Positions 1 to 64,000 of a stretch of 64,000 bases of DNA are shown here, piece by piece. The notes under the pieces are model-generated. The model was not told the DNA's origin. It searched no databases and saw nothing but the letters and a program-made list of their open reading frames with translations. The DNA is from Myxococcota bacterium (GTDB taxonomy: Bacteria; Myxococcota_A; Bradymonadia; UBA7976; UBA1532): assembly GCA_963169045.1 (NCBI GenBank), contig CAUJDF010000014.1:62001-126000 (forward strand), given 5' to 3'. Each line of letters opens with the position of its first letter. Position 1 is the first letter of the stretch. The position numbers and the translations under genes are program-made.

Positions 1-927
1 CTGCGCAGCGAGGGCGACCGCCTGCTCGAGTCGGTCGAGGAGCTGCTCGGCGTCGCCCGCGCCACCGGCTGTCCCTGCCACATCAGCCACGTCAAGATCC
101 TCGGCCGCACGAACTGGCTGAAGCTCGACGCGATGCTCGACCTCGTCGAGGCGGCGCGCGACGAGGGCCTCGCGGTCACGGCCGACCAGTACCCGTACAC
201 GGCGGCGAGCACGTTCCTCGGCGCCCTCCTGCCGCCGTGGGTGCACGACGGCGGGCCGGACGCGGCGGTCGAGCGCCTCGGCGACCCGAAGGCGCGGGCG
301 CGCATCGAGGCCGACATCCGGCGTCCGGGGCCGCACGACTGGGAGAGCTTCTGGGCGTTCAGCGGCCCCGAGGGCATCGTCATCGCGGACATCGCGAGCG
401 GCAACCACCCGCAACTGCTCGGGAAATCGCTCGTCGAGGCCGCGGGTGGGGGCGATCCGCTGCGCTTCGCGCTCGACCTGCTGCGCGACGAGCGGCTCGG
501 CGTGACGATGATCTCTCACAGCCAGGACGCCGAGGTCGTCGCCCGCCTCTGGGCGCGCCCCTGGGTCTGCGGCGGCACCGACGGCCTGCTCGGCGGGCGG
601 CCGCACCCGCGCACCTACGGCGCGTTCCCGCGCATGCTGGCGTGGCTCTCGCGCGAGCGGCGGCTCTGCACGATCGGCGAGGCGGTCCGCAAGATGGCGG
701 CGCTGCCCGCCGAGGTGTTCGGCCTGGACGACCTCGGCGCCGTCCAGACCGGCAGGCGCGCGAACCTCGTCGTCTTCGACCCGGAGCGGGTCGCGGACCG
801 TTCCACCTTCGCCGAGCCGCGGCAGGCGCCGGCGGGCATCTCGCTCGTCGTCGTCGGCGGCCGGCCGATTCTGCGGGAAGGAGCGCCCACCGGCGAGCGG
901 CCGGGGGTGGTGCACGTGCCACGATGA
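1..927 (+). CDS. D-aminoacylase / N-acyl-D-amino-acid deacylase family amidohydrolase, C-terminal part
   Basis: The reading frame is open from base 1, so the 5' part lies outside the window. The visible 308 residues match the C-terminal two thirds of a zinc amidohydrolase of the D-aminoacylase (COG3653) group, which removes the acyl group from N-acyl-D-amino acids. Seen in the sequence: the metal-ligand stretch CHISHVK near residue 27, DQYPYTAAST near 62, MISHSQD near 170, an Asp in GGTDG near 190, and the C-terminal small beta domain with ANLVVFDP. The stop codon overlaps the ATG of the next gene (ATGA). The family is clear; the exact substrate cannot be read from the sequence, and dihydroorotase-like relatives are an alternative. 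Confidence 0.85.
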   Translation: MRSEGDRLLESVEELLGVARATGCPCHISHVKILGRTNWLKLDAMLDLVEAARDEGLAVTADQYPYTAASTFLGALLPPWVHDGGPDAAVERLGDPKARARIEADIRRPGPHDWESFWAFSGPEGIVIADIASGNHPQLLGKSLVEAAGGGDPLRFALDLLRDERLGVTMISHSQDAEVVARLWARPWVCGGTDGLLGGRPHPRTYGAFPRMLAWLSRERRLCTIGEAVRKMAALPAEVFGLDDLGAVQTGRRANLVVFDPERVADRSTFAEPRQAPAGISLVVVGGRPILREGAPTGERPGVVHVPR

Positions 928-1550
928 TCGGATCCCTGCTGCTCGTCGCCCTGCTGCAGACCGGCGCGCCGGCGCCGCCCTCCGGCGTGCCGGCGCCGCC
1001 CTCCGGGGTGGCCGCCCCGCCGACCGCGCCCGCCGACGACGTCGCCTGGCTGCGCGATCACCTCACGCGCCTCGTCGACGCCCGCGCCGCGAAGGTCGGC
1101 GGTCCGAAGATGGCCGACCCCGATCCGCGCCTCGGCGTGCTGCTGGCCATGCTGCGCGCCCAGGCGGCCAACCCCGGCCTGCCCGTCCCGCGCTACGTCC
1201 GCGACGCGAAGACGCTCGAGGAGCTCTGGGCACGCTCGACGGCCGCCTTCACCATCAACCTCATGGTGCAGGTGGCGCAGGCGCGCCCGCCGAAGACGCC
1301 GGTGGACGCCGCCGCTTGCGGTCGCCTCTGCGACGGCATCGTGCGCGCCTCGGGCGAGGACACCGTCGCCGGCCTGTCCCAGGGCGGCTGGCCCATGCCG
1401 CCGGAGTCGGCCGCCGCCATCCGCGAGGCCGCCGCGCTCGAGCGCGCCTCGTGCGTCGAGTGGTGCGGCAAGTACCCCGTCCCCAATGGCGCCTGCGTCG
1501 AGAAGATCAAGTCCCAGGCCGACCTGATGACGTGCTGGAAGGCCCCCTGA
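924..1550 (+). CDS. small exported protein, unknown function
   Basis: This 208-residue protein starts at an ATG that overlaps the stop of the deacylase gene by 4 nt, so the two are probably translated together. The N-terminus is short and hydrophobic (MIGSLLLVALLQTG), consistent with a signal peptide, followed by a Pro-rich linker APAPPSGVPAPPSGV encoded by a 21-nt tandem repeat. The rest is soluble-looking and carries paired cysteines (ACGRLCDG, SCVEWCGKY, GACVEK, TCWKAP) that could form disulfides in the periplasm. I do not recognise the family. It ends 4 nt before the stop of the convergent oxidoreductase gene. Confidence 0.75.
   Translation: MIGSLLLVALLQTGAPAPPSGVPAPPSGVAAPPTAPADDVAWLRDHLTRLVDARAAKVGGPKMADPDPRLGVLLAMLRAQAANPGLPVPRYVRDAKTLEELWARSTAAFTINLMVQVAQARPPKTPVDAAACGRLCDGIVRASGEDTVAGLSQGGWPMPPESAAAIREAAALERASCVEWCGKYPVPNGACVEKIKSQADLMTCWKAP
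968..1009 (+). repeat. 21-nt tandem direct repeat, two copies
   Basis: Two adjacent 21-nt units (968-988 and 989-1009) differ at one base. They encode the repeated heptad of the Pro-rich linker in the surrounding gene. The repeat keeps the reading frame, so slippage would change linker length only. Confidence 0.8.
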
Positions 1551-1554
1551 CCGG

Positions 1555-3201
1555 TCAGACGCGCGCGAGCGGACGGCCGAGCGAGCGGCCGACGCTGCAC
1601 GCGGCGAGGTAGCCGGACATCATCGCGCCGACGATGCCGTGCCCGGCGCGGGTGCTTGCGCCGCACAGCCACAGGCCGGGCAGCGGGCCGCGGTAACCGG
1701 GGCGCTGGTCGAGGAACTGGTCCGGCGTGGCGGCGATGCCGTACGAGGTGCCCCCGCTGGCGCGGGTATAGCGCACGTGGGTCACCGGCGTGGCCGACTC
1801 GCGGAAGACGATCCGGCTCGCGGCCCCGGGGAAGAGCCGGTCGAAGCGCGCGACCATGTCCTCTTCCACCGCCGCCTTGCGCTCCTGGTAGACCTCGGTG
1901 AAGCGGTAGTGCCACTTGCGCGGATCGTCGCTGACGCCCCACGCGGGGCCCTCGCCGGGTACGACGGTCATGACCTCCACGTTTTGAACACCGGGCGGCG
2001 CGTGATGCGGCGTCGCCGGGTCCTTCATCGTCGCGCTCGTGACGTAGCAGCCCGCCGGCCGGACGCGCCCGTCGGCCACGCCCCGGTAGAACGACGAGAT
2101 GTCGTAGTCGTCGAACTGCCAGTAGTTCGCAGCGCCCATCCCGCGCGCGGCGAGGTCGTCCTCGACGCCGAGGAAGGTGATGAACAGCGCCGCGGCCATG
2201 CGGAAGCCGCGCACGCGCTCGGCCCACTCGGACGGCAGGTGCTCGGGCCCCACGAGCTCGAGCGCGGTCTTCTTGAGATCGGCGTTCGACAGCACGATCG
2301 GCGCGCGGATCTCGTGGGCGACGCGCGGGTAGGGCTCGGTGCGGACGCCGACGACCCGCCCCTGCTCGACGAGGATGCGCTCGACCGGCCGCCGCAGGTG
2401 GATGCTGCCGCCGTGCGCCTCGATCACCGCCGCGAGCCGGTCGGCGATGACCTGCCCGCCGCCCACGGGGTAGTACGCGCCGTGGAAGTAGTGGTTGGCG
2501 AGGCCGCCGTGCAGCACCGCGGCGACCTGGTCCGGGGGCAGGCCGTAGTCGCCGTGCTGCCCGAGCAGCACCGCGCGCAGCTTCGGGTCGCGGGTGCAGC
2601 CGTCGAGCAGCGCCGCGATCGTCCGCCTCCGGTTGCGGAGGACCGCGCGCCCGCGCAGCAGCGCGTCGATCGCCAGGCCGATCGTCGGCCGGCCGCCGCT
2701 CTCGTCGTGCCGCCGCGCCACCCGGTCGAGCTCCCGCAGGAAGCGCAGGTACTTGTCGATCCCGCGCTTCTCCTTCGGGAAGAGCGCGAGCAGCCGCTGC
2801 CGGAACAGGTCGAGGTCGGCCGGCACGCGGAACCGGAAGTCCGGGAAGATCAGCGTGTCGAAGCCCTCGGGATCGAGCGGCCGGAACTCTACCTCGGCCC
2901 CGACGCCCCGCAGGAGGCGCGGGATCATGCCGCGCTCGCCGCAGTCGCCGACGTAGTGCAGGCCGATGTCGAAGTGAAAGCGCTTTCCATCCGCTGACTT
3001 GCGCGCGAACTGCGTCGCGCAGCCGCCGGCGACGTAGTGGCCGTCGAGCACCACCACCCGCTGCCCCGTCCGCGCGAGGAACGCCGCCGCCGTGAGCCCG
3101 CCGAGGCCGGCGCCCACCACCACCACGTCGGCGCTCTCCGGCGGCTCGGCCCGCGAGCGCCGCGCCGACTCCGCCGTAGGCGACCATTCTTTCGACTGCA
3201 T
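1555..3201 (-). CDS. FAD-dependent oxidoreductase of the phytoene desaturase / carotenoid isomerase / retinol saturase type
   Basis: The 548-residue protein has an N-terminal dinucleotide fold with VVVVGAGLGGLTAAAFL near residue 26, a second family motif GHYVAGGCATQFARK near 56, and the C-terminal FAD-closing motif LWLCGASTRAGHGIVGAMMSGYLAA. This layout and length match CrtI/CrtISO and all-trans-retinol 13,14-reductase relatives, which isomerise or saturate polyene chains. I chose the ATG at 3201; a TTG at 3237 would add 12 residues of Arg-rich sequence. No other carotenoid gene is nearby, so the substrate is open. Neither start has a good ribosome binding site. Confidence 0.8.
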   Translation of the reverse strand: MQSKEWSPTAESARRSRAEPPESADVVVVGAGLGGLTAAAFLARTGQRVVVLDGHYVAGGCATQFARKSADGKRFHFDIGLHYVGDCGERGMIPRLLRGVGAEVEFRPLDPEGFDTLIFPDFRFRVPADLDLFRQRLLALFPKEKRGIDKYLRFLRELDRVARRHDESGGRPTIGLAIDALLRGRAVLRNRRRTIAALLDGCTRDPKLRAVLLGQHGDYGLPPDQVAAVLHGGLANHYFHGAYYPVGGGQVIADRLAAVIEAHGGSIHLRRPVERILVEQGRVVGVRTEPYPRVAHEIRAPIVLSNADLKKTALELVGPEHLPSEWAERVRGFRMAAALFITFLGVEDDLAARGMGAANYWQFDDYDISSFYRGVADGRVRPAGCYVTSATMKDPATPHHAPPGVQNVEVMTVVPGEGPAWGVSDDPRKWHYRFTEVYQERKAAVEEDMVARFDRLFPGAASRIVFRESATPVTHVRYTRASGGTSYGIAATPDQFLDQRPGYRGPLPGLWLCGASTRAGHGIVGAMMSGYLAACSVGRSLGRPLARV

Positions 3202-3355
3202 GCGGGCACGGTGGCACGGCCGTCGCCGCCGCCTCAATGGTCTTCGGCGCGAAACCCGCGGGGGGCGCGACCGGATCCCATAAGCAGGAGAGCCGTCGGT
3301 CGCCCCCCGACCGGGGGTGGGCCGTCACCGGGCGCGAGACCATCTGGAGGCCCCC

Positions 3356-4024
3356 ATGGAACGCCTGATCGTCGCCACGCACCGCGGCTCGCCCCGCCCG
3401 CCGGACCTCTTCCAGCCCCATATGCCCGACGTGGACGAGCTGGCGGACATGGAAGGGTTGTTCACGGAGACGCGGCGGCTGCTCACGGTCGGCGTGGACG
3501 CCGACGACGACGACCCGGGCACCGGGCGCCACCTCGCCATCGTCACGCCGGGCCGCGCCGTGCTGTTCCACGCGTGCCCGGCCATCGGCAGCCTGCCCGA
3601 CGAGGTCACCGCACCGCTCGAGCGCTGGCTGCCGGCCATCCCGCCGCTCGAGGTCACCGTCATCACCTACACGCGGCTCGAGGCCATGCTGCAGGACCTC
3701 GGGCGCTGCATCCCCTTCTTCGGCGTGCTCATGGGCTTCGCGAGCCTCGGGCACAACCTGGTGGTCTACGAGGGCCACGAGTCCGCCCTCGAGTCGGGCG
3801 TGCGCGGCTCCGACGTCATTCTCGTCGACTCGGCGATGCTGCCCTACCTGCAGCCCGACTGGGTGCAGGTGGCGCGCCGCGTGTCCCGGCCCGGCGCGCG
3901 CATCCTCGTGCCCTACCGCGACGACGGCAGCCTCGTCGAAGTGGACGACGCGGACGACGACGTCCCCCCCACCCCCGGCGGCCGCAAGCGCTGGTGGCGC
4001 TTCTGGTCCGGTGGAAGGCCGTAG
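3356..4024 (+). CDS. conserved-looking cytoplasmic protein, unknown function
   Basis: 222 residues, starting at an ATG preceded by a strong TGGAGG site 5 nt upstream. There is no signal peptide. The middle alternates strands and helices (LAIVTPGRAVLFH, VTVITYTRLEAMLQDL, LVVYEGHES, DVILVDSAMLPYL), which looks like an alpha/beta domain. The C-terminus is acidic (EVDDADDDV) and ends in Trp/Arg-rich GGRKRWWRFWSGGRP. I do not recognise a family or catalytic motif. It lies between the FAD oxidoreductase gene (divergent) and xdhC. Confidence 0.75.
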   Translation: MERLIVATHRGSPRPPDLFQPHMPDVDELADMEGLFTETRRLLTVGVDADDDDPGTGRHLAIVTPGRAVLFHACPAIGSLPDEVTAPLERWLPAIPPLEVTVITYTRLEAMLQDLGRCIPFFGVLMGFASLGHNLVVYEGHESALESGVRGSDVILVDSAMLPYLQPDWVQVARRVSRPGARILVPYRDDGSLVEVDDADDDVPPTPGGRKRWWRFWSGGRP

Positions 4025-4123
4025 GCCTTCCACCGTGTAGGGGCGCAGTGGTTTCCGGTGACGCGAAGCGCCGCCGGAAACCGCGGGAGCCCCGGCTTGG
4101 TTCGCGACGGCGCCTGCGGCACC

Positions 4124-4939
4124 ATGCGCCCCATGAGCGGGTTCTTCGCGCGCCTCGCGCGGCTCGAAGCCGGGCGCCGGCCGTTCGTCCTCTGCACCGT
4201 CACCGATACCGGCGGCTCGACGCCGCGCCTCGCCGGCGCGCAGATGGCCGTCGCCGCGGACGAGCAGCACGGCACGGTCGGCGGCGGCGCCTTCGAGTGG
4301 CGCGTCGTCCAGGAGGCCCGCGCGCTGCTCGCCGACCCCGCGCGGACGACGGCCGAAGTCGACGTGCACCTCGTCCGCGACCTCGGGATGTGCTGCGGAG
4401 GCCGCATGACCGCGTTCCTGCAGAAGGTCGAGTCCGCGCCGCGCGTATGGATCTTTGGCGCCGGCCACGTCGGCACCGCCCTCGCCGCGATGGCGCAGCG
4501 CGTCGGTTTCGAGGTCGTCGTCGCCGATCCGCGCGCCGAATGGGCCGCGCCCGCCCGATTCCCGAGCGGAATCCGAGTGCTCGACGCCGAGCCCGAGGAC
4601 CTCGTCCGCGCCGAGCCGCCCGCCCCGGCCGACTACGTCGTGATCACCACCCACGACCACGCGCTCGACGAGGCGCTCGTCCGCAAGCTCGCCGCCTGCG
4701 ACCTGGTCTACGTCGGCCTCGTCGGCAGCCGCGGGAAGTGGGCCCGCTTCCGCAAGCGCCTGCGCGAGCGCGTCGCCGCGGCGGCGCTCGACCGCGTGCG
4801 CTGCCCCGTCGGCCTCGACATCGGCGCCGCCACGCCCGAGGAGATCGCGCTCAGCATCGTCGGCGAGATGGTCGCGCGGCGCCGCGGCGTGGACCTCGCG
4901 CCGAAGCCCGCCGCGCCGGATCCCGTGGACGCCGGGTGA
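4124..4939 (+). CDS. xdhC: XdhC/CoxF family molybdenum cofactor chaperone
   Basis: XdhC proteins bind the molybdenum cofactor, help sulfurate it and deliver it to xanthine dehydrogenase-type hydroxylases. The 271-residue protein has the N-terminal XdhC/CoxI domain (TDTGGSTPRLAGAQMAV, then TVGGGAFEW and DLGMCCGGRM with the paired Cys) and a C-terminal Rossmann domain (WIFGAGHVGTALA near 105, YVVITTHDHALDEALV, VGLVGSRGKW, and CPVGLDIGAATPEEIALSI near the end). I placed the start at the ATG at 4124; ATG 4133 is equally possible, and an upstream GTG would add an unconserved stretch. The stop overlaps the next gene by 4 nt. No molybdenum hydroxylase gene is in the window. Confidence 0.9.
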   Translation: MRPMSGFFARLARLEAGRRPFVLCTVTDTGGSTPRLAGAQMAVAADEQHGTVGGGAFEWRVVQEARALLADPARTTAEVDVHLVRDLGMCCGGRMTAFLQKVESAPRVWIFGAGHVGTALAAMAQRVGFEVVVADPRAEWAAPARFPSGIRVLDAEPEDLVRAEPPAPADYVVITTHDHALDEALVRKLAACDLVYVGLVGSRGKWARFRKRLRERVAAAALDRVRCPVGLDIGAATPEEIALSIVGEMVARRRGVDLAPKPAAPDPVDAG

Positions 4940-5502
4940 CCGCCGGCCTCGTCCTCGCCGGCGGCGCCGCCGCGCGCATGGGCGGCTTCCCCAAGGCGCA
5001 CCTGAGACTCGGCGGCGAGACCTTCCTCGCGCGCCTCGTGCGCCTCTTCGCGGCGGCCGGCTGCGACCCGATCGCGGTCGTCGAGGGCGCGCACCGCCTC
5101 GACGTCCCGGCGCCCGCCTTCGGCGTCGCCGCCCCGGACTGGGCCCGCGGCATGCGCGCCAGCCTGCGCGCCGGCCTCGCCGCGCTCCCGCCGGGCCCGG
5201 TGCTGCTCACCCACGCCGACCGACCGCTCGTCGCGCCGGCGACCCTGCGCGCCCTGCTCGACGCCCCCCGCGGCCGCCCGGCGATCCCCGTCCACGCCGG
5301 GGCGCCGGGACACCCCGTCCGGCTGCCGGCGGCGCTGCGCGCGCGCCTGCTCGAGGACGACGACACCCCGCTGCGCGACGTCCTCGCCGCCTGCGACGTC
5401 ATTCACCTGATCGTGGAGGACCCCGGCGTCCTGCTCGACGTGGACTCGCCCGCCGAATACGAAGCTCTCCGCGTCCGGTTCGAGGGGGCGGGCGCCCGCT
5501 AG
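4936..5502 (+). CDS. MobA/MocA-like nucleotidyltransferase (molybdenum cofactor cytidylyltransferase family)
   Basis: The 188-residue protein begins with the NTP-transferase signature LAGGAAARMGGFPKAHL, followed by VLLTHADRP (metal-binding Asp), a GHPVRLP motif and the C-terminal DVDSPAEYEAL typical of MobA-like enzymes. MocA transfers CMP, and MobA transfers GMP, to the molybdopterin cofactor. The GTG start lies inside the xdhC stop (GTGA), so translation is probably coupled. The coupling supports MocA in cofactor maturation for a hydroxylase encoded elsewhere. At 188 residues it is near the usual length. Confidence 0.85.
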   Translation: MTAGLVLAGGAAARMGGFPKAHLRLGGETFLARLVRLFAAAGCDPIAVVEGAHRLDVPAPAFGVAAPDWARGMRASLRAGLAALPPGPVLLTHADRPLVAPATLRALLDAPRGRPAIPVHAGAPGHPVRLPAALRARLLEDDDTPLRDVLAACDVIHLIVEDPGVLLDVDSPAEYEALRVRFEGAGAR

Positions 5503-5513
5503 GAGCGCCGAGG

Positions 5514-5541
5514 TTGCGCCCGGGCCGCGGGTGTCTACACT
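5514..5541 (+). promoter_or_regulatory. candidate sigma-70 type promoter for secA
   Basis: TTGCGC (5514-5519) and TACACT (5536-5541) are separated by 16 nt and sit in a locally AT-rich stretch directly upstream of secA. The -10 matches four of six consensus bases and the -35 only three. The predicted leader would be about 36 nt and include the CTGGAG ribosome binding site. Confidence 0.4.
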
Positions 5542-5583
5542 ATTGCGTCTTTTTCGCGATCGAGCCTCCCTGGAGCCGCCCCC

Positions 5584-8495
<2,912 letters not shown>

Positions 8496-8499
<4 letters not shown>

Positions 8500-9668
8500 A
8501 CGTCGGCGGCTTCCGCTTCGGCGGGGTGGTCGCGGGCATCAAGAAGCGCGGGGGTCCGGACCTCGCGGTCATCGTTGCCGACCGGCCGGTCGCCTGCGCC
8601 GGCGTCTTCACCACCAACCAGGTCGTCGCCGCGCCGGTCGTGGTCAGCCGCGAGCACCTCGCCGGCGGGCTCGCGCGCGCCGTGATCGTCAACAGCGGCT
8701 GCGCCAACGCTTGCACCGGCGCCGAGGGCGAGGCCGACGCGCGGCGCACGGCGGCGCTCGTCGCCTCGCTGATCGGCGCGCGGCCCGAGCACGTGCAGGT
8801 GTGCAGCACCGGCGTGATCGGCCAGCCGCTGCCCATGGCGAAGCTCGAGGCGGGTCTTCCGCTGGTCCTCGAGGCGGCGCGGCCCGACGGCCTGCCCGAC
8901 TTCGCGCGGGCGATCATGACCACCGACACGAAGCCGAAGATGCGATCCGCGTCCGGCGACGTGGACGGCGTTCGTGTGACGGTGGCCGGCGCCTGCAAGG
9001 GCGCGGGCATGATCCACCCCAACATGGCGACGATGCTCGCCTACGTGGTGACGGACGCGGCGGTCACGCCCGAGGCGCTGGCGCCGATCTGGCGCGACGT
9101 CTGCCGGCGCACCTTCAACGCCATCAGCATCGACGGCGACACGAGCACCAACGACACGGCGCTCGTCCTCGCGAGCGGCGCCGCCGGCAACCCGCCGATC
9201 ACCGGCCCCTCCGCGGCGCTGACGGCGCTGCTCGAGTCGGTGGCGGTCGAGCTGGCGCGCGACATCGTGCGCGACGCCGAGGGCGGCACGAAGACGGTCG
9301 GGGTCACCGTGAGCGGCGCCGCCAGCTTCGACGACGCCCTCAAGGCGGCGACGGCCATCGCCACCTCGCCGCTCGTGAAGACGGCGCTGCACGGCGAGGA
9401 CCCGAACTGGGGTCGCATCGTCGCCGCCGCCGGCCGCAGCGGCTGCGCCCTCGACCCGGCGCGGGTGTCGCTGCGCATCGGCGACGTGCTGATCTACGAG
9501 CGCGGCCAGTGGCTCGGCCCCGCGACCGAGGCCCCGGCCCACGCGGTCATGAAGACGCCCGAGTTCGACCTCACGATCGACCTCGGCCTCGGCGACGCCC
9601 GCCACACCCTCTACACCTGCGACTTCTCTGCGGATTACGTCCGCATCAACGCCGACTACCGCAGCTGA
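8496..9668 (+). CDS. argJ: bifunctional glutamate N-acetyltransferase / ornithine acetyltransferase ArgJ
   Basis: ArgJ recycles the acetyl group in arginine synthesis by moving it from N-acetylornithine to glutamate. The 390-residue protein has the family motifs: [13 protein letters not shown] and [12 protein letters not shown] near the start, [28 protein letters not shown] containing the self-cleavage site before predicted nucleophile Thr179, [12 protein letters not shown], and [17 protein letters not shown]. The proprotein should cleave itself into alpha and beta chains. The GTG start overlaps the secA stop. Its stop abuts the stop of the convergent thioesterase gene with no base between them. 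No other arginine gene is in the window, so bifunctionality is a family inference. Confidence 0.96.
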
Positions 9669-10067
9669 TCAGCCCTCCAGCAGGGCGCGCAGTTCGGCCG
9701 GGATCGTGATGGCCCGACCCTCGCCGTCGACGCACACGTGCGCCGTGGTGCCCGTGCTGACGAGCGCCTCTCCGCGACGGATCTCGTAGGCGAAGGTGAA
9801 GCTGCGGTGCCGCACCTCGGCGACGCGGGTCGAGACCACGATCTCGTCGTCGTAGCGGAGCGGCGCCCGATAGGTGGCCCGGGCCTCGGCGACGACGAAG
9901 TTCGTGCCGGCCGCCTCCATCGCGCGGTAGTCGAAGCCCTGCGCGCGCAGATACTCGGCGCGGCCAATCTCGAAGTAGATCAGGTAGTTGGCGTGGTAGA
10001 CGACCGCCTGCGCGTCGGTCTCGGCGAAGCGGACGCGCAGGGTCGTCTCGACGGTTCGGCTGGTCAT
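9669..10067 (-). CDS. YbgC/4-hydroxybenzoyl-CoA thioesterase family protein
   Basis: This 132-residue hotdog-fold protein has the acyl-CoA thioesterase signature RVRFAETDAQAVVYHANYLIYFE, in which the Asp is the expected catalytic residue, followed by RAEYLRAQGFDY and the closing strand pattern FTFAYEIRRGEALVSTGTTAHVCVD. Such enzymes hydrolyse acyl-CoA or acyl-ACP thioesters; the acyl chain cannot be predicted. The ATG has no Shine-Dalgarno sequence but has TACCCT 7 nt upstream, fitting a leaderless mRNA. Tail-to-tail with argJ with no gap. Confidence 0.88.
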   Translation of the reverse strand: MTSRTVETTLRVRFAETDAQAVVYHANYLIYFEIGRAEYLRAQGFDYRAMEAAGTNFVVAEARATYRAPLRYDDEIVVSTRVAEVRHRSFTFAYEIRRGEALVSTGTTAHVCVDGEGRAITIPAELRALLEG

Positions 10068-10074
10068 CGGCGGG

Positions 10075-10080
10075 AGGGTA
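10075..10080 (-). promoter_or_regulatory. candidate leaderless -10 box (thioesterase gene)
   Basis: On the minus strand TACCCT ends 7 nt before the ATG at 10067. No Shine-Dalgarno sequence or convincing -35 is present. This is one of six boxes in the window with the same spacing; alone it would be weak. Confidence 0.35.
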
Positions 10081-10151
10081 CCACGGCCGGCGGCGCGACC
10101 CCGACCCGGGCGAGGGGTGTCGAACGGTTCGGGTAGGAGAAGGAGCGCACG

Positions 10152-10769
10152 ATGTCGTACCCGATGATCCGCCGCCTCGCCCCGATCGCGGCCGCCGCCG
10201 TCCTCGGCGCCGGCTGCGCCTCCCGTGACGAGGTGACGACCGAGGCCATCGAGAACACAGGCGGTGAGACCGCGCTCAACGTGAAGTACGAGCGCGAGAT
10301 GCCCGACTCGCAGATCGTCGACGTTCTCGCGGCCAGCAACGAGGCCGAGATCGAAGAAGCGAAGCTCGTGCTGACGAAGACGCAGAACCCCGAAGTCCGC
10401 GCGTTCGCGCAGCGGATGGTCGACGACCACACCCGGCTGCTCAACGACGGGATGGCGCTCAACCAACGCCTCGGCATCACCCCCATGCCGACGGCGCTGA
10501 CCCAGCGCATGCGCCAGGAAGCCGCGGAGTTCCGCGCTCATCTGCAGACGATGTCGGGGGTCGAGCTCGACCAGCTGTACGTGGCCCACCAGGTCACCGA
10601 GCACCAGAAGCTGCTCGACCAGATGGACGGCGGGCTGCTGCCGTCGGCGCGCGCTCCCGAGCTGAAGTCGCTGATCACGGCGGCGCGGCCGACCATCAGC
10701 GAGCACCTCGACCACGCGAAGCGGCTGCAGGCGCAGCTCGGCAGCCCGCCCGTCGGCGTGAACCGCTGA
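10152..10769 (+). CDS. DUF4142 lipoprotein
   Basis: The 205-residue protein starts with a lipoprotein signal peptide ending in LGAGC, so Cys24 is probably lipidated. The mature part is an all-helical DUF4142 domain (IVDVLAASNEAEIEEAKL, then VRAFAQRMVDDHTRLLND and a C-terminal ISEHLDHAKRLQ). DUF4142 proteins form four-helix ferritin-like bundles in the periplasm or envelope; their function is not established. A purine-rich AGGAGAAGGAG site precedes the ATG. It stands alone between convergent genes. Confidence 0.88.
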   Translation: MSYPMIRRLAPIAAAAVLGAGCASRDEVTTEAIENTGGETALNVKYEREMPDSQIVDVLAASNEAEIEEAKLVLTKTQNPEVRAFAQRMVDDHTRLLNDGMALNQRLGITPMPTALTQRMRQEAAEFRAHLQTMSGVELDQLYVAHQVTEHQKLLDQMDGGLLPSARAPELKSLITAARPTISEHLDHAKRLQAQLGSPPVGVNR

Positions 10770-10788
10770 GCGACGCCGCGCCGCGCTT

Positions 10789-10802
10789 GCCGACCGGTCG
10801 GC
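10789..10802. terminator. 14-bp palindrome between convergent genes, possible terminator stem
   Basis: GCCGACCGGTCGGC is a perfect palindrome in the 84-nt gap between the DUF4142 gene and the TonB-type receptor gene, which face each other. It could fold as a short stem with a 4-nt loop. There is no T tract on either side, so a terminator role is tentative. Confidence 0.3.
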
Positions 10803-10853
10803 GACCGTCTCCCGCGTCGGTCATCCCGCGGGGGACGCTCCGGGTCGCTCCGG

Positions 10854-13397
10854 TCAATAGCGGCCCTGCACCCCGAACGACGGGAAGATGGGCGTGCTCG
10901 GCACGCCGGCGCTCTCGCGGTAGCGGTAGTCGTAGGTCGTCAGCTCGGTGTTGTCGGCGTTGTAGACGTTCTGCAGGTCGAGGTAGGCCGAGAAGCGCCA
11001 GGCGGGGAACGCCCAGGTCTTCTCGACGCGCAGGTCGAGCTGGTCGAACCAGCCCTGGCGCACGGAGTTGCGCGCGCCGCGCACCGCCTCGTAGTCGGCA
11101 TCGTCGCCCTCGAAGAGGCTGCCGACGATGGGGGTGCGGCGGTTGCCGGACACGAGGCGGAAGCGGGCGCCCACCTCCCAGCCCGCGCCGAGCTGGTAGC
11201 TGGCGACCGTCGTCAGGATGTGGGCCTGGTCGACGCCGGCGGCGACCCACGCCTCGTCGCTGCTGCGCCGCCGGTCGGCGCGGGACAGGGTGTAGGCGAC
11301 CCAGCCGTAGAAGCGCTCGGCGAGGTCGTGCTTCAGCAGCACCTCGAGGCCGTATGAACGCCCCTCGCCCCGGTTCGCGAAGCGCGTGCGCACGATCTCG
11401 ATCGACTCGAGGTCGTCGCCGCCGTTGACCTCCACGTCGTTGACGCGGTCGGCGAGGTCGTGGCGGTGCAGCCAGAAGCCGCCGACGTCGAGCAGGATCG
11501 GCGGCGCGAGGCGCCACTCGAAGCCGGCGCCGTATTGCTCGGCCCACTCCGGGTGCAGCTCCGGGTTGCCGAACTCGGGGTCGAGGCGCTGCTCCGGCGG
11601 CGGCTGGTTGGTGAGACCGGCGCCGGCCTTGAGCGCGAACGTGGGCGAGAGCGCGTACCGCGCGTTCAGCCGCGGATCGGCGCGCCACCGGAAGCGGCCG
11701 TGCCACCTGTAGGTGTCGAGGCGCGCGCCGGGGACGAGCGTCAGGTCGCCGAAGCGCCAGTCGGCCTCGAGGAACGTGGCCGCGGCGACGTTCTCGTACT
11801 CGCGCTCCACACGCTGCGTCTCGCGCACCGCCCCGCCGCCGCCGGGGAAGGGGCGGTAGTCCTCGACGCGCCGGCGCTGGGTGGCCCCGAGGAAGACCGA
11901 GCGGCCCTGGACGTCGACGCCGGTGCGCAGGGTCAGCGAGGCGGCCGCCTCGAGCTTGAGGTCGAAGCGGCCGCCGTAGGTGAGCACCGTCTCGTCCACC
12001 TTCGTCTCGCCGCGGTCCACCGCGCGCAGGTCGAGACCCACGGTGGGCGAGAGCGTCCACTCGACGCCGTCCGTGCGGGCGTCCCAGTCGAGCTTCAGCC
12101 GGTGGAACGCGACGCTCGCGCCCTGCTCGCCCTCCTCGTCGTCGCGGTTGCCGCGGTCGTTGAGCACGCGGATGGAGTCCTCGGAGCCGAAGACGAACAA
12201 CGACAGACGATGGCGGCCGGAGAGGCGGCGCGTCACGCGCGCCTGGTAGTCGTAGTAGGCCGGCGAGACCGTGGAGAGACGCTCCTCGACGAAGGTGTCC
12301 GCGGCGGCGATCACCCTGTCGACGTAGCTGCGGCGGCCGGCCACGGCGAGTCCCCAGCCGTTGCCGAGCGGCCCCTCGACGAAGCCACCGGCGTCGAAGA
12401 GGTCGACGTCGACGGAGCCGCGCCAGCGCTCGGCGTCCGCGCGACGCGTGCCCACGTCGATGACGCCGGCGAGCGCGCGCCCGTAACGCACGCTGTAGTT
12501 GCCCGGGTAGAAGTCGATGCGCTCGAGGATCTCGGGCGGCAGCACCGATGGCCCGTTGAAGAAGTGGTAGACGAGCGGAATCTTCAGTCCGTCCACGAAG
12601 ATGGACGTGTCGCGCGGCGAGCTCCCGCGGACGACGAGCGTGCCGCGCACGTTGGGCGCGCGCGCGATGCCGGGCAGGTTCTGGACGGCGCGGAGCGGAT
12701 CGCCGAACGAGCCGGGCACCGTGCGCAGGAGCTCGGCCTCGAGCGTGCGGCGCGTCAGGCCGGACGCGGGGCGCGGCGCGCGGACGACGATCTCCGCCTC
12801 CTGCGGCAGCGGCTCGAGGGCGACGTCGGCGACCGCGTCCGCGCCCTCCGCGAGGGCGATCGCGCGCGTGGCCGGGCGGTGCAGCGGAGAGGAGACGACG
12901 AGCGCCCCCGCGCCGGCGGCAAGGCCCTCGAAAGCGAAGCGGCCTTCGCGGTCGGTCTCCGTGGCGAGCTCGCCGAGCTCGACGACCGCGCCGACGACGG
13001 CCTGACCCGTCTCCGCGTCGGTGACGCGGCCGTGGGCGCGCGCGGGGAGCGCCGCCGGCGGCGGCAGGCGGAAGCGGTACACGAAGGGCACCCGGACCGC
13101 GATCGGGGCGCCGCCCGAGCGGGCGGGCTCGAAGCGGAAGGCGAGCGCCGCCGCGACCGCCGCCTCCTCGAGGCCGTGGCCGAGCGGGGCGGACGTCGTC
13201 TCCACCTCGGTCACCTCGCCCGCCTCGTCGATCGTCAGGATCAACGCGACGTCCCCCTCGACGCCGGCCTGCATCGCCTCGGGCGGATAGGGCGCCTCGT
13301 TGCCCTGCACGAGGCGCGGCGGCTCGATCGGCGCCTCCTGCGCCCGCGCCTCGAGCGACGTCAACCACAACACGAAGAGCAGTCCGAGCCCGCGCAT
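10854..13397 (-). CDS. TonB-dependent outer membrane receptor with fused N-terminal TonB C-terminal-like domain
   Basis: The 847-residue protein has a signal peptide (LLFVLWLTSLEARA), then about 85 residues that look like the TonB C-terminal domain (APYPPEAMQAGVEGDVAL, FRFEPARSGGAPI). A carboxypeptidase-regulatory-like domain follows (HGRVTDAETGQAVVGAVVEL near 120), then a plug with RAVQNLPGIARAPNVRGTLVVRG and IFVDGLKIPLVYHFFNG. The last 500 residues alternate aromatic beta strands like a 22-strand barrel and end in GVQGRY. Such receptors bind large substrates outside the cell and import them using TonB-ExbB-ExbD. The substrate is unknown. The fused TonB-like domain is unusual for classical receptors. 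No transport partner genes are adjacent. Confidence 0.88.
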   Translation of the reverse strand: MRGLGLLFVLWLTSLEARAQEAPIEPPRLVQGNEAPYPPEAMQAGVEGDVALILTIDEAGEVTEVETTSAPLGHGLEEAAVAAALAFRFEPARSGGAPIAVRVPFVYRFRLPPPAALPARAHGRVTDAETGQAVVGAVVELGELATETDREGRFAFEGLAAGAGALVVSSPLHRPATRAIALAEGADAVADVALEPLPQEAEIVVRAPRPASGLTRRTLEAELLRTVPGSFGDPLRAVQNLPGIARAPNVRGTLVVRGSSPRDTSIFVDGLKIPLVYHFFNGPSVLPPEILERIDFYPGNYSVRYGRALAGVIDVGTRRADAERWRGSVDVDLFDAGGFVEGPLGNGWGLAVAGRRSYVDRVIAAADTFVEERLSTVSPAYYDYQARVTRRLSGRHRLSLFVFGSEDSIRVLNDRGNRDDEEGEQGASVAFHRLKLDWDARTDGVEWTLSPTVGLDLRAVDRGETKVDETVLTYGGRFDLKLEAAASLTLRTGVDVQGRSVFLGATQRRRVEDYRPFPGGGGAVRETQRVEREYENVAAATFLEADWRFGDLTLVPGARLDTYRWHGRFRWRADPRLNARYALSPTFALKAGAGLTNQPPPEQRLDPEFGNPELHPEWAEQYGAGFEWRLAPPILLDVGGFWLHRHDLADRVNDVEVNGGDDLESIEIVRTRFANRGEGRSYGLEVLLKHDLAERFYGWVAYTLSRADRRRSSDEAWVAAGVDQAHILTTVASYQLGAGWEVGARFRLVSGNRRTPIVGSLFEGDDADYEAVRGARNSVRQGWFDQLDLRVEKTWAFPAWRFSAYLDLQNVYNADNTELTTYDYRYRESAGVPSTPIFPSFGVQGRY

Positions 13398-13500
13398 CGT
13401 CGTTCATTGGGCCGATGTGCGCGTCCGAGGCAAGGGCAATTCCGGGTCGCGCGGCGTTCGGGGCTTTCCTGTTAGGATGCCGGCGTCGCAGGAGGTGCCG

Positions 13501-14862
13501 ATGAAGTCACTGAGAGCAGCCGCAGCCGTCGCGGCGGTCGCCGTCCCCGGGCTCGCGGGTGCGCAGACGAACCAATGCGTGCCCGACCAGGTCTCGTTCG
13601 GCTGGACGCAGCCCAACGCCGTGGCCATCGCGAACCCGAACTCCACGCGCTGGCCGGTCGACGCCACCATCCGCGTCGCGTACGGCGGCACCTGGTGCCC
13701 CGAAGCGAGCCAGATCGAGCTGACCGAGATCGACACCGGCGAGGGCGTGCCGGCCCAGATCCGCATGAAGACGCCGCAGCTCATCGTCGGTAACGAGGCG
13801 CCGCCGCTGACGCTCGTCGAGATCGATCCCATGACCGATCTGAAGGAGCGCACCGACTACCGCGTCACGCTGCGCCCGCCGAACCCTTCGTTGCCGATCT
13901 TCGAGGAGTACCAGATCGAGTTCCGCACCAAGGGCGGCGGCGACAACGCGAAGCTCGAGCCGGTGCCCGATTTCGAAGGCATCCGCGGTGTCATCCCCGC
14001 GGGGCCGCGCTGCGGCGAGGGTTTCTTCGGCGCGCTGCAGAACAACAACCCTGCCTGCACCGTGCCGAGCCGGCTGAAGCTGCGCGTGAAGTTCCGGCCG
14101 CTCGACCGCGCGGACCTCAGCTACATCGTGTACCGCGTGTCGAGCACCCAGCTCGACGTCGACGGCAACCCCATCGACTCGACCGCCGACACGACCGAGC
14201 TGCCGGTGTACTTCCAGCCGGGCCTCGCCGACGTCACCCAGACGGGCCTGCCCGAGCTCGAGGTGCCGGTGGTGGTGCACTACTACCCGCTGCCGCGCCG
14301 CGACTGCTTCAGCGTGCGTGTGATCGACGAGTGGGGCCGCGAGCGGGGCGACACGTCCAACAAGGCGTGCATCGACCTGAACATGGACAGCCAGTGGTTC
14401 GAGCGACTGCCCGACCTCGAGGCCGACGAGGAGACGGCGCAGGTCGCAACCCAGATCCGCTCGTCGATCGAGATGGGCACGCTGCCGCTCGACCCCTGCC
14501 CGGAGGGCTGCGATCCGCTCGTCCAGGGCCAGTGCATGTCGGGCTTCCCCGATCCGAACCCGTTCGAGACGACGGAGCCGGTGCCGGGGCAGTCGTGCGG
14601 CAACATCGGCATCCACGGCGGTGATCCCGACCGTCCCATCCCGCCGATCGAGGACGGCGGGCAGGGCGGCGCAGGCGGCGCTGGTGGGGCCGGCGGTGCG
14701 GGTGGCGCCGGTGGCGGCGCCGGCGGCGGCGGTGGCGACGATGATGACGACGGCGGTGGCGGAGGCGGCGGCTGCGACGCGGTCGGCGCAGCCGGCGGCA
14801 CGTCGCTGCTCGCCCTGCTCGGCCTCGCCGGCCTCCCCCTGATCCGGCGCCGCCGGCGCTGA
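13501..14862 (+). CDS. exported protein with MYXO-CTERM-like C-terminal sorting tail
   Basis: 453 residues, starting at an ATG with a strong AGGAGG site 7 nt upstream. It has a signal peptide (AAAVAAVAVPGLAGAQ), then about 400 residues rich in beta strand and in Cys (CVPDQ, TWCPEAS, GPRCGEGF, NPACTVPS), possibly Ig-like. Near residue 385 comes a long Gly/Ala linker with a five-Asp block. The tail is a Gly-Cys motif (GGGGCDAVG), a hydrophobic segment (LLALLGLAGLPLI) and five Arg. That order is the MYXO-CTERM pattern, in which Cys-dependent processing is thought to sort proteins to the cell surface. A matching tail occurs at the right end of the window. Function of the body unknown. Confidence 0.82.
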   Translation: MKSLRAAAAVAAVAVPGLAGAQTNQCVPDQVSFGWTQPNAVAIANPNSTRWPVDATIRVAYGGTWCPEASQIELTEIDTGEGVPAQIRMKTPQLIVGNEAPPLTLVEIDPMTDLKERTDYRVTLRPPNPSLPIFEEYQIEFRTKGGGDNAKLEPVPDFEGIRGVIPAGPRCGEGFFGALQNNNPACTVPSRLKLRVKFRPLDRADLSYIVYRVSSTQLDVDGNPIDSTADTTELPVYFQPGLADVTQTGLPELEVPVVVHYYPLPRRDCFSVRVIDEWGRERGDTSNKACIDLNMDSQWFERLPDLEADEETAQVATQIRSSIEMGTLPLDPCPEGCDPLVQGQCMSGFPDPNPFETTEPVPGQSCGNIGIHGGDPDRPIPPIEDGGQGGAGGAGGAGGAGGAGGGAGGGGGDDDDDGGGGGGGCDAVGAAGGTSLLALLGLAGLPLIRRRRR

Positions 14863-14923
14863 GACACACCGCCCGCCTCACGTCGAAGTTCTCATTTCTG
14901 ACATTCCGTGCGATGCCTTGACT

Positions 14924-17221
14924 GTGAGTCGGCGCACTCCCCCCGACACCGGGCGCACCGTCGCGTTCTTCCTCGTGGCTGCGATCCTCGGCCTCTTCAC
15001 GGCGGCGCTCGCCCGGCAGCTCCGCGCGCCGTGGTCCGGCGCGGTCGTGGCCGACGGCGGCGGCGCGTGGATCACGGTCACCGCCATCCACCCCGACAGC
15101 CCGGCCGACTGGGCGGGCCTGCATCCGGGCGACCGGGTGCCGATCGACCTCGTGCCCCCGGCGCGGGCGGTCCACCCGGGGGAAACGCTCGACATCGGTG
15201 ACGGGAAAGGACGCCGTGTCCGGCTGATCCCGGACGCGACGCCGCTGCGCGTGCTCGCGATCCACGGCGGCGCGCTGTTCGTCGCCGGGCTGGGCTGGCT
15301 CATGGCGGGGCTGGTGCACACGCTGCGGCGCCGCGACGGACCGCTGACGCGGCTGCTCTTCGTGGCGCATGCGGCCATCGGCCTGGGGCTGCTGGCCGCG
15401 GTGCCCGACGCCTCCGCGGACCTGCTGCAGCGAGGCGGGGCGGCGACGACGCTGCACCGCGCGGCCGTCCCGCTCGGGGCCGCGCTGCTGTTGCACGCGC
15501 TCGTGATGCTGCGGCGGGAGCTCGGGCGCCGCGGCGGCGCGTCGTGGCTGCCTCTGGCGGGCTACGTCGTGGGGAGCGCAGGCGCGGCGGCGACGGTCGT
15601 GACCGAGGGCCTCATGCCGGCAGTGCTCGGGGCCGCCGTCCTGCACCTGCTCGCAGTCGGCCTGCTGGCGTCCGCGAGGGCCCAGGAGCCGGCGTACACC
15701 GAGCGGCAGCAGCTCGGGTGGCTGCTCGTGGGCCTGGTGCTCCCCTCGCTGGCCTTCGTGGGCATCTCGGCGACGGCGCGCCTCGGCAGCGGCGAGGACG
15801 TCGTGCACCTCGCCGGCGACGTGCTGGCGCTCTCCTCGCTGGCGGTGCCGGCGACGATCGCCTTCGCGACGCTGAAGTACCGGCTGCTCGACGTGGAGGC
15901 GCTCGTCGGACGGGCGCTGCTCGACGGGCTGCTGGCGGCGCCGCTCGCGGGCGCGGTGCTGGCGGTCGCGGGCGCCGTGGCCGACGTGCCGGCGCCGCGC
16001 GGGCCGTTCCTGGTGCTCGCGGCGGGCGCGCTGGCGGCGATCGTGTGGTGGCGACTGCGGCGGCCGCTCCGTCGGCTGGCGGCGCGTTTCGCCTGGGGGC
16101 GGCACGTCTCGCCCGCGCGGCTGCGGCGGCGGGTGGAGGGCGCGCTGCTGGCGGCGCGCGATCCGGCGGCGGCTCTGACCGCCGTGGCGGACGCGTTGAC
16201 CAACGAGCTGGACGTTTTCGAGGCGCGCTGCCTCGTGGAGAGCGGCGACGGGCGCTGGCGGCCGTATGCGCCGGACGGGGCGCTCGCGCCGGTGGCGCTG
16301 CCGGCGGGCGGGCACCTGCTGGGCCTGGCGCGGGTGTTCTGCGCGCCGGTCTCGGCGGCGGACCTGGCGGCGGGGCCGCTCGACGACGAGGAGCGGGCCC
16401 TGCTCTCCTCGCCGGCGGGCGGGGCCACGTCGCTGCTGGCGCCGTGCCTGGTCGAGGACCGCCTCGTGGCGGTGCTCCAGCTCGGACCGGGCCGGCACGG
16501 CGTCGTCCCGGAGCGCACGGCCTATCGCGCGCTGGCGCACCTCGCAGCGGTGATCGGTCCGCAGCTCGAGCCGCACGTGCGGCTCGCGGCGATGGCGCGC
16601 CGGCTCGAAGTGACGCAGGACGTCGCTGCGGCGGAGCGCGCGGAGCTGCTCGAGCTGGTGGCGCGCGACACGGCGCGGCGGCTGCGGCCGGCGTTGTCGG
16701 CGCTGCGCGACCGGGTGCGCGACGGGACCGACGCCGAGGCGCTCGCCGCGCTCGAGCGCATGTTCTCGGGCATCGTCGCGGCGGAGACGGATCCGCGCCG
16801 GCGCCTGATCGACGCCGCGCCGGTGCTCGACGAGGCCTGCCTGATCGTGGAGCCGGCGCTACAGACGCACGGCGTGGCGCTGGTGCGGCAGACGGCACGG
16901 CCGGCGCCGGTGACGAGCGATCCCGACCGGCTGCGGCTGCTGGTGGCGGAGATGCTGCGCCAGTCGCTCGAGGCGGTGCTGCACGCGCCGGGGCCGCGCC
17001 AGATCACGCTGGTGGCGTCGTTCGAGGACGGGCTCGCGCTGACGCTGCTCGACAGCGGTCCGGAGCGGCCCACGCTCGACGAGCCGCTGCTCGCGGCGCC
17101 GTGGCCGTTCATCTCGGCGGCGCTGATGGAGCGCCTGGTGCGACTCGACGGCGGGCGCATCGCGCGCGGCCCCGGGCCCGCCGGTGGGCAGCAGATCCGC
17201 GTGTGGCTGCCGCCGCCGTGA
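14924..17221 (+). CDS. membrane sensor protein with PDZ-like, GAF-like and degenerate histidine-kinase domains
   Basis: About 765 residues. A first membrane helix (FFLVAAILGLFTAALA) is followed by a periplasmic PDZ-like segment (TAIHPDSPADWAGLHPGDRV), then six or more membrane helices to about residue 380, a GAF-like region (400-540), a helical linker and a C-terminal ATPase-like fold. The expected phospho-accepting His of a DHp helix is absent from ARDTARRLRPALSALRD. The N box is degenerate (MLRQSLEAVLHA) and the G1 box reads LLDSGPERP rather than DxGxG. A pseudokinase or scaffold is therefore more likely than an active kinase. The start could be GTG 14924 or TTG 14918. No response regulator is adjacent. 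It ends 1 nt from the stop of the convergent YihY gene. Confidence 0.75.
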   Translation: MSRRTPPDTGRTVAFFLVAAILGLFTAALARQLRAPWSGAVVADGGGAWITVTAIHPDSPADWAGLHPGDRVPIDLVPPARAVHPGETLDIGDGKGRRVRLIPDATPLRVLAIHGGALFVAGLGWLMAGLVHTLRRRDGPLTRLLFVAHAAIGLGLLAAVPDASADLLQRGGAATTLHRAAVPLGAALLLHALVMLRRELGRRGGASWLPLAGYVVGSAGAAATVVTEGLMPAVLGAAVLHLLAVGLLASARAQEPAYTERQQLGWLLVGLVLPSLAFVGISATARLGSGEDVVHLAGDVLALSSLAVPATIAFATLKYRLLDVEALVGRALLDGLLAAPLAGAVLAVAGAVADVPAPRGPFLVLAAGALAAIVWWRLRRPLRRLAARFAWGRHVSPARLRRRVEGALLAARDPAAALTAVADALTNELDVFEARCLVESGDGRWRPYAPDGALAPVALPAGGHLLGLARVFCAPVSAADLAAGPLDDEERALLSSPAGGATSLLAPCLVEDRLVAVLQLGPGRHGVVPERTAYRALAHLAAVIGPQLEPHVRLAAMARRLEVTQDVAAAERAELLELVARDTARRLRPALSALRDRVRDGTDAEALAALERMFSGIVAAETDPRRRLIDAAPVLDEACLIVEPALQTHGVALVRQTARPAPVTSDPDRLRLLVAEMLRQSLEAVLHAPGPRQITLVASFEDGLALTLLDSGPERPTLDEPLLAAPWPFISAALMERLVRLDGGRIARGPGPAGGQQIRVWLPPP

Positions 17222-17222
17222 A

Positions 17223-18545
17223 TCAGGCGGAGTCGGCGCGGGCGAGGAGCGTCTCCACATCGACGTCGAGATCGGCGTCGAGGTGGTCCTGCGCGAGGCG
17301 CAGGCGGTCCTCGACGGCGCGTGCGGCGCCCTTCGCCGGCAGCTGGCCGGGCTGGTAACCGCGGCGCGACGGCAGCGCGTACAACTCGCCCAGCGTGATG
17401 CGGGTGAGCGCGCGGCCGGGGATGACCTCGGGACCCGGCGCCGCGTCCTCGACCGGCACGAGCAGCTGCGCCTCGGTGAGCAGGCGCACCGCGGGCTGCA
17501 GCTCGGCAAGGGAGACCTCGAGCCGGCGCGCGACGTCCTCGAGCGAGACGCCGCCCCCCTGCGTCCGGAAGCGCTCGGCCACCTCGAGGAAGACCCGCGC
17601 CGTCATGTAACCGGTGGGCATGCGCCGCTCGCCGTGCAGCTCGCGGTGCCGGCGCAGGACGCGCTCGTCGTTGAGCAGCTTCCAGTTCTGCGCGATGAAC
17701 GTGAGCTCGACGCCGCCGAGCACGATGATCCAGGTCACGTAGATCCAGAAGAAGAACATGGGGACGAGCGCGAACGAGCCGTAGATGGCCGCGCGGACCG
17801 AGCCCCTGTAGATGCTGCCGATGTACTCGTTGAAGCCCCACTTGGTGACGTCGAAGACGATCGCCGCGACGACGCCGGCGACGAGGGCGGGCCTCCAGCG
17901 GACGCGGGCGTGCGGCATGAGCCGGTAGATCATCGTGAGCGCGGTGACCTCGAGGAGCCACGGGACGACGCGGGCGGCGAACGGGACGCGCTCGAGGCCC
18001 GACTGCAGGGCGGCGGTCGCGTAGAGCGCGACGCCGGCCAGCGCCGGCGACAGCGTGATCACCGCGTAGAACGTGACCACGCGGCGGTGGAAGGGCCGCG
18101 TGTGCGTCACGCGCCAGATGCGGTTGAACGCGGTCTCGATCGACAGGAAGAGCGAGACGGCAGTGACGATCAGGAAGGCGAAGCCGACGGCGCCGACGGC
18201 GCCGGACCGGGCGCGCTCGAGGAACTGGTAGAGCTGGTCGGCGACCTCGGTGACGCTGCCGGCGAGGAAGCTGCTCGCGAGCCAGTCGGCGACTTGGCCG
18301 CTCACCTCCTCACTCGAGGTGAACGCGCGCAGCACGGCGAAGACGACGGCCAGGAGCGGGACGAGCGACAGCAGCGTGGTGAACGTCAGCGCGGCGGCCG
18401 CGCCGAGACAATCGTCGTGGTACAGCTGGCGCGCGAGCTGGAAGACCGTCCGGCCGACGACGGCCGGCCAGCGACGCCAGCGACTGCCGTCGGCCTGCGC
18501 GCTCTCGTAGACGGCGTCCATCCACTGGACGAGGCGGGCCCACAT
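17223..18545 (-). CDS. YihY/BrkB family inner membrane protein with C-terminal winged-helix-like extension
   Basis: The 440-residue protein has the YihY family core: the signature DDCLGAAAALTFTTLLSLVPLLAVVFAVL near residue 45 (read in parts) and about six membrane helices to residue 300, including FFFWIYVTWIIVLGGVELTFI. The family was once called RNase BN in error; its role is unresolved and may involve transport or envelope integrity. After residue 310 there is a cytoplasmic extension resembling a winged helix (LEDVARRLEVSLAELQPAVRLLTEAQLLVP), a common add-on in this family. The ATG has no Shine-Dalgarno sequence; TATCGT lies 7 nt upstream. Confidence 0.85.
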   Translation of the reverse strand: MWARLVQWMDAVYESAQADGSRWRRWPAVVGRTVFQLARQLYHDDCLGAAAALTFTTLLSLVPLLAVVFAVLRAFTSSEEVSGQVADWLASSFLAGSVTEVADQLYQFLERARSGAVGAVGFAFLIVTAVSLFLSIETAFNRIWRVTHTRPFHRRVVTFYAVITLSPALAGVALYATAALQSGLERVPFAARVVPWLLEVTALTMIYRLMPHARVRWRPALVAGVVAAIVFDVTKWGFNEYIGSIYRGSVRAAIYGSFALVPMFFFWIYVTWIIVLGGVELTFIAQNWKLLNDERVLRRHRELHGERRMPTGYMTARVFLEVAERFRTQGGGVSLEDVARRLEVSLAELQPAVRLLTEAQLLVPVEDAAPGPEVIPGRALTRITLGELYALPSRRGYQPGQLPAKGAARAVEDRLRLAQDHLDADLDVDVETLLARADSA

Positions 18546-18552
18546 CGCGGCA

Positions 18553-18558
18553 ACGATA
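18553..18558 (-). promoter_or_regulatory. candidate leaderless -10 box (YihY gene)
   Basis: TATCGT on the minus strand, followed by 7 nt and the ATG at 18545. No Shine-Dalgarno sequence and no clear -35. It has the same geometry as the boxes at 10075, 31737, 36274 and 39378. Confidence 0.35.
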
Positions 18559-18584
18559 CCCCGCGTGTCTCGCGCGGGCGATCT

Positions 18585-19229
18585 TCAGACGAGCGCGAGG
18601 CGGCTCGCGGGCGATCGGACGCTGAAATCGACCGTGCCGCCGGTGGCGAGGAAGACACCGTACTCCGTGCCGCGGACGGCGCGGACCGCGAGCTCGACCG
18701 TGCCGCCGGCCGCCGGGACCTTGGCCCAGGCGGCCTGAGCGAGGTAGTCCGCGAAGCGGGTGTAGCGCTTCGTCGGCTTCGGCAGATACGGCACGGCCAC
18801 GGCGTACCAGGTCTCCGGCGCGTTCAGCGGCGGCTTGGCGGCTGCGGTGATCACCGCCGCCTCGGCGCCGGCCCAGCGGTGGGTGACGGCCGAGGGGCCC
18901 AACGAGAGGCCGCCTCGCTGTACGGCGCCGGCCGCCGTCTTGGCCTCGTTCGTCGCCACCCGCACGCTGCGCATCGTGGCCTTGGAGCGGCCGCCGAGGT
19001 GCGCCGCGTCGCCGATCGCGATGCCCCGGTAGAGGAACTGCGCGGCATCGACCACCTCGAGCATCATCACCGCCAGCGGCTTGCCCTCGAGCGAGAAGGC
19101 GTGGTCGGGCTGCTCCTCGTGCGGCGACATGCCCTTCAGCAGGATGGGGAACGCGGTGAAGGAACGCGCCGCGTCCCAGCGGAGCGGCTGCGGCATGTCG
19201 GGATCGGGGGGCACCCACGGCGTCGGCAT
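18585..19229 (-). CDS. cytoplasmic protein of unknown function
   Basis: 214 residues with no signal peptide or membrane helix. The ATG is preceded by GAGG at good spacing. The N-terminus is Pro-rich (MPTPWVPPDPDMPQPLRW), then come segments that look like beta strands (PLAVMMLEVVDAAQFLYRG, ETWYAVAVPYLP, GTVELAVRAVRGTEYGVFLA). I do not recognise the family. It follows the CHAT protease gene on the same strand after 58 nt and could be the last gene of that operon, but the gap is longer than the others in it. Confidence 0.7.
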   Translation of the reverse strand: MPTPWVPPDPDMPQPLRWDAARSFTAFPILLKGMSPHEEQPDHAFSLEGKPLAVMMLEVVDAAQFLYRGIAIGDAAHLGGRSKATMRSVRVATNEAKTAAGAVQRGGLSLGPSAVTHRWAGAEAAVITAAAKPPLNAPETWYAVAVPYLPKPTKRYTRFADYLAQAAWAKVPAAGGTVELAVRAVRGTEYGVFLATGGTVDFSVRSPASRLALV

Positions 19230-19287
19230 GATGGACCTCGTGAAGCCTCGATGCTGCAGCGGAAGCGCGGCGCGCGCCAGCCTTCAT

Positions 19288-21771
19288 TCAGCGGGGGTCG
19301 CCCTTCAGCGCGAACGACGCCCAGAAGTACGGGTGCGTGAAATCGGTGGGGCGCCCCTCACCGGCGGCGCGGCGCACCCCGCGCACCGCCGTCGCCAGCG
19401 CCCCCTCGTCGATCCCCGCCGCCGTCACTCGACCGCTCCGCAGCGCCCGCTGCGCCGCGGCGAACGCGCCCAGCCGCCTCTGCTCGGCGAGCGCGCCATA
19501 GAAAGCGTCCATGAATCGCAGGGTTGCCGCGTCGCTCACCGGCCAGCGGCTCGAGATCACCGTGCGCGCGCCCGCCTGCAGGAAGGCGCGGTCGAGCACG
19601 CCCGGGATCTCGTCGCCTCGGTTGGGCGCGCCGACGCCGGAGTCGCAGGCCGACAACGTGACGAGGCTCGACTTCAGCCGGAGGGCCGCGATCTCGTCGG
19701 CAAACAACCGCCCGTCGTGCGCGCTGTCGGGCAAGAGCTCGAGCCAGGCCGGCCGTCCGGAGGTGGGCTCGATGCCGTGCACGGCGAGGTGCACCACGTC
19801 GGCGGCACCCATCGCCGCGCGCACCGTCGTCTCGACGGCCTGGGCGCCGAGCAGCACCGTCCGCTCCGGAAAGAGCGCGGCGATGCGCGCCGCCTCGGCC
19901 CGGGCGCCGGGCAGGTTCTCGACCGGATCGCCGACGGCGAGCACCCGCGGCGTCGCCGTCGCCGGCGCCGCCTCGAGCAGGGCCGCCAGCGCCGGCAGGC
20001 TCGGCGCCGAGAAGACGTCGAAGCGGTCGAGCAGCCGCTCGCCCCCCCACGGCAGCACCTCGAAGGGCACGCGGTGCAGCGGCCCGTGGGGCACCACGCA
20101 GAGCCGCCGGGGCGCCCCGGGGCCGTTGAGCGCGGCGGCGAGCGGGTCGAGCAGGCGCGCCGCCAGCCAGGCCGCCGGGGCCTCGTAGTCGCGCCCACGC
20201 CCGAGGATGCCGCGCTCGAGCGCCGCCGCCTGGCCCGCAAGCGACGCGGCGTCGATCGCCACCCGCAAGAGCCGCCGCTCCGACCGCGTGACGTGGAACA
20301 CCAGCAGCTCGTCGGGGAGGGCGTAGTAGTCGAGCACCGCCGTGTCGTCGGGCAGCCGCGACGCCAGCGCCACCACCCCGGGCGGGGCGCCCAGGCCGCT
20401 CGCCACCTGGCGCAGGTTGGCGCCGCGTTGCAGGCGCCGCGGATCGGGCCCGGCGGCCGCGACGTCGCCGCGGTGGAGGCGCAGCAGGTCTTCGACGAGC
20501 GCGCGCGCCTTGATGCGGCCGACGAGATCGGCGGCCTCGTCGACGCGGTCGCGCCGCACGAGCGCCCGCAGGAGGTCCTGGTAGATGCCGAGCCGGCGCC
20601 GGTTGTAGAACGACGCCAGCATCTCGGGCCCGAACTGGCCTCGCAGGCACTCGAAGTGGTCGATCGCGCGCCGCCGGTGCGTCAGCTCGCCCTCGGCGTC
20701 GCCCGCGGCGGCGGCGCGCCGGGCCGCCACGTCCTCGGCGAAGGCCTTCCAGCGGTCGGGCAGGCGCCCGCGCGCCTCGAGCCGACCGAGCGCCTCGTCG
20801 ACATCGGGCCAGCGCTCGAGCGCGGCCAGCGCCATCGCCCGGATCAGGTGCGCGTCGTCGATGATCGCGTCGAAAGACCCGCCGAGCGCCAGCCCCTCGT
20901 CGGCCGCGGCGATCGCGCGCTCGTGCAGCCCCTCGGCGAGACAGGCGTTCGCGAGCACGAGCCGCGCTTGGGCCTGGAGCAAGCGGTTGCCCGATCTCGC
21001 CGCCACCTCGCTCGCCTGCGCGGCGCGGTCGCGCGCCTCGGCGAAGCGGCCCTCCTCGGCGGCCAGGTTGGCGAGGTTCAGCGTCGAGCGCGCCAGCGCC
21101 TCGGTGCGCTCGGCGCCCGCGTGGAGCGTGCCGGCGCGCGTGACCAGCCACCGCGCCGACTCGTGCTCGCCCACGTGGGCCATCAGCACCCCCAGACCGT
21201 CGAGCGCCTGCGCCTCGAGCGCCGTGTCCCCGGCGGCCTGCGCGCGGTCGTAGACGTCGGCGTAGGCGTCGTAGGCCGCCTGGAAATCGTCCATCTCCCA
21301 TGCGAGGGCGGCGCGGCTCGTCTGGACCTTGAGCAGGTCCGCCGTGGGGCCATGCTCGCGGTGGAAGGCGAGCGCCGCGTCGAACTGCGCCATCGCCGCC
21401 GGTCGCTCGCCCTCGGCGGCGTAGACCTGGCCCAGGTAGCGCCGCGCCACCGCCTCGAGCGGCGCGTCGCCCTCGCCGCGTGCCTCGTCGATGGCCCGCT
21501 GCAGGACCGCCTCCGCCGCGGCCAGCTCGCCGAGCTTGCGCAGCGTCAGGCCGAGCTGCGCCCGCGCCCTCGCGGGCGTCGCCGCGGCACCCGGTTGACG
21601 CAGCGCCTGCTCGTAGGCCGCCCGCGCCGCCGCGTAGTCGGCTCGCGCGTAGGCTGCCTCGCCCTCGGCGAACGCGTCCGGTGAGGAGCACCCCGCGAGG
21701 ATCAGGCCGAGGAGCAGCGCAAAGCGGGCGCGACCCACCCGATCGGCGGCAAGCGAGGCGAGCGGTTTCAC
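19288..21771 (-). CDS. TPR-CHAT caspase-like protease, predicted lipoprotein
   Basis: The 827-residue protein opens with a lipoprotein signal (LLLGLILAGC, Cys near residue 28), so the protease is probably exported and membrane-anchored. Residues 35-400 are TPR-like helical repeats (AEGEAAYARADYAAARAAYE and similar). The C-terminal 300 residues are a CHAT domain, a caspase relative: predicted catalytic His665 in HLAVHG and Cys709 in LSACDSG, followed by DRAFLQAGARTVISSRWPV. Both catalytic residues are intact. Its ATG overlaps the stop of the membrane-protein gene upstream by 4 nt. It sits in an operon with an ECF sigma factor and a TPR-dynamin-like GTPase. In type III-E CRISPR systems a TPR-CHAT protease cleaves a protein that holds a sigma factor; here no CRISPR is present, so only the logic may be shared. 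Confidence 0.9.
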   Translation of the reverse strand: MKPLASLAADRVGRARFALLLGLILAGCSSPDAFAEGEAAYARADYAAARAAYEQALRQPGAAATPARARAQLGLTLRKLGELAAAEAVLQRAIDEARGEGDAPLEAVARRYLGQVYAAEGERPAAMAQFDAALAFHREHGPTADLLKVQTSRAALAWEMDDFQAAYDAYADVYDRAQAAGDTALEAQALDGLGVLMAHVGEHESARWLVTRAGTLHAGAERTEALARSTLNLANLAAEEGRFAEARDRAAQASEVAARSGNRLLQAQARLVLANACLAEGLHERAIAAADEGLALGGSFDAIIDDAHLIRAMALAALERWPDVDEALGRLEARGRLPDRWKAFAEDVAARRAAAAGDAEGELTHRRRAIDHFECLRGQFGPEMLASFYNRRRLGIYQDLLRALVRRDRVDEAADLVGRIKARALVEDLLRLHRGDVAAAGPDPRRLQRGANLRQVASGLGAPPGVVALASRLPDDTAVLDYYALPDELLVFHVTRSERRLLRVAIDAASLAGQAAALERGILGRGRDYEAPAAWLAARLLDPLAAALNGPGAPRRLCVVPHGPLHRVPFEVLPWGGERLLDRFDVFSAPSLPALAALLEAAPATATPRVLAVGDPVENLPGARAEAARIAALFPERTVLLGAQAVETTVRAAMGAADVVHLAVHGIEPTSGRPAWLELLPDSAHDGRLFADEIAALRLKSSLVTLSACDSGVGAPNRGDEIPGVLDRAFLQAGARTVISSRWPVSDAATLRFMDAFYGALAEQRRLGAFAAAQRALRSGRVTAAGIDEGALATAVRGVRRAAGEGRPTDFTHPYFWASFALKGDPR

Positions 21772-22820
21772 GGCGCGTGCTGGATGTCGCTCGACTGGAC
21801 GAGCGTGAAGGCTTCAGCCGGCAGGCGCGCCTTCAGGGCATCGTGCAGGTGGGCGAGGCGCGCCTCGCGATCGAGGTCGCCGCGGTCGTTGATCCGCGCG
21901 AGCAGGCTCGGCAGGTCGGGCACCGGGCGGCGACTGACGACCGCGAGGAAGCGCTCGCGCCCCGGCTGCCCGTCGAGCTCGAAGCGCTCGCGCAGGAGCG
22001 CGCTCTCGAAGTTGAGGCGCGCGGGCTCGGTGAGCACGAAGCGATCTCGGCTGTCGAGCAGGAGCAGGCTGACGTACCCCCCCGCCGGCGCCTCGACGGT
22101 CACCGCCAGCACGTCCGACTCGCGGAAGGTGCCCGCGTCGGGGCGGCGCACCGTGTCGGCGCGTTCGCCGGCGACGTAGATGAACGCCGGGGGCGGTGTG
22201 CCGCCTGGGCGCAGCAACGGCACGAGCGCCAGCGCCGCGACGGCGGCTGCGGCGGCGACGGCGAGCGGCCACCGGCGGCGCGGCTTCGAGGCGGCGGTCG
22301 CCACCGGCGCGGCGGGCGCCGCACGCCGGGGCGCCGGCAGGCGCACCCCGCCCGCCACCGGCTCGCCCGCTCCGCCGACGGCGGCGTGCGCTCGAGCGTC
22401 GAGGACGACCCCTTCGGCGCCTTCGGCGACGAGGCGGCGGAACAGCGCCGCCGCCGCGTCGGTCGCCGGACCGAGCACCGCGTTGTGACCGCGCGCGCCC
22501 CGGCCGACGACGACCGCCGCCCGCACCGGCGCGGCGCCGCGGACCGCGTCGACGAGCGTCCGCACGGCATCGCCGGCGGCCTCGACGGCGAGCGCGAACC
22601 GCCCGTCGCCGAGCGCCTCGAGCTCGGGCGCCGCCGACGCGAGCGCCGCGGGGAGCGGCCCGGCCAGCTGCACGACCGCCACCGCGAGCCAGCGCTCGTC
22701 GACCTCGGCGAGCGAAGCCGGCGGCTCGGCTTCGCCGCCACGCTCGAGCGCGCGCAGCACCGCGTCGGCCGCTGCCAGCGCCGCCTCGTCGAGCTCGTCA
22801 TAGTCGTCCCAGTCAGCCAT
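21768..22820 (-). CDS. one-pass membrane protein with cyclase-homology-like N half and DUF4384-like C half; putative anti-sigma or sensor
   Basis: 350 residues. An acidic N-terminus (DWDDYDELDEAALAAADAV) leads into residues 40-155, which follow the strand-helix order of a class III nucleotide cyclase homology domain (RWLAVAVVQLAG, FALAVEAAGDAVRTLVDAV, VRAAVVVGRGARGHNAVLG) without recognisable catalytic metal residues. One membrane helix (WPLAVAAAAAVAALALVPLL, near 190) separates this from a C-terminal region resembling DUF4384 (GYVSLLLLDSRDRFVLTEP). There is no zinc anti-sigma motif. The place between an ECF sigma gene and a protease gene suggests a membrane sensor for the sigma factor; this is inference. 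The stop overlaps the CHAT start. Confidence 0.72.
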   Translation of the reverse strand: MADWDDYDELDEAALAAADAVLRALERGGEAEPPASLAEVDERWLAVAVVQLAGPLPAALASAAPELEALGDGRFALAVEAAGDAVRTLVDAVRGAAPVRAAVVVGRGARGHNAVLGPATDAAAALFRRLVAEGAEGVVLDARAHAAVGGAGEPVAGGVRLPAPRRAAPAAPVATAASKPRRRWPLAVAAAAAVAALALVPLLRPGGTPPPAFIYVAGERADTVRRPDAGTFRESDVLAVTVEAPAGGYVSLLLLDSRDRFVLTEPARLNFESALLRERFELDGQPGRERFLAVVSRRPVPDLPSLLARINDRGDLDREARLAHLHDALKARLPAEAFTLVQSSDIQHAP

Positions 22821-22853
22821 GCAGTTTTCCAGTGCAGTCGCAGACGGCGGTTC

Positions 22854-23468
22854 TTACCGGGCGTCGTAGCCCTCGTCGCGCAGCACCTCGAGCGCCGTCT
22901 TCGCGATGCGGTTCTTCCACTGGTACACGTTGTTGGCGTTCGTCTCCTCCAGGCGCGCGATCGTCGTCACGTCGAGCTCCTGGACGAACAGGTACTCGTA
23001 GAACTGGCGTCCCTTGGGGGAGAGCTTGTCGAGAATGGCCGTGCGCAGGCGCGCCACCTCCTCGACCGTGCCCAGCCCCTCGAGCGGCGGCGGCTCCGCG
23101 TCGTCGAGATCCAGCTCGGCGTCGGCGCCGTCGAGCGCCAGGCGGAAGCGTCCGCGCTGTTCGAGCGTGCGCCGGAAGTGCCGCAGCGCCACCCGCTCGG
23201 CGATGCGGCACAGGTAGGTCTTGAGCCCCGCGCGCCCCGCCCAGCGGCGCAGCACCTGCGCCTCGGCCTCGAACACGGCGAGGAAGACGAGCTGCAGCGC
23301 GTCGTCGACGTCGGCGAGTTGCACGCGGCCCGCGCGCACGACCGACAGGAACGAGATCGCCTGATGCACCGCGCGATGGAAGCGCGCGACGAACCGCCGC
23401 CGCGCCTCGCGGTCGCCCGCAATGCAGGCGTCGACGAGCGCCCGCTCGTCCTCGTCCCCCCCGCGCAT
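22854..23468 (-). CDS. ECF-type RNA polymerase sigma factor (sigma-70 family)
   Basis: About 204 residues. Region 2 is recognisable as a helical block with VDDALQLVFLAVFEAEAQVL and GLKTYLCRIAERVALRHFRR. Region 4 has LSPKGRQFYEYLFVQELDVTTIARLEETNANNVYQWKNRI (read in parts), with a helix-turn-helix pattern and the VYQWKNR recognition helix. The lineage is divergent but sigma-70-like overall. I start it at ATG 23468; a GTG at 23492 would add eight residues. It lies 27 nt after the Cys-rich lipoprotein gene and 33 nt before the membrane-protein gene, all on the minus strand, so it is inside the operon that starts at 27901. Confidence 0.85.
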   Translation of the reverse strand: MRGGDEDERALVDACIAGDREARRRFVARFHRAVHQAISFLSVVRAGRVQLADVDDALQLVFLAVFEAEAQVLRRWAGRAGLKTYLCRIAERVALRHFRRTLEQRGRFRLALDGADAELDLDDAEPPPLEGLGTVEEVARLRTAILDKLSPKGRQFYEYLFVQELDVTTIARLEETNANNVYQWKNRIAKTALEVLRDEGYDAR

Positions 23469-23495
23469 GTCCCCGCCGCCCCCCTCTCGCACCGC

Positions 23496-24959
23496 TCAGC
23501 GGGCGCAGAGCCCCACGTCCGCGTACACGTCGTCGTTCGGATCCCGCGTGCCCTGCGTCCCGAAGACGTAGCGCCCGACGGCGCACCGCGCGCCCGCGGC
23601 GCAGTCGGCGTCCGCGCCGCAGACGCCGAAGCAGGCCCCCTCGCGGCAGAAGCCGCTGGCGCAGGCCCCGTCGTCCGCGCAGGGCGCACCCGCGGCGGCC
23701 CCCTCCCCCCCACGGACGCACGCCGCGACGAGCCGCCGGCCGTCGACCGACGTCCGCAGCGCGCAGACCTCGCCGCCCTCGCAGTCGGCGGTCCGAGCGC
23801 AGGGCGCAGCGCTGCCGCCGTCCGGGAGGCACGCGGGCAGACCGATGCGCAGATCGTCGGCGCGCCCCACCGTGCTGCCGTCGTCGACGATGAACACGCC
23901 GGCCTCGTAGCAGCGCGCGTCGCCGGCGCAGTCGCCGTCGGCGGCGCACGGGCCGAAGCAGATGCCCTCGTCCAGGCACTCGCCGGTCACGCACTCCTCG
24001 TCGCGGGCGCACGCCGCCCCGCCGGCGCCGGCGCCGATGCGACCGGGAACGCAGGCGAGCAAGAAGCCGCGCGGGCCGTCGGACGCGGCGATCGGCGCGC
24101 AGCGCTCCGTCGGCCCGCAGTCGCCGAGCCGCTCGCACCGCCGCGGCGCCTGCCGGCAGGTGCGGATGCGCCACGCCGTCGAGCCGTTGAACAGGCGCGT
24201 CCACAGGCATGTGTTGCCGTCGAGACAGTCGCCGTCGGCGAGACACGGATCGAGACACTGTCCGGTCACGCAGATGCCCGACGCGCAATCCGCGCCCTCG
24301 TCGCACGCCGCGGCGCGCGCCCCCGGGCCCTCGGGCTCGCGGCAGCGGGCGATCATGTCGTCGGTGCCGGGCACGGCGTCGACGCGGCAGATCGAGCCGT
24401 CGGGACAGTCCGCCGACCGGCCGCACGAGAACGTCGCGTCGTCGGGGACGCAGGCGCGGAGCCGCGAGTGGCACCGCTGGCCGTCGCGGCAGTCCTCGGC
24501 GCGACATCCGGGGAGGCAGCGCCCGGCGTCGGCGTCGAAGGCGCAGTAGTGCGCGGGCGGGCAGTCGTCGATCGCGCCGCAGGGGATGGCGTCGAAGTCG
24601 TCGCAGTCGCTGTCGACGCCGTCGTCGGGCGTCTCGGGCGCGCCGGGCCAGCGCCGGCCGTCGGTGTCGTCGCAATCTTCCGGCGCGGCGACGCCGTCGC
24701 GATCGCGATCGGAGCCGGGGGGCGGCGCGGCGTCGGGCGCCACTGCATCGGAGGCGGCAGCATCGGACGCGCCGGCATCGGCGGGCGCGCCATCGGACCG
24801 CCACGCGGCGTCGCCGACCGGCGCCGCGTCACCGGCCGCCGCGTCGGGCGCGTTGCCGCGCGGCCCGCAGGCGGCGCCCTCGCACTCGCCCCCCTCGGCG
24901 ATGTCCCCCGCGGCGCACCCGGCGAACAGGAGGCCGATCGTCGCTGCAATGCGGCGCAT
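23496..24959 (-). CDS. Cys-rich lipoprotein with MopE-like and Dickkopf/EB-like Cys repeats
   Basis: 487 residues. The lipobox is LLFAGC (Cys15). After an Ala/Asp-rich linker comes a calcium-type Asp-rich segment (DRDRDGVAAPEDCDDTD, then DGVDSDCDDF) as in MopE-like surface proteins of myxobacteria. The rest is at least six Cys-rich modules of the form CxxxxDC..G..C....C (for example CDEGADCASGICVTGQC and CADDGACASGFCREGAC), probably disulfide-bonded outside the cell. It is a likely outer-surface lipoprotein; ligand binding is plausible but unproven. The ATG shares one base with the stop of the GTPase gene (TGATG), so the start at 24959 is favoured over longer options. Confidence 0.85.
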   Translation of the reverse strand: MRRIAATIGLLFAGCAAGDIAEGGECEGAACGPRGNAPDAAAGDAAPVGDAAWRSDGAPADAGASDAAASDAVAPDAAPPPGSDRDRDGVAAPEDCDDTDGRRWPGAPETPDDGVDSDCDDFDAIPCGAIDDCPPAHYCAFDADAGRCLPGCRAEDCRDGQRCHSRLRACVPDDATFSCGRSADCPDGSICRVDAVPGTDDMIARCREPEGPGARAAACDEGADCASGICVTGQCLDPCLADGDCLDGNTCLWTRLFNGSTAWRIRTCRQAPRRCERLGDCGPTERCAPIAASDGPRGFLLACVPGRIGAGAGGAACARDEECVTGECLDEGICFGPCAADGDCAGDARCYEAGVFIVDDGSTVGRADDLRIGLPACLPDGGSAAPCARTADCEGGEVCALRTSVDGRRLVAACVRGGEGAAAGAPCADDGACASGFCREGACFGVCGADADCAAGARCAVGRYVFGTQGTRDPNDDVYADVGLCAR

Positions 24960-27901
24960 CAGGGCCCGGAAGACCGCGCGAGGTGCTCGAGCGGCTCGAC
25001 CAGCCGCCGCGCCAGATCGGCGCGCGCTTCGCGCAGCTCGCCCGCCGCCTCCTCGGCGAACGCGGCGAGGCCGTCGAACAGCGCGTCCGCCAGCCCCTCG
25101 AGCTTCAGCGGCCGGGCGCGGTCGAGCGCCAGGTCGCGACCAGACGGGGCCCGATCGATCCATCCTTCGAGATAGGCACGGTGACGCCCGAAGATCTCCT
25201 CGAAGCGCAGCTGGCGGTAGCCGTCGATGATGCCGCGCAGGGCCGCGACGCGGGCGGCGATCGTGTCGTCGGCGCCCCCCGCGAAGATCGTCTCGAGCTC
25301 GTCGAAGAGCGCGTCGAGCCGCGCCGTGAGCCGGGCCTCGATCGAGGCGCGCAGGGCGTCCACCGCCTCGCCGACCCCCCGCCGGCCCCCGGCCTGCTGG
25401 ATGTCACGACCCAGCGCGTCGACCACCTCGGGCCCGACCTCGGCCGCGAACGCGCGCTGCTGGTCCTCGATGCGACGCGCGATGCGCGTCACCGCCGCCT
25501 CGCGATGGCCGAGCGCCTCGAGGCGATCGTCGAGCCGCGCCAGCACCTTCGCGAGGATGCGGCGCAGCCGCAGCCGCACCGCCGCCTGCCGGATGACGGC
25601 CGCCCGGTCGAAGAGCGACTGGCGCAGGAGCCGGTGCAGCTTGCCGAAGCCGCTCGCCCGCACCGCCTCGACGTCGCGCCGCGCCAGGCCGTCGAGGCCG
25701 AGCCGCGCGCTGACCGCCGCCACGCCGTGCACGCGTCGCCCGAGCGCGCGCTCGGCCCGCGACGCCGCCTTCGCGACGCGTGCCTCGTCGTGGGCGTCGA
25801 CGCGGGTGACGACCGCCACCGCCTCGATGGCGCCGCGCCCGAGCCAGTGCGCCGCTTCGCGCCAGTGCTTCGCCGGCTGATCCGCCCCGACCAGCCACAG
25901 CGCCGCGTCGGCCTCGGCCAGCAGCGGCTCGCTGTCGCCCGGCGCGAGCGGATCGGGCAGATCGAGGATGCTCGCCCGCGTCAGTTCTTCAATCGGGACG
26001 AGGACTTCCACGAGTCGGACCGCCGCGGCGCTCAGCGCCTCCTCGTTGGCCTCGAGGAAGGCCCGCAGGTCGCGGATGCGCACCGTCGAGACGCGCCCGT
26101 CGCGGTAGAGCACGCGTCCGCCGGGCTCGCTGCCGTAGCGCAGCATCAGCGCGACGCGCGTGCCCTCGGGGATGACCTCGGAGCCGATCAGCGCGTTGAC
26201 GAACGTCGTCTTGCCGGCGCCGGGCGGACCCAGGATGGCGAGGAGCAGCGGCTGGTCGTGTGTCTCGACGAGGCGCTCCACGGCCAGTCGTAGATCGGCG
26301 AGCGCCGGCTCGTCGGCGATGAGCCGCCGCACCGCGTGCAGTCGTGCCAGCGCCTCGGTGGCCGCCACCGACGGCAGCGGCGCCGGCGGTGCCAGCATCG
26401 AGGGCGGCTCCGGCACGCCGTCGGTCCCCTCCACCGCCAGCGGCGGCACGGAGGCGGGCGGCGGCGGATCGCTCGCCGGCGCGGGCAGCGGCGGCGTGGC
26501 CAGCGCCGAGATCGAGGCGAGCGGACCCGTCGGACGGCGGGCGTCGGCCCGGGGGCCCAGGATCTGGCTCACGACCGCCTCGACGGGGGACGGCACCGCG
26601 CTCGTCGGCCGCCGCGAAGCCCCAGACGAACGCGAGGCGAGCGACTCGTCGGGGACCGCGTCGTCGTCGTCATCCGCCTCGACCGCGCCGAGCCTTCGCC
26701 GCACCTCGCGCCCCGCCTCGCCGCCGTCGGCCGCGAGGCCGCGCAGGTCGCGCGCCAGCGCGTCATCGCCCAGGTGGCGCAGGTGCTCTTCGGCCGCCTC
26801 GGGCTGGCCGAGCGCCGTGAGCGCCGCGCCGGCGGCCAGCCGCAGGTCGACGGGGGTGTCGTCGCCGACGAGGCGCGGCGAGACCAGCGCCAGCGCCTCG
26901 GCGGCCTCACCGGCCGCGACGAGCGCAAGCGCCCGCACCGCCAGCGCCTCGGCGTCGTCGGGCAGCAGGCGCAGCACGTCGCGCGCGTGCGCCGACGCCC
27001 GCTCCATGCGCGCCCCCGCACGCGCCGCCTGCATCGCGACGACGTACCCCGCGGGCTCGTCCGGCTCGAGCGACGCCGCGTGGATCGCCGCCGTCTCCGC
27101 CGCCTCGTGACGCCCGAGCGCCAACAGCAGCCGCGCGTGGAACAAGTGCAGGTCGACCCGGTCCGGCGCCGTCGCCAGGGCCCGCAGCACGTAACCGGGC
27201 GCCTCGGCGAGGTGGCCCGTCTGGGCCAGCGCCTCGGCCATGCCCGCCAGGGCGTCGGGGGACTCCGCGTCGCGGCGCAGCGCCTCGGCGAACAGCGCCC
27301 GCGCCTCCTCGCCGCGCCCGAGGTGCAGGAGCGAGCGCGCGAGCGCCACCGCCAGCTCGCCGTCGCGCGCCTCGCCGAGCGCCTCGACCGCCTCGGGGTG
27401 CCGGTCCTGACGCTGCAACGTCTCGACGAGCGCCCCGAGCAGCTCGCGATCGCCGGGAGACAGCTCGAGCCCGCGCCGCGCGAGGGCCTCGGCGCGGCTC
27501 AGGCGTCCGAGCGCGTTGTAGCAGCGCGCGAGGGCCGCGATGGCGCCCGGGTCGTCCGGGCGGGCCTGCAGGGCGCGCCGCAGAAGCTCGGCCGCCTCGT
27601 CGTAGGTCTCCTGTGTCTCGCGGACGGCGGCGAGCGTCCGCAGCAGCCAGAACGCGTCGGGCTCGGCGGCCAGCGCCCGCTCGAGCGCCGCCGCCGCGCG
27701 CCAGGCGTCGGCGCGGCGCAGGTGCGCCAGCCCGACGAGGTGGAGCGCGTCCGGCGTGGCCGCAGACCCGTCGAACAGCGCAAGCACCTCGTCGACGCGT
27801 CCGTCGCGCAGCGCGCGCAGCGCCCCGTGCAGGGCCTCGTCCGCCTCGGCGGGGAGCGTCACCTCGGTGAGGACGCGTTCGATCGGGTCCGAAGGGCGCA
27901 T
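24959..27901 (-). CDS. TPR repeat protein fused to dynamin-like GTPase domain
   Basis: 980 residues. The first 400 are TPR-type helical repeats (AAALERALAAEPDAFWLLRTL, AAELLRRALQARPDDPGAI, read in parts). A Pro/Ser-rich linker follows, then a GTPase domain from about 545: P-loop AILGPPGAGKTTFVNALIG near 555, switch Thr region (EGTRVALMLRYG), G3 motif ILDLPDPL where dynamins have DLPG, and G4 TRVD near 699. The last 230 residues are long helices (RRILAKVLARLDDRLEAL, ARRIEDQQRAFAAEV) like a bacterial dynamin stalk. Dynamin-like proteins remodel or seal membranes. No membrane-insertion paddle is obvious. GGAGAGGG precedes the ATG and a near-consensus promoter lies 35-70 nt upstream. First gene of the sigma/CHAT operon. 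Confidence 0.85.
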   Translation of the reverse strand: MRPSDPIERVLTEVTLPAEADEALHGALRALRDGRVDEVLALFDGSAATPDALHLVGLAHLRRADAWRAAAALERALAAEPDAFWLLRTLAAVRETQETYDEAAELLRRALQARPDDPGAIAALARCYNALGRLSRAEALARRGLELSPGDRELLGALVETLQRQDRHPEAVEALGEARDGELAVALARSLLHLGRGEEARALFAEALRRDAESPDALAGMAEALAQTGHLAEAPGYVLRALATAPDRVDLHLFHARLLLALGRHEAAETAAIHAASLEPDEPAGYVVAMQAARAGARMERASAHARDVLRLLPDDAEALAVRALALVAAGEAAEALALVSPRLVGDDTPVDLRLAAGAALTALGQPEAAEEHLRHLGDDALARDLRGLAADGGEAGREVRRRLGAVEADDDDDAVPDESLASRSSGASRRPTSAVPSPVEAVVSQILGPRADARRPTGPLASISALATPPLPAPASDPPPPASVPPLAVEGTDGVPEPPSMLAPPAPLPSVAATEALARLHAVRRLIADEPALADLRLAVERLVETHDQPLLLAILGPPGAGKTTFVNALIGSEVIPEGTRVALMLRYGSEPGGRVLYRDGRVSTVRIRDLRAFLEANEEALSAAAVRLVEVLVPIEELTRASILDLPDPLAPGDSEPLLAEADAALWLVGADQPAKHWREAAHWLGRGAIEAVAVVTRVDAHDEARVAKAASRAERALGRRVHGVAAVSARLGLDGLARRDVEAVRASGFGKLHRLLRQSLFDRAAVIRQAAVRLRLRRILAKVLARLDDRLEALGHREAAVTRIARRIEDQQRAFAAEVGPEVVDALGRDIQQAGGRRGVGEAVDALRASIEARLTARLDALFDELETIFAGGADDTIAARVAALRGIIDGYRQLRFEEIFGRHRAYLEGWIDRAPSGRDLALDRARPLKLEGLADALFDGLAAFAEEAAGELREARADLARRLVEPLEHLARSSGP

Positions 27902-27942
27902 CCCTCTCCACTCGGTGCCGGCGGCAGGCAGGAACGCGGGGG

Positions 27943-27972
27943 ATCATATTCGCGCCGTTCGCGGCCGGTCAA
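27943..27972 (-). promoter_or_regulatory. near-consensus promoter of the TPR-GTPase / sigma / CHAT operon
   Basis: On the minus strand TTGACC (27967-27972) and TATGAT (27943-27948) are separated by 18 nt. Each hexamer matches five of six housekeeping-sigma bases, which is striking in such GC-rich DNA. Transcription would start near 27936 and give a leader of about 35 nt. I see no other promoter of this quality until after the CHAT gene. Confidence 0.65.
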
Positions 27973-28062
27973 TTCGGGGGTCGGGGCCGGGCGGGAGGGT
28001 TGTGTCCCGATCCCCGCCGTGGTTTCATCGCCTTTCGCCAGACGAGAGGGAGGGCTCGCACC

Positions 28063-28554
28063 ATGCCGTTTTCGGTCGGTGACATGGCGGTCTATCAGGG
28101 GCAGGGCATCGGTCAGATCACCGACATCGGGCACATGAAAGTGGGGGGAAGCTCGATCGAGGTGTACACCCTGCGGCTGGTGGAGACCGGCACGACCATC
28201 CGCATTCCGACGCACAAGGCCGGCTCCGTCGGCCTCCGGCAGATCATCGACGAACAGCAGGTCCGCAACGTCTACGAGATCTTGCGGGCCGCCGCCGAGA
28301 AGCTCGAGGACAAGACCTGGAACCGCCGCTATCGCCACTACCGCGAGAAGCTGCGCACCGGTTCGGTCTGCGAGGTGGCCTGCGTGCTGCGCGACCTGTA
28401 CCGCCTCAAGGGCGACAAGGAGCTCAGCTACGGCGAGCGCCAGATGCTCGACGAGGCGCGCAACCTGCTCGTGAAGGAGCTGTCCTTCGCGACGCGGCGC
28501 GACGAGACCGAGATCGTCCAGGAGCTCGAAGACCTGTTCGCGCGCGAGTGCTGA
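28063..28554 (+). CDS. cdnL: CarD/CdnL family RNA polymerase-binding transcription factor
   Basis: CdnL/CarD proteins bind the RNA polymerase beta subunit and stabilise open complexes, especially at rRNA promoters. The 163-residue protein has the N-terminal Tudor-like domain (FSVGDMAVYQGQGIGQITDI, then YTLRLVETGTTIRIPT) and the helical C-terminal DNA-binding domain (SYGERQMLDEARNLLVKEL). The length equals that of Myxococcus CdnL rather than the larger CarD, which has an AT-hook tail. The ATG at 28063 has GAGGGAGG upstream. It is divergent from the GTPase operon. Confidence 0.93.
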   Translation: MPFSVGDMAVYQGQGIGQITDIGHMKVGGSSIEVYTLRLVETGTTIRIPTHKAGSVGLRQIIDEQQVRNVYEILRAAAEKLEDKTWNRRYRHYREKLRTGSVCEVACVLRDLYRLKGDKELSYGERQMLDEARNLLVKELSFATRRDETEIVQELEDLFAREC

Positions 28555-28585
28555 ACCTTCGCGGCGGCGCGTTGTCGAAGGGTCG

Positions 28586-29284
28586 ATGCCTGCGAGCACC
28601 CTGCCCGTGAACGACGAGTCTCCCGACGAGGCGCCGGCCCCCCGTCCTTCGGGGGCGCGCGCGCTGCTGCTGGCGCTCGTGCTGGCCGGCTCGGTGCTCA
28701 TGATCGCGCACCACGCGCCCGGCGCCGCCTACTTCCTGAAGGCCGGAGAGGCCGCCGACTGCAACCGCGAGGTCGCCGCCCTGCCGCGCGAGGCCTGGTG
28801 CCGGCTCGGCGGCCACGTCGCCGATCTCGAGGTCCTCGTCGCCGGCGATCCCGGCGATCCCGAGGCCGACGTGCGCACGCGGAGCGCCGGCCGGAAGCTC
28901 TACGTCCGCCTCTGGGGCCAGCGGGTCTTCGCCGTGCTCGCCGCCGACCGCGAGGACGTCCTCGCCTGGCGCGAGGGCCACGCGGGCGCGCTGCCCGGCT
29001 TCGAGGTCGAGGGCACGGGGAGGCTCTTCGACCCCGACGGCGACCCGGTGTTCGCAGGCGTCGCGGCCACGCTGCGACAGCGCTACGGCATCTCCGCCGA
29101 CGAGAGCATCCGCCTCTTCGACACCACCGACCAGCCGATCGACCGCTGGCCCGCAGCGCTCGCCGTCGCGCTCATGACGCTCAACGCGGCGCTCGCGCTG
29201 ACCGGCCTGATCCGCGTGGCGTTGCGCCTCCGCCGCCCTCCGCCGCCGCCCGAGGACGTGAACTCTTCCACCGTTTCGGTTTAG
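28586..29284 (+). CDS. membrane protein of unknown function, two predicted helices
   Basis: 232 residues. One helix near the N-terminus (ALLLALVLAGSVLMIAHH, residues 26-43) and one near the C-terminus (WPAALAVALMTLNAALALTGLI) bracket about 140 residues that should face the periplasm, with two Cys (DCNREV, AWCRLGG) that may pair. The domain contains strand-like LYVRLWGQRVFAVLA. I do not recognise the family. GAAGGG precedes the ATG. It follows cdnL by 31 nt on the same strand and may be cotranscribed. Confidence 0.72.
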   Translation: MPASTLPVNDESPDEAPAPRPSGARALLLALVLAGSVLMIAHHAPGAAYFLKAGEAADCNREVAALPREAWCRLGGHVADLEVLVAGDPGDPEADVRTRSAGRKLYVRLWGQRVFAVLAADREDVLAWREGHAGALPGFEVEGTGRLFDPDGDPVFAGVAATLRQRYGISADESIRLFDTTDQPIDRWPAALAVALMTLNAALALTGLIRVALRLRRPPPPPEDVNSSTVSV

Positions 29285-29314
29285 ACTTCCGGGGATCGAC
29301 GCGGGGGTGAGCAC

Positions 29315-31177
29315 ATGGGGGCCCGGGCGCGGCTGGCTTCGCATCGCACAGCGCTGCTGACGGCGCTCGCCGTCGTCTTCTCGGTGACCGGCTGTGGCGA
29401 CGAGACCCGCCCCACCGAACGGACGGTCTACGTCGAGGGCGAGCCGCCCGATACGCGCCCGATCCAGTACGACGACGCGGGGCGGCCCATCCCGCCCGAC
29501 GGCGGCGTCGAGTTCCAGTTCGCCCGCATCCTCGTCATCTCCGGCGACGACGAGCTGAGCGTCCACAAGGGCGGCACGGTCGAGCTCGGCGTGCTGCTGT
29601 TCGACCAGCAGGGCGATCCCGTCCCCGAAGAACGCATCCAGTTCGCCATCGAGGACGAGGACCGCGGCGACGCCAGCCTCAGCGCCCAGCGCGTGATCAC
29701 CGACGAAGAGGGCTTCGCCTCGGTCACGCTGCGCGGCAGCAGCGACGTGCGCCAGCTCACGGTGCAGGCCTGGGGCGAAGAGACGCGCGTCGTCGACTTC
29801 ACGGTGCACGTGGTCGACGTCCCGGCGGGCAACATCGAGGTCGCCTTCGACTACGAGGGCCCCGCGGCGATCGGCAGCATCGAGACCTACCTCATCGAGG
29901 ACGGCCCCTTCTGCGAGGACCCGTACTACCTCGCCCCGCCCGAGGACGTCGTCCTCAGCGCGGTGGCGCAGAACACCGGCGAGACGCTGCAGTTCGGCCC
30001 GCTCCTCGCCGGCACCCAGGTCAGCATCGTCGTGCGCGGCCGCCTCGCCAACGGCGGCGTCCTCGCCGCCGGCGGCTGCGTGTCCGACGTGGTCGTGCCC
30101 GACGGCACCTCGCGGCGCGTCTCGGTGCCGCTGTTCCTGCTGCCGCTCAACCCCGCCGGCACCTACTCCGTCAACAACACGTTCGACTTCACCGACGCCA
30201 TTCCGGGCACGATCGGCGACGTCATCCGCGGCCTCGTGCGCTTCTTCGGCGATCGCAACCACGAGCGTGAGATCGCCGGCCTGATCTTCGACCTCGTCGA
30301 CAACTTCGTGCGGCAGGCGGCGGGCGCCATCGGCGGCCTCGTGATCGACTTGGTGCGAGGCTGGGTCGAGGACGACCTCAACGACATCATCAACGACTAC
30401 ATCGACAACGACGCGCCGGAGTGGGTGCGCAGCTTCTTCCTGATCGGCGAGGACCTCGTCGGCATCGTCTCGCAGATGGAAGTGATCAGCCGCATGCGCC
30501 TCGGCAAGCTGCGGGCCGACGGCACGTTCGACGGCAGCCAGAACTGGATCGGCATGGCCTTCTACTGGCGGCTACCGTGCCAGGACAACCCGGATCCGAT
30601 GTGCGGGCGCTACGAATTCACGATGGACGAGGTCGCGGCGGCCCTCGAGGGCGTGAACCTGGTCTACGGGCAATTCACCGGCCGCGTGCACAGCTACGAC
30701 CAGGGCATCATCAACCAGCACACGTTGGACCTGCAGTACGGCCGCCTGATCCTGTTCGTGCTCAACAACATCGTCCTGCCGGAGATCGCCGATGGGGCGA
30801 CGAACCTGCGGGACGGGCTGCTGAACCTCGCCAACTGCCCGGCCTTCGCCGACGGCATCACCGGGGGGCGCGATCACCTGCGCATCGGCGGCATCAACAT
30901 CGTGAGCCGCGACAGCATCGAGGGTTGGTGCACGACGATCATCGGCCTTGCGGGCGACGCCGCCGAGGCGATCATCGGCCGCCTGCGCATCGACACGCGC
31001 CTCACGCTGGACGGCACGTTCCGCTTCGTGGAGCAGAACGACGACCTGCAGCCCGACCTCATCACCGAGGGCGTGTGGCGCGGCATCATCCGCACTGCCG
31101 AGGACGAGGGGCCGCCCTTCGAAGGCTCGTTCGAGGGCATGCGCGACGGCACCGAGGACCCGGGCGGCGGCCAGTAG
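29315..31177 (+). CDS. large lipoprotein with one bacterial Ig-like domain, unknown function
   Basis: 620 residues. The signal peptide ends in VFSVTGC (Cys27), then GDE. Residues 65-165 form a bacterial Ig-like (Big-1 type) domain: GGTVELGVLLFDQQGDPVPEE, then GFASVTLRGSSDVRQLTVQAW. The following 450 residues are not recognised; they include an amphipathic helical stretch (AGLIFDLVDNFVRQAAGAIGG) and beta-rich C-terminal parts with ITEGVWRGIIRT. It is a predicted outer-membrane or periplasmic lipoprotein. GGGGTGA precedes the ATG. A TAGACT box overlaps the stop codon of the upstream gene. Confidence 0.8.
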   Translation: MGARARLASHRTALLTALAVVFSVTGCGDETRPTERTVYVEGEPPDTRPIQYDDAGRPIPPDGGVEFQFARILVISGDDELSVHKGGTVELGVLLFDQQGDPVPEERIQFAIEDEDRGDASLSAQRVITDEEGFASVTLRGSSDVRQLTVQAWGEETRVVDFTVHVVDVPAGNIEVAFDYEGPAAIGSIETYLIEDGPFCEDPYYLAPPEDVVLSAVAQNTGETLQFGPLLAGTQVSIVVRGRLANGGVLAAGGCVSDVVVPDGTSRRVSVPLFLLPLNPAGTYSVNNTFDFTDAIPGTIGDVIRGLVRFFGDRNHEREIAGLIFDLVDNFVRQAAGAIGGLVIDLVRGWVEDDLNDIINDYIDNDAPEWVRSFFLIGEDLVGIVSQMEVISRMRLGKLRADGTFDGSQNWIGMAFYWRLPCQDNPDPMCGRYEFTMDEVAAALEGVNLVYGQFTGRVHSYDQGIINQHTLDLQYGRLILFVLNNIVLPEIADGATNLRDGLLNLANCPAFADGITGGRDHLRIGGINIVSRDSIEGWCTTIIGLAGDAAEAIIGRLRIDTRLTLDGTFRFVEQNDDLQPDLITEGVWRGIIRTAEDEGPPFEGSFEGMRDGTEDPGGGQ

Positions 31178-31201
31178 CCGGGCGCCCCGGCTGGCCGGTG
31201 C

Positions 31202-31624
31202 TCAGAGCGGTCGAGAGCGAATGAGGGCGCTGGCGGGGAACCCGTCGGTGTCGGTCGCTTCGAAGCGCACCTCGAGCAGCTTGCCGTCATCGCCGCAGTA
31301 GATCGGCTCTTCGCTCGCCTGCTTCTGCCAGGTGTACACCACGCGCTCCTCGCCCTCAGCTGCGGCCGTCGGCTGCAGGCGCGCCGAGATCACGAGCACC
31401 GACACCGAGGCGCCCGCCTCGGTGTCGAGCAGGTCCTCGGCGCCGTCGGCGTCCTCGACGACCACCCTGATCTCGTTCAGCTCGTAGGTCGACTCGGTGC
31501 CGACCTTGCGGCACTTCGCTTCGGCCGTGACGACGGCGGGCTCGTTCGGGGCGGGCGTCTCCTCGTCACCGCAGGCGGCGAAGAGCGCGGTGGACGCGGC
31601 GAGCGCGAACAGCGAGCGGCGCAT
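31202..31624 (-). CDS. small lipoprotein, unknown function
   Basis: 140 residues, starting at ATG 31624 with CAGGAGTG upstream. The lipobox is LFAAC (Cys18). The mature part has a single beta-sandwich-like domain (YELNEIRVVVEDADGAEDLL, VSVLVISARLQP, ERVVYTWQKQA) and two further Cys (AKCRKV, IYCGDD) that may pair. No family is recognised. It is convergent with the Ig-like lipoprotein gene, 24 nt away. Confidence 0.8.
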   Translation of the reverse strand: MRRSLFALAASTALFAACGDEETPAPNEPAVVTAEAKCRKVGTESTYELNEIRVVVEDADGAEDLLDTEAGASVSVLVISARLQPTAAAEGEERVVYTWQKQASEEPIYCGDDGKLLEVRFEATDTDGFPASALIRSRPL

Positions 31625-31736
31625 GGGGCACTCCTGGGAACCCGTCTCGGGCGCAGAGGATAGGCCAGCCCCGCCGAGAGCGGCAAGCAACCGACGATCG
31701 GCGCCGCAGGCTCGCGTCGTCGGCGGCGGGCCGTGC

Positions 31737-31742
31737 TAGATT
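31737..31742 (+). promoter_or_regulatory. candidate leaderless -10 box (PEGA-domain gene)
   Basis: TAGATT followed by 7 nt and the ATG at 31750. No Shine-Dalgarno sequence and no -35 at standard spacing. One of the clearest examples of the spaced TAnnnT pattern in the window. Confidence 0.4.
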
Positions 31743-31749
31743 CGCGTCG

Positions 31750-33207
31750 ATGGCTCCGTGGCTCCTGCTGGTCTTCCTCGCCGCTCCGCCCGAGGTCGTG
31801 CTCTGGCATTTCCCCGGGCCGCGCGGCGACGCGTTGCGACAGGCGCTCGTGGCCGCCGGCGCGGCCGAGATGCCCGGCCAGCGGCTCGACGAGGCGGCCA
31901 TCGCCGAGCACCTGCGCGCAGCGAAGTGGCCGGCATCGCTGGGCTGTCTCGAGGACGGCGCGCCGTGCGACGACGCTGCGCAGGCCGGCCTCGCGCTCGT
32001 CGGCGCCGCGGCGCGCCTCGACGCCAGCGCCGATCGCGACGGCGAAGGCTTCCGCGTCACGCTCACGCGCGTGCCTGCGGGCGCCGGGGCGCCCGTGACC
32101 TTCGAAGGCCGCGGCGCGACGCTCGAGGCCGCGGCGACGACCGCCCTGACCGCGATGCGCGGCACGAGCATCCTCGAGGTTGCGGTGACGCCGCCCGAAG
32201 CGCAGCTGTTCCTCGATGGGCAGCCGCTGGGGCAGGGCCCGGGCCGCTATCCCGTCGCGCCCGGCGAGCACACGATCCGCGCCGAGGCGCCCGCGCACGT
32301 CACCGCCGAGGAGACGGTGCGCGTCCTCGCCGACCGCGCCGCCGAGGTCGCGCTCACGCTCCAGGCCGCGAACGGCAAGCTCGTGCTCGACGTCGCCCCG
32401 AAGCACGCGAAGGCCACGCTCGACGGCGTCCCGGTCGCCCACGGCACCGGCGCGTTCGACGTGCTCGCCGGCAAGCACGCGCTCCACGTCGAGGCCGAAG
32501 GTTACGACACGCACGACGAGACCATCGAGGTGCCCCCGGGCGGACGACTGCAGGTGAAGGTCGAGCTCGGCGCGCCACGCAGTGGTCTGTTGTCCGACCT
32601 GCCGCCGCCCCACCCCGACACGCTCGCCCACGGCTACTACGCCCGCGGCGGCCTGCGCCTCGGCGGCATCGCCTCGGGCTCGGTCGACGCGGGCCGCGGC
32701 AGCGGCACGACGCGCAGCGACGTCGACGAGTTCGCCGACGCCCAGCCACTCGTCGGCGTCGACGTGGCCCTCGGCTGGCGCGGCCGGATCATGATGGTCG
32801 AGGCGCTCGGCATCACGCTCGGCGCGAGCCCCGGCGAGGTCGACGCGACGCTCGAGCGGGTGACGGTCGACGGCACCGCCGAGGATCTCAGCCGCGTCGT
32901 GATCCGCCCGGCCTGGGTAGGCGCCCGCTACCCGATCGAACGCTTCGAACCTTACGTGCTCGGCGGCCTCGAGCTCGTGCTCGAGTCGTTCGACATCACC
33001 CCTCCCGCCGACCGGCCCCGGTGGTCCAAAGGCGAGATCGATCACCGGATCTTCCTGATCGGATTGGAGATCGGGACGCGCTACCAGTTCACGAGCGACT
33101 GGTTCGGCACCGCAGCGCTCGGGTTCGACTTCCTGCCGGGCGAACGCGGGAGCGCCGCGCTCATTCTGGGCGTCGGCTACGCGCTACAGCTTCCGGAGGG
33201 CCTGTGA
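31750..33207 (+). CDS. PEGA-domain protein with C-terminal outer-membrane-type beta strands
   Basis: 485 residues with a short signal sequence (MAPWLLLVFLAAPP). Residues 30-135 form an N-terminal alpha/beta domain. Two PEGA-type domains follow (LEVAVTPPEAQLFLDGQPLG with APGEHTIRAEAPAH, and LVLDVAPKHAKATLDGVPVA with AGKHALHVEAEGY). The last 190 residues are alternating strands (YYARGGLRLGGIASGS, YVLGGLELVLESF, ALILGVGYALQLPEGL) that look like a small outer-membrane barrel. PEGA domains are common in envelope proteins and bind no known common ligand. The stop overlaps the next gene's GTG by 4 nt, so the pair is probably one functional unit. Confidence 0.82.
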   Translation: MAPWLLLVFLAAPPEVVLWHFPGPRGDALRQALVAAGAAEMPGQRLDEAAIAEHLRAAKWPASLGCLEDGAPCDDAAQAGLALVGAAARLDASADRDGEGFRVTLTRVPAGAGAPVTFEGRGATLEAAATTALTAMRGTSILEVAVTPPEAQLFLDGQPLGQGPGRYPVAPGEHTIRAEAPAHVTAEETVRVLADRAAEVALTLQAANGKLVLDVAPKHAKATLDGVPVAHGTGAFDVLAGKHALHVEAEGYDTHDETIEVPPGGRLQVKVELGAPRSGLLSDLPPPHPDTLAHGYYARGGLRLGGIASGSVDAGRGSGTTRSDVDEFADAQPLVGVDVALGWRGRIMMVEALGITLGASPGEVDATLERVTVDGTAEDLSRVVIRPAWVGARYPIERFEPYVLGGLELVLESFDITPPADRPRWSKGEIDHRIFLIGLEIGTRYQFTSDWFGTAALGFDFLPGERGSAALILGVGYALQLPEGL

Positions 33208-34154
33208 GGGGCGCGGTTGTGATGTGCCTGCTCGGTTGGCTGGTGTGCGCGGCCGAGGCGACGGCGCAGGCGGGGCCCACGGCCAACGTGGCGAGCCCGG
33301 TGGACGGGACGGTGGACGCCGCGCGCAAGGCCTACAACGAGGAGCGCTACGCCGATGCGGCGCGGCTCTTCCTGCAGGCGGCGCAGGCCGCGCCGGAGCG
33401 CATCGAGCTCTACCGCGACCTCGCCCGCGCGCGCCTGTGGGCCCGCGACACGGCGGGCGCGGTGGTGGCATACCGGGTGTACCTCGAGTCCGCCCCCGGC
33501 GCCGAGGACCGCGATCGGGTCAAGGGCGAGCTCGAGCTGGCGCTGAGCCAGTCCGGCGAAGCGCCACCGCCCGAAGGGCAGCCGGCCGAGGCGGTGCGCG
33601 CGCTCGAAGCCGCCCGGACGCGCGCCGTGGGCGGGCAGTTCGAGGGCGCCCTCGGCGCGGTCGACGACGCCGTTGCGGCCGGCTACCTCGGCCCGGCGCT
33701 CGGCGATGCGCGCCGCTTCGTCGCCGCCGAGCTCGCCCGCCAGACAGAGGCGGCGCTCGAGCGCTGGTGGCGCCCGAAGGACGCCGCCGACGCCGCGGTG
33801 CTCGAGCGGCTCGCCGCCGGCTGGAAGGCGCACCGTGGCCGCCGCCCCCTCACGCCGGTCGAGGTCCAGGCGGAGACCACGGTCGCCGGCCTCGAGCGGC
33901 TCCGGCACGCCGACTACCCCGCGGCCATCGACAAGCTCGGCCCCATCGCCGGCGCCGATCCGCGTCTGCGCTATGCGCTCGCGCTGGCCCTCGCGCACAC
34001 GGACCGCCTCGACGAGGCCATCGCCTCGGCAGAGACGGCGGCGCGCGCCCTCGCCGATCCGCGCCCGCACCTGCTGCTCGGCCTGCTGCTGAACCGCGCC
34101 GGACGCGACGGCAGCGCGGCGCTCCGCCGCGGCCTCGACCTCGACGAGCACTGA
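33204..34154 (+). CDS. TPR-containing periplasmic protein
   Basis: 316 residues. The GTG start overlaps the PEGA-gene stop (GTGA); a later ATG at residue 7 is possible. A signal peptide (MCLLGWLVCAAEATAQAG) is followed by TPR-like repeats (ARKAYNEERYADAARLFLQA, IELYRDLARARLWARDTAGA) and a second helical region (YPAAIDKLGPIAGADPRLRYALALALAHTDRL, read in parts). It is probably a scaffold working with the overlapping PEGA-barrel protein at the outer membrane. I cannot assign a process. Confidence 0.82.
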   Translation: MRGAVVMCLLGWLVCAAEATAQAGPTANVASPVDGTVDAARKAYNEERYADAARLFLQAAQAAPERIELYRDLARARLWARDTAGAVVAYRVYLESAPGAEDRDRVKGELELALSQSGEAPPPEGQPAEAVRALEAARTRAVGGQFEGALGAVDDAVAAGYLGPALGDARRFVAAELARQTEAALERWWRPKDAADAAVLERLAAGWKAHRGRRPLTPVEVQAETTVAGLERLRHADYPAAIDKLGPIAGADPRLRYALALALAHTDRLDEAIASAETAARALADPRPHLLLGLLLNRAGRDGSAALRRGLDLDEH

Positions 34155-34309
34155 ATCCCGCGTCTCTTCGGTCCGTTCGGACGTCGGGCAGGCTCAGACT
34201 CGACCATTTCGGCGTCGACGAGGCCGAGCAACGACCGAGTCACCGCAAGGAGCAAGGCGAATCCCGGTCGAAGGCGTGCGTGATGCACGTCGACCCGCGC
34301 GACGCAGCG

Positions 34310-34331
34310 GCGGCCGGTCGGGGCCGGCCGC
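34310..34331. terminator. hairpin between convergent genes, possible bidirectional terminator
   Basis: GCGGCCGG (34310-34317) and CCGGCCGC (34324-34331) form an 8-bp perfect stem with a 6-nt loop, in the 204-nt gap between the TPR gene and the Ser/Thr kinase gene, which face each other. No T tract follows on either strand. Confidence 0.4.
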
Positions 34332-34358
34332 AGGCAGCCGAAGATTGCAGAACTCGAG

Positions 34359-36266
<1,908 letters not shown>

Positions 36267-36273
36267 CGCACAC

Positions 36274-36304
36274 ATGGTAGCACCGCATCCCACATCACCG
36301 TCAA
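36274..36304 (-). promoter_or_regulatory. candidate leaderless promoter of the Ser/Thr kinase gene
   Basis: Minus strand: TTGACG (36299-36304), 19-nt spacer, TACCAT (36274-36279), then 7 nt and the ATG at 36266. The -35 matches five of six bases; the spacer is longer than usual. It supports both the chosen start and a leaderless mRNA. Confidence 0.45.
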
Positions 36305-36373
36305 GCGGGACGGCGACGCGAAGTTCACTCTACCGAGGGACGCGCGAGGAGTGCGAAACGTTCGCCGGGTCGC

Positions 36374-36973
36374 TCAGTACTCGCCGAAGAGGACGGTGAG
36401 CTTCACGCCGAGGGCGGCGGCGATCTTGTAGAGGGAGCTGACGGAGGCCGACGACTCGGCCCGCTCGATCTGGCTGAGCAGGCTGACCGAGAGGCCCGTG
36501 CGGCGCGAGAGCTGCTTCAGCGTCAGATCGCGGTCCTTGCGGATGCGCCGGATGTTGTGGCCGATGGTGCGGTGCAGCTCCTCCTCGGGGTTGAGGTAGA
36601 GGCCCTTCCGCTTCAGGATTTCGCTGATCTTCGTCCGGAATTCGTCGGGGTCGAACGGCTTCTTGATGTAGTCGGAGACGCTGAGCTTCAGCGCGTCGAC
36701 CGCCGTCTCCACCGACGGGTAGCCCGTGAACACGACGATGGCGATGTCGCTGTCGATCTTGCGGATGTTCTGGATCAACGAGATGCCGTCCATCTTGGGC
36801 ATCATCAGGTCGATGATCAGGACGTGGAATTCCTCGTTGCGGATCTTCTCGATCGCCTGAGTGGGATCGGTCAGCGTGGTGACGCCGTAGCCCGACGCCT
36901 CCAGCATCGTCTTCATGTACTCGCAGATGTCGGGCTCATCGTCGACGACGAGGATGTTGACCGCAACGGCCAT
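36374..36973 (-). CDS. response regulator with receiver domain fused to an XRE-type helix-turn-helix
   Basis: 199 residues. The receiver domain (1-125) has the acidic pair DDEPD, phosphoacceptor Asp55 in LIIDLMMPKMDG, the switch Thr in VVFTGYP and Lys104 in YIKKPF. A short linker leads to an XRE/Cro-type DNA-binding domain (GHNIRRIRKDRDLTLKQLSRR, then GLSVSLLSQIERAESSASVSS, read in parts). Most receivers are coupled to OmpR, LuxR or Fis-type outputs; the XRE output is rare. No partner histidine kinase is adjacent. GGGAG precedes the ATG. Phosphorylation probably alters dimerisation and DNA binding, which is inference. Confidence 0.92.
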   Translation of the reverse strand: MAVAVNILVVDDEPDICEYMKTMLEASGYGVTTLTDPTQAIEKIRNEEFHVLIIDLMMPKMDGISLIQNIRKIDSDIAIVVFTGYPSVETAVDALKLSVSDYIKKPFDPDEFRTKISEILKRKGLYLNPEEELHRTIGHNIRRIRKDRDLTLKQLSRRTGLSVSLLSQIERAESSASVSSLYKIAAALGVKLTVLFGEY

Positions 36974-37235
36974 GGCCCACTCCCGGTCACGCGGCGACGC
37001 GCACCCGCGTCGCGTTGAGCGGCCGCGAGACGGTCTGACCGCCCGGTTCGTAGCCGCCCGCGTCTACTAGCACGCCGCTCGCGCGCCCCGCAACCGCGGC
37101 TCGCCGCAGTGTCCGGCGCGGTGTCTCAGCCCGGGGAACGCGGGAGACGTACGTCGCGGGATCAACGGACGGAGGCCTGGGCCGCCGCCGGAGGAATGGG
37201 ACGGCGCATCGCCGGACCGGGGCGCCGCCGCGTCT

Positions 37236-38042
37236 TCAGAACACCGAGGTGTCGGCGGCCAGGCAGGCGGCGTCGGCGGCCTCGCGATCTCGGCCGACAC
37301 CGAAGAGCAGCAACGGGCCCTCGCTGAAGGCGCGCTCGCGGGCCTCCGCGGCGATGCGCTCGAGCACGCCCATCAGGCGGCGGGCGGCGGCCTCGTCGCC
37401 GGCGACGACGAACGAGTGCCGCCGCTCCCCCCGCAGGAAGAGGTTGGCCTTGCCGCCCGGGACGCGGTCGCGCGCGCCGGCGAGCACCGCCTCGACGACG
37501 TCCGGCGCGCCCTTCCCCTCGAAGCGGAAGGTCACCACCGCGACCGGACCGCCGCCGACCCGCAGCGAGGCGAGCGTCTGATCGAGCCGCTCCGACTCGT
37601 CGACGATGCCGCTGCGCCGGTCGCGCGCCACGGGCGTCAGGTCGCGCTGCAACTGCCGGCGGAAGAGGCGCAGCTGCAGCGCGCTCTTCACCCGCGTCTG
37701 CAGGTCGTAGAGCTTGAACGGCTTGTTGAGGAAATCGTCGGCGCCGGCCTCGACGGCGCGCGTGCGCGCCTCGATGTCCTGGATCGCGGTGACGACGATG
37801 ACCGGCGTGTCGGCGAGCAGGGGGTCCGCCCGCAGGCGCTGCAGCACACCGAAGCCGTCGAGGCGCGGCAGCATCAGGTCGAGCAGGATGAGGTCGGGAC
37901 GCACCTCCTCGGCCATCTCGAGGCCGGTCTCGCCGTCCATCGCCGAGCGCGTGGCATACCCCGCGTTGTGGCAGATCTCCGTGAGGAGACGGACGTTCAG
38001 CCGGTCGTCTTCGATGATGAGGATGGTGGCGCCGGCGCTCAT
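37236..38042 (-). CDS. response regulator with receiver domain and a degenerate GGDEF-like output
   Basis: 268 residues. The receiver domain has EDD, phosphoacceptor Asp55 in LILLDLMLPRLDG, Thr in VVTAIQD and Lys in FLNKPFKLYDLQTRV. After a helical linker, residues 160-260 follow a GGDEF-like order of strands and helices (PVAVVTFRFEG, HSFVVAGDEAAARRLM, LLLFGVGRDREAAD) but lack the GG(D/E)EF active-site motif, so diguanylate cyclase activity is not expected. The ATG overlaps the dnaB stop by 4 nt, tying its expression to the replication-ribosome operon. Start ATG 38042 was preferred over an upstream non-ATG start. Confidence 0.8.
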   Translation of the reverse strand: MSAGATILIIEDDRLNVRLLTEICHNAGYATRSAMDGETGLEMAEEVRPDLILLDLMLPRLDGFGVLQRLRADPLLADTPVIVVTAIQDIEARTRAVEAGADDFLNKPFKLYDLQTRVKSALQLRLFRRQLQRDLTPVARDRRSGIVDESERLDQTLASLRVGGGPVAVVTFRFEGKGAPDVVEAVLAGARDRVPGGKANLFLRGERRHSFVVAGDEAAARRLMGVLERIAAEARERAFSEGPLLLFGVGRDREAADAACLAADTSVF

Positions 38043-39370
38043 GCTTCCTCGGCGAGGTTGTCGAACCGCGTCCACTGCCGGAAGAACCGAAGACGCGCCG
38101 TGCCGATCGGCCCGTTACGCTGCTTGCCGATGATGATCTCGGCGATGCCCTTGTCTTCGGTGTTCTCGTTGTACACCTCGTCCCGGTAGATGAACATGAT
38201 CACGTCGGCGTCCTGCTCGATGGCGCCGGACTCGCGCAGATCGCTCGCCATCGGCCGCTTGTTGGGCCGGGTCTCGCACGAGCGGTTCAGCTGCGAGAGC
38301 GCGATGACCGGGACCTTCAGCTCCTTGGCCATCGCCTTGAGGCTGCGACTGATCTCGCTGATCTCCTGCTCGCGGCTCTTCGAGTTGCGGCCGCGCATGA
38401 GCTGCAGGTAGTCGATCACCACGAGGCCGAGGCCGGGCAGGTTGCGGTCGCTGGCGATGCGGCGGCAGCGCGAGCGGCAGTCCATCACGGTGATGCCCGG
38501 CGTGTCGTCGATGTAGAGCGGCCACGTCGCCATGCGCCGGACCGCCTCCATGATGCGGTCGATGTCGCCGTCGACGATGTGGCCCGTCTTCATCCCCTTT
38601 TGGTCGACGCGCGCTTCGAGCGCCAGCATACGCTGGACGATCTGCGTGGTCGGCATCTCGAGGCTGAACACACACACCGCCTTGCCGGTCAGTTTCATGG
38701 CGTTCGTCGCCACGTTCATCGCAAAGGCGGTCTTGCCCATCGCGGGCCGCGCCGCGACGATGATCAGGTCACCCGGATGCATGCCCGAGGTCATCGAGTC
38801 GAGGTCCACGAAGCCCGTCGGCGTGCCGGTGACCGCCACCTTCGTCTCGTAGGCTTTGCGGATGGCGGTGACGACCTCGACGAGCGCGTCCTTCATCGAG
38901 ACGAGCGCGCCCGACTTCTGGCGTTGCCCGATCTCGAAGACCGCCTGCTGCGCCATGTCGACGAGCTGCTCGGTGTCGTCGTACTCGCCGCCCTTGGCCT
39001 GGTCGACGATCTGGCTGCACGTGGCGATGAGCCGCCGCACCTCGGCGCGCTCGTGGATGATGCGGGCGTGGTGCTCGAGGTTGACGGCCGTGGCGACCGC
39101 CTCGGCGAGGCCCAGCACGTACTCGACGCCGCCGACCTCCTCGAGCGTGCCCTGCTTCTCGAGCGCCGTCGCCAGCGTGACCGGATCGATGGGCGTGCGC
39201 GCCTCGGCCAGCGCCAACATCTGCTCGAAGATCACGCGGTTGCGCGGATCGTAGAAGTCCTCGGCCTGCACGGTGCTGCCGACGCGGTCGAGGGCCGAGT
39301 TGTCGAGGATGATGCCGCCGAGGACGGAGAACTCCGCCTCCTGGGCTTCGAGATGACGGCTGACGGACAT
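38039..39370 (-). CDS. dnaB: replicative DNA helicase DnaB
   Basis: DnaB is the hexameric 5'-3' helicase that unwinds the fork and recruits primase. The 443-residue protein has the N-terminal helical domain (EAEFSVLGGIILDNSALDRV) and the RecA-like domain with Walker A AARPAMGKTAFAM, Walker B GLVVIDYLQLM, ALSQLNRSCETRPNKRPMASDLR and the arginine-finger region near IIGKQRNGPIG. No intein is inserted, although DnaB often carries one. The start at ATG 39370 lacks a Shine-Dalgarno sequence; TACCTT lies 7 nt upstream. rplI lies 69 nt upstream on the same strand. Confidence 0.97.
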   Translation of the reverse strand: MSVSRHLEAQEAEFSVLGGIILDNSALDRVGSTVQAEDFYDPRNRVIFEQMLALAEARTPIDPVTLATALEKQGTLEEVGGVEYVLGLAEAVATAVNLEHHARIIHERAEVRRLIATCSQIVDQAKGGEYDDTEQLVDMAQQAVFEIGQRQKSGALVSMKDALVEVVTAIRKAYETKVAVTGTPTGFVDLDSMTSGMHPGDLIIVAARPAMGKTAFAMNVATNAMKLTGKAVCVFSLEMPTTQIVQRMLALEARVDQKGMKTGHIVDGDIDRIMEAVRRMATWPLYIDDTPGITVMDCRSRCRRIASDRNLPGLGLVVIDYLQLMRGRNSKSREQEISEISRSLKAMAKELKVPVIALSQLNRSCETRPNKRPMASDLRESGAIEQDADVIMFIYRDEVYNENTEDKGIAEIIIGKQRNGPIGTARLRFFRQWTRFDNLAEEA

Positions 39371-39377
39371 GGCGGGC

Positions 39378-39408
39378 AAGGTAGCAAGGCGGGGAGCGGC
39401 GACGCCAA
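39378..39408 (-). promoter_or_regulatory. candidate leaderless promoter of dnaB
   Basis: Minus strand: TTGGCG (39403-39408), 19-nt spacer, TACCTT (39378-39383), then 7 nt and the dnaB ATG. Both hexamers match four of six bases at best. The 19-nt spacer repeats that of the Ser/Thr kinase promoter. dnaB may thus have its own promoter in addition to readthrough from rplI. Confidence 0.35.
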
Positions 39409-39439
39409 TCGGAGGGGGCCGCCGCGCCCCCGGCGCCGC

Positions 39440-39898
39440 TCACTCCTTGGCGGCGTCCTTGGCGACGACGACCACCTCGATGGTGGCCGTGACGTCCCGG
39501 TGGAGCTTCACCGGCACCTTGAAGACGCCGGTGCTCTTGATGGGCTCGCCGAGGTGGATGTTCTTGCGAGTGACGTCGAAGCCCTCCTCTTTGAGGAGCG
39601 CTTCGATCTCCATGCTCGTGACCGAGCCGAAGAGCTTGTCGTTCTCGCCGACCGCCTTCTCGACCGTGAGCGCCACCTTGTCGAGGCGCGCCTTGATGCC
39701 CTCGGCGCCGGCCCGCTCCTTGGCGGCCTTGGCCTGGATGATGCGCTTCTCGTGCTCGACGCGCTTCATCTGGCGATCGCTGGCCAGCACGGCCAGGCCG
39801 CGCGGCAGCAAGTAGTTGCGCGCGTAGCCGGGCTTGACGTTCACCAGGTCGCCGGTGTGGCCGAGGTGCTCGACCTCCTCACGCAGAATGACCTGCAT
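39440..39898 (-). CDS. rplI: 50S ribosomal protein L9
   Basis: 152 residues, the usual bacterial length. The N-terminal domain binds 23S rRNA (MQVILREEVEHLGHTGDLVNVKPGYARNYLLPRGLAV, read in parts), followed by the long connecting helix and the C-terminal domain ending in VAKDAAKE. A strong GGGAGGA site precedes the ATG. It is the fourth ribosomal-protein gene of the run rplY-pth-rpsF-rpsR-rplI. Confidence 0.98.
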   Translation of the reverse strand: MQVILREEVEHLGHTGDLVNVKPGYARNYLLPRGLAVLASDRQMKRVEHEKRIIQAKAAKERAGAEGIKARLDKVALTVEKAVGENDKLFGSVTSMEIEALLKEEGFDVTRKNIHLGEPIKSTGVFKVPVKLHRDVTATIEVVVVAKDAAKE

Positions 39899-39911
39899 CG
39901 TCGGTCCTCCC

Positions 39912-40160
39912 TCAGTGCGCCTTGGCCGTGGTGAACGGCATCAGGGCGATCATGCGGGCGCGCTTGATGGCGCGCGTGATCTTGCGCTGGTTGCGGGCGA
40001 CGAGGCCCGAAACGCGCCGGGGCACGATCTTGCCGCGCTCGGTGATGAAGTACTTGAGGACCGACGGGTCCTTGTAGTCGATCACCATGCTCTTGTCGGC
40101 CAGGAAGCGGTCGACCTTGCGGCGGCCGCGACGACGGCCGTCGAAACGGAAATCACGCAT
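39912..40160 (-). CDS. rpsR: 30S ribosomal protein S18
   Basis: 82 residues. Family signatures are [23 protein letters not shown] (read in parts), [21 protein letters not shown] and a basic N-terminus (RRRGRRKV). S18 pairs with S6 on the 30S platform. ATG 40160 has GAGGAGG upstream and overlaps the end of rpsF by 8 nt, so the partners are translated in coupling. A non-ATG start further upstream would add unconserved residues. Confidence 0.97.
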
Positions 40161-40569
40161 CGGCGTCCTCCTCGTCGAAGCCCGCGTCATCGTCCTCGAA
40201 GACGGCCGACATCGGGCGGCTGCGGCGCTCGCTGGTGGGCTTGGCGGTGAGCGACTCGGCGGTGGCCTCGTCCTCGAGCTTGATCGTCAGGTAGCGGATG
40301 CAGTTGTCGAGCATGCGCAGGTTGCGCTCGATCTCCTGCACCGTGCCGGCATAGGCGCCGAAGACGAAGTAGCTGTAGAAGCCCTTGTTGAACTTGCGGA
40401 TCTCGTAGGCCAGCTTGCGCTTGCCCCAGTCCTCTTCGAGGACGAGGGTGCCTTCGAACCGCTGGATGATGTCGCGGACGCGCTCCGCGATCTTGCCGCG
40501 ATCTTCGTCGGTCGCCTCGGGCTGAACGACGTAGATCAGCTCGTACTTGCGCAGTTTGCGAACTGCCAT
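40153..40569 (-). CDS. rpsF: 30S ribosomal protein S6
   Basis: 138 residues. The core ([20 protein letters not shown] to [12 protein letters not shown], read in parts) is typical S6. The C-terminus carries an acidic extension ([16 protein letters not shown]) beyond the core; in enterobacteria RimK adds Glu residues to the S6 tail, and here acidity is encoded. ATG 40569 follows a GAGGGAGA site. An 8-nt overlap joins it to rpsR. Confidence 0.97.
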
Positions 40570-40650
40570 TGCAGGGGTCTCCCTCTGGACTGAAACAGCC
40601 CGTGGCACGTACGGCCGCGAGCAGGGAGTTGGGAGCCTCGGGGGCTCCAG

Positions 40651-40677
40651 GGGCGGGGCACCATACGTGCTCCGCCC
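40651..40677 (-). ncRNA. strong hairpin in the pth-rpsF gap (attenuator or terminator candidate)
   Basis: In the 120-nt gap between pth and rpsF, an 11-bp arm pair (40651-40661 with 40667-40677) encloses a 5-nt loop; only one pair is G-U. On the minus strand it lies 82 nt before the rpsF start. It could terminate transcription after pth or be part of an S6:S18-responsive leader as known upstream of rpsF in many bacteria. I could not match the S6:S18 consensus with certainty, and no U tract follows. Confidence 0.45.
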
Positions 40678-40689
40678 GGATGAGTCAAT

Positions 40690-41268
40690 TCACTTCGCGG
40701 CGTCGACGTTGACGGTGTTCATCGCCTTCTGCGGGCCCTGGCGCAGGGCCGTGCGGACGGCGGTCACCGAGCGATCGATGAGATCGGGCAGGAAGTCCTG
40801 CTCCTCGCCTTTCGCGAAGTCCTGCAGGACGAAGCTCGTCACCGAGCCCTTGGCGGGCCGCCCGATGCCCACCCGCAGGCGCGCGTAGGCGGGGCTGCCG
40901 AGCTGCTCCTGGATCGAGCGCAGGCCGTTGTGACCCGCGTGACCGCCGCCCACCTTGAGGCGCAACGTGCCGTAGGGCAGGTCCAGCTCGTCGTGGATGA
41001 CCAGGATGTCGGGGATCTCGACGTTGAAGAAGGACCGGGCGGCCGACACCGACTCGCCGCTGAGGTTCATGTAGGTCTCGGGCCGGAGCAACACGACCGA
41101 GTGACCCTCGGCGTCGCCCGTGCCGAACCGCCCCTTGAACTTCGAGCGGTCGACGGCGATGCCCAGATCGCGCGCAAGCGCGTCGAGCACCATGAAGCCG
41201 ACGTTGTGGCGGTTGCGGGCGTACTGGGCGCCGGGGTTGCCGAGGCCGACGATGAGGAGCTTCGCCAT
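40690..41268 (-). CDS. pth: peptidyl-tRNA hydrolase
   Basis: Pth frees tRNA from peptides dropped by ribosomes. The 192-residue protein shows the family residues: LIVGLGNPGAQYARNRHNVGF (read in parts) with catalytic His20 and Asn10, RPETYMNLSGESV, VIHDELDLPYGTLRLKVGGGHAGHNGLRSI (read in parts) with the key Asp, and RVGIGRP. AGGGG lies before the ATG. It follows rplY by 16 nt. Confidence 0.97.
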   Translation of the reverse strand: MAKLLIVGLGNPGAQYARNRHNVGFMVLDALARDLGIAVDRSKFKGRFGTGDAEGHSVVLLRPETYMNLSGESVSAARSFFNVEIPDILVIHDELDLPYGTLRLKVGGGHAGHNGLRSIQEQLGSPAYARLRVGIGRPAKGSVTSFVLQDFAKGEEQDFLPDLIDRSVTAVRTALRQGPQKAMNTVNVDAAK

Positions 41269-41284
41269 CGGCCCCTAGCCCGTC

Positions 41285-41878
41285 TCAGCCTTCGCCCTTC
41301 TCGCCGCCGGCCTTGTCGCCGCCGCGGGGCGCGACGACCTTCGCCACGACGTAGTCTCGGTCGAAGACGGCCTTCACGCCCTCGGCCATCGGCAGCTGCG
41401 AGGCCATGAGGTTGTCGCCCATTTCGAGGGTCGAGACGTCGCCGGTGACCGCTGCCGGGATGTTCTGCGGCAGCGCGCGGACGCGGACGGTGCGCGCCGG
41501 CGTGCGGAGCTTGCCGCCCGCCTGGACGCCCGGCGAGCTGCCGGTGATCGTCAGCGTGACGTCGGCCTCGATCTCCTTCTGCGGGTCGGGGGCGACGAAG
41601 TCGATGTGCTCCAGCTTGCGGGTCAGCGGGTGCCGCTGCACCTCGCGGATCATCACCATCCGCGCGCCGCCCTCGATCTGAAGATCGATGACGGCGTTGA
41701 GGCCCTTGGGATCGTTGAAGACCTTGAGCATCTCCTTGGGGTCGACGCTGACGTTGACCGGCGTGGTGATGCCGTGGCCGTACACGACCGCCGGCACGCG
41801 GCCGGCCATGCGGAGCTGGCGGTTGGGACCCTTGCCGGTGCCGTCGCGGCGCTCGGTGGAGATCGAGATGGCTTCCAT
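41285..41878 (-). CDS. rplY: 50S ribosomal protein L25/Ctc family
   Basis: 197 residues, so it is the long CTC form with an extra C-terminal beta domain rather than the short L25. It binds 5S rRNA. Features are the N-terminal GKGPNRQLRMAGRVPAVVYG, MVMIREVQRHPLTRKLEHIDF, and the C-terminal LPQNIPAAVTGDVSTLEMGD. The end is Gly/Lys-rich (GGDKAGGEKGEG). GAGGA precedes the ATG. Placement between prs and pth is the common arrangement. Confidence 0.96.
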   Translation of the reverse strand: MEAISISTERRDGTGKGPNRQLRMAGRVPAVVYGHGITTPVNVSVDPKEMLKVFNDPKGLNAVIDLQIEGGARMVMIREVQRHPLTRKLEHIDFVAPDPQKEIEADVTLTITGSSPGVQAGGKLRTPARTVRVRALPQNIPAAVTGDVSTLEMGDNLMASQLPMAEGVKAVFDRDYVVAKVVAPRGGDKAGGEKGEG

Positions 41879-41890
41879 GGGAAACGTCCT

Positions 41891-42829
41891 CTAGTGGAAC
41901 AGGCTGCTGACCGAGTCGCGGTCGTGGATGCGCTTGATGGCCTCGCCGAACAGCCCGGCGGCCGAGAGCACCCGGATCTTGGGGCAGGCCCGACCGGCCG
42001 CCGACAACGGGATGGTGTTCGAGACGACCAGCTCCTCGAGCGGGCTCTCGTTGATGCGCGTGATCGCCGGGCCCGACAGCACCGCGTGGGTGGCGACGGC
42101 CCGCAGCGAACGCGCGCCGACGCGGCGGAGCGCCGAGGCCGCCTCGCACAGCGTGCCGGCGGTGTCGCACATGTCGTCGACGATGATCGCGTCGCGCCCG
42201 TCGACCTCGCCGATGATGTGCATCAGCTCGGCCACGTTCGGCTCGATGCGCCGCTTGTCGACGATCGCCAGGCCGGCGTTCAGCTTCTTCGCGTAGGCAC
42301 GGGCACGCTCGACGCCGCCGGCGTCGGGGCTCACGATGACCGGCCGCTCGAGCTCCAGCTTCTGCAGGTAGTCGATGATGACCGGCGAGCAGTAGAGATG
42401 GTCGACCGGGCCGTTGAAGAAGCCCTGGATCTGGCCGGCGTGCAGCTCCATGGTGATGATGCGCTGCGCGCCGGCGATGCTGACGAGGTCGGTGACGAGG
42501 CGGGCCGAGATCGGTGCGCGCGGCGCCGCCTTGCGGTCTTGTCGCGCGTAGCCGAAGTACGGGATGACCGCAGAGATGCTGCCGGCCGACGCGCGCTTGA
42601 GCGCGTCGAGGATGATCAGCAGCTCCATCAGGTTGTCGTTCACCGGCGCGCAGGTGCTCTGGACGACGAAGACGTCCTTGCCGCGCACCGACTCCTGGAT
42701 CTCGACGCGGATCTCACCGTCGGAGAAGCGGCCGACCCGAGCCACGCCCAGCTCGACGCCGAGATACCGGGCGATCTCGCGAGCGAGCTCGGGATTGGAA
42801 TTTCCCGTGAAGAGCCTCACCGACTCCAT
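41891..42829 (-). CDS. prs: ribose-phosphate pyrophosphokinase
   Basis: Prs makes PRPP from ribose 5-phosphate and ATP for nucleotide, His and Trp synthesis. 312 residues, the usual length. Signatures: LFTGNSNPELAREIARYLG, RFSDGEIRVEIQESVRGKDVF (read in parts), IPYFGYARQDRK, and the PRPP-binding loop DAIIVDDMCDTAGTL. GGAGG precedes the ATG. The tRNA-Gln gene lies 21 nt upstream on the same strand, so one transcript probably carries both. Confidence 0.97.
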   Translation of the reverse strand: MESVRLFTGNSNPELAREIARYLGVELGVARVGRFSDGEIRVEIQESVRGKDVFVVQSTCAPVNDNLMELLIILDALKRASAGSISAVIPYFGYARQDRKAAPRAPISARLVTDLVSIAGAQRIITMELHAGQIQGFFNGPVDHLYCSPVIIDYLQKLELERPVIVSPDAGGVERARAYAKKLNAGLAIVDKRRIEPNVAELMHIIGEVDGRDAIIVDDMCDTAGTLCEAASALRRVGARSLRAVATHAVLSGPAITRINESPLEELVVSNTIPLSAAGRACPKIRVLSAAGLFGEAIKRIHDRDSVSSLFH

Positions 42830-42850
42830 GGGCCGCGCCTCCGAAACGGG

Positions 42851-42922
42851 CTGGGGCGGTAGGATTCGAACCTACGTTAGCGGGAACCAAAATCCCGTGG
42901 CTTACCACTAGCCGACGCCCCA
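42851..42922 (-). tRNA. tRNA-Gln (anticodon UUG)
   Basis: The minus strand folds as a cloverleaf of 72 nt. A 7-bp acceptor stem (TGGGGCG with CGCCCCA) closes it; the D arm follows; the anticodon stem CGGGA/TCCCG holds loop TTTTGGT with anticodon TTG at positions 34-36; the T arm is GTAGG-TTCGAAT-CCTAC; the discriminator base is G. The 3' CCA is not encoded (CCC follows), so it must be added by nucleotidyltransferase. It reads CAA. Confidence 0.96.
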
Positions 42923-42964
42923 GCACATGGCTCCACCCCGGCCGGGGGCCGCAGTGGACGGGCG

Positions 42965-42993
42965 GAGATATCACAGCGTCCGAAGTGTGTCAA
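42965..42993 (-). promoter_or_regulatory. consensus promoter for the tRNA-Gln-prs-ribosomal protein run
   Basis: On the minus strand a perfect TTGACA (42988-42993), a 17-nt spacer and an extended -10 TG-A-TATCTC (hexamer 42965-42970). Transcription would start near 42958, about 36 nt before the tRNA. This is the best housekeeping promoter in the window. Confidence 0.75.
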
Positions 42994-43077
42994 TCCGGGC
43001 ACCGGGCGCCGGGCGCGGCGCATTTTCTGGATCCCGGGCGCACTTTCGTTTTCGGATTCGGCCCAGCTCGCGGGTCC

Positions 43078-43611
43078 ATGACCGCGGAAGGCGCGATGGA
43101 CGGCGATCCGAGCCTCGAGACCCTCTACGTGCAGTACGGGCACCACGTGTTCCGGCGCTGCCGCTATCTGCTCGGCAGCGAGGACGCCGCCTGGGACGCG
43201 ACGCAGGAGGTGTTCCTCAAGGCCGAGCGGGCGCGCGGCGGTTTCGAGGCGCGCGCCTCGTGGCTGACGTGGCTGCAGCGCATCGCGACGCACCACTGCC
43301 TGAACCTGCTGCGGGCGGGCAAGGTGCGGCGCGGGCGCGGCACCGTCGGCCCCGACGCGCTCGACGCCGAGGGCCGCTTCGCCGAAGGGTCGGAGCGGGC
43401 GGTGCTCGTGCGCGACCTGTTGGCCTGCTTCGACGCGCAGACGCAGGCGGCGGCCGTCCACTACTTCGTCGACGAGATGAGCCAGGAGGAGGTCGCCGCG
43501 GCGGTCGGGCTCTCGGTGCCCACGCTGCGCAAGCGCCTGCGCGGGTTCGTGGAGCGGGCGCGCCGGGAGGGGGCGCGTGTGCTCGCCGGCGCGGCGGAGC
43601 GGAGGTCCTGA
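43078..43611 (+). CDS. ECF-type RNA polymerase sigma factor
   Basis: 177 residues. Region 2 has LYVQYGHHVFRRCRYLLGSEDAAWDATQEVFLKAERA (read in parts) and ASWLTWLQRIATHHCLNLLR; region 4 has AAAVHYFVDEMSQEEVAAAVGLSVPTLRKRLRGF (read in parts), a clear helix-turn-helix. This is the usual ECF layout. The downstream anti-sigma gene overlaps its stop by one base. ATG 43078 was chosen; ATG 43096 is also possible. It is divergent from the tRNA-Gln promoter, which lies about 85 nt away. Confidence 0.92.
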   Translation: MTAEGAMDGDPSLETLYVQYGHHVFRRCRYLLGSEDAAWDATQEVFLKAERARGGFEARASWLTWLQRIATHHCLNLLRAGKVRRGRGTVGPDALDAEGRFAEGSERAVLVRDLLACFDAQTQAAAVHYFVDEMSQEEVAAAVGLSVPTLRKRLRGFVERARREGARVLAGAAERRS

Positions 43612-44384
43612 TGGACGACGAGATCGGAGCGCTCGAGGCGCGGTTGGACGAGGCGTCGCCGGCGCACCCCGGGCGGCACCTGCTGGCGCGCTTCGAGGCC
43701 GGCGAGCTGGACGACCCGAGCGCGCTCGCGGCGCACCTCGACGTCTGCGCGCGCTGCGCGGGGCTCGTGGCGGAGATGGGGCGCGATCGGCAGGCGTTCC
43801 TGGCGCTGCGGCCGCCGGCGACGCTGCAGCGACCGACGCCGGCGCCGTCGCTGGCGGCGCGCCTGCGCCTCTGGCTGGTGGGCCCGACGCTCGTCGCCGC
43901 GGGGCTGGCCTGGTGGCTCGTGCCGCGGGAGGCCCCGGCGCCGGCGGGCGTCCGCCTCAAGGGGGCGGTGGACCTCGGCTTCCACGTGCGCTCGGACGGC
44001 GAGGTGCGGCGCGGCGAGCCCGGCGACGTCGTCCACCCCGGCGACCAGGTGCAGCTGCGCTACTCGACGCCGCAGCACCGCTACCTCGTCGTGGTGTCGC
44101 TGGACGCGCGGGGGGCGGTCACGCCGTTCTACGACGACGCCGGCCGCTCGCTGGCCATCGAGCCCGGCACCGCGCGCCTGCTCGACGGCAGCGTGGAGCT
44201 CGACGACGCGCTCGGCCCGGAGCGGGTGGTCGCCTGCTTCAGCGCCGCGCCTCTCGAGACGGCGAGGGTGGTCGAGGCGGGCCGGCGGGCGCTGACGGCG
44301 GCCGGAGGGGATCCGCGCGCGGTCGGGCCGCTCGATCTTCCTTGCGATCAGGCCGGCTTCGTGCTCGAGAAGCGGGGCCGGTGA
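43611..44384 (+). CDS. zinc-type anti-sigma factor with DUF4384-like periplasmic half
   Basis: 257 residues. The cytoplasmic N-terminus has the zinc anti-sigma motif Hx3Cx2C (AAHLDVCARCAGL). One membrane helix (LWLVGPTLVAAGLAWWLV) follows near residue 95. The periplasmic part resembles DUF4384: VHPGDQVQLRYSTPQHRYLVVVSLDARGAVTPFY (read in parts) and ERVVACFSAAPL. Such proteins hold their sigma factor until an envelope signal arrives. GGAGG precedes the ATG, and TGATG links it to the sigma gene; its stop overlaps the caspase gene by 4 nt. The sensor half resembles the C half of the protein at 21768-22820. Confidence 0.88.
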   Translation: MDDEIGALEARLDEASPAHPGRHLLARFEAGELDDPSALAAHLDVCARCAGLVAEMGRDRQAFLALRPPATLQRPTPAPSLAARLRLWLVGPTLVAAGLAWWLVPREAPAPAGVRLKGAVDLGFHVRSDGEVRRGEPGDVVHPGDQVQLRYSTPQHRYLVVVSLDARGAVTPFYDDAGRSLAIEPGTARLLDGSVELDDALGPERVVACFSAAPLETARVVEAGRRALTAAGGDPRAVGPLDLPCDQAGFVLEKRGR

Positions 44385-45970
44385 TCACGCGCGTCCTCGT
44401 GCTGCTGCTGCTCTTCGCGACCGCCGCGGCCGCGGGGGAGCTTCGCCGCTTCGCCGTCGTGGTCGCCCACGACGACGGCGGACCCGGCACCGACCGCCTC
44501 GTCTACCCGCTGAACGACGCGGGCAAGCTCGTCGGCGTGCTCACGGAGCTCGGCGGGTTCCGCGGCGAGGACGTGACGCTGCTCGCCTCGCCGACCGCGG
44601 CCCAGGTGGACGCGGCGCTGCGCGGCGTCGAGGCGCGCGTGGCCGAGGTCCAGGCGCGCGGCGGGCAGGCGGTCCTGCTCTTCTACTACTCGGGGCACGC
44701 GCGCGGCGGGGAACTGCTGCTCGGCGACACGCGGCTCGGGATGGCCGGGCTGCGCCGGGCGCTCGCCGCCTCGCGCGCCGAGGTGCGCCTCGCCTTCCTC
44801 GACGCCTGCGAGTCCGGCGCCATCACGCGGCTGAAGGGCGGGCGCCGCGCGCCCTCGTTCCTCGTCGACCTCGCGCCGGCGAACCTCTCGCGCGGGCACG
44901 TCATCATCACCAGCTCGAGCGAGGACGAGGCGTCGCAGGAGTCCGACGAGATCGGCGGCTCCTTTTTCACCCACTACCTCGTCAGCGGGCTGCGCGGGGC
45001 CGCCGACCGCTCGGGCGACGCCCAGGTGACGCTCGGCGAGGCCTACGCCTACGCCTACGACCGGACGGTCGACCACACGACGCACACCCGCGCGGGCCCA
45101 CAGCATCCGACCTACACCTACGACCTGCAGGGCAACGGCGCGCTCGTGCTGACGCGGCTCGGCGGCCTTGCGGGGCTGGTGTTCCCGGCAGAGGCTTCCG
45201 GCACGTGGCTCGTCTACGACGTGGACCGCGAGGGCGTCGTCGCCGAGGTGCGCAAGGCGGCGGGCGAGCCGCGCCGCCTGGCGGTACCGGCGGGCAACTA
45301 TGCGATCCGCAAGCGGACGCGGGACCACCTGCTCGTGCAGCGGGTCGCGTTGGGTCCGCGCGAGCAGCGCCCGGTCGACGAGGGGCGCTTCGAGCAGGTG
45401 GCCTTCGCGGACGAGGCGGCGAAGAAGGGGCCGGCGAGCCTCGAGGACGCGCGGCAGGAGACACCGCGCCTCGATCTGTCGGCCCGCGTCGGCTACCAGG
45501 GCTTCTTCGACGCCGACGCCCGCCGCGAGCTGCTGCACCCGAGCGCGCTGCTCGGGCTGCGCGCGGAGTTGGCGAACGCGCTGGCGCCGCGCCTCAGCCT
45601 GCACGTCGACGCCGCGCTCGGGCGGACGAGCGAGGCGCCGGTGCTCGGCGGGGAGCGCGTCCCGGTGGACTTCCTGATCGGCGTGGCCGGCGTGGGGCTC
45701 ACCTGGGATCCGTGGCTCGCGGACGTCCGGTTCCAGGTCGGGCCGCGGCTCAGCGCCGTGTATGCGCGGCGCGACTTCCCCGGCAGTGACCTGCCGTTCC
45801 AGGACCTCTTCACGCTCTGCCCCGGCCTGTCGCTCGGCGCGACGACGTGGCTCGGGCCGCTCGCGCTCGGTCTCGAGGCCCGCGTGCACTATCTGCGTTA
45901 CGCCACCGAGGCCGAGGACCGCTCCCTGGGCTTCGGCGAAGGCTACTTCACCCTGGGGTTCACGCCATGA
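44381..45970 (+). CDS. exported caspase-like (C14) peptidase fused to a predicted outer-membrane beta-barrel
   Basis: 529 residues from a GTG overlapping the anti-sigma stop. The signal peptide is RVLVLLLLFATAAAAG. Residues 22-250 form a caspase-fold peptidase: FRGEDVTLLASPTAAQVDAAL, predicted catalytic His106 in YYSGHARGG and Cys143 in LDACESG, then HVIITSSSEDEASQES. A PEGA-like or linker region follows (AVPAGNYAIRKRT). From about 360 to the end, regular alternating strands (LDLSARVGYQGFFD, ALLGLRAELANALAPRLSLHVDAAL, SLGFGEGYFTLGFTP, read in parts) resemble an outer-membrane barrel. Both catalytic residues are present. Specificity is unknown; the barrel is a prediction. Cotranscription with the sigma/anti-sigma pair suggests a role in that circuit. 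Confidence 0.85.
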   Translation: MITRVLVLLLLFATAAAAGELRRFAVVVAHDDGGPGTDRLVYPLNDAGKLVGVLTELGGFRGEDVTLLASPTAAQVDAALRGVEARVAEVQARGGQAVLLFYYSGHARGGELLLGDTRLGMAGLRRALAASRAEVRLAFLDACESGAITRLKGGRRAPSFLVDLAPANLSRGHVIITSSSEDEASQESDEIGGSFFTHYLVSGLRGAADRSGDAQVTLGEAYAYAYDRTVDHTTHTRAGPQHPTYTYDLQGNGALVLTRLGGLAGLVFPAEASGTWLVYDVDREGVVAEVRKAAGEPRRLAVPAGNYAIRKRTRDHLLVQRVALGPREQRPVDEGRFEQVAFADEAAKKGPASLEDARQETPRLDLSARVGYQGFFDADARRELLHPSALLGLRAELANALAPRLSLHVDAALGRTSEAPVLGGERVPVDFLIGVAGVGLTWDPWLADVRFQVGPRLSAVYARRDFPGSDLPFQDLFTLCPGLSLGATTWLGPLALGLEARVHYLRYATEAEDRSLGFGEGYFTLGFTP

Positions 45971-46875
45971 GACGCGCGTTCGCCCTGACGCTGGGCCTGC
46001 TCGCCGCCGGCTGCGGCGACGAGCTCTCGAACGCGGTGTTCGACGACGACGCTCGCTTCCTCGCCGCCGTGCCGCGCGCCGCGTTCCTGCGCGTCGGCGG
46101 CGCGGACGAGGACGGCGTCCGGCGCGCCGCGCTGTCCGAAGAGGGTCTGGCCCCGTACTACGTCGCCACGCGTCGCGCGACGCTGGACCTCGACCGCGCC
46201 ATCGTCGGGCACCTGCGGCAGGTCGAGGCGCTCGTCGCCGAAGGGCCCGCCGTCCGCGACGGCGATCGCCGCGTCTGGGGTCCCTTCCGGCACGCGCTCG
46301 ATCCCCTCGAGAGCCGCTTCGTGGTCGATCGCACCGACGACGACACCTACGCCTACGCGCTCGAGATGGCGACGGTGGGCACCGAGGACCGCGCCGCGAC
46401 GATCACCGGCGCCTGGACGGGCGAGGCCCCCGGCGAGGGTCGCGGCGAGATCGTCTTCGACCTCGACGCGCTCGCGCGCCTGACCGGCTCGGCCTCGCGC
46501 GGGCGCCTCGAGGCCGCGTACGCCCGCCGCGGCGACGAGTCGATCGTCTGGCTCGAGCTCGTCGACTTCGCCGAGGCGCCCGACGCGCCGCGCCGGGACC
46601 TCTCCGCCGCGTGGCGCCGCCATCCCGGCGGCGGCGAGCTCGAGTTCGGCTACACGGACCGCGACACCCTGGTGGGCGTACGCAGCCGCTGGCGCAGCGA
46701 CGGCGCCGGCCGCGCCGACGCCCGCGCGGAGGCGGACCCGCCCGTCGACGTGACCGAGTGCTGGGACGCCTCGTTCCGGCTGGTCTACGCCGCCGTCGGC
46801 GCGCGGTCCGAGGGCGATCCCGCCACCTGCGCCTTCGCGGAGCGGGAGCTTCCGGGGAAGATCGCCGCGCCGTGA
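45967..46875 (+). CDS. lipoprotein with one copy of a WGP/ECWD repeat domain
   Basis: 302 residues, coupled to the caspase gene by an ATGA overlap. The lipobox is LLAAGC (Cys14 region). The mature protein is one domain of about 250 residues beginning with VWGPFRHALDPLESRFVVDR and ending with VTECWDASFRLVYAAVGARSEGDPATCAF (read in parts), in which two Cys could pair. The same domain occurs twice in the next gene. I know no family name for it. Confidence 0.82.
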   Translation: MRRAFALTLGLLAAGCGDELSNAVFDDDARFLAAVPRAAFLRVGGADEDGVRRAALSEEGLAPYYVATRRATLDLDRAIVGHLRQVEALVAEGPAVRDGDRRVWGPFRHALDPLESRFVVDRTDDDTYAYALEMATVGTEDRAATITGAWTGEAPGEGRGEIVFDLDALARLTGSASRGRLEAAYARRGDESIVWLELVDFAEAPDAPRRDLSAAWRRHPGGGELEFGYTDRDTLVGVRSRWRSDGAGRADARAEADPPVDVTECWDASFRLVYAAVGARSEGDPATCAFAERELPGKIAAP

Positions 46876-46948
46876 AGATTCCTTTTCGGACGCCGCGCTC
46901 CTGGCGTGTCGGGAGAGACGGACACCCGGCACACGAACGGAGGCATCC

Positions 46949-48823
46949 ATGAGATGGAATCGGTGGGGAGGGGCCGCCCTGGTCCTGGCGCTGGCGGCCG
47001 CCGGCTGCGATCCGGCCGAGGACGCAGGCGGCGAGGCCGACGGCGTCTCGCGGCTGAAGCGGGCGCTGCCCGCGGCCGAGGAGATGACCATCCACATGCC
47101 GAGCGCGGCCCAGCTCGCCCCCGAGCAGGCGACGTTCTACGGCTTCACGCGCGGCATCACGCTCGTCGTCAACGGGTTCGTCTGGCAGATCACGCACCTC
47201 GTCGAGGACGTCGTCGCGTCGCCGCCGACGGAGACGGACGGCGAATCCTTCGCGATCTGGGGACCTTACGCGGATGCGCTGTCGCCCGCAGTCTGGCGCG
47301 TGCGCGTCGATCGCGCCGGCGACGGTGTGTTCGACTTCCGTGTGGATGGCTGGCCGAAGGCCGACGGCGAAGGCGCGGCGGTGACGGTGCTCGAAGGCAC
47401 GCACGACGAGGGCGCCGGCCGCGGCGACTGGACGTACCACCTCACGGCCGCCCACGGCCTGGATCCCATCGCCAACGACTCGACCGGCGACGTCGCGGTC
47501 GCCTACGCGCTCGGCGCCGAGCGCACGCTCGAGGTCCGGCTCGACGGCGTGCAGGGGCCCCACGACCCGATGGCGGGCTCGTCGCTCTACCGCTACACCG
47601 AGGCCGCCGACGGGGCGGGCACCTTCGACTTCATCTCCAACCTCGACGTGCACGCCGAGGACGATCCGGCGCTCGACCGCCGCGAGCTGTTGCGTGTGCG
47701 CTCGCGCTGGCTGCCGACGGGCCCCGGGCGCGCCGACGTCGTCGCCACGCACGGCGACCTGCCCGCCGGTGAGCAGGTGGACGTCGTCGAGTGCTGGGAC
47801 GACGGTTTCCTGCGGAGCTACGTGCGGTTCGGCTACGCGGGGATGGCCCACGAGGAGGGCGACGCCGCCGCCTGCCCGTTCGACGACCGCCAGGCGCCGG
47901 CGTTCGAGGGCTTCGACGCCGACGCGTTCGCCGACGCCGACCTCGTCGACGCGCTGCCCGGGCCGGTCGATCTCGGCGAGGTGCCCGAGCCCGTGGCCGA
48001 TCCGGTGGCCCGGCCGTCGGCCTACTACACGCTCGTCCGCGACACCGTCCGCGGCCTCGTGACGCACGTGGGCGGCGCGCTCGAGCTCGTCCGCACGGTC
48101 ACGCGGCACCCGCCGGGCGACTGCACGCCGGCCGGCTGCAGCTGGGGCCCCTACACCGACTGGAACACACGCGTCAGCTTCCGCCTTGCCGTCACCCGCG
48201 AGGGCGAGGCGCACTACGCGTTCCGCGGCGAGTCCAAGCGCTTCGGCGCCCCCGAGGACGCCTGGCGCACCACGATGGAGGGCGGCTTCGTGCGCACCGA
48301 GGGTGACGACGGCCGCGGCTGGCTGGAGTTCGACTTCGACGCCGCGGCGGCCGCCGATCCGAACGTCGCGGAGCGCGGCGCGTACCGCGCGGAGTGGTCG
48401 CGCGAGGGCGACCACCGCGAGCTCGCGGTGCGCCTCGCCGGGCTCGTGACCGCGGACGAGCCCCGGCCCACCGACGCGCGCTACTTCGTCGAGGTGGACG
48501 CCGACGGCGGCCGGCTCGACGTGCGCTTCCCCACCAACATCGACCAGGCGCCGGAGAAGGCCGCCCGCGAGGAATTCGAGGGGCGCTTCCGCTGGACGCC
48601 CGAGGGCGCCGGCGCCGGCAACGCCAGCTTCGCCGGCGGCGACCTCACCGAGGGCTGGGCGGCGCTCGGCGTCGAGTGCTGGGACGAGCGCGCCGCCGCC
48701 ACCCACACCCACACCGTGCTGCGCGCCCCCGACCAGGACACCGTGCCGAACATCGACGCGGACCGCTGCGCCTTCGCCGACTGGCAGGCCCCCGAGTTCC
48801 CGCTCATGGGGGACGAGCTCTGA
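46949..48823 (+). CDS. lipoprotein with two copies of the WGP/ECWD repeat domain
   Basis: 624 residues. The signal peptide ends in LALAAAGC (Cys18). Copy A (about 45-325) has IWGPYADALSPAVWRVRVDR, VRSRWLPTGPGRADV, VVECWDDGF and AACPFDDRQAP. Copy B (about 345-622) has SWGPYTDWNTRVSFRLAVTR, VECWDER and RCAFADWQAPEFP. The single-domain paralogue upstream has matching motifs, so the unit was duplicated. ACGGAGGC precedes the ATG, 73 nt after the upstream gene. A function as envelope substrate or ligand of the caspase-like protein is a guess from context. Confidence 0.85.
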   Translation: MRWNRWGGAALVLALAAAGCDPAEDAGGEADGVSRLKRALPAAEEMTIHMPSAAQLAPEQATFYGFTRGITLVVNGFVWQITHLVEDVVASPPTETDGESFAIWGPYADALSPAVWRVRVDRAGDGVFDFRVDGWPKADGEGAAVTVLEGTHDEGAGRGDWTYHLTAAHGLDPIANDSTGDVAVAYALGAERTLEVRLDGVQGPHDPMAGSSLYRYTEAADGAGTFDFISNLDVHAEDDPALDRRELLRVRSRWLPTGPGRADVVATHGDLPAGEQVDVVECWDDGFLRSYVRFGYAGMAHEEGDAAACPFDDRQAPAFEGFDADAFADADLVDALPGPVDLGEVPEPVADPVARPSAYYTLVRDTVRGLVTHVGGALELVRTVTRHPPGDCTPAGCSWGPYTDWNTRVSFRLAVTREGEAHYAFRGESKRFGAPEDAWRTTMEGGFVRTEGDDGRGWLEFDFDAAAAADPNVAERGAYRAEWSREGDHRELAVRLAGLVTADEPRPTDARYFVEVDADGGRLDVRFPTNIDQAPEKAAREEFEGRFRWTPEGAGAGNASFAGGDLTEGWAALGVECWDERAAATHTHTVLRAPDQDTVPNIDADRCAFADWQAPEFPLMGDEL

Positions 48824-48898
48824 CTCGAGTCTGACCGCTCGCCGACCGTTTGTGGTAACGCTTCCCCGGTGAAGCGCCCGCCCCCCGGACTGCCCTGA

Positions 48899-50845
48899 AT
48901 GCGCGCCGTCGCCCTCGTCGGTGGCCTCGCCGGGGTGCTCTTCGCCCTCGCCGCCGCGCCCGGCCTCACCTGGCTCGACGCCGGCGAGCTCGGCGCCGCC
49001 GCCTGGGAGCTCGGGGTGGCGCACCCGCCGGGCCTGCCGGTCTTCGCCCTGCTGCACAAGCTCCTCATGCTGCTCGTGCCGGTCGGGGACGTCGCCTTCC
49101 GCGGCAACCTGGCCTCGGGCCTCCTCGGCGCCGCTGCCGTGGCGGCGACGACGGCCGCCGCGACCCGCCTCGGCGCCCGGCCAGCGGCCGCGGTCGCCGG
49201 CGCGTCGCTGGCGGCGACCGCCGGCCTGTTCCTGCCGCACGCGCTCACGATCGAGGTGTACTCCGGGGCGGCGCTGTTCACGGCGCTGTTCGTCTGGGGC
49301 TTCGCGGCCTGGCGGGCGACCGGCGACCGGCGCGCGCTGCTCGCCCTCGGCCTGCTCGCCGGCCTCGCCGCAGGGCACCATGCCGAGCTGCGCCTCTTCG
49401 CCCTCGTCGTGGCGCTCGGGTGCCTCCCGAAATCGGCGGGGGCGCGTCGCTCCGCGGTCGCATTCGCCTTGATCGGCGCGCTGGTGGTGCTCTACCTGCC
49501 GCTCCGCTCGCTGGCCGATCCGTGGCGGGACTGGGGCGATCCGGAGACGCCGGCGGCGCTCTGGGCGCACTGGATGGGCGCGCGCATCCGGCTGGCCTTC
49601 GCGGGGCAGTTCGGCGCGCCCACGCTCGAAGCGCTGGCCACCTTCGCGCGGCAGTGGGCCGACGGGGCCCCCGTCCTGCTCGTGCTCGGGCTCGCGGGCG
49701 CCGTCGTCGCGTCGCGACGGCCGGGCGGATGGCTCGTGGCGGGGCTCTGGGCGGTCGACGTCGCCTACGCGACGGTCCTCAACCCCATGGGGCTGCGGGA
49801 CGCGCAGAACGGCGGGCCGGGGGTGGTCGCGGCGGCGATCGGCGCGGCGCTGCTCTTCGACGCGCTGCTCGAGCGGGCGCGTGCCGCACGGGTCCTGCCG
49901 GTCGCGGCGGCGGCGATCTCCGCCCTCTTCGTCCTGCCCCGAACGGGAGATCGGGGCGCGCCGGCGCTCGTGCGCGCCGCGCTGGACGAGGCGCCGCCCG
50001 CCGCCGCGCTTTTCGTGGCCTCCGACGGGATGGCGGCCGGCCTGGCCTTCGTGCAGGTGGTCGAGGGCGCGCGGCCCGACGCGGCGGTCGTCGTGCGGCA
50101 GCACGTCTGGGACGCCTCCTCGATCGAGCCGGTGCGGCGGCGCCTGCCCGCGGCGCTCGCCGGCTGGCGGCCGGGCGCGAACCTCCATGATCTCGAGGTG
50201 TTGCGGCGCGGCCCGCTCCGCTGGGAGTGGGCGTCGGACACCGACGTCGGGGCACGCCCGCCGGAGCTCGGTCCGGCCTTTCCGCTGTTCGCGCCGGGCG
50301 CCGCGGACGACGGCACGTTCGAGCGGCGCATGACCGGGCTGCTCGACGAGCTCGGTCCGGGCGGCCTCGACGCCCCCGACGCGCGGCGCGCCTTCGGCCA
50401 CGTGCTGCAGGACCTCGGGCGCTGGCGCCTCCGCGCCGGGGACGCGGCGCGCGCGGTGACGGCGTTCGAGGCGGCCGCGGCGCTCGACGCGGAGGCGGTG
50501 ACGGCGTGGAACAACCTCGGGAGCGCTCGTTCGGCGCTCGGCGACTTCGCCGGCGCCATCGCCGCCACCGAGCGGGCCGTCGCGCTCGCGCCCGGCGATC
50601 GCACCGCCCACGTGAACCTCGCGCGCTACCGCCTGCAACGCGACGAGGACGCCGCCGCCGCGGGCCACGTCGACGCGCTGCTCGCCCGCGACGCCGGTGA
50701 TGCCGACGCGATCGCCCTGCGCGGCATCCTGCGCGCCCGCCGCGGCGACCTCGCGGGCGCGGCGGCCGACTTCGACGCCGCGCTCGCCCTTGATCCGGCG
50801 CAGCCGGAGGCGCGCGCCGGCCGCGACCGTCTCCGGAAACCCTAG
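48899..50845 (+). CDS. DUF2723-type GT-C membrane protein with C-terminal TPR repeats
   Basis: 648 residues. The N-terminus has the DUF2723/GT-C signature: WLDAGELGAAAWELGVAHPPGLPVF (read in parts) with the Asp-Glu pair and HPPG, followed by about ten membrane helices to residue 350. This family includes lipid-linked-sugar O-mannosyltransferases and their eukaryotic TMEM260 relative. After a periplasmic alpha/beta part (FVASDGMAAGLAFVQVVE), residues 490-648 are TPR repeats (AVTAFEAAAALDAEAVTAWNNLG, IAATERAVALAPGDRTAHVNL, read in parts). Likely transfers a sugar to an exported protein; donor and acceptor unknown. The ATG has no clear ribosome site. Confidence 0.85.
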   Translation: MRAVALVGGLAGVLFALAAAPGLTWLDAGELGAAAWELGVAHPPGLPVFALLHKLLMLLVPVGDVAFRGNLASGLLGAAAVAATTAAATRLGARPAAAVAGASLAATAGLFLPHALTIEVYSGAALFTALFVWGFAAWRATGDRRALLALGLLAGLAAGHHAELRLFALVVALGCLPKSAGARRSAVAFALIGALVVLYLPLRSLADPWRDWGDPETPAALWAHWMGARIRLAFAGQFGAPTLEALATFARQWADGAPVLLVLGLAGAVVASRRPGGWLVAGLWAVDVAYATVLNPMGLRDAQNGGPGVVAAAIGAALLFDALLERARAARVLPVAAAAISALFVLPRTGDRGAPALVRAALDEAPPAAALFVASDGMAAGLAFVQVVEGARPDAAVVVRQHVWDASSIEPVRRRLPAALAGWRPGANLHDLEVLRRGPLRWEWASDTDVGARPPELGPAFPLFAPGAADDGTFERRMTGLLDELGPGGLDAPDARRAFGHVLQDLGRWRLRAGDAARAVTAFEAAAALDAEAVTAWNNLGSARSALGDFAGAIAATERAVALAPGDRTAHVNLARYRLQRDEDAAAAGHVDALLARDAGDADAIALRGILRARRGDLAGAAADFDAALALDPAQPEARAGRDRLRKP

Positions 50846-50848
50846 GCG

Positions 50849-51127
50849 TTACCCGAGGTTGTCGCGGAGCTGCTGGGCCGCCTTGAAAGCGACGGTGCGG
50901 CTGCCGGCGATCTCCATCGGCTCGCCCGTGCGCGGATTGCGCCCCATGCGCGCCTTGCGTTCGCGCACGACGAACGTCCCGAAGCCGGGGTGGAAGAACT
51001 TCCCGTCGTCGCGGACGCTGTCCACGATCGTCCGGAAGATCGCATCGACGACCTCGGCGGTGCGCTTGCGCGAGAGGCCGTCGCCGGTCGCCTCGTGCAC
51101 CCGCTCCACCAGCTCCTGCTTGGTCAT
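50849..51127 (-). CDS. HU/IHF family DNA-binding protein (copy 1)
   Basis: 92 residues. Family motifs: TKQELVERVHEATGDGLSRKR, FRTIVDSVRDDGKFFHPGFGTF (read in parts) and the beta-arm end RKARMGRNPRTGEPMEI with the minor-groove Pro in NPRTGE. Length and motifs match HU/IHF-beta type proteins that bend DNA. Start is ATG 51127 with GAGGGAGTGAC upstream. It follows the second HU gene by 23 nt on the same strand. Confidence 0.95.
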   Translation of the reverse strand: MTKQELVERVHEATGDGLSRKRTAEVVDAIFRTIVDSVRDDGKFFHPGFGTFVVRERKARMGRNPRTGEPMEIAGSRTVAFKAAQQLRDNLG

Positions 51128-51150
51128 GTCACTCCCTCGGAGGGGGTCGC

Positions 51151-51435
51151 TCAATCGACCCCGATGTTCGTTTTGAAGTCGGGCGCCGGCTTGAAGCCGA
51201 CGGTGCGACTCGCCGGGATCGGGATCTTCTCGCCGGTGCGCGGGTTGCGACCCGTTCGTGCGGCGCGCGTCTTCACGGAGAAGGTGCCGAACCCCGGGTG
51301 CGAGTACCGACCGTCCTCGCGAATCGCCTTGGCGATGGTCTCGAACACGGCGTCGGCAATCTCACCTACCTGCTTCTTGGTCAGATCGCCTGCGAACTGA
51401 TCCTGAACGGCGGCGACGAGCTCTTTTTTTGTCAT
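51151..51435 (-). CDS. HU/IHF family DNA-binding protein (copy 2)
   Basis: 94 residues: TKKELVAAVQDQFAGDLTKKQ, AIREDGRYSHPGFGTFSVK and the beta-arm GRNPRTGEKIPIPASRTVGFKP (read in parts). It shares the GFGTF and NPRTGE motifs with copy 1 but differs in surface charge, so the two may form homodimers or a heterodimer. GTGGAGGC precedes the ATG. The promoter should lie in the 281-nt gap to the right. Confidence 0.95.
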   Translation of the reverse strand: MTKKELVAAVQDQFAGDLTKKQVGEIADAVFETIAKAIREDGRYSHPGFGTFSVKTRAARTGRNPRTGEKIPIPASRTVGFKPAPDFKTNIGVD

Positions 51436-51494
51436 GTCTCATGCCTCCACATCGGGATTCTTCCAGACTGGACTCGGTTCTTTCCCCGAGCGCA

Positions 51495-51529
51495 GCGAGT
51501 CGACTCGCCGCGTGATTGGAGTGTCGACA
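51495..51529. promoter_or_regulatory. two GTCGAC-centred palindromes in the HU / epimerase divergent gap
   Basis: GCGAGTCGACTCGC (51495-51508, perfect 14 bp) and TGTCGACA (51522-51529) have centres 24 nt apart in the 281-nt region between the HU pair and the epimerase gene. Paired dyads in a divergent promoter region often are operator sites. The rest of the gap is AT-richer than the genome around it and holds weak -10-like TACAAA (51666-51671) toward the epimerase gene, but I see no clear full promoter. Confidence 0.35.
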
Positions 51530-51716
51530 GCGAACCACACGCCAAGACACCCCGCAAGTCGTTTTTTCATGCGGGCCCGCGGCGTTTTCCACAGGGCGGG
51601 AACCGCGATCGAGACCCGAACATCGTCAGCACTGGCACCGAGATTCGATACAGGTTCATCTCTGGTACAAAGAAACAGTTGAAGCTCCACGGGGTTTCGG
51701 AATAAAAGGCGTGACC

Positions 51717-52682
51717 ATGCGAATCCTCGTCACCGGCGCTGCAGGCTTCATCGGCTCGCACCTCGTCGACCGTCTGCTCGCCTCGGGACATCAGGTCCTG
51801 GGCATCGACAACTTCAACGAGTTCTACGATCCCGGCATCAAGGCTCGAAATCTCACCGACGCCCTGACGAGGAGCGGATTCGAGCTCGTCCGAGGCGACA
51901 TCCTCGACGTCGACCTGATGGCGTCCGTTTTCGCCCGATTCCAGCCCGAGCGGGTCGTTCACCTGGCCGCCTGGGCTGGCGTGAGACCCTCGATCGAGAA
52001 GCCGGCGCTGTATCAGAAGGTCAACGTCGAGGGGACGACCAATCTCCTCGAGATCTGCCGTCACCAGGGCATCGACCGCTTCGTCTTCGCCTCGTCCTCG
52101 TCGGTCTACGGCGAGCGCGCCGAGGGGCCCTTCCGGGAAGACGACCGGGTCGACGAGCCGATCTCGCCCTACGCCGCCACGAAGAAGGCCGGCGAGCTGC
52201 TCTGCTACACCTACCACCACCTGTTCGGCATCCACGCGCACTGCCTGCGCTTCTTCACCGTGTACGGCCCCCGCCAGCGCCCGGAGATGGCCATCCACAA
52301 GTTCACGCGGCTCCTCGACGAGGGTCGCGCGGTGCCGATGTTCGGGGACGGCTCGACGTCGCGCGATTACACGTACGTCGACGACATCATCGACGGCGTG
52401 GTGGCGTCGATCGAACGCGTGCAGGGCTATCGCATCTACAACCTGGGCGAGTCACAGACGATCGAGCTCCGGCAGCTCATCGAGGTGATCGCCGCCGCGC
52501 TCGGGCGCGAGCCGCTGATCGATCGCCTGCCGTCCCAGCCCGGCGACGTGCCGCGCACGAACGCCGACGTGAGCCGCGCCCGCGCCGAGCTCGGCTACGA
52601 CCCGCACACGAGCGTCGAGGAAGGCGTCCGTCGTTTCGTGGAGTGGTTCCGGCTTCAGAAGCAGCCGGCGCTCGAGGTCTGA
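51717..52682 (+). CDS. NAD-dependent sugar epimerase/dehydratase, probably UDP-glucuronate 4-epimerase
   Basis: 321 residues, extended short-chain dehydrogenase. Motifs: NAD-binding ILVTGAAGFIGSHLVDRLL near residue 2, VVHLAAWAGVRPSIEKP, catalytic Ser/Tyr/Lys in SSSSVYGE and YAATKKAGELL, and FTVYGPRQRPEMAI, DYTYVDDIIDGVV and YNLGES, which are typical of UDP-glucuronate 4-epimerases. Together with the UDP-glucose dehydrogenase next to it, this gives UDP-Glc to UDP-GlcA to UDP-GalA for surface polysaccharide. ATG 51717 precedes the nucleotide-binding loop directly; upstream in-frame starts read through AT-rich non-coding sequence. Confidence 0.88.
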   Translation: MRILVTGAAGFIGSHLVDRLLASGHQVLGIDNFNEFYDPGIKARNLTDALTRSGFELVRGDILDVDLMASVFARFQPERVVHLAAWAGVRPSIEKPALYQKVNVEGTTNLLEICRHQGIDRFVFASSSSVYGERAEGPFREDDRVDEPISPYAATKKAGELLCYTYHHLFGIHAHCLRFFTVYGPRQRPEMAIHKFTRLLDEGRAVPMFGDGSTSRDYTYVDDIIDGVVASIERVQGYRIYNLGESQTIELRQLIEVIAAALGREPLIDRLPSQPGDVPRTNADVSRARAELGYDPHTSVEEGVRRFVEWFRLQKQPALEV

Positions 52683-52691
52683 GAACGATCG

Positions 52692-52725
52692 GGGGCGGCA
52701 ACATCACCCATTGTTGCCGCCCCCT
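52692..52725. terminator. 13-bp perfect hairpin between convergent genes, likely bidirectional terminator
   Basis: GGGGGCGGCAACA (52692-52704) and its exact complement (52713-52725) surround an 8-nt loop, 9 nt after the epimerase stop and 111 nt before the stop end of the facing UDP-glucose dehydrogenase gene. It is the strongest stem in the window. No T tract follows, which is common for terminators in very GC-rich genomes. Confidence 0.6.
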
Positions 52726-52836
52726 GCGTGGGCCCCGCCCGGCATTCCCCCCGGGGACGTCGTTGCGCTGTAGGCAACTGCCCCGAAGGTCTCAGAGGTC
52801 GGGGGCGACATCTATGGTCAATTCGGACCACGCCCG

Positions 52837-54192
52837 TCAGACGGGCAGGCGGACCCCCCGACCGATCGCGTAGTAGACGAAGCCGCGCGCGGCGAGGCGC
52901 TCGGGGTCGTAGAGGTTGCGGCCGTCGAAGATGAGCGGCGACTTCAGCTTCTCGGCGAGCGCGTCGAAGTCGGGCCGGCGGAACTGCGACCACTCGGTCA
53001 TGATCACCAGCGCGTCGGAGCCCTCCGCGCACTCGTAGTCGGAGTGGAAGAACTGCACGCGGTCGCCGTAGCGCCGGCGCGCGTTGTCCATCGCCTCGGG
53101 GTCGTAGGCCTTCACCCTCGCCCCGGCGTCGAGCAGGCCGTCGATGACGTCGAGCGCCGGCGCCTCGCGCAGGTCATCGGTGCGCGGCTTGAACGCGAGC
53201 CCCCAGATGCCGAACTGGCGCCCCGTGAGATCCTTCGTGCCGAAGTGGCTGAAGATCTTGCGCAGGATGATCTTCTTCTGGTCGACGTTGACGTTGTCGA
53301 CCGCCTGCAGAATGCGCAGGGGGTGTCCGTGCTGCTCGCCGGTGTGGATGAGCGCCTTGACGTCCTTGGGGAAGCACGAGCCGCCGTATCCGGTGCCGGG
53401 GAAGAGGAACTGGTAGCCGATGCGCGGGTCGGAGCCGATGCCGGTGCGGACCTTCTCGATGTCGGCGCCCACGCGCTCGGCGAGCGACGCCAGGTCGTTC
53501 ATGAAGCTGATCTTGGTCGCGAGCAGGGCGTTGGCGGCGTACTTGGTGAGCTCGGACGAGCAGACATCCATGAACATGATGCGATCGCGAGTGCGGGTGA
53601 ACGGCTCGTAGAGCTCGTGCAGCACCTGGCGCGCGATCTCGCCGCGCTCGTCGTCGGGGGTGCCCACGACCACGCGGTCCGGCTTGAGGAAGTCGTTGAC
53701 CGCGTCGCCTTCCTTGAGAAACTCGGGGTTCGAGCAGACGACGTAGGGCAGCTTCGCGTTCTTCGCGATGCCTTCGTGGACGCGCAAGCTCGTGCCCACC
53801 GGGACCGTCGACTTGGTGAGCACGATCTTCAGGCCCTCGACGAGCATGTTCTCGCCGCCGGCGAGCGCCTGACCGATCGTCTCGGCCACCTTGTCGACGA
53901 ACCGGAGCTCCGCCGAGCCGTCGTCGCCCTGCGGCGTGCCGACGGCGATGAAGATGACCGCGCCGTCGCGGCACGCCCGCTCGACGTCGGTCGTGAAGGT
54001 GAGGCGGTGCTCGTCGAGGTTGCGGCGGACGATGTCGGCCAGGCCCGGCTCGAAGAACGGCACGATGCCGTCCCGCAGCGCGCGGACCTTGTCCTCGTCC
54101 ACGTCGGCGCAGCAGACGTGGTTGCCCACGTCCGCGAGGCACGCCCCCACCACCAGGCCGACGTAGCCGCTCCCGATCACCGTGATGCGCAT
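52837..54192 (-). CDS. ugd: UDP-glucose 6-dehydrogenase
   Basis: The enzyme oxidises UDP-glucose to UDP-glucuronate with two NAD+. 451 residues. Motifs: ITVIGSGYVGLVVGACLAD, GTPQGDDGSAELRFV, STVPVGTS, NPEFLKEGDAVNDFLKPDRV and the catalytic FPGTGYGGSCFPKD with Cys273, then IWGLAFKPRTDDLREAPAL. All catalytic residues are present. GGGGAGA precedes the ATG. The facing epimerase gene uses its product; the two are separated by the hairpin at 52692. Confidence 0.96.
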   Translation of the reverse strand: MRITVIGSGYVGLVVGACLADVGNHVCCADVDEDKVRALRDGIVPFFEPGLADIVRRNLDEHRLTFTTDVERACRDGAVIFIAVGTPQGDDGSAELRFVDKVAETIGQALAGGENMLVEGLKIVLTKSTVPVGTSLRVHEGIAKNAKLPYVVCSNPEFLKEGDAVNDFLKPDRVVVGTPDDERGEIARQVLHELYEPFTRTRDRIMFMDVCSSELTKYAANALLATKISFMNDLASLAERVGADIEKVRTGIGSDPRIGYQFLFPGTGYGGSCFPKDVKALIHTGEQHGHPLRILQAVDNVNVDQKKIILRKIFSHFGTKDLTGRQFGIWGLAFKPRTDDLREAPALDVIDGLLDAGARVKAYDPEAMDNARRRYGDRVQFFHSDYECAEGSDALVIMTEWSQFRRPDFDALAEKLKSPLIFDGRNLYDPERLAARGFVYYAIGRGVRLPV

Positions 54193-54276
54193 CGACGAAT
54201 CTCCCCAGACTCCGGTTGACCTCGGACGCCCCTATGTAAGACAGATGGACGCCCTGTCGCAAAGGAAGGTCGTCCC

Positions 54277-55470
54277 TTGGCCATCATCGTGCAGAAGTAC
54301 GGGGGCAGCTCGGTCGCGACGCCGGAACACATCCGGCGCGTCGCGAAGCGCGTGGTGGCGACGCGCGAGCTCGGCCACCAGGTCGTCGTGGTCGTCTCCG
54401 CGATGGGGAACACGACGAACGATCTGCTCTCGCTCGCCGCCTCCGTCAGCCCGAACCCGCACCGCCGGGAGCTCGACATGTTGCTGACGGTCGGCGAACG
54501 CATCTCGATGGCGCTGCTGTCCATGGCCATCCACGACCTCGGCTACCCGGCCGTCTCCTTCACCGGCTCCCAGAGCGGGATCATCACCACCGACAATCAC
54601 ACCAACGCCCGCATCGTGCGGATCACGCCCCACCGCATCCAGGAGGCGCTGTCCGGCGGACGCATCGTGATCGTCGCCGGCTTCCAGGGAGTGTCCGAAC
54701 GCAAGGAGATCACGACGCTGGGTCGCGGCGGATCGGACACGACGGCGGTCGCGCTCGCGGCGGCGCTCGAGGCGGAGTACGCGGAGATCTGCTCGGACGT
54801 CGACGGCGTCTACTCGGCCGATCCCCGCGTCGTGCCCGCCGCGCGGCGCCTCGACGAGCTGTCGTACGACGAGATGCAGTCGCTGGCCGACGCCGGCGCG
54901 AAGGTGCTCAACGCCGAGGCGGTGGAGTGGGCGCGGCGCAACGGCATCGAGATCCGCTGCGTGGCGACGCAGGGCGGCGCGCCCGAGGGCACGCCGGTGC
55001 GGACCGTGAAGGCCCACGAGCACCCGCGGGTGACGGCGGTGACGGCGCACCCCGGGCTGTACGTGCTCGAGGCGGAGGGTCACGAGCCTGCGCCGCCGGA
55101 CCTCGAATCGACGCTGGCGGCGCACGGGGCAGCCGACGCGTGGATCCTGCAGTTCCCCGGCGGGTGGACGGCGCTGGTGCCGAAGCAGAACGTTCACGGG
55201 CGCGGCGCCTTCCAGCAGGCGATCGAGGCGATGGGCGGGGTGCGCATGCGCGAGGACCTGACGCTCGTGACCGTGGTCGGGCGCTCCCTGACGGCGCCGC
55301 CCGACGCGGCGAAGCAGGCGCGGCGTGCGCTGACGGCCGCCGGCATCCAGGCGCACGGCAAGCTGCTCGATCCTGGGCGCGCCGCGTTCCTGATCGACGC
55401 GGCGCGGGCAAACGAGGCGGTGCGCGCCCTGCACGAGGCGCTCATCGACGGAGCAGCCGATGTTGCGTGA
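54277..55470 (+). CDS. lysC: aspartate kinase
   Basis: The enzyme phosphorylates aspartate at the start of Lys, Thr and Met synthesis. 397 residues: [17 protein letters not shown] at the start, the substrate region [19 protein letters not shown], and [16 protein letters not shown]. The C-terminal half has the ACT-like regulatory part. The TTG start is supported by an AAGGAAGG site 7 nt upstream and by the family rule that KYGGSS lies near residue 7; no in-frame ATG or GTG fits. The end overlaps the next gene by 11 nt. A TTGACC at 54216 may be a -35, but I see no good -10. Confidence 0.95.
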
Positions 55471-56278
55471 GTCGCTCGACGTGGCGGTCCGGCTGGCCCG
55501 CGAGGCGGCGCTCGAGGTGAAGCGCGTCTACGAGACACCGTTCACCGTCGACAAGAAGAAGGACGGCTCGCCGGTCACCGCCGCCGACCTCGCCGCCAAC
55601 CGCTTGATCCTCAAGGGACTGAAGCGCTGGTTCCCCGACGACGCGGTGCTGAGCGAGGAGTCGGACTTCGACCCGGACGCGCCCATCGGGCGCCGCGTCT
55701 GGATGGTCGATCCGCTCGACGGCACCGCCGACTTCGCCGAACGCACCGACGACTTCGCGGTGATGATCGGGCTGTGCATCGCCGGCAAGCCGGTGCTCGG
55801 CGTCGTCGCGGCGCCGGCGCTCGGCCGCATCTGGGGCGGCGCCGTGGGCCTCGGCGCGTTCGAGGAGGCCGAGCACCGGCGGCGACCGCTCAAGGCGCCG
55901 GACCCCGCCGAGGGCGAGCCGCTGCGCATCCTCGTGAGCCGCAAACACCGGCCGCCGGCGGTCGAGGCGCTGGCGTCGACCTTCGGGGCCGGCGCCGTGC
56001 TGCCGCGCGGCAGCGTCGGCGTGAAGGTGTGCCTGATCGCGAGCGGCGAGGCCGACGTGTACGTGCACCCGGCCGGCGGCACGCACCTGTGGGATTGCTG
56101 CGCGCCCGAGGCCATCCTGCGCGCCGCGGGCGGCGTCTTCACCGACGCGGGGGGCCGCCCGCTCCGGTACGACCTGCACGCGACCGCGAACCCGCGTGGC
56201 GTGCTCGCCGCCGGCCCCGGCCTCCACGCGCGCGCGGCGGAGGCCGTCCGCCCGCACCTGCCGCCGGAGATGCGCTGA
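55460..56278 (+). CDS. inositol monophosphatase / CysQ-like 3'(2'),5'-bisphosphate phosphatase family
   Basis: 272 residues of the lithium-sensitive phosphatase fold. Metal-ligand motifs are visible: LSEESDF (Glu pair), [12 protein letters not shown] and the distal [12 protein letters not shown]. CysQ removes the 3' phosphate of PAP from sulfate assimilation; inositol phosphatases are the alternative, and sequence alone does not decide. The 11-nt overlap with lysC suggests coupling. The cysE gene lies downstream in the same direction, which weakly favours a CysQ-type role. Confidence 0.88.
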
Positions 56279-56336
56279 GGCCCCGCGAGACTTGCCAGCG
56301 GAAGATAATGGGCGACGCCCCCGTTCAAGGATTCCG

Positions 56337-57109
56337 ATGGTGGACCGTCGATCCTTCCTGAAGGCCGGCCTGGCCCTGCCGGCGCTCACGCTGCTCGCCG
56401 GCCGCCGCGCGTCCGCGCTCGGCGTCGACGCCAAGGTCGGCGTCGGGATCCTGCGCCACGGAACCGGGTTCGACCAGCGCCCGCGGGCCGTCGAGCAGCT
56501 GCTCTGGGAAGCGACGAAGCGGACGAGCATCGATCTGCACGAGAAGCCGGTGTTCCTGGATCCGTCCGACCCGGATCTGTTTCGTTGGCCGCTCATCGCG
56601 TGGATCGGGACGGCCGCGGCCGAGCCGTTCTCTGACGAGGCCGCGCGCCGCCTCGGCCGCTATCTGCGGTCCGGCGGCATGCTGTTCATCGACGACGCCT
56701 CGCCCCCGGGCGACGACGGCTTCGACGCGACGGTGCGCCGCGAGGTGCCGCGCCTCTTGCCCGACGCGCCGCTGGCGAAGATCGGGGAGGACCACACGGT
56801 CTTTCGCAGCTTCTACCTGCTGCGGGCGCCCGCCGGGCGCATCAACCGGCAGCCCTGGCTCGAAGAGGTCGCCTTCGACGACCGCAGCCCCGTCCTCTAC
56901 GGCCGCAACGACCTGTTCGGCGCCTTCGGGCGCGACGCGCTCGGCGGCTGGAACCTCCCCATGAGCGGTGACGGCCGCGACCGGGAGATGGCCTTCCGCC
57001 TCGGCGTGAACCTGCTCATGTACGCCACCTGCCTGGACTACAAGCGCGACCAGGTGCACGTCACCGCGATCCTGCGGCGGCGCCGCTGGCGGGTGGAAGA
57101 CACCGACTG

Positions 57110-57110
<1 letters not shown>
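56337..57110 (+). CDS. DUF4159 protein with twin-arginine signal
   Basis: 257 residues. The N-terminus MVDRRSFLKAGLALPALTLL is a Tat signal (RRSFLK), so the protein is exported folded. The body matches DUF4159: FDQRPRAVEQLLWEATKRTSI, the strand YLRSGGMLFIDD, and a C-terminal GVNLLMYATCLDYKRDQ. DUF4159 genes usually sit with MoxR/VWA genes of envelope complexes; here the downstream neighbour is a VWA protein. AAGGA precedes the ATG, and the stop overlaps the next ATG (TGATG). Confidence 0.85.
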
Positions 57111-60354
<3,244 letters not shown>

Positions 60355-60380
60355 AATCGCGAGCCGATTGGGGTGGTTGC

Positions 60381-61232
60381 ATGTCGGCGGCGGAGACCAC
60401 GCTCGAGCTGGTGCGGCGACTGTACGTCGGGCTCGACGAGCGTGACCCCTACGCCCCCATGCTCGCGGTGCTGGTGCACGCGTTCGAGGCCCGACAGGCG
60501 TTCGTCGTGGTGCTGACCCGCGGCGACGACCGTTTCGTGCTCGGCGCCCAGCGCGGCCTCGATCCGCTGTCGCTCGATCCCGCCGTCCACGATGGGGCCT
60601 GGCGAGCGCTCACCGACGGCCCGCGGTTCCGCCGGACCGTGCCCGAGGCGCTGCGTCCGGCGGTCGTCTGCGCCGGCGAGGTCGCGGTGCTCGCGGCGCA
60701 GCACGGGACCTACGGCGAGTCGCTGTGGATCGTCGCGCGCCCGCAGGCGTTCGGCCCGCACGACGAGGTGCGCGGGGCGGTGCTCGCCGCGAACCTCGAG
60801 CATGCCGGCACGATCGCCCTCGCCCGTGGCCGCGCGCCCAAGGGCTCGGAGCTCCGCACGCGGACGGGCGACTACGGGCCCCTGGTCCGGTCGCTCGTCA
60901 CCCGGACGCGCTCGGGTGATCTCGGCCCGTCGCTGCCCGAACGCCTGCGCCGGCCGACCTCGGCGATCACGCGCCGCGTGAGCGGGCTCTGCAGGCCGGA
61001 GGGCCCCTCCACGGCGCCGTCCCCGTGCCCGCCGTCGTTGACGGGGGACCTGCCGCCGCGGGCGCTCGAGTGCGCCCGGCTCGCCGCGCGAGGCAAGACC
61101 GACGACGAGATCGCCGACCAGCTCGGCATCTCGACGAGCACGGTGAGCCGCGACCTGCGGGCCGCCTACCGGGCCTTCGGCGTCCGCGGCCGACGCGAGC
61201 TGAACATCGTCGACCTCGTGGGAGAGTCGTGA
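60381..61232 (+). CDS. LuxR-type helix-turn-helix regulator (copy 1)
   Basis: 283 residues. The first 170 look like a GAF-type sensory fold (PMLAVLVHAFEARQAFVVVLTRG, VAVLAAQHGTYGESLWIVARP, read in parts). A Pro/Ser/Thr-rich linker leads to a LuxR-type helix-turn-helix (LPPRALECARLAARGKTDDEI, then GISTSTVSRDLRAAYRAFGV). A TAGAAT box at 60352-60357 overlaps the cysE stop codon and may be its -10; GGGGTGG lies before the ATG. The next gene encodes a paralogue and overlaps by 4 nt. Confidence 0.82.
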   Translation: MSAAETTLELVRRLYVGLDERDPYAPMLAVLVHAFEARQAFVVVLTRGDDRFVLGAQRGLDPLSLDPAVHDGAWRALTDGPRFRRTVPEALRPAVVCAGEVAVLAAQHGTYGESLWIVARPQAFGPHDEVRGAVLAANLEHAGTIALARGRAPKGSELRTRTGDYGPLVRSLVTRTRSGDLGPSLPERLRRPTSAITRRVSGLCRPEGPSTAPSPCPPSLTGDLPPRALECARLAARGKTDDEIADQLGISTSTVSRDLRAAYRAFGVRGRRELNIVDLVGES

Positions 61233-61795
61233 GCGGGCCGATCAGCTTCGAGGAGCTGCAGCACCAGATCGCCGAGCTCTACCGGCCGGCACCCCGCGGA
61301 CAGTGGCAGCGCCGCGTGTGCAGCCGCGTGGCCCAGTGGCTCGGCCGCAACGACGTGCGGATCGCATGGACCGCCGACGAAGAGTCGGCCGACGATTCCT
61401 CAGAGAAGTTCATGCTTTATAGCCGCACCGCTCCGCCGCGGTGGATCGGCTTCCCCCGCGGCCTCGACCGCGAGACCTCGCAGGTCATGGTGCTGCTCGT
61501 GCCGCACATCGAGCGGGTGGCCCAACTCATGGAGGACATGATCGAGCCGCCCGCGCAGCCGCTGCCGGCGCGGTGGCGACAGGCGCTCACCACGAGGCAA
61601 GCGCAGGTGGCGGTCCTCGCCGCCACCGGCCTGAAGGACACCGAGATCGCCGACCACCTCGGCGTGGCGCCGCGCACGGTCGCGCGCCTGCTGCAGGACA
61701 CCTTCAAGCGGCTCGACGTGCACAGCCGGCACGAGCTGGCGGCCGAATTGGCGCTCGGACGCCCGCCGACGCCCCACGGCTCTCGCGACCGGTAG
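61229..61795 (+). CDS. LuxR-type helix-turn-helix regulator (copy 2)
   Basis: 188 residues with a GTG start overlapping the stop of copy 1. A short N-terminal part without a clear family leads to the helix-turn-helix (LTTRQAQVAVLAATGLKDTEI, then VAPRTVARLLQDTFKRLDVHS, read in parts). The DNA-binding half resembles that of copy 1 but the sensory half is shorter, so the two may form heteromers. No partner histidine kinase or receiver domain is present. Confidence 0.82.
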   Translation: MSGPISFEELQHQIAELYRPAPRGQWQRRVCSRVAQWLGRNDVRIAWTADEESADDSSEKFMLYSRTAPPRWIGFPRGLDRETSQVMVLLVPHIERVAQLMEDMIEPPAQPLPARWRQALTTRQAQVAVLAATGLKDTEIADHLGVAPRTVARLLQDTFKRLDVHSRHELAAELALGRPPTPHGSRDR

Positions 61796-61805
61796 GACCG
61801 GTCGC

Positions 61806-61811
61806 TACAAT
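61806..61811 (+). promoter_or_regulatory. candidate leaderless -10 box (FliL-like gene)
   Basis: TACAAT (five of six consensus bases) followed by 6 nt and the ATG at 61818. There is no Shine-Dalgarno sequence. The direct repeats GACCGGT around 61788 and 61796 lie just upstream. Confidence 0.45.
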
Positions 61812-61817
61812 CCCGCC

Positions 61818-62384
61818 ATGCGTCGTCCCCTGATCATCGCCGCCGGGCTGGGCGTGGCCGTCGCCGTGGCCTTCGTGGTGCTCTGGAAGCCGCGCGGCCG
61901 CGATGCCGCCCCCATCGACGTGCCGCCGGCGGACCAGTCTGCGCCCGCCGCCCCGCCGTCCTTCGCGGCCCCCGCGGTCCGCCCCGCGCCACCCTCCGAG
62001 GCGCCGGCCGCCCCGATTGCGGCGGCGTCGGCCGAGCCCGACGGCGGGCCCGCCGAGCCCCAAGGGCCCTTCGAGGTGGAGCTCGGCCGGCACGTCATCC
62101 ACCTGAAGGATCCCGAGCGCGGCCGCGTCCTGCGCGTCAGCCCCAAGCTCGTCGTCGACAAGCAGGTCACGGCGAAGGAGGTCCGGCGTCGCAAGGAGGA
62201 GCTCGTGCGGATGATGTTCTTCCTCGGCAGCCACCGTGTCGCCGACGGGGCCGAGGGCACCGACGGCGAGGCCCGCTTCAAGGCCGACCTCATCGAGCGG
62301 TTCCGCAACCTCGTACGCACCGGCCAGGTGCAGGACCTCGTCTTCGTCGAATACGAGGTCGCCGAAGCCCCGCCCGAGAACTGA
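61818..62384 (+). CDS. FliL-like membrane protein
   Basis: 188 residues. One N-terminal membrane helix (LIIAAGLGVAVAVAFVVLW), a Pro/Ala-rich linker and a C-terminal domain that fits the FliL pattern: FEVELGRHVIHLKDPE, RVLRVSPKLVVDKQV, EELVRMMFFLGSHRV, then FKADLIERFRNLV and VQDLVFVEYEVAE. FliL proteins support stators of flagellar motors. No flagellar or motility gene is near, so it is an orphan whose role is open. It ends 1 nt before the facing gene's stop. Confidence 0.7.
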   Translation: MRRPLIIAAGLGVAVAVAFVVLWKPRGRDAAPIDVPPADQSAPAAPPSFAAPAVRPAPPSEAPAAPIAAASAEPDGGPAEPQGPFEVELGRHVIHLKDPERGRVLRVSPKLVVDKQVTAKEVRRRKEELVRMMFFLGSHRVADGAEGTDGEARFKADLIERFRNLVRTGQVQDLVFVEYEVAEAPPEN

Positions 62385-62385
62385 C

Positions 62386-62970
62386 CTATTCGCGGCAGAG
62401 GACGAAGAAGTTCGGGGTCTCCCGGTCCTCGCGGAAGGCGCGGCCGATGGTGACGCCGGCGCCGAGGCGGCGCATGAAGTCCTGCATGAAGCCATAGACG
62501 AGGCGCTGGCGGGGTACGGTGTTCGGCACGACCTTCGGCCAGCCGGCGGGGGCGCGCGGCGGCACGAGGTTGTAGTCGATCACCGCGTCGCCGCGCGGAT
62601 CGCCGGGCGTCTGCCGCACGATGAAGTAGCCGGGGCCGACGAGGTAGCGCGTGGGGCCCTCGTTGTAGCCCCAGAGCACCTGGCCCTCGCCCTCGGGCCG
62701 GACGAAGCGCTTCTCGAAGCGCTTGAACGCCGGCAGCGTGTTGCGGCCGTAGTGGCGAACCGGCTGCATCGCGCCGACGTCGGACGGGACGAAGTCGTCG
62801 AGCGTCGCCGCGCGGCCGCGACAGAGCGTCCACAGCCGCCGCTGCGCCTCGGCGTCGAGCGCGCGCGCCTCATCGATGCGGCGCGGGGGATCGAGCGTCT
62901 CGAGCCAGGCGGCGAGCGCGTCAGGGTCGGCTCCCGGCGCCAGGATGCGGTCGCGCAGGGTCTGGGACAT
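62386..62970 (-). CDS. cytoplasmic protein, unknown function
   Basis: 194 residues, ATG 62970 with GAGGAGGG upstream. No signal peptide. Distinct stretches are LWTLCRGRAATLDDFVPSDVG, VLWGYNEGPTRYLVGPGYFIV and RQRLVYGFMQDFMRRLGAGV. The regular pattern suggests a conserved enzyme-like domain, but I cannot name it. Its start lies 50 nt inside the end of the WD40 gene, so the two are probably cotranscribed. Confidence 0.75.
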   Translation of the reverse strand: MSQTLRDRILAPGADPDALAAWLETLDPPRRIDEARALDAEAQRRLWTLCRGRAATLDDFVPSDVGAMQPVRHYGRNTLPAFKRFEKRFVRPEGEGQVLWGYNEGPTRYLVGPGYFIVRQTPGDPRGDAVIDYNLVPPRAPAGWPKVVPNTVPRQRLVYGFMQDFMRRLGAGVTIGRAFREDRETPNFFVLCRE

Positions 62971-63898
62971 CGGGCCCTCCTCGTTCGGAGCGGACTCTAT
63001 CGATTCGGGCGCCCGTACGCACGTCCCAGATGGTGACGGCACCGTCCACGCCGCCGGCGAACGCGCGCTCGCCGGCGAGGGCGACGCCGAGGTGGCGTTC
63101 GCCGGGCGGGGCGAGCGCGCGCGCATCGAGGTGGACCGCGCCGTCATCGGTCGCGAAGAGGACGCGGCCGTCGGCGGCGGCGACGTCGATCACCGCCGGG
63201 CCCGCCGCGACGAGGACCGGTCCCGGCGCCAGATCGGCGGCCCAGCGCTTCACCGCCCCGTCGGCGCCGCCGCTGACGATGCCCGCCGCGTCCCAGGCGA
63301 GGGCGAGCACCCAGCCGGCGTGGGCCTCGACCTCGCCACGACTTGCGCCGTCGGCCGCGTCGCGGAGCACGATCCGCCCGTCGGCCCCCCCCGAGGCGAC
63401 CACCCGCCCGTCGGGGGACACGGCGAGCGCGAACGCCGGTCCCCGGTGGGCCGCGGGATCGCGCCAGACGGCGCCCGCCGCGCCGAGCCGCGCCACCGTG
63501 CCCTTGACGCCGGCGACCACCGCATCGTCCCCGAGCGGGCGGCCGTCGTTGAGGCGCTCGCTCTCGAGGCGGCGGCGCCACCGCTGCTCGCCGGCCAGGC
63601 TCCAGCGCGCCACGGTCCCCTCGCCGCCGGCGGTGAGCAGGTCGCCGTCGACCGCCGTCAGCGCGCGGACGGGCTCAGGGTGCGCGAACCAGCGCGCGCC
63701 GCCGATCACCGCGACGTCTCCCGACGCGTTGCCGATGGCCGGCCCCCCGCCGACGAGCGCGAGCGCGGTCACCGCGCCGCCGGTCGGAGGCGCGTCCGCC
63801 GGCGGCGGCGGCGCTTCGGTGCGCTGCAGCACGAGCGGCAGGATCACGACGGCGGCGACGCCGACGACGATCAGCAGCAGGCCGAGGCGGCGTCGCAC
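62921..63898 (-). CDS. membrane-anchored WD40-type beta-propeller protein
   Basis: 325 residues from a GTG start, 4 nt after the stop of the MYXO-CTERM-type gene. One N-terminal helix (LGLLLIVVGVAAVVILPLVL) anchors it. The rest has WD40-like blades ending in Trp/Asp pairs (DLLTAGGEGTVARWS, VVASGGADGRIVLRD, IVSGGADGAVKRWA, AFAGGVDGAVTIWDV). At least six blades are visible, so it forms a propeller scaffold. Partner unknown. Confidence 0.8.
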   Translation of the reverse strand: MRRRLGLLLIVVGVAAVVILPLVLQRTEAPPPPADAPPTGGAVTALALVGGGPAIGNASGDVAVIGGARWFAHPEPVRALTAVDGDLLTAGGEGTVARWSLAGEQRWRRRLESERLNDGRPLGDDAVVAGVKGTVARLGAAGAVWRDPAAHRGPAFALAVSPDGRVVASGGADGRIVLRDAADGASRGEVEAHAGWVLALAWDAAGIVSGGADGAVKRWAADLAPGPVLVAAGPAVIDVAAADGRVLFATDDGAVHLDARALAPPGERHLGVALAGERAFAGGVDGAVTIWDVRTGARIDRVRSERGGPDVPDPARPHPGAGSRP

Positions 63899-63902
63899 CG
63901 GG

Positions 63903-64000
63903 TCAGCGACGGCGGCGGCGGGCGGCGAGGCCGGCCAGGGCGAACAGCGTGAAGATCGGAGCGCCGGGGGCCGCGGCGCAGCCGCCCTCGTACGCCGCCT
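63903..64000 (-). CDS. C-terminal end of a protein with MYXO-CTERM-like tail (rest outside window)
   Basis: Only the last 32 codons are visible. They encode EGGCAAAPGAP, a hydrophobic stretch IFTLFALAGLAA and five Arg before the stop. The Gly-Cys / membrane helix / poly-Arg order is the same as at the end of the protein at 13501-14862. The body of the gene lies to the right of the window. Confidence 0.75.
   Translation of the reverse strand, partial: AAYEGGCAAAPGAPIFTLFALAGLAARRRRR

Follow-up and report, generated by a model that had tools for sequence, protein, structure and literature searches.

The window analysed here is a 64,000-nucleotide stretch of DNA from an uncultured myxobacterial relative. 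On its minus strand, five genes occupy 27901-19288 in close succession, either overlapping or separated by no more than 33 nt, and each lies where the preliminary description had placed it. They encode a TPR-containing, bacterial dynamin-like GTPase (24959-27901), a Cys-rich lipoprotein (23496-24962), an ECF-type sigma factor (22854-23468), a membrane protein here called Memb (21768-22820) and a TPR-CHAT lipoprotein (19288-21771). The GTPase and Cys-rich lipoprotein genes overlap in TGATG. The lipoprotein-sigma gap is 27 nt when counted from the ATG at 23468, the start that homologues favour, or 3 nt from an in-frame GTG at 23492. The sigma and Memb genes are 33 nt apart, and those of Memb and CHAT overlap by 4 nt (GTGA). 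Though the five genes are present, the run does not end with them. It continues on the same strand past CHAT into a gene of 214 aa without a Pfam match (18585-19229) and, as its final member, a BrkB/YihY-family membrane protein gene (17223-18545; PF03631, 174 bits). The 214-aa gene is missing between CHAT and BrkB in the related genome G006, and BrkB comes immediately after CHAT in G005, G006 and G011. No terminator-like site was found in the run. The divergent neighbour is CarD (28063-28554, plus strand; PF21095, 100 bits), which marks the ancestral GTPase locus.

The promoter proposed ahead of the run is also present, as a sigma-70-type site, TTGACC-18-TATGAT, at 27972-27943 on the minus strand. 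It is the unique promoter-like site in 17000-28600, where shuffling leads one to expect 0.1, and no internal promoter was found within the run in a scan of this region. In 2.16 Mb of strand sequence, the pattern TTGACC-18-TAnnnT was found 8 times at separate positions; five are directly upstream of GTPase orthologues (in G000, the window's own genome, and in G005, G002, G009 and G011), and three are elsewhere. The G007 orthologue has the variant TTGACC-17-CCTAAT. Because the pattern recurs upstream of GTPase orthologues and shuffling predicts so few sites, the promoter is much more than a chance match. As judged from sequence comparison, it is a property of the GTPase gene, whether or not a cassette lies behind. 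A shared ECF-type promoter was not found upstream of the sigma genes; GAAC-N15-18-CGT is there in just two of five.

The GTPase and the Cys-rich lipoprotein

The GTPase has 980 aa, Pfam TPRs and no visible signal peptide. The Pfam Dynamin_N profile gives 25.4 bits, under its cut-off of 27. Its AF2 model (pLDDT 75.4, pTM 0.64) was compared with known structures by Foldseek, with BDLP as the best match (3.4e-11) and IniA at 7.5e-10. All 31 PDB matches at E<=0.001 belong to the dynamin superfamily. The model has a dynamin-type G domain and a long helical stalk, which places the protein in this superfamily by predicted fold and upholds its earlier naming as dynamin-like. As in BDLP and IniA (for IniA, PMC6715688), a GTPase domain is predicted to join a helical bundle. 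Unlike them, the protein has an N-terminal TPR array, an unusual G3 motif (DxP without Gly) and a sigma/CHAT cassette alongside its gene. The G1 P-loop GPxGAGKT and the G2 Thr are invariant in seven orthologues; the G4 motif TRxD varies to SRVE and is missing in G004. Relatives were searched with the GTPase domain alone as query, and a scan of genome contigs added just two true orthologues, the already known ones of G005 and G012. The GTPase tree does not resolve the genera within the family. The Cys-rich lipoprotein (488 aa) has the lipobox FAGC and MopE-type and Dickkopf_N-like motifs (PF11617, PF04706). Its gene is also behind the GTPase gene in G002 and G009, at 46-49% identity.

The sigma factor and Memb

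The sigma gene product scores 48.8 bits with the curated profile TIGR02937 (cut-off 42.9) and is an ECF sigma factor by this profile, while the Pfam region 2 and region 4 profiles remain under their cut-offs. Orthologues were found in G005, G006, G009 and G002.

Memb is a putative anti-sigma factor with full-length orthologues. Its predicted topology is a cytoplasmic N-domain of about 180 aa, one TM helix at about 185-203 and a periplasmic DUF4384 domain. The match to DUF4384 (PF14326) is below threshold, at 18.1 bits against a cut-off of 27. The ectodomain nevertheless aligns with the DUF4384 domains of CHAT fusion proteins, which themselves score 51.7 bits (hhalign E 9e-9), and a profile search recovered this likeness again. 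The N-domain matches no Pfam family even at E 10, and the ZAS motif (HxxxCxxC) is absent from it and from its four orthologues. Another sigma-CHAT module, L128, encodes a TM protein of 251 aa, to which the N-domain has no detectable kinship. The Memb model (pLDDT 53) resembles no fold in the PDB at E<0.001 and was left out of the evidence. Two other candidates for the N-domain were dropped: a degenerate nucleotide cyclase, which was an impression from motifs and found no Pfam match at E 10, and a RecA-like match, which came from tandem RecA fusions and fell to E 0.6 with a single RecA copy.

The CHAT lipoprotein and its association with sigma factors

The CHAT protein (827 aa; PF12770, 185 bits, over the cut-off) has the lipobox LAGC with Ser at +2. 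Its His665-Cys709 pair is intact, in the motifs HLAVHG and SACDSG. These features make it a candidate exported protease, in line with the preliminary description. Memb has a single TM helix at about 185 followed by an ectodomain and CHAT has a lipobox, so the DUF4384 domain and CHAT are both predicted to face the periplasm.

The CHAT gene directly follows Memb in G006, in G009 and in a paralogous locus on contig C37 of the window's own genome, and G005 is consistent with this order. The overlap of the two genes is kept in the window, G006, G009 and the C37 paralogue. An ECF sigma gene lies within 4 kb of 8 of 15 CHAT genes (P 2e-7), and among relatives' loci that were chosen by sigma similarity, CHAT is within three genes in 13 of 19. 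In the class relatives G053, G054 and G056, CHAT-TM-DUF4384 fusions are found behind a sigma gene and a gene with the ZAS motif. The window holds a parallel module at 43078-45970 with overlapping genes for a sigma factor, a ZAS-TM-DUF4384 protein and an exported caspase C14. The window gene at 43611-44384 carries the ZAS motif, and so do the genes that follow sigma in G054 and G056.

Conservation across relatives

The cassette is directly behind the GTPase gene in three genera, elsewhere in a fourth and missing in a fifth. Because the GTPase and the sigma-Memb-CHAT genes adjoin in the window, G005 and G006, the objection that the two do not co-occur in other genomes fails. The GTPase-to-sigma junction is 25 nt in G005 and a 4-nt overlap in G006. 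The stronger idea of one obligatory unit is not borne out. In G002 and G009 the cassette is on a different contig from the GTPase, behind a gene for an FAD-linked oxidase. In G008 and G012 the GTPase is present with no sigma-Memb-CHAT nearby, and full-length Memb is absent from both genomes. No sigma or CHAT gene is near any of six GTPase loci outside the family. The GTPase is near CarD in G002, G008, G009, G011 and G012, and across most of the family the two are found together at a single locus. By this comparison, the run divides into a GTPase unit and a sigma-Memb-CHAT cassette joined head to tail, and the cassette is self-contained and conserved.

Proposed mechanism and alternatives

We suggest that the first unit, at an old CarD/DinG locus, consists of the TPR-fused dynamin-like GTPase, whose gene has its own conserved promoter, and the Cys-rich lipoprotein encoded next, and that the second is a protease-gated ECF sigma cassette. 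The cytoplasmic N-domain of Memb would tether sigma at the inner membrane. The exported TPR-CHAT lipoprotein, probably held at the outer membrane, would sense envelope change with its TPRs and cut the periplasmic DUF4384 domain of Memb. The stump would then pass to intramembrane and cytoplasmic proteases, by analogy with RseA, and sigma would be freed. From the spacing and the lack of a terminator-like site, read-through that begins at the GTPase promoter could give the cassette its basal expression. The GTPase may be made along with it as a protein for membrane maintenance, but the cassette has no need of an adjacent GTPase.

We hold the chances about even that Memb is such a TM anti-sigma factor, cleaved in its DUF4384 ectodomain by an exported caspase-fold lipoprotein. 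The CHAT-TM-DUF4384 fusions, the parallel C14 module and the CHAT-sigma proximity suggest this gating, as does the type III-E system, where Csx30, which inhibits a sigma factor, is cut by the TPR-CHAT protease Csx29 (PMC10028731). There too, the protease and the inhibitor are encoded together with an ECF sigma (CASP-sigma). However, those parts are cytoplasmic and triggered by RNA recognition through Cas7-11, whereas here CHAT is an exported lipoprotein and the inhibitor candidate a TM protein with DUF4384. No Cas7-11, Csx30 or CRISPR genes are among those annotated around the run. The RpoE/RseA/DegS/RseP system (PMC8103513) likewise has an ECF sigma, a single-TM inhibitor with a periplasmic domain and a periplasmic protease. 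Here, in contrast, the protease is a caspase-fold lipoprotein encoded within the cassette, and the N-domain of the inhibitor candidate is not a recognised anti-sigma domain. The lack of a ZAS motif or Pfam family in this domain and its poor model count against the mechanism. In the fused relatives CHAT would be cytoplasmic, opposite DUF4384, so cleavage of DUF4384 is excluded there unless the topology differs. Alternatively, Memb could control sigma through another signal, with sigma driving an exported CHAT that acts on envelope proteins or in cell death. This would fit the place of CHAT as final gene of the cassette and the frequent discussion of caspase-like proteases as death effectors, and DUF4384 could be the sensor itself, as it is fused to CHAT in class relatives. 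We consider it unlikely, however: the Csx29/Csx30 precedent targets a sigma inhibitor, and the Memb-CHAT overlap and the CHAT-DUF4384 fusion indicate a direct partnership.

The preliminary description suggested an envelope-damage response that repairs membranes and cleaves substrates. As one integrated operon, this would have sigma drive expression of all the genes, with the dynamin in membrane repair and CHAT cutting substrates. The tight contiguous run, the GTPase-sigma junctions kept in G005 and G006 and the lack of a terminator-like site are in its favour, and the mycobacterial ini operon with IniA is a precedent for a stress-induced dynamin (PMC5760070, PMC6715688). Yet the GTPase occurs without the cassette, the cassette is unlinked in G002 and G009, the GTPase promoter looks housekeeping-like and is kept where the cassette is absent, and no common ECF-type autoregulatory motif lies upstream of the GTPase or sigma gene. 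We consider this reading, too, unlikely. A neutral neighbourhood, in which an independent, single-locus GTPase gene stands before a cassette with its own promoter as the relic of one insertion, is a serious possibility, if somewhat short of even. The CarD-DinG-GTPase neighbourhood persists whether the cassette is there or not, and local synteny is generally high, since the flanking Hyp232, Hyp620 and BrkB are kept too. On the other hand, no internal promoter was found, and the coding overlaps and short gaps, among proteins that are 35-57% identical, speak for retention by more than chance. The adjacency may be one inherited event, broken in G002 and G009, and we regard a functional tie of the cassette to the GTPase as doubtful. 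An envelope-stress response is plausible for the cassette, from topology and analogy, but the part of the GTPase in it is unproven. Finally, dynamins and CHAT proteases are both known in anti-phage defence, a role that the preliminary description had also raised, and an abortive-infection system could be imagined. PADLOC, however, gives weak partial matches and no significant full-length one (the best, 23 bits, is to a TPR stretch, and LeoA at 18.5 bits tops the dynamins). Envelope and housekeeping genes surround the run, with no defence or mobile genes, the GTPase keeps its place with CarD, and CHAT is exported, in contrast to the cytoplasmic CHATs of defence. We consider this role very improbable.

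In its boldest form, our proposal is that an outer-membrane caspase-fold lipoprotein is the site-1 protease of an inner-membrane anti-sigma factor, that the TPR-dynamin is its membrane-remodelling arm in part of one myxobacterial family, and that the CHAT and C14 modules of the window are two parallel versions of a general design that combines an ECF sigma, an anti-sigma TM protein with DUF4384 and an exported protease of the caspase clan. This full form is speculative and quite improbable. Most discussion of bacterial caspase-fold proteins treats them as death effectors or deals with CRISPR. The recurrence of exported ones beside ECF sigma factors and membrane proteins with a DUF4384 domain offers a testable, ordinary job for them, the gating of transcriptional envelope responses. 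DUF4384 likewise gains a possible function, as the domain with which caspase-clan proteases pair in signalling. In addition, envelope stress may control the dynamin gene of this locus, a rare situation for such genes.

Related arrangements are on record. ECF54 sigma factors have CHAT, subtilase or carboxypeptidase genes in their context, and proteolytic control was proposed for them with no anti-sigma factor assumed (PMC8999054). Here a CHAT gene is also close to an ECF sigma gene, but a TM protein is encoded between the two. In the same phylum, operons of a metacaspase (C14) and a sigma-70 factor are described for Myxococcus xanthus and relatives, with no mention of CHAT (PMC3501461). The module at 43078-45970 belongs to this kind. 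The cassette shares the pairing of a caspase-clan protease gene with a sigma factor, and it differs in that CHAT replaces C14, the protease is exported as a lipoprotein and a dynamin gene lies upstream.

Gene run and GTPase promoter

In this 9.0-Mb draft genome, the five genes and the promoter claimed in the preliminary description are present as it had them, and the minus-strand run from 27901 extends to seven genes. The CHAT gene is followed after 58 nt by a gene for a 214-aa unknown protein and, 39 nt further on, by a BrkB-family gene; the convergent gene at 17221 lies 1 nt beyond its end. The observation is thus confirmed and extended. Its interpretation as an envelope-damage response is supported in part. 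A defence role is not supported: PADLOC matches are weak and partial only, no defence or mobile genes occur among the annotated neighbours of the run, and in most of the family the GTPase keeps its locus.

Over 11.6 kb, the GTPase promoter is the one site that matches the sigma-70 type, against 0.1 expected. In the window and in four relatives (G005, G002, G009 and G011), the GTPase gene is immediately preceded by TTGACC-18-TAnnnT, and in 2.16 Mb of strand sequence five distinct matches stand at GTPase genes and only three elsewhere. Since it recurs at orthologues and has few other matches, we regard this site, on sequence grounds, as a real GTPase promoter. In the relative G007 (L095), the -10 CCTAAT ends only ~6 nt before the start codon, which points to a transcript with little or no leader there.

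Identity of the GTPase

The protein contains TPRs and a sub-threshold Dynamin_N match (Pfam). For the AF2 model, which covers the GTPase part (pLDDT 75), the best structural match is BDLP (E 3.4e-11). Others include IniA, the Campylobacter dynamin pair and mitofusins, and all 31 matches at E<=0.001 are dynamin-family proteins. This bears out the dynamin-like nature proposed earlier and, judged from the model, the GTPase belongs to the bacterial dynamin-like proteins, with TPRs fused to it. The P-loop does not vary among orthologues. Since these lack the G3 glycine and G4 is variable, nucleotide hydrolysis should not be assumed.

Neighbourhoods among relatives

The family comparison comprised twelve genomes, all from outside the window's own genus. 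Across the family the GTPase lies near CarD, its divergent neighbour in the window, with a DinG-type helicase between the two in G002, G009 and G011, and the genes on its 3' side vary. In the window these are the lipoprotein, sigma, Memb (a single-TM protein, 21768-22820), CHAT (19288-21771), the unknown gene and BrkB. The GTPase also co-occurs with the sigma-Memb-CHAT order elsewhere: in G006, from a third genus, sigma (4-nt overlap), Memb, CHAT and BrkB follow it, and in G005, from another genus, sigma (25 nt), Memb and a CHAT gene interrupted by the contig end. A second G005 contig opens with a CHAT gene end (55% identity), then BrkB. In G011 CHAT precedes BrkB, the GTPase being cut off at a contig end. 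G002 and G009, which belong to one genus, have the lipoprotein next after the GTPase (46-49% identity) but carry sigma-Memb-CHAT, again overlapping, on a different contig behind an FAD-linked oxidase. A convergent gene follows the GTPase in G008 and G012 (one genus), and neither genome has a full-length Memb. At six loci examined outside the family, no sigma or CHAT gene is near the GTPase. Full-length Memb is found in only 5 of the 57 genomes of the class, and it directly follows the GTPase in three of the four genera that have it.

Because these parts combine differently across genera, we consider the run, from gene order, to be a composite of GTPase-lipoprotein and sigma-Memb-CHAT-BrkB. Every junction of the run recurs in at least one other genus, but one obligatory unit is not supported, the two parts lying on different contigs in G002 and G009. 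Gene overlaps are kept at 33-57% protein identity between these genera, which suggests selection. CarD, BrkB and the flanking genes Hyp232 and Hyp620 are likewise retained, so the locus is conservative in general, and the linkage of GTPase and cassette (sigma-Memb-CHAT) may stem from a single past event. We think a functional tie between them rather unlikely.

The sigma-Memb-CHAT cassette

The sigma factor clears the NCBIfam ECF cut-off. Memb has a cytoplasmic N-domain, one TM helix and a C-terminal DUF4384-like domain. The N-domain (22290-22820, ~165-180 aa) is conserved in five genomes, has no ZAS motif or Pfam family match, and is possibly a new anti-sigma domain. In CHAT the His665/Cys709 pair is intact; the protein also has TPRs and a type II signal (LLLGLILAGC, +2 Ser). 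Given this signal and the Memb topology, DUF4384 and CHAT are predicted to share a compartment. The gene for Memb overlaps that for CHAT in the window, G006, G009 and a sigma-less paralogue on contig 37 of the same genome (L098:6437-9375), where a short TM-DUF4384 protein gene overlaps an exported CHAT gene. Similar short Memb homologues occur in G002, G005, G009 and G011.

CHAT-TM-DUF4384 fusions are encoded two genes from an ECF sigma gene in L140 (G053), L144 (G054) and L157 (G056), with a ZAS-motif gene in between in G054 and G056. Their ectodomains are homologous to that of Memb by profile comparison, and a plain profile search also recovers them. In these fusions CHAT is predicted to be cytoplasmic and DUF4384 to lie on the opposite side of the membrane, so a sensor role for DUF4384 is more likely there than a substrate role.

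Because the exported lipoprotein faces the ectodomain of an inner-membrane protein, we propose that CHAT cleaves Memb by regulated proteolysis. The proposal is weak in three respects: the N-domain without a ZAS motif or family match, a predicted Memb structure that is unusable, and the topology of the fusions. To our knowledge, type III-E CRISPR is the only characterised system that combines a TPR-CHAT protease, a sigma inhibitor and a sigma factor. There, the TPR-CHAT protease Csx29 cuts Csx30, relieving inhibition of an ECF-like sigma (PMC10028731). The compartment of the window's exported CHAT differs, and the layout is closer to DegS/RseA. The CHAT-sigma association itself is of a known kind, since metacaspase-sigma operons in M. 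xanthus and relatives (PMC3501461) and ECF54-CHAT neighbourhoods (PMC8999054) were reported earlier.

Related modules

A parallel plus-strand module (43078-46875), in which all genes overlap or touch, encodes an ECF sigma (43078-43611), a ZAS anti-sigma with TM and DUF4384 (43611-44384), an exported C14 caspase (44381-45970) and a lipoprotein-like protein (45967-46875). In the same genome, 8 of the 15 CHAT genes have an ECF sigma gene no more than 4 kb away (binomial P 2e-7, assuming uniform placement). We connect DUF4384 with CHAT because of the gene overlaps, the fusions, this second module and the CHAT genes near sigma genes. At relatives' loci chosen by sigma similarity, CHAT is within three genes at 13 of 19, the gene after sigma usually encodes a 210-290-aa single-TM protein, and many of the CHAT proteins begin with lipoprotein signals. 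The combination of ECF sigma, 210-290-aa single-TM protein and TPR-CHAT recurs family-wide, in many copies per genome (L127-L138 and L140-L158).
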